Assembly (NCBI GenBank): GCA_002868945.1
Contig: PKTX01000003.1
Span: 1-49,950, forward strand
From: Desulfobulbaceae bacterium
Lineage (GTDB): Bacteria > Desulfobacterota > Desulfobulbia > Desulfobulbales > SURF-16
Length of the DNA: 49,950 nucleotides
Direction: 5' to 3'
The position numbers and the translations under genes are program-made. The first letter of the stretch is position 1. Every line of letters starts with the position of its first letter. The notes below the pieces were generated by a model. The model was not told the origin of the DNA and ran no database searches. It was given only the letters and a program-made list of their open reading frames with translations. Positions 1 to 49,950 of this stretch are shown in pieces.

Positions 1-131
<131 letters not shown>

Positions 132-172
132 TTATACTGACTGTATTAAGTACAGCGGATAGACAAAAAAAA

Positions 173-248
173 TGGAGCTCACGACCGGAATTGAACCGGT
201 GACCTCATCCTTACCAAGGATGTGCTCTACCGACTGAGCTACGTGAGC
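173..248 (-). tRNA. tRNA-Thr (anticodon GGT)
   Basis: A full cloverleaf can be folded on the minus strand. The acceptor stem is GCTCACG/CGTGAGC, the D-arm is GCTCAG..GAGC, the anticodon loop TTGGTAA carries GGT, and the T-loop is TTCAATT. The 3' CCA is encoded (173-175). It is the last tRNA before tuf. Confidence 0.96.
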
Positions 249-263
249 TTCCCACAAATAAAC

Positions 264-339
264 TGGAGCGGGAAACGAGAATCGAACTCGCGACCCTCAG
301 CTTGGAAGGCTGATGCTCTACCAATTGAGCTATTCCCGC
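264..339 (-). tRNA. tRNA-Gly (anticodon TCC)
   Basis: Cloverleaf on the minus strand with acceptor stem GCGGGAA/TTCCCGC, anticodon stem TCAGC/GCTGA around loop CTTCCAA (anticodon TCC) and T-loop TTCGATT. The CCA end is encoded at 264-266. Confidence 0.96.
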
Positions 340-449
340 TGACAACCTCTTTCTATAAAATATAGAACAAGGAATATCGAACAGTGCAGCCGCCAAGCCG
401 ACTATTCGCCATTCCTTGTTCCATATGAACCCGTCAAGGGGTTAACAAG

Positions 450-534
<85 letters not shown>

Positions 535-692
535 ACATATAACAAAAGAGATACAGGTCATAATACCCGTACTCCATTCCACAACAGCTGGAACGTCCCT
601 CTTTCTCTCACTTTTTCCGACCGATCTTTCCGGTTCGGATATTCATGAAGTGAGCCTTATAGCATAAGGCTGAAAAATCATAAAGTAAAAAA

Positions 693-768
693 TGGAGCTG
701 GCGATGGGACTCGAACCCGCAACCTGCTGATTACAAATCAGCTGCTCTACCAATTGAGCTACGCCAGC
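693..768 (-). tRNA. tRNA-Thr (anticodon TGT)
   Basis: Cloverleaf on the minus strand with acceptor stem GCTGGCG/CGCCAGC, anticodon arm GCTGA-TTTGTAA-TCAGC carrying TGT, and encoded CCA at 693-695. It is the promoter-proximal member of the Thr-Tyr-Gly-Thr-tuf cluster. Confidence 0.96.
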
Positions 769-779
769 AGAGCCGAAAT

Positions 780-808
780 AAGTTAATCGCTCAGGTGGTA
801 AAATGCAA
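780..808 (-). promoter_or_regulatory. Possible sigma70 promoter of the tRNA-tuf cluster
   Basis: On the minus strand a TTGCAT box (803-808) and a TAACTT box (780-785) are separated by 17 bp, about 12 bp upstream of tRNA-Thr(TGT). The -35 is a fair match and the -10 is poor, so this is a candidate only. Its position between the qmoC terminator and the first tRNA is right for the cluster promoter. Confidence 0.35.
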
Positions 809-847
809 CACCTTTTTCACATTATTCACGAGAGATACCGGCACAAC

Positions 848-884
848 AAAAAAGAGGGGCGGGGAGTCTTCCCCACCCCTCTTC
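848..884 (-). terminator. Rho-independent terminator after qmoC
   Basis: GC-rich inverted repeat (GAGGGG-GGGG / CCCC-CCCCTC) followed on the minus strand by TTTTTT. It lies 17 bp beyond the qmoC stop and separates the sulfur operon from the tRNA-tuf unit. Confidence 0.85.
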
Positions 885-900
885 GACACTGCCGGAAAAC

Positions 901-2100
901 TTATCCTTCCTGCTTCTGAGTCACAAAGGCAGAATTGCGATAACGCTCAAAGGCGTAGGCAAAGGTCCGATAAACCAGATGGGCAAACTTGGTATAGGGC
1001 ATGTACAAGAAGAGCATCAGGACGGAAACAAGATGCAGGTAGTACATGAAGTAGGCCAAGGGCGGCACACCGATAAGGCGACAAAGCTCGGCGCCAAGAC
1101 CGGTGACACCGACAGCCATGATCTCGTAAATCAGGAACCAGTCGTAATAAGAGCCCTTTACGCCGCTTTTCTCCTCGGCAGCGGCCCGGTTCCCCCAAAG
1201 GATACCGATACCGACAATGAGGGCAATGGCCGAGACATTGGCCAGAATCTTGACTGGATTGAGCAGGCTCATGGGGCCATGCATGCCTTCAACAAAAAGG
1301 CCGACCACGTCCTGGGAGATGGCACTGTAGGCGGTAACAAAGAGCAGACCGATAAAGGCCAGCATCAGGGGCTTATGACCACGCACTCGATCGGCGTTTT
1401 CCGTACACTCGCGGAAACGCTTATGATCGATAATCTCCTTTATGGAAGGGACAAGGAAATCAACAACAAACTGCTTGGTGGAGGGCCGAAATTCTGCTGA
1501 AACATTATACTGTTTCTCCATCTCTTTCCACAGGGTGCTTACCCCACGGAACACCGAGAAAAGAGCAAGTCCCACGGCCGGCAGCATTATGAGATCGATG
1601 AAAAAGACGTTCTTCGCCAACCAGGGCCAGTCCCAATGGCCGAAGAATTGACTGAACCCCTGGTCCACCAGCTGATCCGATGAGGGCAGGTGCATGCCAC
1701 CGGAAATAAACCACATGACCAGGACGATAATGGCAGGCAGACCCACTGTCATGGGCAACATCTTCGGATCGCTTACCATCTTGGCCAGGCCGCTGGGAAA
1801 ACCATAGTGGGTGTACATATAGGCACGGATAGCGCCGAGTACGTCACCAGGTTTGGCGCCACGGGGACAGTAGGCCGTACAGTCTCCGCATTGATGGCAG
1901 AGAAGCACATCCGCATCGGCAACCAGCTTATCCTTGAGTCCCCACTGGGCCCAGATCATCTCCTTTCTGGGAAAGGGCTTCTTGTCGTCGGACAGCGGAC
2001 AGACCACGGAACAGGTGGCGCATTGATAGCACTTTTTCAGCGTATCGCCACCGGCGTTTTTCATATATTTGATGAAATCTAAATCAGGACTTACCCTCAT
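901..2100 (-). CDS. qmoC: QmoC, membrane subunit of the quinone-interacting oxidoreductase complex
   Basis: 399 aa. QmoC is the membrane-anchored subunit of QmoABC, which passes electrons from menaquinol toward APS reductase. The N-terminal ~85 residues are a HdrC-like ferredoxin domain with two four-Cys clusters: CYQCATCSVVCP (Cys24, 27, 30, 34) and CHQCGDCTAYCP (Cys68, 71, 74, 78). From about residue 105 the protein is hydrophobic, with several transmembrane helices and conserved His, typical of the cytochrome b (NarI-like) domain. The ATG at 2100 has a GAGGAGAG ribosome binding site. It is the last gene of qmoABC but is separated from qmoB by a terminator-like hairpin, so its expression may be lower or independent. 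Length and domain order are normal for the family. Confidence 0.96.
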   Translation of the reverse strand: MRVSPDLDFIKYMKNAGGDTLKKCYQCATCSVVCPLSDDKKPFPRKEMIWAQWGLKDKLVADADVLLCHQCGDCTAYCPRGAKPGDVLGAIRAYMYTHYGFPSGLAKMVSDPKMLPMTVGLPAIIVLVMWFISGGMHLPSSDQLVDQGFSQFFGHWDWPWLAKNVFFIDLIMLPAVGLALFSVFRGVSTLWKEMEKQYNVSAEFRPSTKQFVVDFLVPSIKEIIDHKRFRECTENADRVRGHKPLMLAFIGLLFVTAYSAISQDVVGLFVEGMHGPMSLLNPVKILANVSAIALIVGIGILWGNRAAAEEKSGVKGSYYDWFLIYEIMAVGVTGLGAELCRLIGVPPLAYFMYYLHLVSVLMLFLYMPYTKFAHLVYRTFAYAFERYRNSAFVTQKQEG

Positions 2101-2160
2101 TTTATCTCTCCTCTCTTGGTTATCCCGGCCTTCACCGGGTCAACCGGTGCCGAGTTCATC

Positions 2161-2208
2161 TTAAAAAAATTTGGTTGGCCATCGCCGCGAAGGGCAATGG
2201 CCAACCAA
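2161..2208 (-). terminator. Strong terminator-like hairpin between qmoB and qmoC
   Basis: On the minus strand TTGGTTGGCCATTGCC pairs with GGCGATGGCCAACCAA around a short loop and is followed by ATTTTTTT. The structure begins about 20 bp after the qmoB stop and ends about 60 bp before the qmoC start. By structure it is an intrinsic terminator inside the operon; it could act as a partial terminator or as an RNA-end stabiliser. Confidence 0.85.
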
Positions 2209-2227
2209 AAAGAGTAGCAACAAAGGA

Positions 2228-4477
2228 CTAGAAGCCTTTAAAAGGATTCGGTCCGAGCTCGAGGATTTCCTCAACAAACTCTTCGATGACCTCGGGCACC
2301 TTATTGTAGTCAGATATGGCAACCTGACGTACACCACAGCGCTCAGGTTCAAGGCCCAGGGTGCTCAAGGTATCACCGATGTTCTCCATACGCTTGGTGG
2401 CGATCTCGGAACCCTTGACAAAGTGACACTGGTAATCGTCACCATACTTACAGCCGAGCAGCAGGGCACCGTCCATACCGGCGGACAGGGCGTCACGGAT
2501 CCAGGCCATATTGACCGAGCCAAGGCAACGCACCGGAATAACCCTGATCAGGTTATTGACGGAATGCTTGCGCATGGCCGCCATATCCAGGGTCGGGTAG
2601 GCGTCGTTCTCACAGGCAAAGACGAGGATACGCAGCTTGTCGTCCTCATCCTCGGGAACCTCGATGGACTTCAGCATGGAGCCGACCAGGTCGATATTGT
2701 AATTCTTGAAGCCGATGATACGCTCGGGACAGGCACCCATACAGGTACCGCAACGACGACAACGGGTCGGGTTAGGTTTCGGGGTGCCCTTGGCATCGTC
2801 GTCCAGAGCGCCGAAAGGACATTCCTCTGTACAACGCTTACACTGGGTACAACGCTGAAAGAAGAACTCCGGATAGGTGGCGTCACCGGAACGGGGATGG
2901 ACTGCCACACCACGGTCGGCACACACCATGGCCTGAATGGCCTTGAGGGCGGCGCCGGTGGCGTCATCGATGGTCTCATCCATGTTCATGGCCTTGCGCA
3001 CACCACCACAGGTGTAGACACCGGTGCGGCGGGTCTCGTAGGGGAAGCAGATGAAGTGAGAATCGGCATAGCCATCAAAGAGGTCAAGGTCGAGGAAGGC
3101 TGGCCCCTGACGATAGGCCAGGTTGATGGAATGCTCATGCTTGGTGGTGGGCTCCATACCGGCGGCCAGAACAACCAGATCCACATCAAGCTCCAGATCC
3201 TCACCCAGCAGGGTATCCTTGGCCTTGACCGTGCCACCCTCAACGCCGGTGACTGTGGCCTTGGTCAGGAAGATACCATCATCCTGCTGGACGCCCTTGT
3301 AGAACAGCTCCATGTGACCGGGGGTGCGCATATGCTGATAAAGGACATAGGCCTTGGCATCGGGGTTGCTCTCCCGAACATACTTGGCCTGCTTCAGGGC
3401 TACCATGGAGGTCACCGAGTTGGCATAGGGAAAGTCCATGTCATGCTCTTCGCCGCCGGGGCTCATCACAAAGGCCACGGAATTGACACCGGAGAGCTTG
3501 CCCTCTTTGGCCATCTTCTCGAATTCGGCGTTGGTGACCACCTTGTCATTGCTGCCATGGCCAAGATGCTCATACTCGGAGACATCGGCGGGAACCCAAC
3601 CGGTGGCCAGGATAACAGCGCCGAACTTCTGGGCCTCGGGATTCTCTTCCATATAGCCCTTATATCCCTTGTTGGGATCTTCCATTTCACCCTTGTCGAT
3701 CTTATCCTGCTCATCAACACCGACCTTGGCCGGCGCATCCCACTCTGTGCTGGTGCCGGTAGGCTTCAGGGTCACGGAAAAATCACCGGGTGCGCCGCCA
3801 ATACGGGCAACTTCCGTACCGGTGATAATGGAGATGTTGTCATGTGCCTCAACAGCAGCGATCATGGCACCGATGGTGGGCTCCTCAAGCTCGGCATAAG
3901 GTGCCTTGGTGGGGAACTGCTTGGCCCAACCCAAGGCCTTACCGCCGATCTGGTCGGCCTTTTCAACGATGGTGACCTTGTAGCCGGCCTTGGCGGCCTC
4001 GGTGGCAGCGGTAATACCGGCAATACCACCACCCATCACCAGAATCTCCCGGTTCAGGGTCTCAAGCTTATAGGGCTCGGGCAGCTCGGTCTTCTTGGCC
4101 TCGGTGCAGGCCATGCGAACATTGTCGGCAGCCTGCTCGGTGGTGAATTCCTTGACCGTATCGGCATCGCGCTCCTCGGAAGGCTTCTCGGCACACCAGG
4201 CCGCACCCTCACGGATATTAGCACGCACCGTGATTTTATCATCACCGAAATTGAACTCCTGCTGCATGACGCGGGGGGAACAGGCACAAACGACAACGGT
4301 ATTGACACCGCCGTCAACATCGGCCTGGATCATCTCACGACCGGCGGCGGAGCAGAGGGCATCATGGGTCTTGGCCTCAAAGCCAAGCTCGGAAGCTGCC
4401 CCTACCAGGGCCTCCATATCAACGGCATCAGCGATGCCGCAACCTGAACATATATATGTACCAAATACTTTTGACAT
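2228..4477 (-). CDS. qmoB: QmoB, HdrA/MvhD-like flavin iron-sulfur subunit
   Basis: 749 aa soluble subunit of the Qmo complex, related to heterodisulfide reductase HdrA fused to an MvhD-like domain. An N-terminal Cys pair (ICSGCG, Cys10/13) opens the protein. The FAD dinucleotide-binding motif GGGIAG lies at residues 149-154. Two ferredoxin clusters, CTQCKRCTEECP and CRRCGTCMGACP, lie in the last third. The C-terminal ~130 residues (from about ...DDKLRILVFACEN) are the MvhD-like [2Fe-2S] region with Cys residues such as VRCLGSVN. The gene follows qmoA with an 11-bp gap and must be co-transcribed. It carries electrons between QmoC/QmoA and AprAB. No truncation is seen. Confidence 0.96.
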   Translation of the reverse strand: MSKVFGTYICSGCGIADAVDMEALVGAASELGFEAKTHDALCSAAGREMIQADVDGGVNTVVVCACSPRVMQQEFNFGDDKITVRANIREGAAWCAEKPSEERDADTVKEFTTEQAADNVRMACTEAKKTELPEPYKLETLNREILVMGGGIAGITAATEAAKAGYKVTIVEKADQIGGKALGWAKQFPTKAPYAELEEPTIGAMIAAVEAHDNISIITGTEVARIGGAPGDFSVTLKPTGTSTEWDAPAKVGVDEQDKIDKGEMEDPNKGYKGYMEENPEAQKFGAVILATGWVPADVSEYEHLGHGSNDKVVTNAEFEKMAKEGKLSGVNSVAFVMSPGGEEHDMDFPYANSVTSMVALKQAKYVRESNPDAKAYVLYQHMRTPGHMELFYKGVQQDDGIFLTKATVTGVEGGTVKAKDTLLGEDLELDVDLVVLAAGMEPTTKHEHSINLAYRQGPAFLDLDLFDGYADSHFICFPYETRRTGVYTCGGVRKAMNMDETIDDATGAALKAIQAMVCADRGVAVHPRSGDATYPEFFFQRCTQCKRCTEECPFGALDDDAKGTPKPNPTRCRRCGTCMGACPERIIGFKNYNIDLVGSMLKSIEVPEDEDDKLRILVFACENDAYPTLDMAAMRKHSVNNLIRVIPVRCLGSVNMAWIRDALSAGMDGALLLGCKYGDDYQCHFVKGSEIATKRMENIGDTLSTLGLEPERCGVRQVAISDYNKVPEVIEEFVEEILELGPNPFKGF

Positions 4478-4488
4478 TGATCTTCCTC

Positions 4489-5739
4489 CTAGCGTCCAGC
4501 CTGAATGGCTTTCATTGCGGCCGCAGTAGAACTCTGGGCGCAGGTTACAACGTCAGCTGCCTTTTTCGCGCAGCCACATGAAATCATGCCGGCATCCGGG
4601 TTGCTGACGATGAATCCGGAAGAATCCACATCAAGACCAAGTTCAGCAGCCTGGGCCTTGGCAGCAGGCTCCATACCGGTTGCCAGCACGCAGAGATCAA
4701 CCTTCTGGCTGACCTTGTCACCTGTCACGGCATTCTCGGCGATCATGGTAACACCACCATCCTCTTCCGCAACAATATCGGCCACCTTGCCCTTGATAAA
4801 ATGGACATTCTCATCGGCCATGATCTTTTCACGGAACTTCTCATACTTACCCGGCGTACGAAGATCTATGTAGAACACATAGATGGGCGCCTCGGGGTAC
4901 CGTTCACGGATATAGGTGATCTGCTTCATGGTGGCCATGCAGCAGATATAGGAGCAATACTCAAGATGATTTTCATCACGAGAGCCGGCACACTGGACAA
5001 AACCAAAGCTCTCGGGTTCCTTGTCATCACCGGGCCGGAGAATCTTGCCGGTGGTGGGACCATTGGGAGAGGCAAGGCGCTCCATCTGCATATTGGTGAT
5101 AATGGCCTTGGAGGAGTTTACCTTGAGGTTTTCAAGCTTTTCGGCATCATAGGGCGTCCAACCGGTGGCCCAGACAACGGAGTCGACATTCAGGGTGAAT
5201 TCCTCCTCAGTCATATCGGTATCAATGGCATCATACTTACAGGCGCCCTTGATCGCCTCCAGGGTTTCGGCGCTACAGGCATCCTTGTCAAGGACATACT
5301 TGGCAGGAAAGGCCATGTCATGGGGACGATAGATGGCCTTGGACTTGTTCATGCCGAAGTTGAAATCATTGTCACGCTCATCAGCGCAGGCATCCACACA
5401 GTCCCCGCAGCAGGTGCAGTTGTTGTTGACATAACGAGGAGCAGTCACACAGGTCACCTCGTAGTTACCTGCGGAACCGGAAACGCTCTTCACGGTCGTC
5501 ATGTTGTACATGCGGATATTACGATTGGCTCTTATTCTTTTGAATTGAATCTCAAGACCGCACGTGGGGGGGCAAAGTTTAGGAAAATACTGATTGAGCT
5601 GGGCTACACGGCCGCCCATATAGGGATTCTTCTCAACCAGAAAAACGTCCTTTCCTACCTCTGCGGCTTCCAGGGCTGCAGTGAGACCGCTGATGCCTCC
5701 ACCAACGACCAGCACTGATCCAGAACTCTGATCTGTCAT
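4489..5739 (-). CDS. qmoA: QmoA, HdrA-like flavoprotein subunit
   Basis: 416 aa, the usual size for QmoA. It starts MTDQSSGSVLVVGGGISG, with the FAD-binding GGGISG at residues 13-18. A CPPTCG stretch near residue 56 and a CTCCGDCVDACADE cluster near residue 118 fit the iron-sulfur/flavin architecture of HdrA-type subunits. It interacts with QmoB and QmoC and, by family knowledge, with AprAB. The ATG at 5739 is preceded by GGAGGAG at 5744-5750. It is the first gene of qmoABC, downstream of aprA and beyond a terminator (6043-6084), so qmo probably has its own promoter or depends on readthrough. Confidence 0.96.
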   Translation of the reverse strand: MTDQSSGSVLVVGGGISGLTAALEAAEVGKDVFLVEKNPYMGGRVAQLNQYFPKLCPPTCGLEIQFKRIRANRNIRMYNMTTVKSVSGSAGNYEVTCVTAPRYVNNNCTCCGDCVDACADERDNDFNFGMNKSKAIYRPHDMAFPAKYVLDKDACSAETLEAIKGACKYDAIDTDMTEEEFTLNVDSVVWATGWTPYDAEKLENLKVNSSKAIITNMQMERLASPNGPTTGKILRPGDDKEPESFGFVQCAGSRDENHLEYCSYICCMATMKQITYIRERYPEAPIYVFYIDLRTPGKYEKFREKIMADENVHFIKGKVADIVAEEDGGVTMIAENAVTGDKVSQKVDLCVLATGMEPAAKAQAAELGLDVDSSGFIVSNPDAGMISCGCAKKAADVVTCAQSSTAAAMKAIQAGR

Positions 5740-5777
5740 GCCACTCCTCCATTTAGGAAAAAAGTATTAATAAAACC

Positions 5778-5807
5778 CTATCCTTTCCCACAAATGCCTC
5801 TCGTCAT
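5778..5807 (-). other. Mini-ORF in the qmoA leader
   Basis: Nine codons, MTRGICGKG then TAG, preceded by GGAGGAGA. The block GGAGGAG..TGGCATGAC is nearly repeated 70 bp further on at the true qmoA start. It could be a leader peptide or just a duplicated start region. The rest of 5740-6042 shows AT-rich sequence with possible promoter boxes (ATAATA around 5843) but nothing firm. Confidence 0.3.
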
Positions 5808-6042
5808 GCCATCTCTCCTCCGGGGCAGACAAAAGAAATCTTATTATGCGTGGGACGTTCAGGAAATTAACAATTTAGCCATAGTCCTTTACCAGAAACT
5901 GAATGGCAAATCAATAAGAAAGAAGCCCTTGGCGCGGCTCTCATCCAGCTTGGGCGCAGCAGGGCAAAATCCGCCTTGCCCGACCCACCAGGCAGCCTCT
6001 GACAGACAGACCACGGCCCCTGTTTCAGGGTGGCGGAAAAAA

Positions 6043-6084
6043 GACAAAAAAAACCCGGTCGCCTTACGGCGACCGGGTTTTTCT
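6043..6084 (-). terminator. Rho-independent terminator after aprA
   Basis: A 13-bp perfect stem (AAACCCGGTCGCC / GGCGACCGGGTTT, 6051-6063 with 6068-6080) with a 4-nt loop, followed on the minus strand by a T-run. It lies 40 bp beyond the aprA stop. The stem is flanked by A- and T-runs on both sides, so it could work in both directions. Confidence 0.92.
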
Positions 6085-6119
6085 AAGCAACGAGTAAATA
6101 ATCGCTTATCGGTACTGGA

Positions 6120-8135
6120 TTAGATCCAGGGCTCAGTCTCAACGATGTTGATACACTCAACCTTCTCGCACTTCCACTCCTGGGTCTTAGGATCGAAAGT
6201 GGAGTTAACAAACGCCTTCCAGTTCTCGTCATCACAGACGGGATAGTCAGAGCGATAGTAGAATCCGGGGTAACGAGATTCCTTACGGAACTCGATGTGA
6301 CGGATATGGGTCTCAACACACCAGATGCGGTGGTAGTTCTCCCAGCAGCGCAGCAGCTCATGGAGGTCGCCGGCAGCCATCTTCTCGGCATCTTCGCGGA
6401 GCAGACGGAGGAGGTCAAGACAGATATTGAGAAGCTTGCCTGAGGTCATGTAGTAGGTGGCAACACCACCACCATACTCATCAGTGGCCTTCATGAGACG
6501 CATCATGATGCCGGCAGGCTTGCAGTAGTTGGGGTTAACGTCGGCAGCAGTGGTGGCACCAACATGCTCATGGTAACGCTTAACCGGTGCGTAAACCTCG
6601 TCGGCCAGCTCCTGAGCGGTCTGGGCAAGCTCAGGGGTAAAGTCGGCGTTGTCGCGGCAGTACTTAACCATCTGCTTGGCAACAATACGACCCTCGGCAT
6701 GAGAACCGGAGGAGAACTTATGACCGGAAGCACCAACACCGTCACCGGCGGTGAACAGACCGTCAACAGTGGTCATACGGTTGTAGCCCCACTTGTACTT
6801 GTGAGAACGGGGACCATCAACGTCCGGTACCCAATCCTCATCCGGACCGGAGGTCCAGATACCACAGCAACCGGAGTGAGATCCGAGCATGTAAGGTTCG
6901 GTGGGCATAATCTCGGAACCAATCTTCTCAGGCTCGATGTCCATACCGGCCCACAGACCAGCCTGACCAACAGACATATCCAGGAAGTCTTCCCAAGCCT
7001 CTGACTCAAGATGCTTCCAGAACTTCTTAACGGCCTTCTCGTCCATACCAGCCTCACGGCGCTCGTCCAGGAAGGCGTTGAGGGCAACGTCTGTAGCCAT
7101 GTAGATGGGACCGCGACCCTCTTTCAGCTCGTTGAGCATCAGATGGTTACGCAGACAGGTGGGGGTAACGGCGGACTGACCGTAAGGCATGAACTTGGAA
7201 AGCTCGTCCTTGACGGAGTCGCTGTTTGCATAGAACTCACCAAGACCATTCTGTACCTTGGCCTTGAAGAGGAGGAACCATGCACCAACCGGACCATAAC
7301 CATCCTTGAAGCGGGCCGGGGTGAAACGATTCTCCATCATGGTCAGAGTGGCGCCGACCTGAGCACACATGGTGTAGGTGGAACCGGCATTCCATACGGG
7401 ATACCAGGCACGACCTTTACCCTCACCAGTGGAACGGGGACGGAAGATGTTAACCGCGCCACCGCAGGCTACCAGGGCAGTCTTGCAGGTGAAGACATAT
7501 ACCTTGTTCTCACGGGTGGAGAAACCAACCGCACCAGCGATCTGATTCTCTTTGTTTTTGTCAAGAAGCATCTTAACGATGAAAACACGCTCAAGGCAAT
7601 TGTCTTCACCAAGAGCAGTCTTGGCAGGCTCGGCAACGATGCACTTGTAGGACTCACCGTTGATCATGATCTGCCACTTACCGGTACGTACCGGCTGGCC
7701 GCCTTCACGCAGGGAAGGAGCAGGCTTGGCACCATCAAGGTTCTCGCCGTCAGCGTCTTTCTTCCAGATGGGCAGGCCCCACTCTTCGAAAAGCTTAACA
7801 GACTCATCAACGTGACGACCGAGGTCGTAGATGAGGTCTTCGCGAACAACACCCATGAGATCGTTACGAACCATTTTCACGTAGTTCTCGATAACGTTCT
7901 CACCGATGTAGGTATTGATAGCGGACAGACCCTGGGCAACTGCACCGGAACGCTCCATGGAGGCCTTGTCAACCAGAGTAATCTTGAGGCTGTCATCGGC
8001 CCACTTTTTGATCTCAAAAGCGGTACCACAAGCAGCCATACCACCACCAACGATCAGGACGTCGGTAGCGATCTCAACTACTTCCGGATTAGGATCAGCG
8101 TTGATCTCACCTTTTGGTTTATTAGGTAATGCCAT
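6120..8135 (-). CDS. aprA: Adenylylsulfate (APS) reductase, alpha subunit
   Basis: 671 aa, the normal AprA length. It is the catalytic FAD subunit that reduces APS to sulfite and AMP (reversible in sulfur-oxidising or disproportionating organisms), in the cytoplasm. The FAD dinucleotide fold motif GGGMAACG is at residues 30-37 and ERSGAVAQGLSAIN follows near residue 76, as in the fumarate reductase/AprA flavoprotein family. The C-terminal region ends ..KVECINIVETEPWI, typical for AprA. The ATG at 8135 has an AAGGAG site. It follows aprB by 59 bp in one transcription unit. Confidence 0.98.
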   Translation of the reverse strand: MALPNKPKGEINADPNPEVVEIATDVLIVGGGMAACGTAFEIKKWADDSLKITLVDKASMERSGAVAQGLSAINTYIGENVIENYVKMVRNDLMGVVREDLIYDLGRHVDESVKLFEEWGLPIWKKDADGENLDGAKPAPSLREGGQPVRTGKWQIMINGESYKCIVAEPAKTALGEDNCLERVFIVKMLLDKNKENQIAGAVGFSTRENKVYVFTCKTALVACGGAVNIFRPRSTGEGKGRAWYPVWNAGSTYTMCAQVGATLTMMENRFTPARFKDGYGPVGAWFLLFKAKVQNGLGEFYANSDSVKDELSKFMPYGQSAVTPTCLRNHLMLNELKEGRGPIYMATDVALNAFLDERREAGMDEKAVKKFWKHLESEAWEDFLDMSVGQAGLWAGMDIEPEKIGSEIMPTEPYMLGSHSGCCGIWTSGPDEDWVPDVDGPRSHKYKWGYNRMTTVDGLFTAGDGVGASGHKFSSGSHAEGRIVAKQMVKYCRDNADFTPELAQTAQELADEVYAPVKRYHEHVGATTAADVNPNYCKPAGIMMRLMKATDEYGGGVATYYMTSGKLLNICLDLLRLLREDAEKMAAGDLHELLRCWENYHRIWCVETHIRHIEFRKESRYPGFYYRSDYPVCDDENWKAFVNSTFDPKTQEWKCEKVECINIVETEPWI

Positions 8136-8194
8136 ATTGAAATCTCCTTAAAATAGAAATTTTAAAATTAATTTAGATTCCGTTAACCCGCAGA

Positions 8195-8623
8195 TTACTT
8201 TGCAAGCATAGTGGGCTGGGGAAGCTCGGCCTCGAGGAGCAGACGCTCGTCATCAAGGTTGTCGCCTTTCTCACCAACGTAGGCGTTGGCAGCACCTTCA
8301 GCGGTGGTACGTACAGGGAACTTGAAGCGCTTCATGGCACCGTTACGGAACTTGACAGTCCACATAATGGAGTCAGCACTTCTCATGGGATGAACCTGAC
8401 CACCCATGGGTACGAAGTCATCGTAACCACGAACAGCGATTGCACCCTGAGGGCAGATCTTAACACAGGAGTAGCATTCCCAACAGGCATCAGGCTCCTG
8501 ATTGTAGGCCTTCATCTCCTCTTTGTTAAGAACCATCAGGTCGTTCGGGCAAATGTACATACAAGCAGTCTTGTCACCACCCTTGCAACCGTCACATTTG
8601 GAAGGATCAACATAACTTGGCAT
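8195..8623 (-). CDS. aprB: Adenylylsulfate (APS) reductase, beta subunit
   Basis: 142 aa. AprB carries two [4Fe-4S] clusters that feed electrons to the FAD of AprA. Cluster ligands are visible in KCDGCKGGDKTACMYICP near the N-terminus and CWECYSCVKICPQGA near residue 48, followed by the AprB-specific tail with VHPMRSADSIMWTVKFR. The start ATG at 8623 has a perfect AGGAGG site 7 nt upstream. It is the first gene of the aprBA unit and is preceded by a long leader. Confidence 0.98.
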   Translation of the reverse strand: MPSYVDPSKCDGCKGGDKTACMYICPNDLMVLNKEEMKAYNQEPDACWECYSCVKICPQGAIAVRGYDDFVPMGGQVHPMRSADSIMWTVKFRNGAMKRFKFPVRTTAEGAANAYVGEKGDNLDDERLLLEAELPQPTMLAK

Positions 8624-8915
8624 TAAAATACCTCCTCAAAGGATTAATTTTTGATCTCACTTCTAGGGCGAAATCTGTCTTCTAAACCAATCGACTAAAA
8701 AATGCCGGAATACCTGCAGCAGGTAAACCTTACCTGCCGACCCAACACCTCGAAGCCGTAAAAAGCACCATTATCACGTAAATGGGCGGCCAAAAACCGA
8801 AGCTCATCTCCACCAACTAACACACTGTTATCATGAACTTTTTCCAGAACGTCCCTGATAATCTGCGTGGAACAGGTGCAAAAAATGAGTAGGGCTTCAT
8901 TTTCTAGCCCTTAGT

Positions 8916-8944
8916 TCTATAAAATTTCGCCATCATAATGTCAA
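8916..8944 (-). promoter_or_regulatory. Sigma70 promoter of aprBA with a long 5' leader
   Basis: On the minus strand TTGACA (8939-8944) and TATAGA (8916-8921) are separated by exactly 17 bp, a near-consensus promoter. Transcription should start near 8909, giving a leader of about 285 nt before aprB. The leader opens with a small hairpin (AGGGCT/AGCCCT, about 8894-8914) and contains an 8-bp stem (GCAGGTAA/TTACCTGC, 8719-8737). No gene is seen in 8624-9235. Confidence 0.75.
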
Positions 8945-9235
8945 GAGAAAAACTACCGGGCAAACGGGCAAAGAAGCCGGCCAAGACAGCAGCCCTTCAG
9001 GGGCCAACCGCCACACCATTTGAGTCGGATGGCCCAACAAAATCACATGGATACGGCTATTTCTTTTTTTCAATCTATAAATACAATTGACAACCCCCCC
9101 CTGCCGTGCTTACTTGTTTGACCTTGTTAAAACAGGAGTGAACAGGCATTCAACCAAACTCTACTAGAATCCTATCCGCCTGATATCAAGTTATTTATTT
9201 TTCGATTTAACTCACCACGTCAAGAGGTTGCTTTT

Positions 9236-10165
9236 ATGGCTGACACATCATCCAATATGTTTGGTTACGATAAAAACCCAAGCAATATTATTCCCACCAA
9301 ATATACACTGGACTCAAAAATCAAATTTCGCTGCCACCCCGGTGTCTCCTGTTTCACGGCGTGCTGCGGTAATATTGATATAATTTTGACTCCCTTTGAC
9401 ATTCTCAGGCTGCGCAGGCTGCTCAACATTACATCCGATGAGCTCCTGCTGCGCTATACCACACCGACCTATATAGAAAAAACCGACATGCCGGGCGTCA
9501 AGATCCTCCTGGACGAGGAGGGGCGTTGCCCCTTTGTCACGGACCAGGGCTGTACCATCTATGAAGAACGCCCCTCTGCCTGCCGCTACTACCCCGTTGG
9601 TATGGCCAATTTTCATCAGGCCGGTGACGAAGGCGCTGATGCTGAAAAGTTTTTCTTCGTGGTTAAGGAACCGCACTGCAAGGGCCATGAGGAAGACAAG
9701 GAGTGGACCATCCGCGAATGGCGGGCCGACCAGGGCGTGGATCTCTGTGATGAGATGAACAACGAATGGATGCAGCTTGTCATGCGCCGCAAATCCTATG
9801 GTTTCCAGGCCAACCTCAGCGAGCAGGGCCAGAAGATGTTCTTCATGGTCTCCACCAATCTTGAAAAATTCAAATCCTTTGTCTTTGAGTCATCCTTTCT
9901 CGACACCTACGAGATTGATGACGAAACCCTGGAAAAGATCAAAAACGATGATGTCGAATTGATGTTCTTCGGCTTCACCTATCTGGCCGGCGCCCTTTTT
10001 GGGGCCAAGACCTTAAAGATCAAAAAGGAGAAGATCCAGGCCAAGGTTCAAGAGATAAAGGCCAGCCAGGGCGACCGTGAAAAGGAGGCGGAAAAGGTCT
10101 ATGAGCAGTTGGTGGCCGACCGTGACGCCCTGATGCAGGAATTGCAAAGCGACAATAAAAAATAG
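9236..10165 (+). CDS. YkgJ-family cysteine-cluster protein
   Basis: 309 aa. The N-terminal half matches the YkgJ/CxxCxxCC zinc- or iron-chelating family: FRCHPGVSCFTACCGN near residue 32, then CPFVTDQGCTIYEERPSACRYYPVG near residue 100, and another Cys in PHCKG. The C-terminal ~100 residues are charged and probably helical (KIKKEKIQAKVQEIKAS..), without recognised motifs. The biochemical role of the family is unknown; metal binding is the usual inference. It has an AGAGG site before the ATG, stands alone on the plus strand and ends in its own terminator. The 290 bp between the apr promoter and this start hold AT-rich sequence with a TTGACA at 9087 but no convincing -10. Confidence 0.85.
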   Translation: MADTSSNMFGYDKNPSNIIPTKYTLDSKIKFRCHPGVSCFTACCGNIDIILTPFDILRLRRLLNITSDELLLRYTTPTYIEKTDMPGVKILLDEEGRCPFVTDQGCTIYEERPSACRYYPVGMANFHQAGDEGADAEKFFFVVKEPHCKGHEEDKEWTIREWRADQGVDLCDEMNNEWMQLVMRRKSYGFQANLSEQGQKMFFMVSTNLEKFKSFVFESSFLDTYEIDDETLEKIKNDDVELMFFGFTYLAGALFGAKTLKIKKEKIQAKVQEIKASQGDREKEAEKVYEQLVADRDALMQELQSDNKK

Positions 10166-10189
10166 ATCTCCTGCCCTCCCCCTCTCCAT

Positions 10190-10230
10190 AAAAAAAGAGG
10201 CTGTCCCAAAAGGGGCAGCCTCTTTTTTTA
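10190..10230 (+). terminator. Rho-independent terminator after the YkgJ-family gene
   Basis: GAGGCTGTCCC pairs with GGGGCAGCCTC around AAAA (10197-10222), followed by TTTTTTT on the plus strand. Confidence 0.93.
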
Positions 10231-10232
10231 TG

Positions 10233-10383
10233 CTTCAAGGTTCAAGGCGCAAGGCAACGTTTCCCCAACAGGCCGGAATGCAGAGGGTCGGCGAAAGTCA
10301 GAACGACTGATTTTCTTTTCAGCCTTTCTGCTGCCTCCTGACTCCTGACTCCTGACTCCTGAATTCTGAATTCTGAATTCTTT
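10233..10383. repeat. Seven-base tandem repeats
   Basis: Two heptad patterns lie downstream of the terminator. A short CAAGGTT/CAAGGCG run is at 10237-10257. From about 10335 to 10381, four copies of a CTCCTGA-like heptad grade into three copies of ATTCTGA. Related heptads recur at 23212-23249, 43751-43778 and 48942-49220. No coding potential is seen. Confidence 0.8.
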
Positions 10384-10481
10384 TTACCGTCTTTTGACTC
10401 GTTGCATGTCGGAGAGTTGTCCAGTGCTAGCCATTACGGCACGATAAAGCGTGCGTTATGGCAATGGAAATCTGGAGGCTG

Positions 10482-11918
10482 CTATTTTCTTGCCACGGGA
10501 AAGGCAAGGGTAAAGGTCGTACCCCGTCCCTCGTTGCTCTCTACGGTAATCTCGGCGTGGTGCTGCTCAACGATATTTTTGACAATGGCCAATCCCAAAC
10601 CGGTTCCGCGGCTCTTGGTGGTAAAAAAAGGGTTAAAGGCCTGCTCCACGGCCTTGGCATCCATACCGCAGCCCTGATCAGCGATCTCAACCAGCAACCT
10701 GTGGCCATGCAAGCGGCTGGTGATGCGCACCTCGCCGCCCTGCGGCATGGCCTGGGCCCCATTGACCACTATATTCATAACCGCCTGATAGAGCTGATCA
10801 TAATCCCCCATAATCCAGGGCAGATTATCGGCAAGATTCAGCCTGACGGTCACGCCGCGTTTGGCCAGATTCGCCCCCATAAAGGAAGAGGCCTTGCGGA
10901 TGATATCATTAATGGCCACGTTTTTAAGCTTGGGGGAGCGCGGTCGGGCAAAGTCGAGAAATTCGCGGACAATGCCGTCGAGCCGGGTTGTCTCATCAAT
11001 GATAATGGTGGCCAGATGCTCCTTGCCCGGCGCCACCTTGGCGATACGCTTGCCGAGAATTTCCGCGGTGGAGTGGATAATACCCAAGGGGTTTTTGATC
11101 TCGTGGGAAACCGAGGCCACCATCTTACCCAGGGAGGCCAGGCGCTGATTGGCGTTCAATTTTTCTTCCAGCCGCCGGCGTTCCCTGGCCCGCTCTTCAA
11201 TGATCAGATCGGCCCGATGGACGATCATGGACAAGACCCCGAAGAGGGCCGCCATGATGACGATGGAGGTGATCAGAATGGTCCCTTGCAGATTGATCAG
11301 TGCCTCCAGGTCATCGGAGAGGTCCTGAACAATCTCAATAACCCCCATCACCGATTCATCCACACTAAAGGGTCTTTCCTTGCGCAAGGGGATGGAGGTC
11401 TTGATGATACAGGAGACATCCGGACTGCCGGGCAACAGATTGAGCAGGGAACCGCGCACCTCAAAGCTCGAGGTACTCTCGCCCTCTATGGCCAGGTCAT
11501 AGCCTTCGCCGGCCAGGCCTTTTTTCCCCATCCTGTCGCTATTGGTGGAATAGGAGACAATATTTTCCTTTTTGGAATAGATGGTCACCGACTTGATATT
11601 GACACCATGGGTGGCATTGCGAACAATATCATCAAGCTTTTTAAACTGACGCGGATCCTGCACGGCGATCTGCCGGTTCTGCAGGGCCAGAGGCAGAACA
11701 AACTGCTGAAAAATCTGGTGGCTGAGATTCTTGGCCAGAACAAGATTATACTCCTTACTGCGATCCAGGAGGGCCTTGGTGGTGTAATTGGAGATAACCC
11801 AGGCCAGCACCAGGGTGGTTACGATCACCACCCCGATGGAGGTATAGGAAAAAAATTTCACCAGGCGGAAGGGCTTCGAGCCCGCCTGCTCTTCCTGGTC
11901 GCTCTTCAGATCAGTCAC
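10482..11918 (-). CDS. Membrane sensor histidine kinase
   Basis: 478 aa from a GTG start at 11918. A first membrane helix near residues 22-45 and a second near 200-225 (LINLQGTILITSIVIMAALF) bracket a periplasmic sensor region. Then come a HisKA domain with phosphoacceptor His in SVSHEIKNPLG and a HATPase domain with DQGCGM (G1), FFTTKSRGTGLGLAI (G2) and a final strand. The GTG overlaps the end of the radical SAM gene by 8 bp (GTGACTGA) and has GGAG 6 nt upstream, so the two are translationally coupled. The frame extends upstream to 12173, but that part lies inside the neighbouring gene and is not a credible N-terminus. No response regulator is adjacent; the signal is unknown. Confidence 0.9.
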   Translation of the reverse strand: MTDLKSDQEEQAGSKPFRLVKFFSYTSIGVVIVTTLVLAWVISNYTTKALLDRSKEYNLVLAKNLSHQIFQQFVLPLALQNRQIAVQDPRQFKKLDDIVRNATHGVNIKSVTIYSKKENIVSYSTNSDRMGKKGLAGEGYDLAIEGESTSSFEVRGSLLNLLPGSPDVSCIIKTSIPLRKERPFSVDESVMGVIEIVQDLSDDLEALINLQGTILITSIVIMAALFGVLSMIVHRADLIIEERARERRRLEEKLNANQRLASLGKMVASVSHEIKNPLGIIHSTAEILGKRIAKVAPGKEHLATIIIDETTRLDGIVREFLDFARPRSPKLKNVAINDIIRKASSFMGANLAKRGVTVRLNLADNLPWIMGDYDQLYQAVMNIVVNGAQAMPQGGEVRITSRLHGHRLLVEIADQGCGMDAKAVEQAFNPFFTTKSRGTGLGLAIVKNIVEQHHAEITVESNEGRGTTFTLAFPVARK

Positions 11919-13611
11919 CGCATACTCCACAGCGCCGGCAGCGTATCGTGTCACACGGCCGGGTAGTTTTTTCAGCAAGGGCCTTGCCATATTCCTGCCA
12001 CAGGTAGTCATCGACCATGCCGTGGTCAACAACCTGCCAACAGAATCTCTCATCCCGACCACGGGCCCGGACAATGGCCAGGGGGTCGATTCCGTGACCC
12101 TTGAGAACCTGACGCCAGTTGCGACCGGTCTGGGCCATGTCCAGCAGGGCATATGCCAAACGGCGATCACCACGGGCCAGTACCGCCTGAAAAAAGGCGT
12201 TATCCGGTTTGTCCACCTTCAATTTGACATTGGCAAGGGTCTTCAGCTCCCGACGAATGTACTTTATGCGTTCCTTCAAGGTTGCCACTCCGGCAAAGGC
12301 GGCGTATTGGAAAGGCGTGCACGCCTTTGGCACAAAGGAGTTGAGGCTGACGGTAATGGTGGCCAGGCGCCCCCGGGCCCGGCCCACCTCATCAATGGCG
12401 ACCTTGACCTCCTCCACCAACTCAACCAGGCTACCGAGATCTTCCCTGGTCTCGGTGGGCAGGCCAACCATAAAATAGAGCTTCAGATTGCTGACCCCTG
12501 CCTTCACCAGAATGCGGGCCGCCGTGATAATATCCTGCCGGGTGAGCCCCTTGTTGATCACCCGACGCAAGCGTTCCGAGGCACCATCCGGGGCAATGGC
12601 CGCACTTTTCAGCTTACTGCTCTCAAGCAGGGAAACCAGCTCATCCGTAAGGGCATCGGCCCGCAGTGAGGAAAAGGAAAGGGCGCAGCCCCGGCCCTCC
12701 AGAAAACGGGCCACTGCAGCCAGCTCATCGGCATGGGCCATCTCCATACCGAGCAGGCCCACCCGTGTGCAGCCGGCCGGCATCTCTTGCAGGGCCCTGA
12801 TGATGGCCTTGCTCCGCCACAGCCTGGGCGGTCGATAGACAAAACCGGCGGCGCAAAAACGACAGGCACGACTGCAACCCCGGCCAAGCTCGGCGAGGTA
12901 GAGGTCGGCAAACTCGGTGTTGGGGGTCAACAACTCGGAATGGCCGGCCTGCTCCGGGGCCGAACAGACCCTCTTTTCCACCGGCAGCAGTGCGCCGCCA
13001 GCCGCCTCCATTCCGGCAAAGTCGCCGCTGTCGTCATAGCGATAACGGTAGTTGGCCGGCACATAATAGCCGGGCCTGGCCGCATACTCCTGCAACACCA
13101 CGGTCGGCCAATCAGGCCGGTCAAAATCTACACCAGCGAGGCTTTCGAGCAGACCGGGCAACAGCACCTCGGCATCACCGACCGCATAGAGATCAATAAA
13201 AGGCGCCATGGGTTCGGGGTTGATAAAGGTGGCAACCCCACCAGCGATAAGCAGGGGCGGCCTGCCCCGCCGCTCTGCGGCAAGGGGTTCCACACCGGCC
13301 TGCAGCAACATCTTGATCAGGTTGAGAAAATCACTCTCAAAACTGAGACTGCAGAGGATGACAGGGAAATCGGTGAGCAGCCGCCCCGACTCCACCGACA
13401 CCGGCACGGCCCCCTTTTCCTCCGGCAGGAAGACGCGTTCACAGACAATATCAGGATGACCACCGGCAATCCGGTAGACCAGCTGCATGCCGAGATTGGA
13501 CATGGCCAGGTGGTAAACATTGGGGAAGAGCAGGGCAACGGGCACTTTACCCTTCCACTTCTTGATAATGGTGCCCCATTCCCGGGCAAGCAACTCGGCG
13601 GAGTTTTTCAT
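11911..13611 (-). CDS. Radical SAM protein with B12-binding-type N-terminal domain (TIGR03960-like)
   Basis: 566 aa. The N-terminal ~200 residues (VALLFPNVYHLAMSNLGMQL..) look like the B12-binding-type domain found before many radical SAM modules. The radical SAM cluster motif CSRACRFC is in YLAELGRGCSRACRFCAAGF near residue 240. GLPTE and later segments fit the Elp3/MiaB-type TIM barrel. The short C-terminal tail has a Cys-rich RCRRCGVCGD end, which may bind metal. The TIGR03960-like family has no settled substrate, and the DUF2344 partner is not adjacent here. It starts after the ftsZ terminator and overlaps the downstream histidine kinase by 8 bp. Confidence 0.85.
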   Translation of the reverse strand: MKNSAELLAREWGTIIKKWKGKVPVALLFPNVYHLAMSNLGMQLVYRIAGGHPDIVCERVFLPEEKGAVPVSVESGRLLTDFPVILCSLSFESDFLNLIKMLLQAGVEPLAAERRGRPPLLIAGGVATFINPEPMAPFIDLYAVGDAEVLLPGLLESLAGVDFDRPDWPTVVLQEYAARPGYYVPANYRYRYDDSGDFAGMEAAGGALLPVEKRVCSAPEQAGHSELLTPNTEFADLYLAELGRGCSRACRFCAAGFVYRPPRLWRSKAIIRALQEMPAGCTRVGLLGMEMAHADELAAVARFLEGRGCALSFSSLRADALTDELVSLLESSKLKSAAIAPDGASERLRRVINKGLTRQDIITAARILVKAGVSNLKLYFMVGLPTETREDLGSLVELVEEVKVAIDEVGRARGRLATITVSLNSFVPKACTPFQYAAFAGVATLKERIKYIRRELKTLANVKLKVDKPDNAFFQAVLARGDRRLAYALLDMAQTGRNWRQVLKGHGIDPLAIVRARGRDERFCWQVVDHGMVDDYLWQEYGKALAEKTTRPCDTIRCRRCGVCGD

Positions 13612-13627
13612 AGATCAAAGAGTACCA

Positions 13628-13682
13628 TAAAAAAGCCACAAGGCCCACGAAGAGAGAGGGGTATCTCCGGGGCCTTGTGGCT
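13628..13682 (-). terminator. Rho-independent terminator after ftsZ (end of dcw cluster)
   Basis: GCCACAAGGCCC and GGGCCTTGTGGC pair across a ~24-nt loop; on the minus strand the stem is followed by TTTTTT. It lies just beyond the ftsZ stop and before the radical SAM gene, marking the 3' end of the dcw transcription unit. Confidence 0.85.
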
Positions 13683-13752
13683 TCAAGGGACAAGGACGCA
13701 TGGGCACGGCCCAGGCTAGCCCCACGCACCTGCAGGGCAGCAATACAAAAGG

Positions 13753-14931
13753 TTAATTGGCATTCTTCCTTATCCAGGCGGGCACATCCAGGGTCTCCTC
13801 GTCCAGGGGATTAACATCTGCGCCGAAGAGACTGGCCTGCTTCATCTGGTTCAGATGGCCGGAATGAAACGAGGGGGCATTATCCGTCTCATTGCGATAA
13901 TAGCGATCAGGCCGGTTGTCACCGTTGGCCACAAGGGGCGTTACCTCGGCCAGGGGAGCCAGTTTATTCTCCTCCTTGATGCCGGTGGCAACCACGGTCA
14001 CCCGCATCTCATCACCGGCATTCTCGTCAAAGATAACACCCATGATGATATTGGCATCCTCATGCACCTCGTTCTGGATACGGCTGGTGACCTCGGTGAC
14101 CTCATGCATGGCCAGTGAATCCTGACGGGCCGTCATATTGACCAGGACACCGCGTGCCCCCTGGATGGAGACATCCTTGAGCAGCGGGCTTTCAATGGCC
14201 TGCTTTACCGCCTCCTTGGCCCGGTTGTCGCCGCTACTGGAGCCGGAGCCCATCAGGGCGGTGCCCATCTCATTCATCACCGCGCAGACATCGGCAAAAT
14301 CGGGATTGATATAGCCGTCCATATTGATGAGATCGGTGATACCCTTGATCGCCTTGACCAGGACATCATCCACCATCTTCATGGAGTCCATGAACATGGT
14401 GGACTTCTGGGACAGGGCCAGGACCCGGTCATTGGGAATGGTGATAATGGTATCAACATTTTCCTTGAGTTCATCCCAACCCGCCTCCGCCTTTTTCATG
14501 CGGGCCTTGCCCTCAAAGGTAAAGGGCTTGGTAACAACCGCCACGGTAAGGGCGCCGACCTCCTTGGCGATCCGTGCGATAATGGGCGCGGCGCCGGTAC
14601 CGGTACCGCCGCCCAGACCGGCTGCCACAAAGACCATCTCCGAATCCTTCAGGGCCTCGCGGATGACGTCACGACTCTCCTCGGCGGATAGACGGCCAAT
14701 CTCGGGATTGGCGCCGGCGCCGCGCCCCTTACTGGTCTCCACGCCGAGCTGGATCTGGACATCGGCCCGCGATCGCTCCAAGGCCTGGACATCGGTATTG
14801 CCGGAGATAAACTCAACGCCGGTGATGCCGTTTTCCACCATGGTGTTCACGGCATTTCCGCCGCCGCCGCCGACGCCGAACACCTTGATGCGGGCTCGAC
14901 CTTCTATTGTTGCCATTTTAAAATCTGCCAT
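13753..14931 (-). CDS. ftsZ: Cell division protein FtsZ
   Basis: 392 aa tubulin-like GTPase that forms the division ring. The GTP-binding signature GGGTGTG is at residues 107-113, with the N-terminal VGGGGGNAVN loop at about 20-29 and the T7-loop NPDFADVCAVM near residue 207. The C-terminal end LDVPAWIRKNAN is the conserved peptide that binds FtsA and other partners. The ATG at 14931 is preceded by GAGGGG. It is the last gene of the dcw cluster, 113 bp after ftsA, and ends before a terminator. It looks fully functional. Confidence 0.98.
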   Translation of the reverse strand: MADFKMATIEGRARIKVFGVGGGGGNAVNTMVENGITGVEFISGNTDVQALERSRADVQIQLGVETSKGRGAGANPEIGRLSAEESRDVIREALKDSEMVFVAAGLGGGTGTGAAPIIARIAKEVGALTVAVVTKPFTFEGKARMKKAEAGWDELKENVDTIITIPNDRVLALSQKSTMFMDSMKMVDDVLVKAIKGITDLINMDGYINPDFADVCAVMNEMGTALMGSGSSSGDNRAKEAVKQAIESPLLKDVSIQGARGVLVNMTARQDSLAMHEVTEVTSRIQNEVHEDANIIMGVIFDENAGDEMRVTVVATGIKEENKLAPLAEVTPLVANGDNRPDRYYRNETDNAPSFHSGHLNQMKQASLFGADVNPLDEETLDVPAWIRKNAN

Positions 14932-15044
14932 AATCTACACCCCTCATGAGTCGCCTTGTTCACACATTGCTACGTTCAGTCATCTTTTTTACTTGTCTTA
15001 CCGCCAAATCACCGGGCTGCCGCGTCCTCCCCAGGGACGCCGCC

Positions 15045-16316
15045 CTACATGACACGCTTGAAAAAACTCTTTATCTTTTTACTGATCTTGCCCAGCATGG
15101 GACCGTTGTCCACCAGGAACTGGCCCGGTTCATGCTTGGCGCCATAGAGCAGAAGGCCGACACCTGTGGCACATTGCGGTGTGTTGACCAGATCGGTGAC
15201 GCCGCCCACATGGCGCGGATAGCCGATACGTACCGGCATATCAAAAATCTGCTCGGCCAGGTCGACCATGTGGGCCAGCAGCGAGCTGCCGCCGGTCATG
15301 ACAATGCCGGCATGCACCTTGCTTTTCACCTTGTTGTCAATCATCTGCTGATTGATCAGGGTCAGCATCTCCTCCACCCGGGGTTCAAGGATCTCACCCA
15401 TAACGCGCTGGGAGAGCTTGCGTGGTTTCTTTTCCCCCACTGACGGCACCTCGATGACCTGATCCTTGTCAATGAGCGATGCAATGGCGCAGCCATACTT
15501 CTCTTTGAGGCGCTCCGCGTCCTGAAGCGGCGTACGCAGCCCATGGGACAGGTCATTGGTGAGATTGTCGCCGCCGATACCCAGCACAAAGGTCTGCCGG
15601 ATGCAATTGTCGGCAAACACGGCCAGATCACTGGTGCCGCCGCCTATATCAAGCAATCCGACACCGAGTTCCTGTTCCTCCTCGGTCAAAACGGCATGGG
15701 CCGAGGCCACCGGCTCCAACACCACATCATCAACATCCAGACCCGCCTTGTTGCAGCATTTGACAATGTTATGGATGGCTGTGGCCGAACCGGTGACGAT
15801 ATGCACCTCGGCCTCCAGCCGCACCCCGGCCATACCGAGGGGATCCTGAATGCCGCCCTGGCCGTCGACAATAAACTCCTGGGGCAGGACATGGAGCACC
15901 TCCTGTTCCTGGGTGAGAGGAATGGCCTTGGCGTTTTCCACCACCCTGGCAATATCATCCTGGCTGATTTCATGATTTTTGAGGGCGATAACCCCGTCAC
16001 TGTTGACCCCCTTGACATGGGAGCCGGCAATGCCCACGAACACCGAAGAGATCTGACAGCCGGCCATGACCTCCGCCTCTTTGACGGAACGCTTAATGGA
16101 GTTGACCGTTGCCTCGATGTTGACCACCACCCCTTTGCGCATGCCGATGGAGGGATGCACGCCAATGCCGATGATGTCCACCTGATCAGGGAACACTTCC
16201 CCGACAATGGTACAGATCTTGGTGGTGCCGATATCCAGCCCCACCACTATTTCGCCCCGTTTTCTTTCCTGGCCCGTCGGCTTTGTCACTTTCTTCTCTT
16301 TCTCTTTTTTTGGCAT
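15045..16316 (-). CDS. ftsA: Cell division protein FtsA
   Basis: 423 aa actin-fold ATPase that tethers FtsZ to the membrane. The phosphate-1 motif VVGLDIGTTKICTIVGE is near residue 25, the LLDIGGGTSDLAVF phosphate-2 motif is near 215, and the adenosine motif GIVMTGGSSLL is near 340. The C-terminus ends ISKKIKSFFKRVM, a basic amphipathic helix of the membrane-targeting type. It lies 30 bp downstream of ftsQ in the same operon. Confidence 0.97.
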   Translation of the reverse strand: MPKKEKEKKVTKPTGQERKRGEIVVGLDIGTTKICTIVGEVFPDQVDIIGIGVHPSIGMRKGVVVNIEATVNSIKRSVKEAEVMAGCQISSVFVGIAGSHVKGVNSDGVIALKNHEISQDDIARVVENAKAIPLTQEQEVLHVLPQEFIVDGQGGIQDPLGMAGVRLEAEVHIVTGSATAIHNIVKCCNKAGLDVDDVVLEPVASAHAVLTEEEQELGVGLLDIGGGTSDLAVFADNCIRQTFVLGIGGDNLTNDLSHGLRTPLQDAERLKEKYGCAIASLIDKDQVIEVPSVGEKKPRKLSQRVMGEILEPRVEEMLTLINQQMIDNKVKSKVHAGIVMTGGSSLLAHMVDLAEQIFDMPVRIGYPRHVGGVTDLVNTPQCATGVGLLLYGAKHEPGQFLVDNGPMLGKISKKIKSFFKRVM

Positions 16317-16346
16317 AATTGCTACCGTGCTCTGCTTTTGCCAGAG

Positions 16347-17150
16347 TTAGCCGTTAAACTTCACAAGAACACGGCCTTCCAGATATTCCATATCAATGGA
16401 GGCCACCGTGCTGAATTTTTTCTTCTTATAGAGCCAGGCAAGCACCCTGGTTAAGCGCTTGTATTTTGTCCACATCTTGTCCCGCCCCAAAACCACGGGG
16501 AAGGGATTGTCGGCCAGAAAGAGGGTCATCGCCCCACTCTGGTCCAGCACAATCTGCGAGATATTCTGTTTGGGCAGATCAGGATTGCCATGGCTGGCGT
16601 AGCGCAGCATGTCCAGGGGCCCCTTCATGGTTTGCTGATCAGCCAGCATCTTCTCTTCAGGCACCTGCAGGACCGGATAATCAAGATCATCGCCGGCAGT
16701 AACCGGTGCAAAAATCCGACCCCTGCCGTCCATGTAGGACAACAGGCCGTTCACACTGATCATGGCAGCGGGTTTGCGTTCATTAACCACCAGGACAATA
16801 GTGTTGGGCCATTTTTTATGGACCTCCACGCCATCTATCCAGCCCGTCTTCCGCAGGGCCGCCTCAACCTCCTTTTTGCGGATCGCCACCAGGTTGCTCT
16901 TGTTGTCCAGGCGGGCCAGGCTGGCGACCTCTTCGGCGGAAAAGCGACTGGAACCCTCCACAACAATGGATTCCAGCTGAAAAAAAGAGCTGTGGCTGAC
17001 ACCGACATAGATCCCCCAGCCCACCATAAAGAGTAACCCCACGGCCAGGGCAAGTCCGGCGATAAGGGCATAGAGTTGGCGACGTTCGGAACGCTGGTCC
17101 GCCATTTTCTTCTGCAGGGGTGAAGAGTAGCCCCCCCTTCTCTTTTTCAT
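16347..17150 (-). CDS. ftsQ: Cell division protein FtsQ
   Basis: 267 aa bitopic divisome protein. It has a short basic cytoplasmic N-terminus, one membrane helix near residues 26-50 (LYALIAGLALAVGLLFMVGW) and then a POTRA domain (FQLESIVVEGSSRFSAEEVASL). The FtsQ domain follows, with NERKPAAMI and YPVLQVP segments. The ATG at 17150 overlaps the murB stop by one base (TGATG), indicating translational coupling; a TTG one codon upstream is less likely. FtsQ normally bridges FtsA/FtsZ to FtsB-FtsL and the FtsWI synthase, which is notable because FtsI here is degenerate. Confidence 0.93.
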   Translation of the reverse strand: MKKRRGGYSSPLQKKMADQRSERRQLYALIAGLALAVGLLFMVGWGIYVGVSHSSFFQLESIVVEGSSRFSAEEVASLARLDNKSNLVAIRKKEVEAALRKTGWIDGVEVHKKWPNTIVLVVNERKPAAMISVNGLLSYMDGRGRIFAPVTAGDDLDYPVLQVPEEKMLADQQTMKGPLDMLRYASHGNPDLPKQNISQIVLDQSGAMTLFLADNPFPVVLGRDKMWTKYKRLTRVLAWLYKKKKFSTVASIDMEYLEGRVLVKFNG

Positions 17151-18151
17151 CAATTTCCACCCGCAAAGCCAAGCAATCGCACTTCAGGTTCCAACAACAC
17201 GCCAAACTTCTCATTGACCGTGCTCTGCACCAGGTGCATGAGACGGACAAGATCATGGGCCGTGGCGCTGCCGGTATTAATCAGAAAATTGCCGTGCTTC
17301 TCTGAGACCATGGCACCGCCCAGCCGCTTGCCCTTGAGACCGGCCAGCTCGATAAGCTCGCCGGCGCTCCTGCCCTGGGGCGGATTTTTAAAAAAAGAAC
17401 CGCAACTTGCCTCCTGGGGCTGCTGCTTCATGCGGGCAGCCACCACCTTACGGCACTTTTCTTTTATGGCTGCCTTATCACCCCGCTGCAAACCGAAGAC
17501 ACCGGCCACAGCGATCAGACCGGCATCCTCGCCCCAGGAACGGTAGCCATAGTGCAGCTGGCCGGCTTCCTTGTCACAACACTCGCCATATTCATCCATC
17601 ACCGTTATGGAGCGTATCACCTGGGAAATATCACCGCCCCAAGCCCCGGCATTCATAACCAGAGCGCCACCGACGCTGCCGGGGATACCTGCGGCAAACT
17701 CCAGGCCGCTTAAGCCCTGCTCCGCACACCAATTCACCAGACGCGCCAAGCTGCAGCCCGCCTCCACCCGAACGTCCACCAGGCCATCCTTCTCCCCCAC
17801 CACCTCAATAGTGGCAAAGCGCTTGCCAAAGATCAGGGTGATGCCCTTGAGCCCCTCATCCGCCACGAGAATGTTGGAGCCGCCACCCACCAGACGCCAG
17901 GGAATATTCAGCCGCCGGATTCCCTTGAGCAGCAGGCTGAGCTCCCTGACACTGGCGGGCCAGATAATCGCCTCGGCGCAGCCCCCCACCCCGTAGCTGG
18001 TGAACTTGGCCATGTCCTGATTCCAAAGGACCTCGCCCAGCCAGAAATCGATCATCTCGTCGTTAAAATAATCAGCCCAGGCCGGCCGCGTCTCTGCCGC
18101 CGCCTCAACCGCCATATTCTCTTGCCATGTTGTCATTGCCACCGCTGCCAT
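17150..18151 (-). CDS. murB: UDP-N-acetylenolpyruvoylglucosamine reductase
   Basis: 333 aa FAD enzyme that reduces UDP-GlcNAc-enolpyruvate to UDP-MurNAc. The FAD_binding_4 domain shows TSYGVGGCAEAIIWP, LVGGGSNILVADEGLKG and GIPGSVGGALVMNAGAWG; the C-terminal MurB domain has GSFFKNP and KGKRLGGAMVSEKHGNFLIN. The catalytic Ser lies in CGSFFKNP. The ATG at 18151 has GGGGAGG five bases upstream; a longer frame from 18202 lacks a ribosome binding site. The stop overlaps the ftsQ start by one base. Confidence 0.96.
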   Translation of the reverse strand: MAAVAMTTWQENMAVEAAAETRPAWADYFNDEMIDFWLGEVLWNQDMAKFTSYGVGGCAEAIIWPASVRELSLLLKGIRRLNIPWRLVGGGSNILVADEGLKGITLIFGKRFATIEVVGEKDGLVDVRVEAGCSLARLVNWCAEQGLSGLEFAAGIPGSVGGALVMNAGAWGGDISQVIRSITVMDEYGECCDKEAGQLHYGYRSWGEDAGLIAVAGVFGLQRGDKAAIKEKCRKVVAARMKQQPQEASCGSFFKNPPQGRSAGELIELAGLKGKRLGGAMVSEKHGNFLINTGSATAHDLVRLMHLVQSTVNEKFGVLLEPEVRLLGFAGGN

Positions 18152-18216
18152 GCTGCCTCCCCTTCTTTGCCACGCTGAACCTCTACTGCCACCTGGGACC
18201 ATACGCCGTCGGCGCC

Positions 18217-19599
18217 TTACCCATTTTCCCCAAGAAGCCGGAGAAGCTCTTCACCGGCCTGGTATATATTGCCGGCACCCAGCGTCACCACCACATCTCC
18301 CTCGCTCAGCAGAGGAAAGGCAACGGCGGCCAGCTCTGCCACCCCCTCGGCCAAAAGAACGTCACGCTGGCCCCTTTCTTTAATGGCGGCAACGAGCCGG
18401 GCCGAATCGACCCCCTCGATGGGCGGTTCACTGGCCGGATAGATCTCGGTCATCACCAACAGATCCGCGGCATGAAACGCTGTACAGAACTCTTTAAAGA
18501 GTGACTGGGTGCGTGTGTAGCGATGGGGTTGAAAAAGCACGACAACCCTTCTCTTGGGCCAGGCGTCCTTGATGGCGCCCAGGGTGGCCTTGATCTCGGT
18601 GGGATGATGACCATAGTCGTCAATCACCGTGATCCCCCTCTCTTCACCTTTTATCTGCAGACGGCGCTGCACACCTCCCCATTTGCCGAGACCGGCGGCA
18701 ATGGTGGCAAAATCGATGCCGATTTCAAGGGCCACCGCCACGCTGGCCAGAGCATTATAGACATTATGAAGACCTGGAAACTTCAGGCTGATCTCACCCA
18801 GCACCTCGCGGCCCCGACAGACATCAAAGCGGCAACCAAAACCCTGTTTATCGATGGTACGGGTATGGATATCGGCTTGGGCGGTGAGGCCATAGGTAAT
18901 CACCCTTTTTTTGATCTGCGGCAGCAGTTCAACAATATTATCATCGTCAAGACAGAGGATTGCCGCGCCATAAAAGGGAATCTTGCTGACAAACTGCAGG
19001 AATACATCCTTGATCTCGTCGATGTTCCGGTAATAGTCGAGGTGCTCAAGGTCGATATTGGTCACCACCTCCACCACCGGAGCCAGGTGCAGAAAAGAGC
19101 CGTCGCTCTCATCCGCTTCGGCCACCAGAAACTCCCCTTCTCCCAGTTTGGCATTGCTGCCCAGGCTGTTGACCTGACCACCGATGACCACAGTAGGATC
19201 AAGCTTGGCCTCGGCCAGTACAGCACCCACCAGGGAGGTGGTTGAGGTCTTGCCGTGCGAGCCGGCAATGGCGATGCCGAACTTCTTGAGGCGCATGAGC
19301 TCAGCCAGCATCTCGGCCCTGGGGATGACCGGTATACCGGCCTCGCCGGCGGCCAACACCTCTGGATTGTCCCGACGAATGGCCGTGGAGGTGACCACCA
19401 CCTCGGCCCCCTCCACCCAGGCCGCATCATGGCCCTGATATATTGTCCCCCCCAGATCCTCAAGGCGCCTGGTAATGGGGGTGGTTGCCAGGTCGGATCC
19501 ACTTACCCGGTAACCCAGGTTGAGGAGAAGCTCGGCAATACCGCTCATGCCGATGCCGCCGATGCCCACGAAATGAATATGTTTATTTTTCTTGTACAC
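18217..19599 (-). CDS. murC: UDP-N-acetylmuramate--L-alanine ligase
   Basis: 460 aa cytoplasmic Mur ligase that adds L-Ala to UDP-MurNAc with ATP. The N-terminal Rossmann motif [12 protein letters not shown] is at 9-20 and the P-loop [10 protein letters not shown] near residue 113. [15 protein letters not shown] and [10 protein letters not shown] motifs of the family follow. It starts 12 bp after the murG stop and is followed by murB. Length is normal and all motifs look intact. Confidence 0.98.
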
Positions 19600-19611
19600 T
19601 TTTTTTGCCTG

Positions 19612-20703
19612 TTACATGATTGCGTTGTCACCGCACAGATCGAGACAGTGGCGGACGATTTTTTTGGCGGCAGCCGGCTCACCCAACCTGTGGGCCCTAT
19701 CCGCCATTTCCCGCCTCTTCCGGTCATTGTCGGCCAGCTCTACAATGAGTGCGGCCAGCTCCGCGCCGCTTGTCTCGTCTTCACGGCACTTTATGGCCGC
19801 ACCTGCCTCCACCAACCAATCCGCATTGATCTCCTGATGGTTGTCCGCCGCATGGGGGTATGGGATAAGAATCATCGGTTTCCCCATCACCGTCAATTCG
19901 GCCAGGCTGGTGGCACCAGCCCGCCCCACGACAAGATCAGCCTTGGCCAGCACAAAGGGCATCTGACTGAAGAAGGAGGCCACCCTGGCCGGAATCCCCG
20001 CCTCCTTGTAGGCCTGGCGCACGGATTTGCTGTCTTGCCTGCCTGTTTGATGAATAACAACAAAACCGGCCGGCACGGTTGTCCGCATGATCTGGGCCGC
20101 TTCCATCATCATGGTGTTGATGCTGTGGGCCCCCAGAGATCCGCCCATGACCACCAAGGTAAAATTATCACCGATCTTTTCGCCGCCGGACAGGGCCCGC
20201 ACCTCTTTGCGCACCGGGTTTCCGGTAAAAAAACACTTTCGGGCAGGAAATCGCTGCTCGCTGCCGGGAAAGGAGACAAATATCCTCTTCACCAGCCGTC
20301 CCAGGAGTCGATTGGCCAGACCGGGCACGGAGTTCTGCTCATGGATACAGGTCGGTATGCGTCGCAGCCAGGCCGCCAACAGGGGCGGACCGGTGACATA
20401 GCCGCCCACTCCCAGGACCACATCCGGCCTGAATCGGCTGATGATCCGCCAGGCGTCCCACAGGCTGGCCGGCATTCTCAGCAGGGCGCCCAGCTTCTGC
20501 CGCACTGTTTTACCCTTGATTCCCTCACTCTTCAAGACCACAAAGGGAAAGGGCTTGTCGCGCAAGACCTTGGCATCGGTCTCCCGCTCGGTGGCCACAT
20601 AGAGGACCTCACTGCGGGGCACGGAATCAAGGACCTCTTCTGCCACGGCAATACCCGGAAAAAGATGGCCGCCCGTGCCACCGCCACATATCAGCATTCG
20701 CAT
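19612..20703 (-). CDS. murG: Lipid II synthase MurG (GlcNAc transferase)
   Basis: 363 aa peripheral membrane glycosyltransferase (GT28) that adds GlcNAc to lipid I. The N-terminal MRMLICGGGTGGHLFPG carries the first GGTGGH loop. VVGVGGYVTGP-type, MGGSLGAHSIN and VVGRAGATSLAEL segments are all present. The ATG at 20703 has a GAGGGAGG site; the frame extends upstream to 20928 inside murD but without family similarity. In most dcw clusters ftsW sits immediately upstream. Here the gene follows murD by 19 bp with no ftsW between. Confidence 0.97.
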   Translation of the reverse strand: MRMLICGGGTGGHLFPGIAVAEEVLDSVPRSEVLYVATERETDAKVLRDKPFPFVVLKSEGIKGKTVRQKLGALLRMPASLWDAWRIISRFRPDVVLGVGGYVTGPPLLAAWLRRIPTCIHEQNSVPGLANRLLGRLVKRIFVSFPGSEQRFPARKCFFTGNPVRKEVRALSGGEKIGDNFTLVVMGGSLGAHSINTMMMEAAQIMRTTVPAGFVVIHQTGRQDSKSVRQAYKEAGIPARVASFFSQMPFVLAKADLVVGRAGATSLAELTVMGKPMILIPYPHAADNHQEINADWLVEAGAAIKCREDETSGAELAALIVELADNDRKRREMADRAHRLGEPAAAKKIVRHCLDLCGDNAIM

Positions 20704-20722
20704 GATACCGGCACCTCCCTCT

Positions 20723-22114
20723 TCATGTCCCTGCCCGGGCTGCCAGATGAGGCCCGGCCTCCAAGGCCGCCACCGCCTCCTGAAAAGCCCTGCCCCGTTC
20801 GCTATAACTGCTGAACATATCAAAACTGGCGCAGGCCGGTGACAGCAAAACCGTCTCGCCGCTTTGCGCCTGCCCGGCGGCCAGTCTGACGGCCTCCTCC
20901 AGGGAGGCGGCCCGCACGACTCGGACATCCTCCCCCCAGGCGGCTGCCATTTTGTCGGCTGCCTCGCCTATCAAAATCAGACTCTTCACCCGGCGGCTCA
21001 CATCGCCACTGACCCGGCTGTAATCGCCGCCCTTATCACGCCCCCCGGCAATCAGATGCACCGGTCCGGTCATGCCGGCCAGAGCCGACTGCAGGGCGCC
21101 GATATTGGTCGCCTTGGAATCATCAATATAGGTAACGCCCCTGATGATGGCGACTGTGCGCAGACGGTGCTCCAGCAGCCTAAAGGCGGCAAGCCCCTGT
21201 GCCACCGCCTCGGCCCTGCATGCCATGAGCCTGGCAACCATGATGGCGGCCAGGCAATTGTCACAGTTGGGATAGGTGCTGATCTCCTCGGGCAAGGAAT
21301 ATTCCTCCACCGCCTCTGCAGGCAGCTGCAAAAGGGCCGTGTTACCGGCCATCCTGGCCTGACAGCTCTTTTTCCGGCCAAATTCCCTGATGGTGGAGGG
21401 AATGGCGCTCAGTCTGCCGACAATCTCCGGGTCATCGCCGTTTATCACGGCAAAATCATGGCGCCGCTGCCGCTTGAAGATCTGCATTTTAGCTTCTGCA
21501 TAGGCGGCATAGGAGGCGTAGCGGTCCAGATGGTCAGGGCTGATATTGAGCAGTACCGCAACATGGGGCCGAAAAGCGGCACAGCTGTCCAGCTGAAAGC
21601 TGCTCACCTCAAGTACCAGAACATCCGCCTTCCCTTCCCGGGCGACAAAGTCACAGAGGGGAGTGCCGATATTGCCGCCCACAAAAACCCGTTTACCGTC
21701 AGCAGCCAGCATGGCGCCGATCATTGTGGTCACCGTGGTCTTGCCGTTTGTGCCGGTGACAGCGACGATGTCCACATCGGTGAAAAGGGCGCCAAGCTCC
21801 AGCTCGCCGATAACCGGGATACCACTCTGGCGGGCCTCCGCCAGTTGCGGCAAATCCAGGGGCACCCCGGGACTGACGATGATGCAGTGCGACCGGCAAA
21901 AGGTCTCTGTCCGATGGCCGTCAAATTCCAGGGCCACCTGCTTGTCGAGCAGCCATTGTTGCTGCTCGGCGTCCAGGCGGTCCAATGGGCCGCCGTCGCT
22001 GACGGCAAGACGGCAACCCTGCCGGGCCAGGAGACGCAAGGCCGCCATGCCGGACCGACCGGCCCCCACCACCAGGATATTCTTGTTGTTGGTGAAGAAT
22101 TTCGCCTCAATCAT
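20723..22114 (-). CDS. murD: UDP-N-acetylmuramoylalanine--D-glutamate ligase
   Basis: About 463 aa Mur ligase adding D-Glu. It shows an N-terminal Rossmann fold (NILVVGAGRSGMAALRLL), the P-loop VTGTNGKTTVTT, SSFQLD, NISPDHLDRY and IDDSKATN, and the C-terminal LLSPACASFDMFSSYSERG. The start is uncertain: ATG at 22114 or TTG at 22123, neither with a good ribosome binding site, so translation is probably coupled to mraY, which ends at 22127. It is followed directly by murG rather than ftsW. Confidence 0.95.
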   Translation of the reverse strand: MIEAKFFTNNKNILVVGAGRSGMAALRLLARQGCRLAVSDGGPLDRLDAEQQQWLLDKQVALEFDGHRTETFCRSHCIIVSPGVPLDLPQLAEARQSGIPVIGELELGALFTDVDIVAVTGTNGKTTVTTMIGAMLAADGKRVFVGGNIGTPLCDFVAREGKADVLVLEVSSFQLDSCAAFRPHVAVLLNISPDHLDRYASYAAYAEAKMQIFKRQRRHDFAVINGDDPEIVGRLSAIPSTIREFGRKKSCQARMAGNTALLQLPAEAVEEYSLPEEISTYPNCDNCLAAIMVARLMACRAEAVAQGLAAFRLLEHRLRTVAIIRGVTYIDDSKATNIGALQSALAGMTGPVHLIAGGRDKGGDYSRVSGDVSRRVKSLILIGEAADKMAAAWGEDVRVVRAASLEEAVRLAAGQAQSGETVLLSPACASFDMFSSYSERGRAFQEAVAALEAGPHLAARAGT

Positions 22115-22126
22115 GATAAGCAACCA

Positions 22127-23206
22127 TCAGCGCAGTTTCAGGGTGGCCAGGGCAATAAGACCCAAAACAATGGAGACAATCCAAAAGCGCACCACCACCT
22201 TGGGTTCCACCCAGCCCTTTTTTTCAAAGTGGTGATGAAAGGGGGCCATGAGAAAGATACGTTTGCCGCCCGACATCTTAAAATAGCCGACCTGCAGAAT
22301 CACGGAAATAGCCTCCATGACAAAGACACCGCCCACCAGGGCCAAGAGCACCTCCTGCTTGGTGACAATGGCCACTGTGCCGAGGGCGCCGCCAATGGAG
22401 AGCGACCCCACGTCCCCCATGAACATCTGTGCAGGAAAGGTGTTATACCACAGGAAGCCGAGGCTGGCGCCGGCCAGGGCGCCGCAGAAGATAACCACCT
22501 CGCCGGCACCGGCCACATGCGGAATCTGCAGATAGGTGGCCAGGCCCACATGCCCGGCCAGATAAGAAAAAAGCAGGTAGACGGCGCTGGTCACCACGGT
22601 TGGTCCGGTGGCCAGGCCATCAAGGCCGTCGGTCAGGTTGACGGCATTTGAGGCGCCCACCACCACAAACATGACAAAGGGGATATAAAACGCCCCCAGA
22701 TCCGGCTGAAACCCCTTGAAAAAAGGGATGGTGAGCGTGGTGAGATAGGAGGGCTGATTAGCGATGAAAACACCGGCCACCAGGGCACCCGCCACCTGCA
22801 GAAGCAGCTTGCCCTTGGCACTGAGCCCCCTGGAATTCTGTTTCTTGATCTTGCAATAGTCGTCCCAGGCACCGATCATGCCGTACCAGACGGTAATGCC
22901 CAGGATGATCCAGACATAGATATTGGTGAGATCGACCCAGAGCAGGGTCCCGGCCAGTACTCCACCGAGGATAAGGACCCCACCCATGGTGGGCACACCC
23001 TGTTTACTGAAATGGGACTCGGGCCCGTCATCCCGCACCACCTGCCCCACCTGATGGCGTTGCAACAGGCGGATAAACGGCCCGGCAAAACAAACCACCA
23101 GCAAAAAGGCGGTAATGGTCGCCCCTATACCGCGCAGACTGATGTAGCGGAAGACATTAAAGCCGCTGAAAACGGTATGGAGCGGATAGAGCAGATGATA
23201 TAACAT
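22127..23206 (-). CDS. mraY: Phospho-N-acetylmuramoyl-pentapeptide transferase MraY
   Basis: 359 aa polytopic membrane enzyme that makes lipid I from UDP-MurNAc-pentapeptide and undecaprenyl phosphate. The family start MLYHLLYP..FSGFNVFRYISLR, the DDGPESHFSKQGVPTMGG motif, the DDYCKIKKQNSRGLSAKGKL segment, the NAVNLTDGLDGLA motif and the C-terminal FLMAPFHHHFEKKG are all present. The ATG at 23206 fits the family N-terminus but no Shine-Dalgarno is visible, because a 7-bp repeat tract and a MITE-like element lie immediately upstream. Expression within the operon may depend on readthrough of that element. Confidence 0.97.
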   Translation of the reverse strand: MLYHLLYPLHTVFSGFNVFRYISLRGIGATITAFLLVVCFAGPFIRLLQRHQVGQVVRDDGPESHFSKQGVPTMGGVLILGGVLAGTLLWVDLTNIYVWIILGITVWYGMIGAWDDYCKIKKQNSRGLSAKGKLLLQVAGALVAGVFIANQPSYLTTLTIPFFKGFQPDLGAFYIPFVMFVVVGASNAVNLTDGLDGLATGPTVVTSAVYLLFSYLAGHVGLATYLQIPHVAGAGEVVIFCGALAGASLGFLWYNTFPAQMFMGDVGSLSIGGALGTVAIVTKQEVLLALVGGVFVMEAISVILQVGYFKMSGGKRIFLMAPFHHHFEKKGWVEPKVVVRFWIVSIVLGLIALATLKLR

Positions 23207-23211
23207 TAGTA

Positions 23212-23249
23212 GTCAGGATTCAGGTTTCAGATTACAGGACTCGTTTCAG
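23212..23249. repeat. Degenerate heptad repeat upstream of mraY
   Basis: A run of CAGGATT, CAGGTTT, CAGATTA, CAGGACT units starts 6 bp before the mraY ATG. It resembles the CTCCTGA/TCAGGAG heptads at 10335 and 43751 in inverse complement and occupies the place where an mraY ribosome binding site would be. Confidence 0.6.
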
Positions 23250-23262
23250 GTCGTTTTTTCCC

Positions 23263-23511
23263 TTAACAGCCCGTTGAAAAAGGTAGCGAGCGAAGCTGAG
23301 GCTAGAAAAAATGAGGCGAAAAATGCCCGCCCGCAGGAGGTAAGGGAGCCTGCGACACTTCGAGCACCCTTGGGGTGCAGTCTACATGGGGTTTAGGAGC
23401 ATTTCGGAGTCTCGCTCCGCTCGCTTAGCTCCAGCCGAATTCTGACACGCATCAGCAGATAGCGAACAAAGAGAGACCTTCGAGCGCAGCAGCTTTTCAA
23501 CAGGCTGTTAA
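23263..23511. mobile_element. MITE-like element, family A copy 1 (inside dcw operon)
   Basis: About 249 bp bounded by inverted repeats: left TTAACAGCCCGTTGAAAA (23263-23280), right end reading on the minus strand TTAACAGCCTGTTGAAAA (23494-23511). No ORF of note. It is homologous to the element at 36643-36818 in opposite orientation, but carries two extra blocks (about 23337-23370 and 23404-23432) that resemble family B repeats. It sits between murF and mraY, and its right end contains the murF stop codon. Confidence 0.8.
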
Positions 23512-25001
23512 CCCAGTTCACGCTGCAGTCCCTCAATGATCTTTTCCATGCACATTCCGCGCGATCCTTTCACCAGGAAATAGTCGCCCGGCCCAAAGGA
23601 TTTTTCCTCCATACATTCAAAGATGGTCTGCAGTATGGCTTCCTTGTCAGGTAACTGATGGACCTGGCGCCTGGCCATGGAGGCATCCATGGCCCCCTGG
23701 GCGACAATCTTGGAATATTCGCCATAAACCAGCAGATAATCAAAGCCCTTACAGGCAACCATCTCGCCCAGTCGGCGATGTGCCTTTTCACTCTCCTCCC
23801 CCAGTTCCAGCATATCGCCGAGGATGGCAATGGTCTTGCGGCTCCCCCGCATGGCCTGCACGGTATCAAAGGCGGCCATCATGGAGGCGGGATTGGCGTT
23901 ATAACAGTCATTAACGATTTTCAGGCCGCCGATATCCATGATTTCCAAGCGCTTATCAAAGGCCTTGAATTTTTCCAGGCCCTCGACAATCTGACTGATA
24001 TCAAGACCGGCGGCATGGCCGATGGCGGCGGCGGCCAAGGCGTTTGAAACATTGTGTTCACCCATGACACTCATCTGCAGACGCTGACGCTCACCACCGA
24101 CATGCAGAGTAAAGGCCATGCCTTTTTCACCCATGTTCTTGACATGGGTGGCCCTGATCAGGGCCTTGCAGTGGCGACCATAGGGGATCTTGTCCTGATG
24201 GAGCTTACGAGCCAGGGCCCTGACCATCTTGTCGTCGTAGTTAACGCAGAGCCGGGCCCAGGAGCTGCACCCTCTGAAGAGCTCACCCTTGGCCCGCGCC
24301 ACACCCTCCACCGAACCGAGCCCGGCCAGATGGGCGGCCTGAATATTGACAATACAGGCAATGTCAGGATCGGCAATCTCCGCCATCCGGGCTATTTCAC
24401 CGGGGCGGTTCATCCCCATCTCCAAAACCGCCACGTCGTGCTGGTTATCCACCGGCAGCAGCGACAACGGCATGCCGATCAGGTTGTTAAAATTGCCCTT
24501 TGTCTTTAAGACATTAAATTCGTCGGCCAGGATGGCGGCGCTCATCTCCTTCACCGTGGTCTTTCCGGAGCTGCCGGTGATCGCCACCACCTTCAAATCG
24601 GTCACCTCGGCGCGGCGATAGGCGGCAAGGTCGCCTAAGGCATGCAGGGTGTCATCAACCTGGATAACCGGCACGTCAAGAACCTCATCCGGCACCACAT
24701 CAACGACAATCCCTCCGGCTCCCTTTTGGACGGCCTCCAGGGCAAACTCGGCCCCATCAAAATTGGCGCCGCTCAAGGCGACAAAGAGATCTCCTTTTTT
24801 GATGGTCCTGGTATCCGTGGATACCCCGCCGAATTTAGCCTTGGCCGGACCGGAGACAAACCTGCCGCCGGTGGCAAGGAGAACATCGCTTAACCTCCAG
24901 GTCACGTCTTCCACCACGGCATCTCCTTGGTTGACTTCCGGCATGCCGGCCGACACTGCCGCACCAGTTGATCTCGCTTCTCTACATCGCAAAATTTCCA
25001 T
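23508..25001 (-). CDS. murF: UDP-N-acetylmuramoyl-tripeptide--D-Ala-D-Ala ligase
   Basis: 497 aa Mur ligase that completes the UDP-MurNAc-pentapeptide. The N-terminal domain with GVSTDTRTIKKGDLFVAL is followed by the P-loop ITGSSGKTTVKE, then KGNFNNLIGMPLSLL, EMGMNRPGEI, NDCYNANPASM and GDMLELGEES. The ATG at 25001 has GAGGAG seven bases upstream, 28 bp after murE; a longer frame to 25097 runs into murE and is unlikely. The TAA stop lies within the terminal inverted repeat of the adjacent MITE-like element, so the very C-terminus may have been reshaped by the insertion. Confidence 0.96.
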   Translation of the reverse strand: MEILRCREARSTGAAVSAGMPEVNQGDAVVEDVTWRLSDVLLATGGRFVSGPAKAKFGGVSTDTRTIKKGDLFVALSGANFDGAEFALEAVQKGAGGIVVDVVPDEVLDVPVIQVDDTLHALGDLAAYRRAEVTDLKVVAITGSSGKTTVKEMSAAILADEFNVLKTKGNFNNLIGMPLSLLPVDNQHDVAVLEMGMNRPGEIARMAEIADPDIACIVNIQAAHLAGLGSVEGVARAKGELFRGCSSWARLCVNYDDKMVRALARKLHQDKIPYGRHCKALIRATHVKNMGEKGMAFTLHVGGERQRLQMSVMGEHNVSNALAAAAIGHAAGLDISQIVEGLEKFKAFDKRLEIMDIGGLKIVNDCYNANPASMMAAFDTVQAMRGSRKTIAILGDMLELGEESEKAHRRLGEMVACKGFDYLLVYGEYSKIVAQGAMDASMARRQVHQLPDKEAILQTIFECMEEKSFGPGDYFLVKGSRGMCMEKIIEGLQRELG

Positions 25002-25029
25002 TTTTTTCTCCTCGAACCTGTACGAAGTT

Positions 25030-26580
25030 TCAGGCTGCCCCCACAGCCTTCCCCCAAACCTTCTCAAGTTCTCTTTTTGCCTCAAGGCGATCATCAAAAT
25101 GCACCCTACCTGATCGCGTCAGCTGATAATCTTCGTGCCCCTTGCCGCTTATCAACACCACATCGTCCCTGTGGGCAAGGCGGATGGCGGCGGCAATGGC
25201 CTGGTGCCGTGATTCAATAACAAGGTATTGCCCGGCCCTTGTGCCGACCTCATCCCCGTCAACTCTTCTGGCGCCCCGTTCCTGCATACCTGCTTCTATA
25301 TCGGCTATGATCCGGCCCGGCTCCTCACTGCGCGGATTATCGGATGTAATAATGGCCAGATCAGCATACCGTACCGCTATGCCCCCCATTATCGGCCTCT
25401 TGCCTCGATCACGGTCGCCGCCACAACCAAACACGACGATGAGCCGGCCGCGGGTCAAGGATTTGATGGTCTGCAGGACATTCCGCAGGGCATCCGGGCT
25501 ATGGGCATAATCGACAAGAACCTTGGGGTGGACGCCTCCGGTCAACGCCACACTCTCCATACGCCCCGGCGCTCCGCCACTCCGAGCAATGGCCTGCTGC
25601 ATGGCCGGCACGGAAAAGCCGAGGCCGAGACCAAGCCCCAGGACAGCGAGGATATTACGCGTATTGAATGCGCCCACCAGCGGCGAGGAAAACAGCGCCT
25701 GGCGACCGGCCAGATCAACAGTCATGCTGATACCGCTCAGGGTTATCTTTTCCCGGCTGCTGCTGATCATCTGGCCCGGCCCGCAGGTCATGACCCGGGC
25801 ATGGCCCTGCTCGCAGAGGCCTTTTGCCAGTTGATCACCCCATCCCCGGCGGCCATCACAGACAATCACCGCCAGGCCGCCCGGCTTCAAATAGCACTCA
25901 AACAGTTCTTTTTTGGCGGCAAAATAGTCCTCCATGGTGCCATGATAATCAAGGTGGTCGCGGCTCAGGTTGGTGAAGAGGGCACCATCAAAGTCAACAC
26001 CCGCCACCCGGCCCTGCTGCAAGGCATGGGAGGAAACCTCCATGATCACATGAGTGACACCAGCCTCGACCATCTCCGCCAGCAGTTGCTGGAGCTGGAC
26101 CGGATCCGGTGTGGTATGGCTTGCCGTCCGACAGACGCCTGGGTAACGAAAATTCACCGTGCCAAGGACGCCGGGCCTGCCACCGTCGCAGCGCACCATC
26201 TCCTCAAGAAGATAGGAGCAGGTGGTCTTGCCATTGGTGCCGGTGATGGCAATGACATGCAGTCCGGCGGCCGGATGGCCATAAAAGGTTGCAGCCAAAG
26301 GGCCTAAAAGCCGGGCGCTATCCTCCACGCCGAATTGCGGTACGCCAAGACCAGCCACCTCCCGGCCCCGATTGACGACAACCGCCCTGGCCCCGGCCGC
26401 CACCGCCTGGCGCAGATAAGCATGGCCATCGCTCTGCATGCCCTTGACGGCAACAAAGAGGGCGCCGGGCTCCACGGTCCGGGAATCGGCGGTAAGACTC
26501 AGCACCTGCGGATCGGCACCATCAGCGGGCCCGACATAGGGCAGGCCGACCAGCAGATCTGTTACCTTGCGGGCCTTCAT
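25030..26580 (-). CDS. murE: UDP-MurNAc-tripeptide synthetase (meso-DAP adding)
   Basis: 516 aa Mur ligase adding the third residue. The P-loop ITGTNGKTTCS is near residue 115, HTTPDPVQLQ and NLSRDHLDYHGT follow, and DYAHSPDALRNVL and GCGGDRDRGKRPIM lie in the C-terminal part. The motif DNPRSEEP is the DNPR signature that selects meso-diaminopimelate, so the cell wall is of the Gram-negative DAP type. Its start overlaps the ftsI stop by four bases (ATGA). Confidence 0.97.
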   Translation of the reverse strand: MKARKVTDLLVGLPYVGPADGADPQVLSLTADSRTVEPGALFVAVKGMQSDGHAYLRQAVAAGARAVVVNRGREVAGLGVPQFGVEDSARLLGPLAATFYGHPAAGLHVIAITGTNGKTTCSYLLEEMVRCDGGRPGVLGTVNFRYPGVCRTASHTTPDPVQLQQLLAEMVEAGVTHVIMEVSSHALQQGRVAGVDFDGALFTNLSRDHLDYHGTMEDYFAAKKELFECYLKPGGLAVIVCDGRRGWGDQLAKGLCEQGHARVMTCGPGQMISSSREKITLSGISMTVDLAGRQALFSSPLVGAFNTRNILAVLGLGLGLGFSVPAMQQAIARSGGAPGRMESVALTGGVHPKVLVDYAHSPDALRNVLQTIKSLTRGRLIVVFGCGGDRDRGKRPIMGGIAVRYADLAIITSDNPRSEEPGRIIADIEAGMQERGARRVDGDEVGTRAGQYLVIESRHQAIAAAIRLAHRDDVVLISGKGHEDYQLTRSGRVHFDDRLEAKRELEKVWGKAVGAA

Positions 26581-28526
26581 GGCTTGGCGCCCTCCTGAAC
26601 CTGCTCCTGCACGGCCAGACGAAGCTGGACGCGTTCACCGCACTCTTGGCCAGGCTCCGGCTGCTGCCCGACCACCCTGCCGGCCCCGACAATCTCCACC
26701 TCCACCCGGCAGGCCATCAACTGCCGCAGGGCCTTACGCAAACTCTTCCCCAGCAGATCCGGCATTTTGCCGGAGGCAGTCGGCGCCAGGGTCTCGCCGG
26801 TAACGACCAGCTTCTGTTGCTGCTGCCATGCCTGAAAAAGCCGTGAGGTATCGGGCAGCCCGGCAACATCACTCGAGGTGTTGCCGGATTCCATCTTTTT
26901 GGCGGCCTCTTCCAGGAAGGTATTGGCAAATCGGCGCATGGGCGAGGCGGCCCTCACATCAAAATCACCATTTTGCACCGAGACCAAAAGCACCAGCTGC
27001 GGCTTTTTAATCGGCGCCACGGCAACAAGCAGACCGTCAAAGGTCTGCTCGCCCTCCACCACACTGCTGGCCTGATCCCCCTCTTGGCTCTCCAACACAA
27101 AGTCGTCATCCCGGCCCAGGGGGAAGAGATATTCCGCCGCAAAGAAAGGCGCCTCTGCACCGGCACTTGCCGCAAAGGATTCTCGCAAGACCGCACTTAC
27201 CTCAGGCATCTCGCGGCCGTTGCCGGTAAAGCGGCGCGCCGCAAAACGACCCTCACCATCCATGGTGCCCCTTAAAAAATGGAGCGGCACCACCTTGCCG
27301 CCATTCACCAGACGGGCAAAGGCACCCAGCAGCGAAACACCGTTTAATCGGCCACCGGCGCAGGGATCCTCATCCAGGTTTGAGGCCGCCTTGGCCGGCA
27401 AATCGACAAGGTCGGCACAACTGATGCCCAGATCGCGCTGAAAGCCGAGAAGGGCCTCCTCGGCAATGCTGGGATCGGGCAACTCCGCCAGTTCATCAGA
27501 GATAAAACCGCCGCCGGGCCACGGCCACCAGTATCCGGCCCGTGCCCGGGTGCCGCTTTTCAACTGCCGCGGCTTAACGACCGGCACAGGCTCATCTGCC
27601 ACGGAGCGCATGCGGACATCAACACCGGCATGGACCGCGGCCCCATAGCGCAATATCCCGGAAATACCGCCCGGGTTCATGGTCCTGGAGACCATGTCCA
27701 TCTTCTGGCTTTGCGGTGGGGCATTCCAGAAGGAATTGGGATTAAAGGAGGGAAGTTGAGCAGAGGCGATAATTTCACCGGTGGCGGGATCCACCGCCAT
27801 GGCTGCCACGGAACTGGCCTGTGTCTTGTCCAGCAATAATGCCATCTGCTTCTCCAGGATGGTCTGGATTTTCAGATCAAGGGTGAGAACGAGATGGCTG
27901 CCCTCACGAAAGAGCTGATCTCCGGCGTGCGCTGTAATCCCCTGAATAGTTCGGGGCCGCAACTCCTTGTCGTAGAAGAGCTCCACCCCATCCAAGCCCT
28001 GTTCATCCTTGACATAGCCGAGGACCTGGGCAGCTGTTTCACCATGGGGATAAAAGCGGACCGGCGCTTTCTGAAAGTAGAGACCGGCTATATTATGCCT
28101 TATCAATTCGGCAACCTTTTCCTTGGCAACTCGATGACCAAGCCAGATGAAGCTTTGTTCCTTACGGAGTCGCTTGACCAGCTCTTCCCGGTCAAGATCC
28201 AGGATTGTTGCAAGGATCTCTCCTGTCCTAAAACTGTCCTCCACCTCCAACGGTTTTACATAGACTGCATATAGCTCAAAACTTACGGCAAGCGGCTCCA
28301 GGGAGCGATCATAAATACTTTTCCGAACCTCATAGGAGTAGTCACCCAAGACGGCCATGGCCGATTCTTTCTGCTGCCGACCGGCAATAACCATCCACAA
28401 AACTGCTCCGCCAACCACAAGAATCAGCAAAAAGGCCCGCGCCCTGATGCGTGTTTTCCAGCCAGGCTTTTTCTTCTGCCCATACCGCTTGTAATCGATG
28501 GGCATGTTGCGTCTTTGATAGCCCAT
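26577..28526 (-). CDS. ftsI: FtsI/PBP3-like protein with degenerate transpeptidase domain and PASTA domain
   Basis: 649 aa from ATG 28526 (GGAGGG upstream). It has a short basic N-terminus and a membrane helix near residues 28-48. The PBP dimerisation region looks sound (RKSIYDRSLEPLAVS; AAQVLGYVKDEQGLDGVE; VDPATGEIIASAQLPSFNP), and a single C-terminal PASTA domain runs from about 588 to 638. The transpeptidase part looks dead. Where the family has EPGSTFK this protein reads NPGGISG (284-290), so the nucleophile Ser and its Lys partner are both Gly. No SxN motif (the region reads FISDELAEL) and no KTG(T) motif (ESQEGDQAS in its place) can be found. The flanking pattern LLGFQRDLGI and VAPIKKPQLVLLVSVQ shows that the domain is otherwise still alignable. 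The frame is open throughout, which argues against recent decay. It probably acts as a structural divisome component. Confidence 0.88.
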   Translation of the reverse strand: MGYQRRNMPIDYKRYGQKKKPGWKTRIRARAFLLILVVGGAVLWMVIAGRQQKESAMAVLGDYSYEVRKSIYDRSLEPLAVSFELYAVYVKPLEVEDSFRTGEILATILDLDREELVKRLRKEQSFIWLGHRVAKEKVAELIRHNIAGLYFQKAPVRFYPHGETAAQVLGYVKDEQGLDGVELFYDKELRPRTIQGITAHAGDQLFREGSHLVLTLDLKIQTILEKQMALLLDKTQASSVAAMAVDPATGEIIASAQLPSFNPNSFWNAPPQSQKMDMVSRTMNPGGISGILRYGAAVHAGVDVRMRSVADEPVPVVKPRQLKSGTRARAGYWWPWPGGGFISDELAELPDPSIAEEALLGFQRDLGISCADLVDLPAKAASNLDEDPCAGGRLNGVSLLGAFARLVNGGKVVPLHFLRGTMDGEGRFAARRFTGNGREMPEVSAVLRESFAASAGAEAPFFAAEYLFPLGRDDDFVLESQEGDQASSVVEGEQTFDGLLVAVAPIKKPQLVLLVSVQNGDFDVRAASPMRRFANTFLEEAAKKMESGNTSSDVAGLPDTSRLFQAWQQQQKLVVTGETLAPTASGKMPDLLGKSLRKALRQLMACRVEVEIVGAGRVVGQQPEPGQECGERVQLRLAVQEQVQEGAKP

Positions 28527-28587
28527 GACGCCTTTCCCTCCGGGCAAAAAATACGGCTGCCCTTTTCACATTGCCGGGCAACATGTC

Positions 28588-28775
28588 TCTTTTGTGTCTG
28601 ACCGGAACGAGGCCCTTTCGTTCAAGACCAGGGAGCGCGTATAAAATAAACAGTGCATCCACGTGCTATTTCCGAGCATTATTTTTTCTGATTACCATGG
28701 TCATCTGCACCGATGTGCAAGGCGACAGCGATGATCAAACCGGCAGAGATCGGCCTGGTACGCAACTCTGCCGGA
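28588..28775. repeat. Degenerate family B repeat between ftsL and ftsI
   Basis: The stretch TTTGTGTCTGACCGGAACGA, then CCCTTTCGTTCAAGACCAGG, aligns with the left part of the element at 36819-37090. CCGAGCATTATTTTTTCTG matches a second internal block. A CCGGCAGA/TCTGCCGG inverted repeat (28740-28774) corresponds to its right part. It fills most of the 280-bp gap in the dcw operon. No gene is seen. Confidence 0.6.
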
Positions 28776-28807
28776 CGCCGAAAAGCGCGAAGGTGAACAG
28801 ACTCTCC

Positions 28808-29173
28808 CTAAAAGGCAACCTTTTGCCGTTTATCCGGGCTGTACAGACCGACCTGCACAGCGGCCAGGGCCTCAAGGCGCTGACCCTGCAGGAGACGGTC
28901 CTGCTCCCGGAGCAGGGTTGTCTTGACCTGCTCCTTCTCACTGCGCAGCTCCTGGGCCTGGGCGATTTCCGTCAGACTTTCCTGAATACAATGCCCCACC
29001 CAATAGCTTGCCGTTACCCCGACCAGTGCGGCAAAAAGCATGATGCCCCCCAGGCTTTTCCAGAATAAAACGGAGTTGCCGCTGGTGCGGCTCATGCTCC
29101 GCCAGCCCCGGCGTTGCCGGACAACAGACCGCCTGGTCCTGGTCTGATAATAGTTCCCTGCATAATCACGCAT
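28808..29173 (-). CDS. ftsL: FtsL-like cell division protein
   Basis: 121 aa bitopic protein. It has a basic cytoplasmic N-terminus of ~38 residues rich in Arg, a single membrane helix near residues 41-60 (LGGIMLFAALVGVTASYWVG) and a periplasmic heptad-rich segment (LTEIAQAQELRSEKEQVKTTLL) typical of the FtsL coiled coil. Sequence identity in this family is always low. The call rests on topology and on the position between rsmH and ftsI. FtsL normally joins FtsB and FtsQ to activate FtsWI. Confidence 0.8.
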   Translation of the reverse strand: MRDYAGNYYQTRTRRSVVRQRRGWRSMSRTSGNSVLFWKSLGGIMLFAALVGVTASYWVGHCIQESLTEIAQAQELRSEKEQVKTTLLREQDRLLQGQRLEALAAVQVGLYSPDKRQKVAF

Positions 29174-29176
29174 GAT

Positions 29177-30073
29177 TTATTCTCCGATAACCTCTGCAAC
29201 CCTTAACTTTGCACTTCTGGAGCGGGGATTGGCCGCCACCTCGCTACTGCCGGCCACCACAGGTCGGGCAGTCAGCACCTGCAAGCGCGGATGATCCCGG
29301 AAGGCCCGCTTCACCAGCCTGTCCTCCAGGGAGTGAAAGGAGATCACGCAAAAACGACCACCGGGGCGTAAAACCTCCGGACCGTCGGCCAGGACCCGCA
29401 CCAAATTGTCAAGCTCCCTGTTGACCGCGATGCGCAACCCCTGAAAAACCTTGGTGGCCATGTGAATCCTGCGGGGGTGGAAACGCCTGGGCACGGTACG
29501 CTCCACCAACTCTGCCAGCTCCCGGCTGCTTTCCAGGGGGTGCCGTATACGCCGCTCAACAATGGCCCGGGCAATGGGCCGCGCCTGCCTCTCCTCGCCG
29601 AAGAGATAAAAAATATCAGCCAGCTCCTCGACGCTGGCCGTGGCCAGTATATGGGCCGCCGTCACCTCCTGCCTGGTATCCATGCGCATGTCCAGGGGCT
29701 CATCACCCTTGAAACTAAAGCCCCGACCGCTGTCATCCAGATGCAGGGAGGAGAGGCCCAGATCGAGTAAAAGGCCATCCACCTCGCCTATCTGCCTTCT
29801 GGCCAGCTCATCCTTAAGCTCGGCGAAATTGGTGCGGACAAACACCACCTGATCACCGAAGCCGGCCAGGTTCCGCCGGGCCCGCTGCTGGGCCGCTTCA
29901 TCCCAATCAAAACCAATGAGCCGGCAACGCGGTCCGCCCGCCTCCAGGATAGCACCGGCATGACCGCCCAGCCCCAGATTGCCGTCTACATAAATGCCGC
30001 CGGGTCTGGGTTGCAAAAACTCAACAACTTCCTTGACTAAAACCGGGGCATGGAGGGGGTCATGGGCATACAT
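29177..30073 (-). CDS. rsmH: 16S rRNA (cytosine1402-N4)-methyltransferase RsmH (MraW)
   Basis: 298 aa SAM-dependent methyltransferase of 16S rRNA C1402. It shows HAPVLVKEVVEFL at the start, the SAM-binding DGNLGLGGHAGAIL, IGFDWDEAA, DGLLLDLGLSSLHLDDSGRGFSF and DMRMD, and FCVISFHSLEDRLVKRAF near the C-terminus. It is six bases downstream of mraZ, the standard dcw arrangement. Confidence 0.98.
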   Translation of the reverse strand: MYAHDPLHAPVLVKEVVEFLQPRPGGIYVDGNLGLGGHAGAILEAGGPRCRLIGFDWDEAAQQRARRNLAGFGDQVVFVRTNFAELKDELARRQIGEVDGLLLDLGLSSLHLDDSGRGFSFKGDEPLDMRMDTRQEVTAAHILATASVEELADIFYLFGEERQARPIARAIVERRIRHPLESSRELAELVERTVPRRFHPRRIHMATKVFQGLRIAVNRELDNLVRVLADGPEVLRPGGRFCVISFHSLEDRLVKRAFRDHPRLQVLTARPVVAGSSEVAANPRSRSAKLRVAEVIGE

Positions 30074-30079
30074 ACACTG

Positions 30080-30553
30080 TTAAAAAAAGCCCAGATCACT
30101 GCACTCACCGGCCAGATCATCAAACTCGTCATCAGCAATAATATTTTCGGCCAGATGGATTTCCTTGTCCCACACCTCAAAAAAGGTGGTCATACCGAGC
30201 AGGACCACCTCTTTGTCGATATTGCCCATGGTCCGCAAGGTGATGGGCAGCAGGATACGGCCGTTTTTATCCAGCTGCACCTCGGCGGAATTACCAACCA
30301 GGTGCCGCACCAGCTTGGCGGTCTTGGCATTTTGTTGACCGCGGCTCAGGATGGCGTATTCGATCCTGGCCCACTCCGGCAGGGGATAGATGCGCAGACA
30401 TTTGCGCCAGGGGGTGATAAGCAGACGATCGTCATACTTCCGAGACAAGACATCCTTGAAGCGGGCGGGGATATTCAGCCTGCCCTTACTGTCAAGGCCG
30501 TGCTCGGAGCTTCCCCGGAAGCTATTGATCTGCTCTAGAACACCTTCAGTCAC
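30080..30553 (-). CDS. mraZ: Transcriptional regulator MraZ
   Basis: 157 aa AbrB-like DNA-binding protein that represses its own dcw operon. Two repeats of the MraZ fold are visible: FRGSSEHGLDSKGRLNIPARF and, in the second half, AEVQLDKNGRILLPITLRTMG. The open frame extends upstream to a TTG at 30595, but that would put the operator repeats inside the gene. A GTG at 30553, with AAGGGG upstream and close to the conserved SFRGSSEH, is preferred. It is the first gene of the dcw operon, directly behind a promoter and three putative MraZ boxes. Confidence 0.93.
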   Translation of the reverse strand: MTEGVLEQINSFRGSSEHGLDSKGRLNIPARFKDVLSRKYDDRLLITPWRKCLRIYPLPEWARIEYAILSRGQQNAKTAKLVRHLVGNSAEVQLDKNGRILLPITLRTMGNIDKEVVLLGMTTFFEVWDKEIHLAENIIADDEFDDLAGECSDLGFF

Positions 30554-30569
30554 TCTCCACCCCTTCAGG

Positions 30570-30593
30570 CCACTTTGAACCACTTTACACCAC
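30570..30593 (-). promoter_or_regulatory. Putative MraZ operator: three GTGG boxes with 10-bp period
   Basis: On the minus strand GTGG occurs at 30590-30593, 30580-30583 and 30570-30573, each exactly 10 bp apart, with AAA before the second and third boxes. This matches the MraZ box style known from other bacteria (GTGG-type repeats at 10-bp period). The boxes lie just downstream of the predicted transcription start, a typical repressor site. Confidence 0.7.
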
Positions 30594-30603
30594 AATACCT
30601 TCC

Positions 30604-30633
30604 CTTATAGCCACCACAGCTTTCCAGAGTCAA
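30604..30633 (-). promoter_or_regulatory. Sigma70 promoter of the dcw cluster (Pmra)
   Basis: TTGACT (30628-30633) and TATAAG (30604-30609) on the minus strand with an 18-bp spacer. Transcription would begin near 30597, directly before the GTGG repeats and mraZ. Confidence 0.7.
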
Positions 30634-31347
30634 GAAAAAATCCATACCACCTTATAGGTGACCAAAAGACCGGTTAGCCAGCGACACAACATCTTGCCAA
30701 AGGACATCCTTAAATACACCATGGGATGTAAAAGATGGCCATGAATACCGGGCTTCTCAAATTAAAATATTTTTCACAGCCAAGGTGGGTACAAAGTGGT
30801 GGGGTAAAAAGCAAGCCAAGGGTCGCTCCGATATGGACACGGCTCGCACCAGGGACAAGGGGTCCCGGCAAGACGGGCCTCCTGGCCGCACCAGGCCATG
30901 CTTGCGCCGTTCAACCTTCTTGCTTGCTTAACAGCTCGAAACACCGTCTTTTTAACAATTATCCGGTTTGCCCGCGCCCTTGGGTCAGTGAGACGGCAGG
31001 CGGCATGGGAAGCAAAAATTCCGGCCACAGACAACAATGACGCCACCACGACCCAAGGGAACCAGGCGGAATATTGCGTTCGAAAATAGAGAACGCCCCA
31101 CGGGCGCGATCGGCAACTCGGTGCCGAGGCCCAAAAGCGCCACAGAGTGAAACACTCCTGCCGGACAGGGACAGGACAGGGAAAATGAGGGGAATAAGGC
31201 CGGAGAGGAGCCCGAAAGACGGGAAAGGGGAGAAACAGGGGCGCCGTAAACAAGGCGCCGACAGATGCGCTGCCGCGGCACACCCCGGCAAGGCCTCCGG
31301 CAGAGGCGGGCAGCTGCCTGCTCCGCCTTCTTAACGGGCTTTCAGGT
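30634..31347. other. Long intergenic region upstream of mraZ, no gene recognised
   Basis: About 700 bp without a supported gene. The part 31080-31340 is GC-rich and contains several small inverted repeats, e.g. GAGTGAAACACTC near 31144, GGCGCC..GGCGCC (31238-31257) and an imperfect hairpin near 31302-31328. It could encode a structured RNA, but it matches none of tmRNA, SRP RNA, RNase P RNA or a known riboswitch as far as I can read. All three minus frames are open for ~95 codons, which reflects base composition. Confidence 0.4.
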
Positions 31348-31592
31348 GGGGGCTGTCCAGAACCAGGACATTTGAGAGGCTGGCAGGCTCGCTTGCCTGT
31401 GCGACATCAAGGATGTGCGAAAACAATAAGCACGACCTGACAGAAGGGCCCTTGGGGAGCAGTCATCTATTCGACATTGCAACTATTATTTTTTGGGGAC
31501 AGAACGAGGTAAGCGAGCTCGCCGGAATCCGGGAGCTCGGCCCGTAAGCGAGTTTACGAGACTCCGAGAGGGCCATCTCCGGACAGGCACTA
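31348..31592. mobile_element. MITE-like element, family B copy 1
   Basis: About 245 bp between LOG and the mraZ upstream region. The left end, GGCTGTCCAGAACCAGGACA, is a diverged inverted copy of the right end (minus strand TAGTGCCTGTCCGGAGATGG). Internal blocks ATAAGCACGACCTGA, CCCTTGGGG and GAGGTAAGCGAGCTCG match the copy at 36819-37090. No ORF. Its right end supplies the TAG stop codon of the LOG gene. Confidence 0.7.
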
Positions 31593-32276
31593 GATGATCA
31601 CGGTGCGTTTAATATAGCGGATAATCTCATCCGGGTCATCCAGGATCTGAAAGATATGCAGATCATCCTCTTCAATGGTGGGGTGGCTCTGGAGCATCTG
31701 CTCGCGCACCCAGTCGATGAGGCCGGACCAGTAGGAAGTGCCGACCATGACAATGGGAAAACTCTTGATCCGTCTGGTCTGGATCAGGGTGATGGCCTCA
31801 AAGAGTTCATCCAGGGTGCCGAAGCCGCCCGGCATGGCAATAAAGGCCATGGCATACTTGACCAGCATGACCTTGCGGACAAAGAAGTATTTAAACTTGA
31901 GGGGCAGGTTGGCATAGGGGTTTCCCTCCTGCTCAAAGGGCAGATCAATATTGAGACCGATGGAAATGCCGTCCGCATCAGCGGCGCCGCGGTTGCCCGC
32001 CTCCATGATACCGGGGCCGCCGCCGGTCATAATGGCATAGCCCGCCTCGGACAGCCCTTTGCCCACGGCACGGGCGACCTTGTAATACTCATGATTCTCA
32101 TCAAAGCGGGCCGAACCAAAGATGGAAACCGCCGGTCTCTTTACCGCGGCCAGGGAATCAAACCCCTCGACAAATTCAGCCATGATCCTGAAAAGGCGCC
32201 AGGAATCGCCGACATTAAACGTATCCAGCCAATACTGCTGGGCATCTTCAACCTTATTGCCATTCCGTACTACCAT
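31590..32276 (-). CDS. LOG-family / TIGR00730 Rossmann-fold protein
   Basis: 228 aa. It shows the LOG (lysine decarboxylase-like) signature: the nucleotide-binding AIMTGGGPGIMEAGNRGA and the catalytic MPGGFGTLDELFEA (PGGxGTxxE). Proteins of this family cleave nucleoside monophosphates to base plus ribose-5-phosphate (cytokinin-type phosphoribohydrolase or nucleotide hydrolysis); the exact substrate here is unknown. It lies 52 bp after the TPR gene and may belong to the selA unit. The TAG stop falls within the terminal repeat of an adjacent MITE-like element. Confidence 0.92.
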   Translation of the reverse strand: MVVRNGNKVEDAQQYWLDTFNVGDSWRLFRIMAEFVEGFDSLAAVKRPAVSIFGSARFDENHEYYKVARAVGKGLSEAGYAIMTGGGPGIMEAGNRGAADADGISIGLNIDLPFEQEGNPYANLPLKFKYFFVRKVMLVKYAMAFIAMPGGFGTLDELFEAITLIQTRRIKSFPIVMVGTSYWSGLIDWVREQMLQSHPTIEEDDLHIFQILDDPDEIIRYIKRTVII

Positions 32277-32328
32277 GTAACACCTTTTCTCTATACGGGC
32301 CGGCCTGCTTCATCAGGTCGGCATCATT

Positions 32329-34464
32329 TCAGTCATTACCGCCAAGCCTTTTAATACCCTGGCGGGCCTGCTCATTGCCCTGGTCAAGCTGCAGGGCGCG
32401 CTGGTAAGCCTTGCGGGCCGCAGCCTCTTTCTGCTCCACCTCCAGGATACGGCCCTGCAGCAGGAGAATATCCAGCCGGTCACGTTCCAGACGCATGGCC
32501 TCCCGCAAGGCCTCATGGGCAGCAACCACATCGCCGTAGGCCAACTCAACCCGGGCCAGACGCAGCCAGTTGCGCCAGTCCCGGTCATCAATCTCCACGG
32601 CCTGGCGGCAGAAGGTGCAGGCTATATCACTGCCCTGCTCTTCCAGACTATATAGCTCACCCAGGGCGCTAAGGGAAGAGGCATCTTGCGGATTGTGACG
32701 GATGGCTCGCTGCAGACTGGCCATGGCATTCTTGCGGATGCCGAGACAATAGTAGGCCTCGCCCAGATAGCGGTGTACGGCGCCATGACTGACGTCCCGC
32801 ACATCGCGGGGACCGATCTTCTCGGCCCGCAACAAGACCTCCACCGCGTCACCATAACGCTGCCTGCGACAATAGAGCTTGCCGAGCTGCAAGAGAAGGT
32901 CGAAATGGTCATCGCGGCAGCTCAGGGCCTCCTCAAAACTGGCCAGGGCCTTATTCTCACGGCCCCGGGCCAGGTAGGCGAAACCAAGATTACAGAGCGC
33001 CATGAAATTGCCGTGATCAATGGCCAGCACCTCCTCGAAACAGGGAATGGCCTTGTTGTAACGAGCCATCTGGGCCAGGGTGACCCCGTAGGAGTTGAGC
33101 AGGTTGACGTTTCTGGGATCAAGCTCAAGGCCGCGCTGATACTCCCGGGCCGCCTTCACCATATCCCCCTCATTATAATAGATGTCGCCGCTGATATTGA
33201 GACTTACTCCGTCAAAGACAGTAAAGGTGCCCGGCCCGAAAAAGGCGGTATGCAGCAGGGCCTTGCGACTGTTGGCGATCATCTCGGACTTTTTGAAATC
33301 CATACAGGGATAGAGGGCAAGACCACAGGAGTAACTGAGACCGGTGGCCGCCAGATCATTCTTGGCCTGCCGACACCACTCCAGGGCCTCCTCCTCGCCA
33401 TAGTCGGCCAGAAGAACGTAGCCCCTTGCCGGTGCCGCTCCGGTAACAAGGGCACGGTTGTCTGCCGACGCCGCCAGGATCTCTTCAGGAAAAGCGGCGG
33501 GTGGCTCCCCGTCGCACTGCATCTCCACCAGACAGAACCTCTTGAGGCCCTTCATCTGCCGGTGCAGGATGGAGGTGATCCGGCGGGGAGGCGGATAGAG
33601 AGGATGAGAGGCGCGATTGGCCACACTGCGAAAGGAGCAGAGACCAAAAGGCCCCCGCTTGTAGGCGGTCTGCAGGGCCAGCCATGCCTCTTCCAGGATG
33701 TCGTCCGGCTCTTTGGCCTCTGTGGTGCACTGGGAGATACCGATATGCACCCTGGGCATATTCTCCCTTTTCAGCCACTGGAGAAGCTGGTCCGCCACCT
33801 TGAGGGCCTTGGCCTCATCCACCCCTTCCCAGAGCAAGGAAAAAAGGCCGTTGCACAGATGACAGGGGGGGGACAGGTGGCCGATCAGGGCGTCAAGATA
33901 GGCGCCGGCCCGACTCACCTCAGCCAGGGCGTGGCCGGCATTCTTGGCCTTGGGAAAGATCTCCAGGAACAAAAGGCAATGGCTGATCACCTCGCGACCG
34001 GTGTCACGGTCGGCCGCTCCCTGCTCGCGCATTGCCGCCAAACGGGCCTGCAAGACCTTGACATTACCCAGGCCGGTTTGCGGATCAATGGCCCCCTGTT
34101 TGGCAAACTCAAGCTCGCGGGAGATCAACCTGCTCTTATCCAGGAGAGTGGCGGCGGCAAGGTCCATCACCCAGGCCGCCACATCGGTGAGCACCGCCAC
34201 ACCGCAGAGTGCCTCCCCGGACCAGAGCGGCAGATAAAGCGAGGCCTGACGGCCATTATCCCGCACCGGCTGCTGACCGTTACGCACCACTTCAATACCC
34301 GCCTTCCACTGCACCGGCAATCCATCGCCGCTGATCTGCGGTCCGACAAAATAGACGGCTCCACAGGGACAAAAGGCCTTCACCGTGCCGGAAAAAATAG
34401 GGGCCAACAGGTCAAGGTCCTTCTGGGCCAGAGGGGTATAGTGCGGCAGAAAGGGAAAACTCAT
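32329..34464 (-). CDS. Tandem degenerate GGDEF-like domains with TPR repeats
   Basis: 711 aa cytoplasmic protein without a signal peptide. Residues 1-140 look like a GAF-type input region. DPQTGLGNVKVLQARL (near 147) resembles the opening of a GGDEF domain (DxLTGLxNR), and VHIGISQCTTEAKEPDDIL resembles its C-terminal half. A second such half is CGLALYPCMDFKKSEMIANS. No GGDEF signature is seen, so cyclase activity is unlikely. From about residue 440 to 705 there are some seven TPR units (e.g. YYNEGDMVKAAREYQRGLELDP, ALCNLGFAYLARGRENKALA). Its start overlaps the selA stop by four bases (ATGA), so it is translationally coupled to selA. The function is unknown; a protein-interaction platform is the inference. 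Confidence 0.8.
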   Translation of the reverse strand: MSFPFLPHYTPLAQKDLDLLAPIFSGTVKAFCPCGAVYFVGPQISGDGLPVQWKAGIEVVRNGQQPVRDNGRQASLYLPLWSGEALCGVAVLTDVAAWVMDLAAATLLDKSRLISRELEFAKQGAIDPQTGLGNVKVLQARLAAMREQGAADRDTGREVISHCLLFLEIFPKAKNAGHALAEVSRAGAYLDALIGHLSPPCHLCNGLFSLLWEGVDEAKALKVADQLLQWLKRENMPRVHIGISQCTTEAKEPDDILEEAWLALQTAYKRGPFGLCSFRSVANRASHPLYPPPRRITSILHRQMKGLKRFCLVEMQCDGEPPAAFPEEILAASADNRALVTGAAPARGYVLLADYGEEEALEWCRQAKNDLAATGLSYSCGLALYPCMDFKKSEMIANSRKALLHTAFFGPGTFTVFDGVSLNISGDIYYNEGDMVKAAREYQRGLELDPRNVNLLNSYGVTLAQMARYNKAIPCFEEVLAIDHGNFMALCNLGFAYLARGRENKALASFEEALSCRDDHFDLLLQLGKLYCRRQRYGDAVEVLLRAEKIGPRDVRDVSHGAVHRYLGEAYYCLGIRKNAMASLQRAIRHNPQDASSLSALGELYSLEEQGSDIACTFCRQAVEIDDRDWRNWLRLARVELAYGDVVAAHEALREAMRLERDRLDILLLQGRILEVEQKEAAARKAYQRALQLDQGNEQARQGIKRLGGND

Positions 34465-35882
34465 GGCAGCTCCTTGCAGACAGCGACAATGGCGGCAGCC
34501 AGCTCTGCCACCTCTTTGTCGGCCACGGTCCGCATATCAAGAAGCAGGCTATCGTTGTCAATGCGGCCGATGACCGGGATGGGACCTGAGCGGAGAGCGC
34601 TCTCCAGTCCATTGAGACTGACAGAGGTGGGTTTGAGGGCCACGGCCCGGCTCGGCAACCCCTGTTCAGGCAAGGCGCCGCCCCCCACCCTGGACTCGGT
34701 ATCCACGCTAGCCACACGGCAGGGCAAGTCCCCCGCCTTTTTCAGGAGGCGCAGCAGGCGGCTGGCCTTTTTCTTAATGGCGGCATAATCCATACTGAGC
34801 ATGGCCAGAGTGGGAATACCGGCCAGGGCCGCTGCCTCGTCAAGGTAGAGCCGGAAAACAGCCTCCAGGCCGGCCAGGGTAAACTTATCAATGCGCAGGG
34901 CCCGGTTAAGCGGATTCTTCTTGATCCGGTTGATGATATCAGCCCGCCCGACAATGAGACCGGCCTGGGGACCGCCCAGCAGCTTATCACCGGAAAAAGT
35001 TACCACATCGGCACCGGCCTTGACCACCTCCTGGACAGTGGGTTCCCTGGCCAGTCCGAAGCGGGAAAGATCAACCAGGGAGCCGCTGCCCAGATCCTCC
35101 ATCACCACAATATTGCGTTGCCGGCCCAGGGCCACCAGCTCCTCCAGGGGCACCTCCGAGGTAAAGCCGATCATCTTGTAATTACTGGTGTGGACCTTGA
35201 GCAGCAGGGCGGTCTCCTCGGTAATGGCCTGCTCATAGTCGTAGAAATGGGTGCGATTGGTGGCCCCCACCTCGACAAGGCGCGCGCCGCTCTTCTGCAT
35301 GACATCGGGAATACGAAAGGAACCGCCGATTTCAACGAGCTGACCGCGGGAGACAATGGCCTCGCGCTCCTTGGCCAGGGTGTCAAGGCAGAGCAGCACG
35401 GCAGCGGCATTGTTGTTGACCACCAGACCGGCTTCGGCCCCGGTGAGCTCGCAGAGCAGCTCCTCCACCAGACTGTAGCGGCTGCCACGCTTACCGGTGC
35501 GCAGATCAAACTCCAGATTGGAATAGCGGCCGCCGGCCGCCAGCAGGCCGGCCATGGCCGACTCGGGTAACAGCGACCTGCCCATATTGGTATGCACCAC
35601 CACACCGGTGCCGTTGATAACAGTACGGAAGCAGGGAGACATGAGAGCGGTCAGCCTCTTTTCGAAGAGGGGCATGAGCGCCTGTCTGGTCAAGGCCGCC
35701 TCACTCTGTTCAGCACCGGCAAGAATAGCCTGTCGCACCTCTGCCAATACCTGGCGAACCGCCTTCTTCACCAGGCGCAACGGCGCCCGGCACTCTTCAT
35801 CGACCCAACCGAGAAACTCATCCACCTTGGGAATGGCCTGCAGCAATTGTTGATTGGCCTGCACGGCCTTGTCTTTTTTCAT
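34461..35882 (-). CDS. selA: L-seryl-tRNA(Sec) selenium transferase
   Basis: 473 aa PLP enzyme that converts seryl-tRNA(Sec) to selenocysteinyl-tRNA(Sec). It shows TVINGTGVVVHTNMGRSLL, YSNLEFDLRTGKRGSR, NNNAAAVLLCL and the PLP-Lys motif VTFSGDKLLGGPQAGLIVG. The ATG at 35882 is preferred; the frame extends 14 codons further without a site. Its presence implies that the organism makes selenoproteins; selB, selD and tRNA-Sec are not in the window. It heads a selA-TPR-LOG gene run. Confidence 0.96.
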   Translation of the reverse strand: MKKDKAVQANQQLLQAIPKVDEFLGWVDEECRAPLRLVKKAVRQVLAEVRQAILAGAEQSEAALTRQALMPLFEKRLTALMSPCFRTVINGTGVVVHTNMGRSLLPESAMAGLLAAGGRYSNLEFDLRTGKRGSRYSLVEELLCELTGAEAGLVVNNNAAAVLLCLDTLAKEREAIVSRGQLVEIGGSFRIPDVMQKSGARLVEVGATNRTHFYDYEQAITEETALLLKVHTSNYKMIGFTSEVPLEELVALGRQRNIVVMEDLGSGSLVDLSRFGLAREPTVQEVVKAGADVVTFSGDKLLGGPQAGLIVGRADIINRIKKNPLNRALRIDKFTLAGLEAVFRLYLDEAAALAGIPTLAMLSMDYAAIKKKASRLLRLLKKAGDLPCRVASVDTESRVGGGALPEQGLPSRAVALKPTSVSLNGLESALRSGPIPVIGRIDNDSLLLDMRTVADKEVAELAAAIVAVCKELP

Positions 35883-36642
35883 AGCACCATCTTCCCTGAA
35901 GCGAGATGGATCATGACAGCCCACCCGCTCCGTCTAGCACCTGTAACAAAAAATTCAAACCAGATCCTGCCCGAAAAGAAAACGTCTCCTTGGCGACCAC
36001 GGCGTGCAAGAAAAACAAACATCGGACTTCTATTTGAGATTCCGAGCATTAATTCTTGAGCATACCGAGGTAGCCGAGCTCGCGAGACTCCGGCAGATCG
36101 GCCCGGTAAGCCAGTTTACGAGACTCCGAGAGGGCCATCTTTGGACAGACACTGGGATATCTTGATACACATGAGGGTATCTTGAATAATGAGATATTTC
36201 GGAGTCTCGCTCCGCTTGCTTACCTTTTCGAGTTTGACACACATAACATCAACAAATACAGCCCCGGCACGCAGGAGTGTCGCTGGCGCCCTCACCTCAA
36301 CAGGCACTCAGCATAGCAGGGCTCTGTGAGGGATTCTTCCTTTCGTGGCGCCGAAAAAAGTCCCCCACCTGGTCAAGACGGCCTCAAGCCAATATCAATG
36401 ACTTACACCACAACTACAGGAAAGTATAAGTATTTTTTTGGGATTTCCACAGAATCCGGCCGGCCGTTATGTCGGGCACCAATAATCAGGTCTCAACTTT
36501 TCGACCTGGTTCCTCTCTCGAAATTTCCTCTTTTTACGACCTCTTTCGTTTGTTTCAACGGCCGCGAGGATAAGAAGCGAGGTCTAAGACGGCAGGGGAA
36601 TCACGAAAACCGCTGCGCGAGAGATTTTTTACACCTCTCCCC
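35883..36642. other. Intergenic region with repeat fragments
   Basis: No gene is supported. It holds a family B fragment (36065-36152), a short block TTTCGGAGTCTCGCTCCGCT (36197-36216) shared with family A copy 1 and family B copy 2, and a small inverted repeat CAGGTC..GACCTG (near 36489-36510). The rest shows nothing recognisable. Confidence 0.5.
36065..36152. repeat. Family B repeat fragment (right part)
   Basis: Reads GAGGTAGCCGAGCTCGCGAG..ATCGGCCCGGTAAGCCAG..CTCCGAGAGGGCCATC and ends GGACAGACACT, nearly identical to 37003-37090 and to 31506-31590. The left half of the element is missing. Confidence 0.8.
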
Positions 36643-36818
36643 TTAGCAGCCCGTTGAAAAAATACTACGCTTGCTGATGCGTCGTCAAAATTCGGCTCAA
36701 AATGCTCATTTACCCCATGTAAACTGCACCCCAAGGCTACTTCCTCCGGGCGCGCATTTTTTCGCCTCATTTTTCCTTGCCTCAGCTGTGCTCGCTACGT
36801 TTTTCAACGGGCTGTTAG
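36643..36818. mobile_element. MITE-like element, family A copy 2
   Basis: About 176 bp with near-perfect terminal inverted repeats: left TTAGCAGCCCGTTGAAAAA, right (minus strand) CTAACAGCCCGTTGAAAAA. Read on the minus strand it matches family A copy 1: GTAGCGAGC, AGCTGAGGC, ATGAGGCGAAAAA, CTTGGGGTGCAG, TACATGGGGT and GCATCAGCA in the same order, without the two extra blocks. No transposase ORF, so it would be non-autonomous. Confidence 0.85.
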
Positions 36819-37090
36819 TTTGTGCCTATCCAGAAATAGGTCATTTCGTTCGAGATCAAGGAGTGCGAGAAAAATAAGCACGCCCTGAAAGAGGTAAGGG
36901 AGCCTGCGACACTCCTGGTGCCCTTGGGGTGCAGGCATATATGCGATATCGGAGTCTCCACTTCGTTTCGCTTACCTCCAAGCATTATTTTTTTCGCCTG
37001 ACGAGGTAAGCGAGCTCGCGAGACTCCGGGAGATCGGCCCGGTAAGCCAGTTGACGAGACTCCGAGAGGGCCATTTCTGAACAGGCACTA
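36819..37090. mobile_element. MITE-like element, family B copy 2
   Basis: About 270 bp directly abutting family A copy 2. Left end TTTGTGCCTATCCAGAAATA, right end on the minus strand TAGTGCCTGTTCAGAAATGG: imperfect inverted repeats of ~20 bp. Internal blocks are shared with family B copy 1. No ORF. Its right end contains the TAG stop of the uspA gene. Confidence 0.8.
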
Positions 37091-38020
37091 GTTTATGAGC
37101 CAGACGGCCAGATCATTGGTATGGGCCAGCAAGCGGTCACTGACGCCACCCAAGACCCCTTTGCGTTCAGCCGCGTCTCGACGTCCCATGACAATGGTGC
37201 CGAAATTTTTATGCCAGGCCTGCAGGGCAATGTCTCGGGCCGGGTCAAGGCCGCGGCCCTCCTCCAGACGATGAACATGAGTCATGTCGAAACCGCTTTC
37301 CCGCAGGAGCTGCTCCGCCGGATGGAAGAGATAATCCTCACGGCGGAGATGATCGTGACACCAGTCGGTGCCAAAGGTCTGTTCACATCGCCCAAATTGC
37401 CGTTCCGCCTTACTGGCAAACAGGGCGCTTGAATGAAAAAGAGTGATCTCCACCCCCGGAATATCCTTAAAGACATGGCCGAGATGGTCCACGGCCCGCA
37501 AGGTATGAATGGAACCATCCACCGGCACAAGAATCTTACGGGAATCAACATGACCGTCAACCACCCAGATGGGAATATCCCAACATTTTTCCAGAACCTC
37601 TCTGGTCACACTGCCCATGAGCAGGGCCTGCAAGCGACCGATCCCCCGTCTGCCCACCAGCAGGGCATCGTAATAACCGGAGCGGGCCAGCTTGATCAGA
37701 TCCGCGGCCACCCCCATGCGGGAGAGCTCCACCGAGGCGGTCAGCTGCTCCTTGGCGAAACCATGGCGCTCCAGATGATGGGTGGCCCGCTTCAGATGCT
37801 CCTTGGCACCGGCAAACTCCTTCTTGACCCCGGGGGACATGCTCGCCTCCGTCTCTCCACCCTCCAACCAGTCGGAGCCGGCCGGCAGCTTGCCCACCGG
37901 GACAATACAGACCAGCTGCAGAAAAATATCGCGGGCCCCTTCAAACATCTGGCCCAGGTAATGCACCTCATTAAGGGAGCGGAACGAACCATCCACCGCC
38001 ACTAAAATCTTCTTTTCCAT
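37088..38020 (-). CDS. Tandem-domain universal stress protein (UspA family)
   Basis: 310 aa with two Usp domains. Domain 1 opens EKKILVAVDGSFRSL and ends with the nucleotide-binding pattern VGRRGIGRLQALLMGSVTREVL. Domain 2 opens SRKILVPVDGSIHTLRAVDHLG and ends MGRRDAAERKGVLGGVSDRLL. The G-2x-G-9x-G pattern of ATP-binding Usp is roughly kept in domain 1. The ATG at 38020 has GAGGA upstream; a longer frame to 38179 is unlikely. It may be co-transcribed with the DUF748 gene, 158 bp upstream. The TAG stop lies in a MITE-like terminal repeat. Confidence 0.92.
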   Translation of the reverse strand: MEKKILVAVDGSFRSLNEVHYLGQMFEGARDIFLQLVCIVPVGKLPAGSDWLEGGETEASMSPGVKKEFAGAKEHLKRATHHLERHGFAKEQLTASVELSRMGVAADLIKLARSGYYDALLVGRRGIGRLQALLMGSVTREVLEKCWDIPIWVVDGHVDSRKILVPVDGSIHTLRAVDHLGHVFKDIPGVEITLFHSSALFASKAERQFGRCEQTFGTDWCHDHLRREDYLFHPAEQLLRESGFDMTHVHRLEEGRGLDPARDIALQAWHKNFGTIVMGRRDAAERKGVLGGVSDRLLAHTNDLAVWLIN

Positions 38021-38178
38021 GCGCGCGTCCTCACAAAATATCCTGCCGCCCGGCAGCGGGGCAAGGGCCGCCGGCCAAGACAATTTCACTGCAACAAACT
38101 GCTGTCCATCACCCGGCCGACCGCAGAAGTCCGGCAGCACGATCCCCTGCTGCCGAAGAACATTACGGTGGACCCACA

Positions 38179-41121
38179 CTACTTAATGGCAACATGAACC
38201 AAGGCGCCGGCCCCGTCCTCCTGCTGCGAGCCGAGCCCCTGCGGTTCCACAACAAAGAGCCGTCCGGCGTCAACCTTGCCGGTTTCCACAAGAGAGTGCA
38301 CCACCTGATTGGCCCGGGCCAGAGCCAGGAGGCGAAGCTGATCATCCGGCACCTCAAGATCGGCCAGGATAAACTCCCGCATTGCACTGTCCGTCGGTAC
38401 CGGGTCGGCTGCCGGCCGGCCGGCAGCCTTGAGGCGCAGGCTATAGATCTCTTGGATAATACGGCTGTACTCCTCAGGGCTCAGTGCCACATCCTTCACT
38501 TCAGCCTTGGCAGCCGACGGCTTCTTGGCCTCCTGCAGTTTCCGCAGCTTGACCATCTGCTCAAAAAGCTGTTCAGCCAGGGCCTGGCGATCGCCTTCTC
38601 TATCCACCTGACCGGTGAGGCTCATTTTCAGGGCAGGCCTCTCATACAGGACATGGGCCAGGGTCTCGACTTTGTCGGCCGCCTCCGGGGAGAGTTCCGA
38701 ACTGCCTGCGGCAAAGGCAATGGTCTGCAGATCCTCACCCTCCGGTATCAATGAGCCGAGCAGGGCAAAGGGTGAGGTGGCGGCCTTGGCCACCAGATTG
38801 ATCAAGACCTTGACAATGACGCCACCGAGACTGAACTCAGGGTCATCAAGATTACCGGCCACGGGAATATCCAGATGAATCTCGCCTTTCCTGTTTTGCA
38901 AGAGGGCAATGGCCAGGGAAACAGGAAGGTTTATGTCATCGGGGCTCTCCACCGTCTCTCCCAGGGTAAACTGATCCAGGAACACCTTGTTTTTTCCGGC
39001 CAGTTCCCGATTCTCCACAAGATAATTCAGGCCGAGGTTAAGCTTGCCCTTTTCCGTTTTATAGCCCAGGTAGGTACCGGTATAGGGTGTGATATGACTC
39101 AGGTCAAGATCCCCGACATCCACCTGCAGATCCACAAAGATATCATCCTGGAGGGGATTGATCTTCCCGCGCACCTCCAGGGGAGCATGTTGGTTGATCC
39201 GGCCGCTGATCTCGACAGTGGCCTGGCTCTGCCTGACCGAGGAAAGACCCGCTATAGTGCCGCTCACATCCTCGATGGTGGCGCCGTAAAAAGGCGTCAC
39301 CTTTTTATCGACAAACTCAAAGGCGCCACCATCCACCCTGAGCAGGTCAACCATGACCTGCAGGGGCTGGGCATTGCCGGCCCCTTCCTCCTCCAAGACG
39401 GCGGCGCGCTGTTGTTCCTCCGGCGCTGCCGTCGACAAGGAGGCAATGTTGGTCGAACCGTTTGCAAAAATAACCACTTTGCCCTTTATCTTGTGCAGGG
39501 CCACCTCGTCCATGCGCAGCCGGTGCGCCTGACTGTCGAAATCAAGACCCTGGACAGCGACGCTCTGCCAGGCCAGCAAGGTATCACCCTGCACTGTGTC
39601 CACCATATTGAACTCATCCAGGCGAGCCTCACCCTGCAGAGTAAAAAGCAGCTCCCCTTCTGCCCGGCGGGCCTCCAGAATGCCACGGCTCGCCAGGGTG
39701 CCGTCGGCAATGGCAACATGAACATGTTGTTGAATGTAGGGCTGATAGGGCTTAACAGCCAGGTCAGCCACCTCGAAATCCAGCCGGGCAGCAGGCGGCA
39801 CGGCGCTGACACGGCCCTGCGCCCTGATACTACCGATCTCATTAACCTGCACGGCAAGATCAATATCGGCCATACTGTCCGGGCTGGTGGAAAAATTGCT
39901 GAGCTGCAGATTAAAGTTTGTGAGCTCCTGGACGCTCGGCCGGGCGGCGCCACTGGCCGCATCATGAAAACGGGCCGAGGCATTGACCATCTCCAAGAGA
40001 TCGACAGTGAGGGTGACAGCCGGCTGATCGCTCTCCGTCTCCTGCGGAACGCTTGGTGTCTCAGCCCCCTCGCCATCCTGGTCGCCTTTCGCCAGATAGG
40101 CCAGGGGCAACAGGTCACCACTTTCCAGACGACGGGCCTGCAGGGCCATATCCTGCAGGACGACCCTCTTTAAGTGCACCTTTTTGTCGAGCAGATTGGC
40201 GTCGCCGAACTCCAGGGTGAGACGGGGCAGACGCAGATAGCTGTGCTGCGCATCATCAAGAACCTCCACATCACGCACCACCAGCTCACCGGTCAGGGCA
40301 AGACGGGAACCGTTGCCGTCACCGGCAACATAGGAAAACTCAACATCAAGATCAACAAGGCCGGAATGGAGGATCAGCCCTGTTTCATTAGGGATATAGG
40401 CCAGATAGGAGGGGATATCAATGCCGCTCATCCGCAGGTCGATGGTGGTTTCCTGTGAGTCGGCAAAGGGCTTGGACATGCCGGCCAAATCAAGCTGGGA
40501 GCCGTTCACCAGCGCGGCAAATGAGGGTTGCACATAGCTTTCAACATTATAGGGCAGGTTGGAGATGGCCGGCATGGTCAAATGCAGGGCGGCAATCTCA
40601 TGGCGGCTCTCCTTGGGCCGGTCATCCAGGATGATTTCGCCGTCGGCAATCTCGATATTATTGATGGAAAAGAGCAGGGGCCGGTGGCCAGGTTCGCTTC
40701 CCTCCTGCGGCGCATCAGCGGCACCTTGGAGCAGATCCGAGAAATTATAGCTCTTATCAAGGTTGCGACAAAGGTATATGCGGGGCCCACTGACGGAGAA
40801 ACTCTTGACGATTATGGCCCTTTTAAAAAGGGAGACTATCTGCAGATTGGCGGCAAGTTCATCAAAGGCAACAAAATGCCCATCACCCTGCCGGGCGGCC
40901 AGCTGAAGGCCCTGCATGCGAAGATGAAGGGTATAGGGGTTGAAGTAGACCTTGTCGATGACAAGCTGGCGCTGCAGAACCGGCGGCACTTTTTTGACCA
41001 GGGCATATCTGAGCAAGGCCGGCAGGACAAAAAATCCGCACAGGCTGTAAACAAGCAGGGCAATGGCGGCCCACAAGAAAAACCTCTGCAGACGGCTGCC
41101 ACCGCTCAGCACATTTCTCAT
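38179..41121 (-). CDS. DUF748 (AsmA-like) envelope protein
   Basis: 980 aa. The N-terminal membrane helix (FFLWAAIALLVYSLCGFFVLPALL, residues 14-37) is followed by a very long periplasmic part with repeated beta-rich DUF748 features, e.g. VYFNPYTLHLRMQGLQL, GRVSAVPPAARLDFEVADLAVKPYQPYIQQHV, SGRINQHAPLEVRGKINPL and LDLSHITPYTGTYLGY. Near residue 795 a short OmpA-like stretch (IAFAAGSSELSPEAADKVETLA) appears, usual for this family, and the C-terminus has a charged linker. DUF748/AsmA-type proteins are thought to span the periplasm and to move lipids or help outer-membrane assembly. It is divergent from mscS across 81 bp. Confidence 0.9.
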   Translation of the reverse strand: MRNVLSGGSRLQRFFLWAAIALLVYSLCGFFVLPALLRYALVKKVPPVLQRQLVIDKVYFNPYTLHLRMQGLQLAARQGDGHFVAFDELAANLQIVSLFKRAIIVKSFSVSGPRIYLCRNLDKSYNFSDLLQGAADAPQEGSEPGHRPLLFSINNIEIADGEIILDDRPKESRHEIAALHLTMPAISNLPYNVESYVQPSFAALVNGSQLDLAGMSKPFADSQETTIDLRMSGIDIPSYLAYIPNETGLILHSGLVDLDVEFSYVAGDGNGSRLALTGELVVRDVEVLDDAQHSYLRLPRLTLEFGDANLLDKKVHLKRVVLQDMALQARRLESGDLLPLAYLAKGDQDGEGAETPSVPQETESDQPAVTLTVDLLEMVNASARFHDAASGAARPSVQELTNFNLQLSNFSTSPDSMADIDLAVQVNEIGSIRAQGRVSAVPPAARLDFEVADLAVKPYQPYIQQHVHVAIADGTLASRGILEARRAEGELLFTLQGEARLDEFNMVDTVQGDTLLAWQSVAVQGLDFDSQAHRLRMDEVALHKIKGKVVIFANGSTNIASLSTAAPEEQQRAAVLEEEGAGNAQPLQVMVDLLRVDGGAFEFVDKKVTPFYGATIEDVSGTIAGLSSVRQSQATVEISGRINQHAPLEVRGKINPLQDDIFVDLQVDVGDLDLSHITPYTGTYLGYKTEKGKLNLGLNYLVENRELAGKNKVFLDQFTLGETVESPDDINLPVSLAIALLQNRKGEIHLDIPVAGNLDDPEFSLGGVIVKVLINLVAKAATSPFALLGSLIPEGEDLQTIAFAAGSSELSPEAADKVETLAHVLYERPALKMSLTGQVDREGDRQALAEQLFEQMVKLRKLQEAKKPSAAKAEVKDVALSPEEYSRIIQEIYSLRLKAAGRPAADPVPTDSAMREFILADLEVPDDQLRLLALARANQVVHSLVETGKVDAGRLFVVEPQGLGSQQEDGAGALVHVAIK

Positions 41122-41202
41122 TATTCAGCCCTCATATCTTTTTTACGGGCGCGGCAAAAGATGATACTTGCCTGGCTCAATTCAGGTGTGCTAGAAAAAA
41201 CC

Positions 41203-42030
41203 ATGTCAGACGAACTTTCCACCCTACAGAACCTTTATCAGGTTGCGGCTGAATTCCTGGTCACGTACAGTTTCCAGATCATCGGCGCCCTGATCATCCT
41301 GCTGGTCGGTCTGAAACTGGCGAGCTGGGCGTCCGGCTTCACCAGCCGGCTCTGCGAAAAGCATGGGCTGGACATTACCCTGTCCAGATTCATCGGCAAT
41401 GTCAGCAAAATCGTCGTGCTGACCTTTGTGGTGATCATCGCCATCGGCAAATTCGGCATCTCCATTGCACCGTTTATTGCCGCGGTCAGTGCCCTGGCCT
41501 TTGGCGCCAGCTTTGCCATTCAGGGTCCATTATCCAATTACGGCGCCGGTCTGTCCATTATTTTATCCCGCCCCTTTGTCGTGGGCAATACCATCACCAT
41601 CAGCGGCGTCAGCGGCGTGGTGGAGGAAATCAGGTTGGCAGCCACCATCCTCAGCACCGAGGATGGCGAAGAAATCTTGATCCCCAACAAGCATATTGTC
41701 GGCGAAATCCTCAAGAACTCCTTTGCCAACAAAATCATTGAGGCGGCGGTGGGCATCTCCTATGGCGATGATCCTGCCCCGGCCATTAGCGCCATCAAGA
41801 CTATCCTGGCCGACCATCCCCACGTCTGCGACGATCCTGCTCCCCAGGTAGGCATTGCCGAATTTGCCGACTCGGCCATCACCATTGCCTACCGCTGCTG
41901 GGTTCCCACAAAGGAATATTTTCAGATCCGCTATCAGATTAACGGGGCAATCCACCAGGCCTTCCAGGAAAAGGGCATCACCATCCCCTTTCCACAGCGC
42001 GATATTCACCTCATCAAGGAAAACCAATAG
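41203..42030 (+). CDS. Small-conductance mechanosensitive channel (MscS family)
   Basis: 275 aa. It has three N-terminal membrane helices (SFQIIGALIILLVGLKLASW; NVSKIVVLTFVVIIAIGKF; the pore helix IAAVSALAFGASFAIQGPLSNYGAG) and then the beta domain with RPFVVGNTITISGVSGVVEEI and EILIPNKHIVGE, as in MscS. It releases solutes on hypo-osmotic shock. The start is uncertain: ATG at 41203 matches the length of the MscS N-terminus, and an in-frame ATG at 41161 would add 14 residues; neither has a clear Shine-Dalgarno. It converges with the helicase gene. Confidence 0.93.
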   Translation: MSDELSTLQNLYQVAAEFLVTYSFQIIGALIILLVGLKLASWASGFTSRLCEKHGLDITLSRFIGNVSKIVVLTFVVIIAIGKFGISIAPFIAAVSALAFGASFAIQGPLSNYGAGLSIILSRPFVVGNTITISGVSGVVEEIRLAATILSTEDGEEILIPNKHIVGEILKNSFANKIIEAAVGISYGDDPAPAISAIKTILADHPHVCDDPAPQVGIAEFADSAITIAYRCWVPTKEYFQIRYQINGAIHQAFQEKGITIPFPQRDIHLIKENQ

Positions 42031-42053
42031 AGGGACAGGCAGCCCACAACACT

Positions 42054-43484
42054 CTACGTAAACGGCAAAGCGCCTGGCGGCCCTCCGAGGCTCTGCCGCC
42101 TGGTCTCCGCTGAACGGGACAGCACTCCCACCTGCTCATCGACATAGTCAAAGACCATGGCCTTTTTGCCTGGCGACGGTCGCAGGATACGGCCCACCAC
42201 CTGCAACAACCTGCCGCTGAACTTAATGGGTGTCGTCAGGAAAAGGCTGGCCAGGCCCGGGCAATCAAAACCCTCGCCAATGAGCTGCAGGGTGGAGATG
42301 AGAATGCGCACTTCACCCCGATGCACCTCTTCCACCGTGGCGCTGCGTTCCTCGGAAGCGGTACGACCGGTAAGGACCTTGCACTGAACGCCGCGTTCGG
42401 CCAGCATTTCAGCCAGCAGGTCGCAGTGGGCCACCCGATCACTGACCACCAGAATGCCGCCCTCACTGCTGTGGCTCTGGGCCACCACATCGTCGACGAT
42501 CTGACGGTTGCGCTGCTCATCCGTGGTCAGGGCCTTGAGCAGATCCTGATAGTTATCGCGGAAACGGAAGCGAAAGGCGGTGGGGCGCTGGATAAGCTCC
42601 GGCTTGAGCACCGCGCCCATGGCGGTCAATTCATCCTTGTCGACCCGATGAACCAGATCTCCCAGGAAGATATAAATCAGTTGCGACATGCCGTCGCGGC
42701 GAAAGGCGGTGGCCGACAGACCGAGCATGTAGAGGCAATCAAAGGCGGTCACCACATCCGTAAAGAGTGAGGCCGGCACCCGGTGACACTCATCCACGCA
42801 GATCTGACCGAAATGGTCGGTGAGTTCAGCCAGTCGCTTGCGGGCCGTATTGACGATGGCCACCGACACCGGGGCAATGTCAAAATGGCCGTCACCGATC
42901 AGCCCCGGTTCAATGGCAAGGAATTGCCTGATCCGCTCCTGCCACTGGTAGAGCAGCTCTTTGTTGTGGACGATGATCAGGGTGGGTTGTTGCCGACCTG
43001 CTATAATGGCCAGCGCCATGACGGTCTTGCCGGAACCGGTGCCTGACTCCAACACGCCGAACTGGCGATCCATCACCGCCTCTACCGCCTCCTGCTGATA
43101 GGGACGCAGCTCGGCCTGGAAGTGAAAATCCACCGCCGGACAGCGTTTTCGCTTGTCGATCACCGCAGGGGGGACGCCGTCATGGCGCCGCACCAGACGT
43201 ACCGCCTCATTGGCAAAGCCGCGCGGAAAGCGCACTCCCTGCTTACTCTGCCGGTAAAAGGTAAGTTTGGGCTTCAATCTTTTCCCCACCCAGCGGCCAT
43301 ACTTGACGGCATCGACATACTTGGGATTGTCTATGGTGAGTCTCTTGCGGATGACAGCCATTGCCCCGGCCGTGGTTCCCTCCAGGAGACACTCATGGTT
43401 CACGGTAAGCGTGCTTGTCGTCTGTTGTTGCGATTGAATGGCCGGCACCAGGTATACTCCTGCGGTTCCCGACCCAGCCCGCAT
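42054..43484 (-). CDS. SF2 DEAD/DEAH-box helicase
   Basis: 476 aa from ATG 43484, which has a perfect AGGAGG site. An N-terminal ~110-residue region (KRLTIDNPKYVDAVKYGRW) precedes the helicase core. Motif I is GVLESGTGSGKTVMALAI, motif II VDECHR (DEAH-like DECH), motif III LSATAFR, and the C-terminal lobe has LISTLQLIGEGFDCPGL and QVVGRILRPSPGKK (motif VI). It resembles XPB/UvrB-like or phage-type ATP-dependent helicases; substrate unknown. The frame extends upstream to a GTG at 43580 but the AGGAGG start is preferred. It converges with mscS. Confidence 0.9.
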   Translation of the reverse strand: MRAGSGTAGVYLVPAIQSQQQTTSTLTVNHECLLEGTTAGAMAVIRKRLTIDNPKYVDAVKYGRWVGKRLKPKLTFYRQSKQGVRFPRGFANEAVRLVRRHDGVPPAVIDKRKRCPAVDFHFQAELRPYQQEAVEAVMDRQFGVLESGTGSGKTVMALAIIAGRQQPTLIIVHNKELLYQWQERIRQFLAIEPGLIGDGHFDIAPVSVAIVNTARKRLAELTDHFGQICVDECHRVPASLFTDVVTAFDCLYMLGLSATAFRRDGMSQLIYIFLGDLVHRVDKDELTAMGAVLKPELIQRPTAFRFRFRDNYQDLLKALTTDEQRNRQIVDDVVAQSHSSEGGILVVSDRVAHCDLLAEMLAERGVQCKVLTGRTASEERSATVEEVHRGEVRILISTLQLIGEGFDCPGLASLFLTTPIKFSGRLLQVVGRILRPSPGKKAMVFDYVDEQVGVLSRSAETRRQSLGGPPGALPFT

Positions 43485-43889
43485 TGCCCTCCTGCAATCC
43501 GCGGCAAAGACCTCACTCCAGCGGCCGGCAATGGCCGCTGCAGATGCCGGCCGCTTGCCGCGGGCGCTGTACGAGCTCACCCCCCGCAGAGAGGGAGAAG
43601 AGTCGGGATAACCCTCTTGTTTTCGTTACATTCTCTTCTTATCGGTAAATCCGTAATTATGTCTACCACATAACGAGAAAAGAAGGACAAAAGAGATGCA
43701 AAAAATCCACAGACGCCTTGTATGCGTGCCGCCAGAGTTCAGCAGTGAAAAGTCAGGAGTCAGGAGTCAGGAATCAGAAGAAAAGCTTAAAAAGCAGTGG
43801 TTCTGACTTGTTTAATTCCGGCATGTTGAAAAAAAGTTTTTTTTGCCGAAAGGCGGCAATCGTGCAAAACGGCATTTTTCCCAGACGGC
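43485..43889. other. Intergenic region with a heptad repeat
   Basis: No gene is supported. At 43751-43778 four TCAGGAG-like heptads occur (GTCAGGAGTCAGGAGTCAGG), the inverse complement of the CTCCTGA repeat at 10335. T- and A-runs at 43828-43850 border a small TTGCCG..CGGCAA stem (43842-43858). Confidence 0.6.
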
Positions 43890-44732
43890 CTATATTTTTT
43901 TATAGAGGGCCGGCTGCACATAGGTGAAGAGGCCGCTGTCGCGGCTTACTGTTTCGGAATGGCCGACAAAGAGATAGCCGCCCGGCTCCAGGGCGGCATG
44001 AAATTTGGCAATAAGCCGCTCACGGGTCACCCGGTCAAAATAGATCATGACATTCCGACAAAAAATGACCTGAAAGGGTGTCTTAAAGGGAAAGGGATTC
44101 ATCAGGTTGAAGCGGCGAATCACCACCTCCTGTTTCACCTTCTCCGCCACGGCCAGCTCACCGCCCCGTTGCTGAAAATAGCGCTGCCGCAGAGCAGGGG
44201 GGGCCTGGGCCACCCTGTCCGCCGCATAGACACCTCGCCTGGCCACTTTCAGTACCCGCTCCGAGATATCGGTGGCCAGGACACCGGCATCCCAGGCGCT
44301 GTAGTCCAGACCGAAATACTCCATCATCAGCATGACCAGGGTATATGGTTCCTCGCAGGTGGAACACCCGGCGCACCAGATGCGCAGATCTTTTGAGTTG
44401 CGCTGCCTGAGACGCTTGACCAGCTCCGGCAACAGTGTTGAGCTGAAAAACTCAAAATGGGCCTTTTCGCGATAAAAAAAGGAGTAGTTGGTGGAGATGC
44501 GATCAATCAGGCGTGAAAAGGCCTCCGCCGAAGGATTTTTCATGAGATGGCGATAATAGTCGCCAAAGGTTTGAAAGCCGCTGCTTTGCAGATCCTTTTG
44601 CAGCCGGCCCACCACCAGGCTCTTTTTCTGCTCGGAAAGATGGATACCGAAACGCTGATAGACAAGATCACGCAGGAGCTGAAACTCCTCATCGGAAATG
44701 GCCATGGATCGGCCCGAAACATTGTGGTTCAT
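43890..44732 (-). CDS. cheR: CheR-type chemotaxis protein methyltransferase
   Basis: 280 aa. It has an N-terminal all-helical CheR domain (FQLLRDLVYQRFGIHLSEQKKSLV) and a C-terminal SAM-dependent methyltransferase domain with IWCAGCSTCEEPYTLVM (motif I; the usual GEEPY is CEEPY here), ATDISERVLKVAR and FQVIFCRNVMIYFD, and FVGHSE near the end. It methylates glutamates of MCPs. It starts 12 bp after the stop of the upstream hybrid kinase, so it is in the same operon. An MCP fragment lies nearby. CheB is not in the window. Confidence 0.95.
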   Translation of the reverse strand: MNHNVSGRSMAISDEEFQLLRDLVYQRFGIHLSEQKKSLVVGRLQKDLQSSGFQTFGDYYRHLMKNPSAEAFSRLIDRISTNYSFFYREKAHFEFFSSTLLPELVKRLRQRNSKDLRIWCAGCSTCEEPYTLVMLMMEYFGLDYSAWDAGVLATDISERVLKVARRGVYAADRVAQAPPALRQRYFQQRGGELAVAEKVKQEVVIRRFNLMNPFPFKTPFQVIFCRNVMIYFDRVTRERLIAKFHAALEPGGYLFVGHSETVSRDSGLFTYVQPALYKKI

Positions 44733-44744
44733 GGAAAGCTCACC

Positions 44745-46343
44745 CTACACATCTGCCTGCTGCTGATCGGCCAGGTAAAACTGGACCGTGAAGAAAAAGG
44801 TGCTCCCCGTGCCCGGCGCGCTCTCCAGCCAGATTTTGCCGCCGAGCAGCTCAACCAGGCGGGCGGCTACAGTCAAGCCGAGCCCTGCGCCCTGATATTT
44901 TCTGGTCATATACTCCTCTGCCTGGGTAAAGGCGTCAAAGATGACCTTCTGCTTGTCCGGGGCAATGGCGCATCCGCTGTCCTTAATGGCGACCTCCAGC
45001 TCCACCTGGCCCGGCTGCCGGCCCGGCCGTTGCCTCGCCTTAAACGAGATCCCCCCTCTCTCCGTGTATTTTACGGCATTTTCAAGGATATTGGAGATAA
45101 TCTGCTGCAAGACAACATGATCACCGTGCAGCATGGCCGGCAGGTCGTCGGCCATATCGCTGGTGAGGGAGAGCCCCTTTGCCCTTGCCTGGGCCTGGAA
45201 ATGCTTCAGGATGGGACAGACAACCTCGGCAAAATTAAAATCCGTGCTTTGCAGGTCCCGGCGGCTTGCCGCCACACTGGAAAAATTCAAGAGCTGGGCA
45301 ATAAGGGCCATGAGGCGATCCGCGGATTTCTGCAGCAGAGAAAGATAGTTCCGCTGTTTCTCCGAGAGCTCGGAGCCCTTCAGGAGGGCGGCAAAGCCGA
45401 TAATCCCGTTCATGGGGGTACGCAGCTCATGGCTGATGGTATTCATAAAATCTGATTTGGCCTTACTGGCCGCCTCGGCAACAGCCTTGGCCCGGCGCAA
45501 CTCCGCCTCAACAATCTTGCGCTTGGTAATGTCCTTCAACAGACCCACGGCATGCCACTCCCCCTTGACCAAGACGCCGGCCAGGGAAAGTTCCACGGGA
45601 AATTCCTCGCCGTTTTTGCGCAGGCAGCCCAGTTCAATATTCGTTCCCCAGGCGTGACCATGCCCTGACTTGCGAAAGAGCTCAAAGCCGTTACGCAACA
45701 TATCATGATAGCGGCTGGGCACAATAAGGTCGTAGATATCGCCCCCCATCACCTCATCGCCCTTGTAGCCGAAGATCTGCTCGGCCGCCTGATTCCAGAA
45801 GGTGATGAGCCCCTCCCCGTCCATCATAATAATAGCGTCATTGGCGGTTGAGGTGATGGTCTGCAGCTTGTCCTGCTCCTCCTGGCGACGCAGAAACTCC
45901 AACTTGTGGGCCCTGATTTCGTTATGGAGATCAGCGATGAGCATGCGCTCCCGATAGATGCGCTTGAGCTTGGCCTTCAGCTCGTCTCGCTCAAAGGGCT
46001 TAACGACAAAATCCGTGGCACCGGCCGTAATGACATCGGTAAAGCTGTACACCTTGCTATAGCCGGAGACAACCAGGACATCGGTGGCCGGATGGTGGTC
46101 GCTGATATAGTGCAGCAGTTCCATGCCGTCCATCTCCGGCATCATCATATCGGTAATAACAACGCCATACTCCTGCTGCTGCAGGAGGGCTACGGCCTCC
46201 TTGCCGTTTGCAGCCTGATCCGCCTCCAGGCCGAAGGAGTGGAGGTAGCGGCCCATGAGCTGCAAAAAACTGCTATCGTCATCAACAAGGAGGGCGCGCT
46301 CCGCCCAGAAGGAAAATTCCTTATCACCTACTTCCGCCATCAT
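44745..46343 (-). CDS. Hybrid histidine kinase: REC-PAS-HisKA-HATPase
   Basis: 532 aa soluble protein. An N-terminal receiver (residues ~16-130) has the acidic pair LLVDDDSSF, phosphoacceptor Asp in VVITDMMMPEMDG and Lys in DFVVKPFE. A coiled stretch and a PAS domain (~150-270, QTITSTANDAIIMMDGEGLITFWNQAAEQIFGY) follow. The HisKA domain has His in MNTISHELRTPMNGI, and a HATPase domain shows NAVKYTE, GAGLGL and a C-terminal strand. It is cytoplasmic, so it probably relays a signal from a partner. It sits 15 bp downstream of the membrane hybrid kinase and upstream of cheR. Confidence 0.95.
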   Translation of the reverse strand: MMAEVGDKEFSFWAERALLVDDDSSFLQLMGRYLHSFGLEADQAANGKEAVALLQQQEYGVVITDMMMPEMDGMELLHYISDHHPATDVLVVSGYSKVYSFTDVITAGATDFVVKPFERDELKAKLKRIYRERMLIADLHNEIRAHKLEFLRRQEEQDKLQTITSTANDAIIMMDGEGLITFWNQAAEQIFGYKGDEVMGGDIYDLIVPSRYHDMLRNGFELFRKSGHGHAWGTNIELGCLRKNGEEFPVELSLAGVLVKGEWHAVGLLKDITKRKIVEAELRRAKAVAEAASKAKSDFMNTISHELRTPMNGIIGFAALLKGSELSEKQRNYLSLLQKSADRLMALIAQLLNFSSVAASRRDLQSTDFNFAEVVCPILKHFQAQARAKGLSLTSDMADDLPAMLHGDHVVLQQIISNILENAVKYTERGGISFKARQRPGRQPGQVELEVAIKDSGCAIAPDKQKVIFDAFTQAEEYMTRKYQGAGLGLTVAARLVELLGGKIWLESAPGTGSTFFFTVQFYLADQQQADV

Positions 46344-46358
46344 ACAAGAACCTCACTC

Positions 46359-48875
46359 CTACTGTCTTTTTTGACGATTGTGCCTGCTCCTGAGCACCTC
46401 TTTTATTTCTTGGGCCAGGGTTGTCAGATTAAGTGGTTTTTCCATATATCGACTGATGCCGAGCCCTTCAATTCGGCTGGTGTCAAGGCTCGAACTATAA
46501 CCGGAGCAGAGAAAGATGGGAAAATCAGGCCGCAGGGCGAGAATCTCCTTGCTCAGTTCCATGCCGGTTAAAAACGGCATGGTCTGATCCGTTATCAGCA
46601 GATCGAATCCATCCGGTTTGGCCCGAAAAAGATCCAGGGCATAGCGACCGTTGGCGGCAGTGGTCACCATATAGCCACGCGCCTCCAGGCTTTTCTTATA
46701 CATGCCGAGAATCGCCTCCTCATCATCCACCACCAGGAGATGACCAATCCCTGCCAGATCCGTTTCCACGGAAAGGGGCCGCTCCCCTTCATGCTGCAAA
46801 TCCTGCGCTGCAACTGGCAGAAAAACCGTAAAGAGGGTGCCGTGGCCGGGAGTGCTGCGCACCGTTATCATGCCGTCATGCTCCGTCACCACGCCATGCA
46901 CCACGGCAAGCCCCATGCCGGTACCCACCCCCACCTCCTTGGTGGTGAAAAAGGGATCAAAGATGCGGGGCAGATCCTCCGCCGCTATACCGGCACCGGT
47001 ATCCTCCACCGACAGGCGCACGTAAGAGCCGGCGACCATGTCCGGCTGATGGGAAATCTCGGCATCAGCCAACTCCACCATCTCCAGGCTGATGGTCAAG
47101 GTTCCCTTTTCAGCCATGGCATGGACCGCATTGACGCAGAGATTCAAGAGCACCTGGTGAATCTGGGTGGGATCGGCCATAATCGGTCGGCACTCATTAC
47201 TGATCGCCGTGCGCATCTCGACACTGCTGGGCAGGGTGGCCCTTAAAAGACGAATGGTCTCCTTGATGATCTGCTGGGGATAAACCGGCAGCTTTTCACC
47301 GGGAGACTGCCGACTGAAGGCCAGGAGCTGTCTGACCAACTCCTGGGCGCGCCGGCCCGCCACCAGGATCTGGTCAATATCACCGCGCACCGGACTCTCT
47401 TTGGCAAGTTCGGCCTGGGCCAATTCACCGAAACCGAGGATGGCGGCCAAGACATTGTTGAAATCATGGGCAATGCCGCCGGCCAGGGTGCCCACCGCCT
47501 CCATCTTCTGGGCCTGTTGCAGCTTTTTCTCAAGCTCTCTCTTCTCATCTTCCGCCCTCTGGCGTTCTTCGATGTCACGGGCAATGGCAATAAAAAAGTC
47601 GTCATCATCCTCCTGCCGGACATACTGCATGATGATCTCCACCGGAATGGGACGACCGTCCTTATGCTGATGAATAGTCTTGAAATTCAAAAAATCCTTG
47701 TCGCCCCGCATCAGCGGGGCAAGGAGTCGTCGAAAGCGCTCTTGGCTGAACTCCGGCTTCACCTCAACAGAGGTCATGGTCAAGAGTTCCTCGACACTGT
47801 AGCCCAGGTGCCGCACCGCCCCTTGATTGACGTAAAAAAATCGCAAGGTATCAGGCCGGAACATAAAAACACCATCCAGGCTTTGGTCCAGGGCATGGAT
47901 GAGACGCTCCGCCTTCTTAAAGGCCGTGTGGCGATGAAAGGCCTCATTCCGCAAGGCCTCATTGCTGCGCTGCAGCTCCCTGGTACGCTCCGCTACCTGC
48001 AGCTCCAGCTGCGCCTGACTGCGGGCCTGCTCCTGATCATGGCGCTGTTGAGCGGCACTGAGTTTCTCCATGCTGCGCGCCAGACAGCCGAGTTCATCAT
48101 CGGAATGGACCTCCACCACTTTCACCGGATGGTGATCGGCAATTTCCCTGGCAGCCCTTTGCAGGAGGGTCACCGGTTTGACAAAGAGGTGGCGCATGAC
48201 AAGGGCGAGCAGGGCAAAGGCGCCCAGCACCGTAATCAGGGTGGCAGCGGCCGTGGCCCGCTGCATGCTGCCGATAAGGGCATGTAGCTCCTGATCTTTT
48301 ATGGTGGAGATGACCACCCACTGCCACGGCTCAAAAAAGGCGGCCGAATAGAGGACGTCGCCGCCCGCCAGATGGGCATGGCCCTGCAGCATGCGGGTGG
48401 TGCCCCGCATGACCTCTTTGTCACCGGCCGTCACCCCCCTGAGCAACCCATGCCGATGCTTTTCCCCTGTGAAAATATCACTGGCGGAATTCGCCTTATT
48501 GCTGACAAAACGGACCACCGGCAACCAGATGTGGGCGGCAAGCAGGTGATCATGACCACGGCTGCAGAAGAGCAGCTCGCCCTGCCGGTCTACAATAAAA
48601 ATGTGGCCGGTTTCCAGAAGATGCTCTTTTTTGGCCTCGGCAAAGGCCCGCTGCTGGGCGGCAAGCAGGGCGGCGGGATCTTCCGGATCGTTGGCTTCGG
48701 CAACGATATTCTCCAGGGTGGAACCCATATAGACATCCAGGTTGGTGCCGATGATTTCATGCATGACCGTGACAAAGAATTTGTCGCTGGTGCGCATGGC
48801 CCACAACCCCAAGAGAAGAATGACTGCCGCCACGCAGGGCAGCACGATCAGGCTGATTTTATTCTGCAGCTTCAT
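46359..48875 (-). CDS. Membrane hybrid histidine kinase: sensor-HAMP-PAS-HisKA-HATPase-REC
   Basis: 838 aa. A first membrane helix (~8-26) precedes a Cache-like periplasmic sensor (SDKFFVTVMHEIIGTNL .. GHIFIVDRQGELLFCSRG .. FEPWQWVVISTI), and a second helix lies near 220-240. HAMP and a coiled coil follow (DDELGCLARSMEKLS), then a PAS domain (ALDQSLDGVFMFRPDTLRFFYVN). HisKA has GGIAHDFNNVLAAILG and HATPase has DTGAGI and GTGMGLAVVHG. A C-terminal receiver has LLVVDDEEAILGMY, phosphoacceptor Asp in DLLITDQTMPFLTGMEL and MEKPLNL. The HDFNN-type His box is the kind used by many NtrB-like hybrid kinases. It starts the kinase-kinase-cheR operon. Confidence 0.95.
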   Translation of the reverse strand: MKLQNKISLIVLPCVAAVILLLGLWAMRTSDKFFVTVMHEIIGTNLDVYMGSTLENIVAEANDPEDPAALLAAQQRAFAEAKKEHLLETGHIFIVDRQGELLFCSRGHDHLLAAHIWLPVVRFVSNKANSASDIFTGEKHRHGLLRGVTAGDKEVMRGTTRMLQGHAHLAGGDVLYSAAFFEPWQWVVISTIKDQELHALIGSMQRATAAATLITVLGAFALLALVMRHLFVKPVTLLQRAAREIADHHPVKVVEVHSDDELGCLARSMEKLSAAQQRHDQEQARSQAQLELQVAERTRELQRSNEALRNEAFHRHTAFKKAERLIHALDQSLDGVFMFRPDTLRFFYVNQGAVRHLGYSVEELLTMTSVEVKPEFSQERFRRLLAPLMRGDKDFLNFKTIHQHKDGRPIPVEIIMQYVRQEDDDDFFIAIARDIEERQRAEDEKRELEKKLQQAQKMEAVGTLAGGIAHDFNNVLAAILGFGELAQAELAKESPVRGDIDQILVAGRRAQELVRQLLAFSRQSPGEKLPVYPQQIIKETIRLLRATLPSSVEMRTAISNECRPIMADPTQIHQVLLNLCVNAVHAMAEKGTLTISLEMVELADAEISHQPDMVAGSYVRLSVEDTGAGIAAEDLPRIFDPFFTTKEVGVGTGMGLAVVHGVVTEHDGMITVRSTPGHGTLFTVFLPVAAQDLQHEGERPLSVETDLAGIGHLLVVDDEEAILGMYKKSLEARGYMVTTAANGRYALDLFRAKPDGFDLLITDQTMPFLTGMELSKEILALRPDFPIFLCSGYSSSLDTSRIEGLGISRYMEKPLNLTTLAQEIKEVLRSRHNRQKRQ

Positions 48876-49219
48876 GATGCAACCGTTGTTTCGAAATAAG
48901 TATCTTCACAAGCTCACCATTCTCCAGGGCATTGGGGATACGAGGTGCAAGGTTCAAGGTTCAAGGTCCAAGATACAAGGGGCAAGGGGGAGGCAGGGCA
49001 GGTACCTGGGCAGTGGCACCTGCCGGACCGTCCTCCCCCCTCACGGTAAAAAGCGCAGGGACGTGGCCAGGGAAGTGCATGGCGGTAACACGGCAGCAAA
49101 ACCCTCCTGGAGTGCTTGGCGCCACCCGCAATGACCGCGGCCCCGAGCCTGCCGCGGGGCCGCCCCCCCTTGCATCCTGCATCTTGAACCTTGAACCTTG
49201 CATCTTGAACCTTGTATTC
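48876..49219. other. Intergenic region flanked by inverted heptad arrays
   Basis: No gene is supported. CAAGGTT-like heptads at 48944-48990 and their inverse complement (CTTGAAC-like) at 49170-49217 flank a GC-rich core of about 170 bp. The core contains a GGCCCCG/CGGGGCC stem (49139-49162). The arrangement allows a large stem-loop. Confidence 0.6.
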
Positions 49220-49277
49220 AAAAAAAAAGCCAACCCCGCCCGCAGGGAGGGATAGAGAGGAACCGGGCGGGGCTGGC
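49220..49277 (-). terminator. Rho-independent terminator after the MCP gene
   Basis: GCCAACCCCGCCCG pairs with CGGGCGGGGCTGGC (49229-49242 with 49264-49277), followed on the minus strand by a T-run (49220-49228). It lies about 60 bp beyond the MCP stop. Confidence 0.9.
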
Positions 49278-49337
49278 AGGGAGAGGAAGCAAAAGGCAGG
49301 CAGGCCCACCCCGCCGCCATTGCCGAACAACCTGTCC

Positions 49338-49950
49338 TTAAAATTTGCCGAACTCCTGATCATCAAGGTTGATGACATCCGCCGGGTTCACCGACGCAGT
49401 CGGCTTGGCGGCGGTTGTGAGCTGCCGTGGCCCCGCCTCATGCCGCTGCGCGTCGCCCTGCATGCTGCCGGGCAGCGGCCGCCGACCACTACCCTGCCCC
49501 TTGATATGGAAACGGCTCATCATCTCCTTGAGGTGTTCGGCCTGGCTGGAGAGCTCCTCGGCCGCAGAGGCGCCCTCTTCGGCATTGGCCGTGTTCTGCT
49601 GGGTCACCTGGTCGATCTGGCTGATACCGATATTGACCTGGCCGATGCCCTCGGCCTGTTCATTGGAGGCCGCCGCTATCTCGGCCACCAGGTCGGTGAC
49701 CTTGCCCACCGAGGTGACGATCTCGTCCAGGGCCTCGGCCGTGCGACCGGCGATCTCCGAGCCGTTATTGGTCTTGGCCACCGTGCCCTCGATGAGCGCC
49801 GCCGTCTCCTTGGCTGCCTTGGCGCTGCGCGCCGCCAGATTGCGCACCTCCTCGGCCACCACGGCAAAGCCCTTGCCGTGCCGACCGGCCCGCGCCGCTT
49901 CCACGGCTGCGTTCAAGGCCAACAGGTTGGTCTGGAAGGCTATCTCGTCA
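49338..49950 (-). CDS. Methyl-accepting chemotaxis protein, C-terminal fragment
   Basis: The gene continues past the right edge; 204 complete codons are visible. The hairpin tip [20 protein letters not shown] is the signature of the MCP signalling domain that contacts CheA/Che[20 protein letters not shown] and the heptad-rich descending helix follow, then a Gly/Pro/Ser linker and the end [12 protein letters not shown]. That acidic-aromatic tail resembles the C-terminal tails of many deltaproteobacterial MCPs and may be a CheR/CheB tether. It is transcribed toward the kinase-cheR group but ends in its own terminator. Confidence 0.95.

Follow-up and report, generated by a model that had tools for sequence, protein, structure and literature searches.

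Desulfobulbales retain a catalytically dead FtsI in the division cluster and lack FtsW

We report that the FtsI orthologue in the dcw cluster of a Desulfobulbaceae bacterium keeps the architecture of a division penicillin-binding protein (PBP) and lacks the chemistry. Throughout the order Desulfobulbales the catalytic motifs are absent, the PBP3 fold is kept, and RodA–PBP2 is the only SEDS/class B pair that is left. Our reading, to which we give a probability of roughly three in four, is that an ancestor of the Desulfobulbales lost FtsW together with the D,D-transpeptidase activity of FtsI, and that FtsI was maintained as a scaffold in an FtsW/FtsI-independent divisome. Because FtsW is gone and FtsI is dead, the division wall must come from another enzyme.

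A dcw-encoded FtsI without catalytic motifs

The gene occupies positions 26577–28526 on the minus strand of the window (the whole stretch of 49,950 nucleotides that was analysed) and encodes 649 amino acids. An earlier note, made from the sequence alone, had given the coordinates correctly and described the frame (649 codons by our count) as open, leaving the strand unstated. Translation begins at an ATG at 28526, with an alternative in-frame TTG at 28547, and the terminal TGA overlaps the ATG of murE. Lying between ftsL and murE, the gene sits where synteny places ftsI, in a minus-strand series that runs mraZ, mraW, ftsL, ftsI, murE, murF, mraY, murD, murG, murC, murB, ftsQ, ftsA and ftsZ. 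The cluster starts with mraW and mraZ (29177–30595, identified through matches in related loci) and ftsL (28808–29173), which was assigned from a TIGR02209 match below the cut-off of that model (E 2e-4) plus its canonical position. The precursor genes from murE to murB span 17150–26580 and are followed by ftsQ (16347–17153), ftsA (15045–16316; TIGR01174, 3.8e-137) and ftsZ (13753–14931; TIGR00065, 5.8e-118). Elsewhere in the window, at 901–8135, frames resemble QmoC, QmoB, QmoA and AprA of sulfate reduction, as judged by eye from their translations.

In the slot of EPGSTFK, the alignment and the sequence place NPGGISG (residues 284–290; 27657–27677, minus strand), with GGT as codon 287 at 27666–27668, exactly as had been noted. 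The only S..K in the protein is at residue 595, inside the PASTA domain, and the catalytic domain holds no SxxK serine elsewhere. S.N occurs at residues 260 and 547, neither of which is the SxN position, and the one K[ST]G, a KSGT at residue 323, lies about 37 residues past the SxxK slot and off the KTG strand. The ESQEGDQAS segment that had been proposed to replace KTG is residues 479–487, in a low-confidence loop of the predicted model. The earlier claim that all three transpeptidase motifs are gone is borne out, and the protein has none of SxxK, SxN and KTG at the catalytic positions of a septal D,D-transpeptidase. At the place of the KSGT (residues 323–326, about 27549–27560, minus strand), the near relatives L015, L017, L018 and L019 carry KSG or KTG.

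Conserved fold and purifying selection

An N-terminal helix with the membrane anchor (residues 23–58; 28353–28460, from the AlphaFold2 model) is followed by the pedestal, or PBP dimerisation domain (about residues 66–232; 27831–28331; Pfam PBP_dimer, 8.9e-13), by the pseudo-transpeptidase domain (about residues 233–547; 26886–27830) and by a PASTA domain (residues 587–628; 26643–26768; Pfam PF03793, 2.6e-6), all on the minus strand. The two Pfam matches agree with the earlier description of a conserved dimerisation region and C-terminal PASTA domain. Against Pfam Transpeptidase, the best stretch covers just the first 58 of 299 columns. An AlphaFold2 model made with 47 sequences (pLDDT 82, pTM 0.75) nevertheless matched SpoVD and PBP3 structures in Foldseek (E 1e-32). 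With VIA-align the top PDB match was SpoVD (7rcz_B; Z 36.9, r.m.s.d. 4.2 over 418 residues), and FtsI of the FtsWIQBL complex (8bh1_B) scored Z 34; overall, the model aligned to PBP3 and SpoVD with Z 34–37 over about 335–430 residues, so the fold has been kept and the chemistry lost. The motifs R..xxDR, RxYP and GxxGxExxxD, which we take to be the pedestal motifs of class B proteins, are present as R68/D73, residues 157–160 and residues 177–186, and vary little or not at all across 47 orthologues.

A protein query over 58 genomes, drawn from the same genus, family and order, recovered orthologues from 57. Thirty of these were aligned and set against PBP2 of the source genome, then against catalytic FtsI from other families of the phylum, and not one of them had SxxK, SxN or KTG. 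In all 47 aligned orthologues, both the serine and the lysine of SxxK are absent from their slots: column 287 is A, G, L, E, P or V and column 290 is never K, so that the Gly/Gly site whose conservation the earlier note raised is variable. A dead FtsI was also found in a scan of named genomes, in Desulfobulbus rhabdoformis DSM 8777, Desulfurivibrio sp. AMeS2 and Desulfocapsa, and in the cable bacteria Ca. Electrothrix (three) and Ca. Electronema. A narrower profile was used to scan the collection, because one built from 28 diverse sequences was too variable. Loose pattern matches to KTG or SxN in L084, L085, L090 and L091 were taken to be fortuitous, since the members of the order examined in the alignment have none of these motifs.

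Over 17 related pairs, dN/dS for ftsI was 0.08–0.28, and the whole-gene value is comparable to those of the adjacent mur genes. Pooled by region, it was 0.098 in the pedestal, 0.17 in PASTA, 0.19 in residues 233–305, about 0.30 in the rest of the pseudo-catalytic domain and 0.44 in the N-terminal region. Selection on the protein is purifying and is strongest on the pedestal. The proposal of a maintained pseudo-enzyme rather than a decaying gene is therefore supported by the order-wide absence of motifs, the purifying selection and the retained fold.

FtsW is absent and RodA is the lone SEDS protein

The source genome (3.7 Mb, 83 contigs, 99.99% complete) encodes one SEDS protein, adjoining mreD and mrdA. 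At the canonical ftsW site in the window, the murD–murG junction is 19 bases long (20704–20722, minus strand; murD stop at 20723, murG ATG at 20703), too small for a gene. A single SEDS protein is likewise found in almost all of the 58 relatives, and the mode elsewhere in the phylum is two. In trees, the lone SEDS protein falls with RodA rather than FtsW, and the sole catalytic class B PBP with MrdA rather than FtsI (SH-aLRT 100 for both splits), so neither FtsW nor FtsI has merely moved; relocation of FtsW outside the dcw cluster, in particular, is ruled out. The second catalytic ftsI that the earlier note suggested seeking is missing from the genome, in which the other penicillin-binding domains belong to PBP2/MrdA and class A PBPs.

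The two losses go together. Across 85 dcw loci, every one of the 36 that have a catalytic FtsI also has a SEDS gene, against 0 of 49 without one. The named loci contribute 30 without catalytic FtsI (no SEDS) and 20 with it (SEDS present; L139 counted), and 35 further loci from the phylum contribute 19 that lack both and 16 that have both, with no exception. Two loci that had appeared to break the association, L139 and L160, carry EPGSIFK and EPGSVLK and are catalytic; the L139 motif had escaped the search pattern.

Because FtsW is absent too, septal polymerisation and cross-linking must both have shifted elsewhere. The earlier note had proposed that another enzyme cross-links the septum while FtsI acts as a scaffold or regulator. 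The first part fits a genome without a catalytic ftsI and the second we infer, and the loss of the polymerase had been overlooked.

A 99%-complete relative without SEDS and PBP2 (G057) was considered as a case relying on class A PBPs alone and was rejected: an assembly gap is likelier, because the adjacent hemH is missing as well. In the single-contig genome G031, a frameshift divides RodA between two frames (L265, 9590–10785); the gene is otherwise intact, and the shift could reflect either a genuine lesion or a sequencing error. In other members of the phylum (G071, G202, G075, G146 and G119), the lone SEDS protein is the dcw FtsW, FtsI is catalytic and RodA has apparently been lost.

Related losses across Desulfobacterota

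Non-catalytic FtsI proteins of graded length occur in other families of the phylum. The full-length protein of f28 (643 amino acids) matches the entire transpeptidase profile at 102 bits yet has no SxxK. Lengths are 538–569 amino acids in f66, f72, f76 and f86, about 455 in f75, 412–440 in f40 and about 330–340 in f39, in which no PASTA domain was detected. In f35 and f65, the ftsI slot holds a protein of 248–356 amino acids with only an anchor at the N terminus and a PASTA match at the C terminus, from which the whole pedestal is gone (L192, 7095–7895, and L193, 9076–9819, both minus strand; L194–L197). Given that f35 and f65 lack the pedestal and f39 lacks a detected PASTA domain, no single retained part accounts for all lineages.

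Exactly where ftsW would lie, between murD and murG, f35 and f65 encode a membrane protein of about 267 amino acids (L192, 1110–1910, L193, 3088–3897, and L195, 2654–3454, minus strand; L197, 14033–14833, plus strand). It has no Pfam match, and two of three tested copies align weakly with one SEDS region (E 0.02–0.04); it is possibly a shrunken remnant of FtsW. The best concatenated tree implies five changes and several losses of the pair; a topology that unites every affected lineage in one clade is not rejected by the AU test (p 0.29).

Septal synthesis without an FtsW–FtsI pair

FtsQ, FtsL, FtsB, FtsA and FtsZ are retained, and FtsB was found in all 20 genomes examined. Each of 39 genomes searched carries two or more class A glycosyltransferase (GT51) genes, PBP1A type included, and most also have one of about 1100 amino acids; in addition to PBP2, the source genome encodes a 679-amino-acid class A PBP and another of at least 1089 amino acids. 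In the class A PBPs, no testable division-specific feature was apparent. In such a divisome, the pseudo-FtsI would still be anchored, with its helix and pedestal binding FtsQLB and its PASTA domain binding septal peptidoglycan, and, in the simplest reading, it would serve as an adaptor that links FtsQLB to a different synthase, recruiting that enzyme or switching it on. By analogy with Clostridioides difficile, the septal synthase would be a class A PBP, at about even odds; RodA–PBP2 is a somewhat weaker candidate. We favour the class A PBPs, and nothing that we computed separates the two.

The case for RodA keeps the main explanation and specifies the synthase. RodA would pair with PBP2 in elongation and would also be the septal polymerase, brought to the septum or activated there by the pseudo-FtsI, with the pedestal as the activating part and with PBP2 or class A PBPs cross-linking. 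It is the sole SEDS protein, and the strongest constraint on the pseudo-FtsI falls on the pedestal, which is the part that touches the SEDS partner in known pairs. The catalytic serine of Bacillus subtilis FtsI is, moreover, dispensable though the protein is essential (PMC5656894). However, C. difficile, in which RodA–PBP2 is the sole essential SEDS pair, elongates with that pair and divides via a class A PBP (PMC10693644), and f35 and f65 retain RodA yet have no pedestal. We hold a septal RodA to be a real contender, at slightly less than an even chance.

As in the C. difficile divisome, no functional FtsW–FtsI pair serves vegetative division in our reading of the Desulfobulbales, RodA–PBP2 is the only other SEDS pair, and FtsQ, FtsL and FtsB homologues are kept (PMC10693644, PMC12539705); in C. 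difficile, FtsQLB is dispensable for vegetative division (PMC10693644, PMC12539705). By contrast, C. difficile keeps an active dcw pair, SpoVE–SpoVD, for sporulation, whereas the Desulfobulbales have lost the dcw SEDS gene and retain a dead dcw PBP, and septal synthesis by class A PBP1, shown in C. difficile (PMC10693644, PMC12539705), is conjectured here. The pseudo-FtsI shares gene position, membrane anchor, pedestal motifs and fold (Z 34–37) with FtsI/PBP3 and SpoVD, the class B PBPs of dcw clusters, and has a PASTA domain as SpoVD and PBP2x do, but differs in its missing motifs and in a genome without an FtsW partner. In B. subtilis, PBP2B works without its serine (S309A mutant) when helped by PBP3 (PMC5656894), so that in both cases a division PBP is possibly needed structurally without catalysis; S309A is a laboratory mutation with FtsW intact (PMC5656894), whereas the dead FtsI is natural and fixed order-wide.

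The accessible text of one study reports ftsW, ftsN and zipA as absent from Ca. Electrothrix and two Desulfobulbus genomes, the absence of ftsW covering four Desulfobulbaceae genomes, cable bacteria included; in that text, FtsI is discussed as an active septal synthase and the loss of its active site is unmentioned (PMC7873302). The absence of FtsW in Desulfobulbaceae is therefore already published, and what appears to be new is the dead FtsI, retained in a proposed FtsW/FtsI-independent divisome. No published report of an inactive FtsI in Desulfobulbales was found in a search of mainly open-access journal articles. FtsW–FtsI has been described as universally conserved and essential for the septal wall, and C. 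difficile, probably with other Clostridia, is the exception named (PMC10693644, PMC12539705). The Desulfobulbales, an entire Gram-negative order that includes the cable bacteria, and several further families of the phylum have lost FtsW and kept FtsI, its anchor and FtsQLB without the chemistry, which opens the questions of what FtsI does beyond catalysis and what FtsQLB targets when FtsW is absent. Unusual responses to beta-lactams are predicted, with PBP3-selective drugs giving no division block. Tentatively, we propose a natural divisome without SEDS–class B synthase activity of its own, in which a dead FtsI held by FtsQLB would direct a class A PBP (or RodA–PBP2) to the septum, and whose dcw pair would have eroded stepwise across Desulfobacterota, beginning with a dead FtsI of full length and ending in a membrane stub with PASTA; in two families a shrunken remnant of FtsW may also persist.

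Other explanations for the retained protein

The pseudo-FtsI might instead have left division and been kept for another job, for example to sense cell-wall fragments or beta-lactams through PASTA, as the retention of anchor plus PASTA alone in f35 and f65 could suggest. We consider this improbable, given that the gene is invariably found in the dcw cluster, flanked by murE and by the mraW/ftsL region, and that the pedestal is under the strongest constraint in Desulfobulbales. Decay of ftsI as a pseudogene after the loss of FtsW is very unlikely: the relaxed pseudo-catalytic core and the shortened versions in other families speak for it, but the frame is open and full length in nearly all genomes, whole-gene dN/dS is far under 1, pedestal and PASTA residues are invariant in 47 orthologues, and neither dN/dS near 1 nor frequent stops within genera were seen for ftsI. 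Catalysis through a different nucleophile or rearranged motifs is less plausible still; we found no support for it, and the residues in the SxxK slot vary freely in a catalytic domain that offers no other SxxK. The window is one contig of an 83-contig assembly, but assembly error (which the earlier note had named as a possible undoing of its claim), chimaera or contamination is no explanation and has a negligible chance, because dozens of independent assemblies show the same state, including the single-contig G024 and the isolates D. rhabdoformis DSM 8777 and Desulfurivibrio sp. AMeS2.
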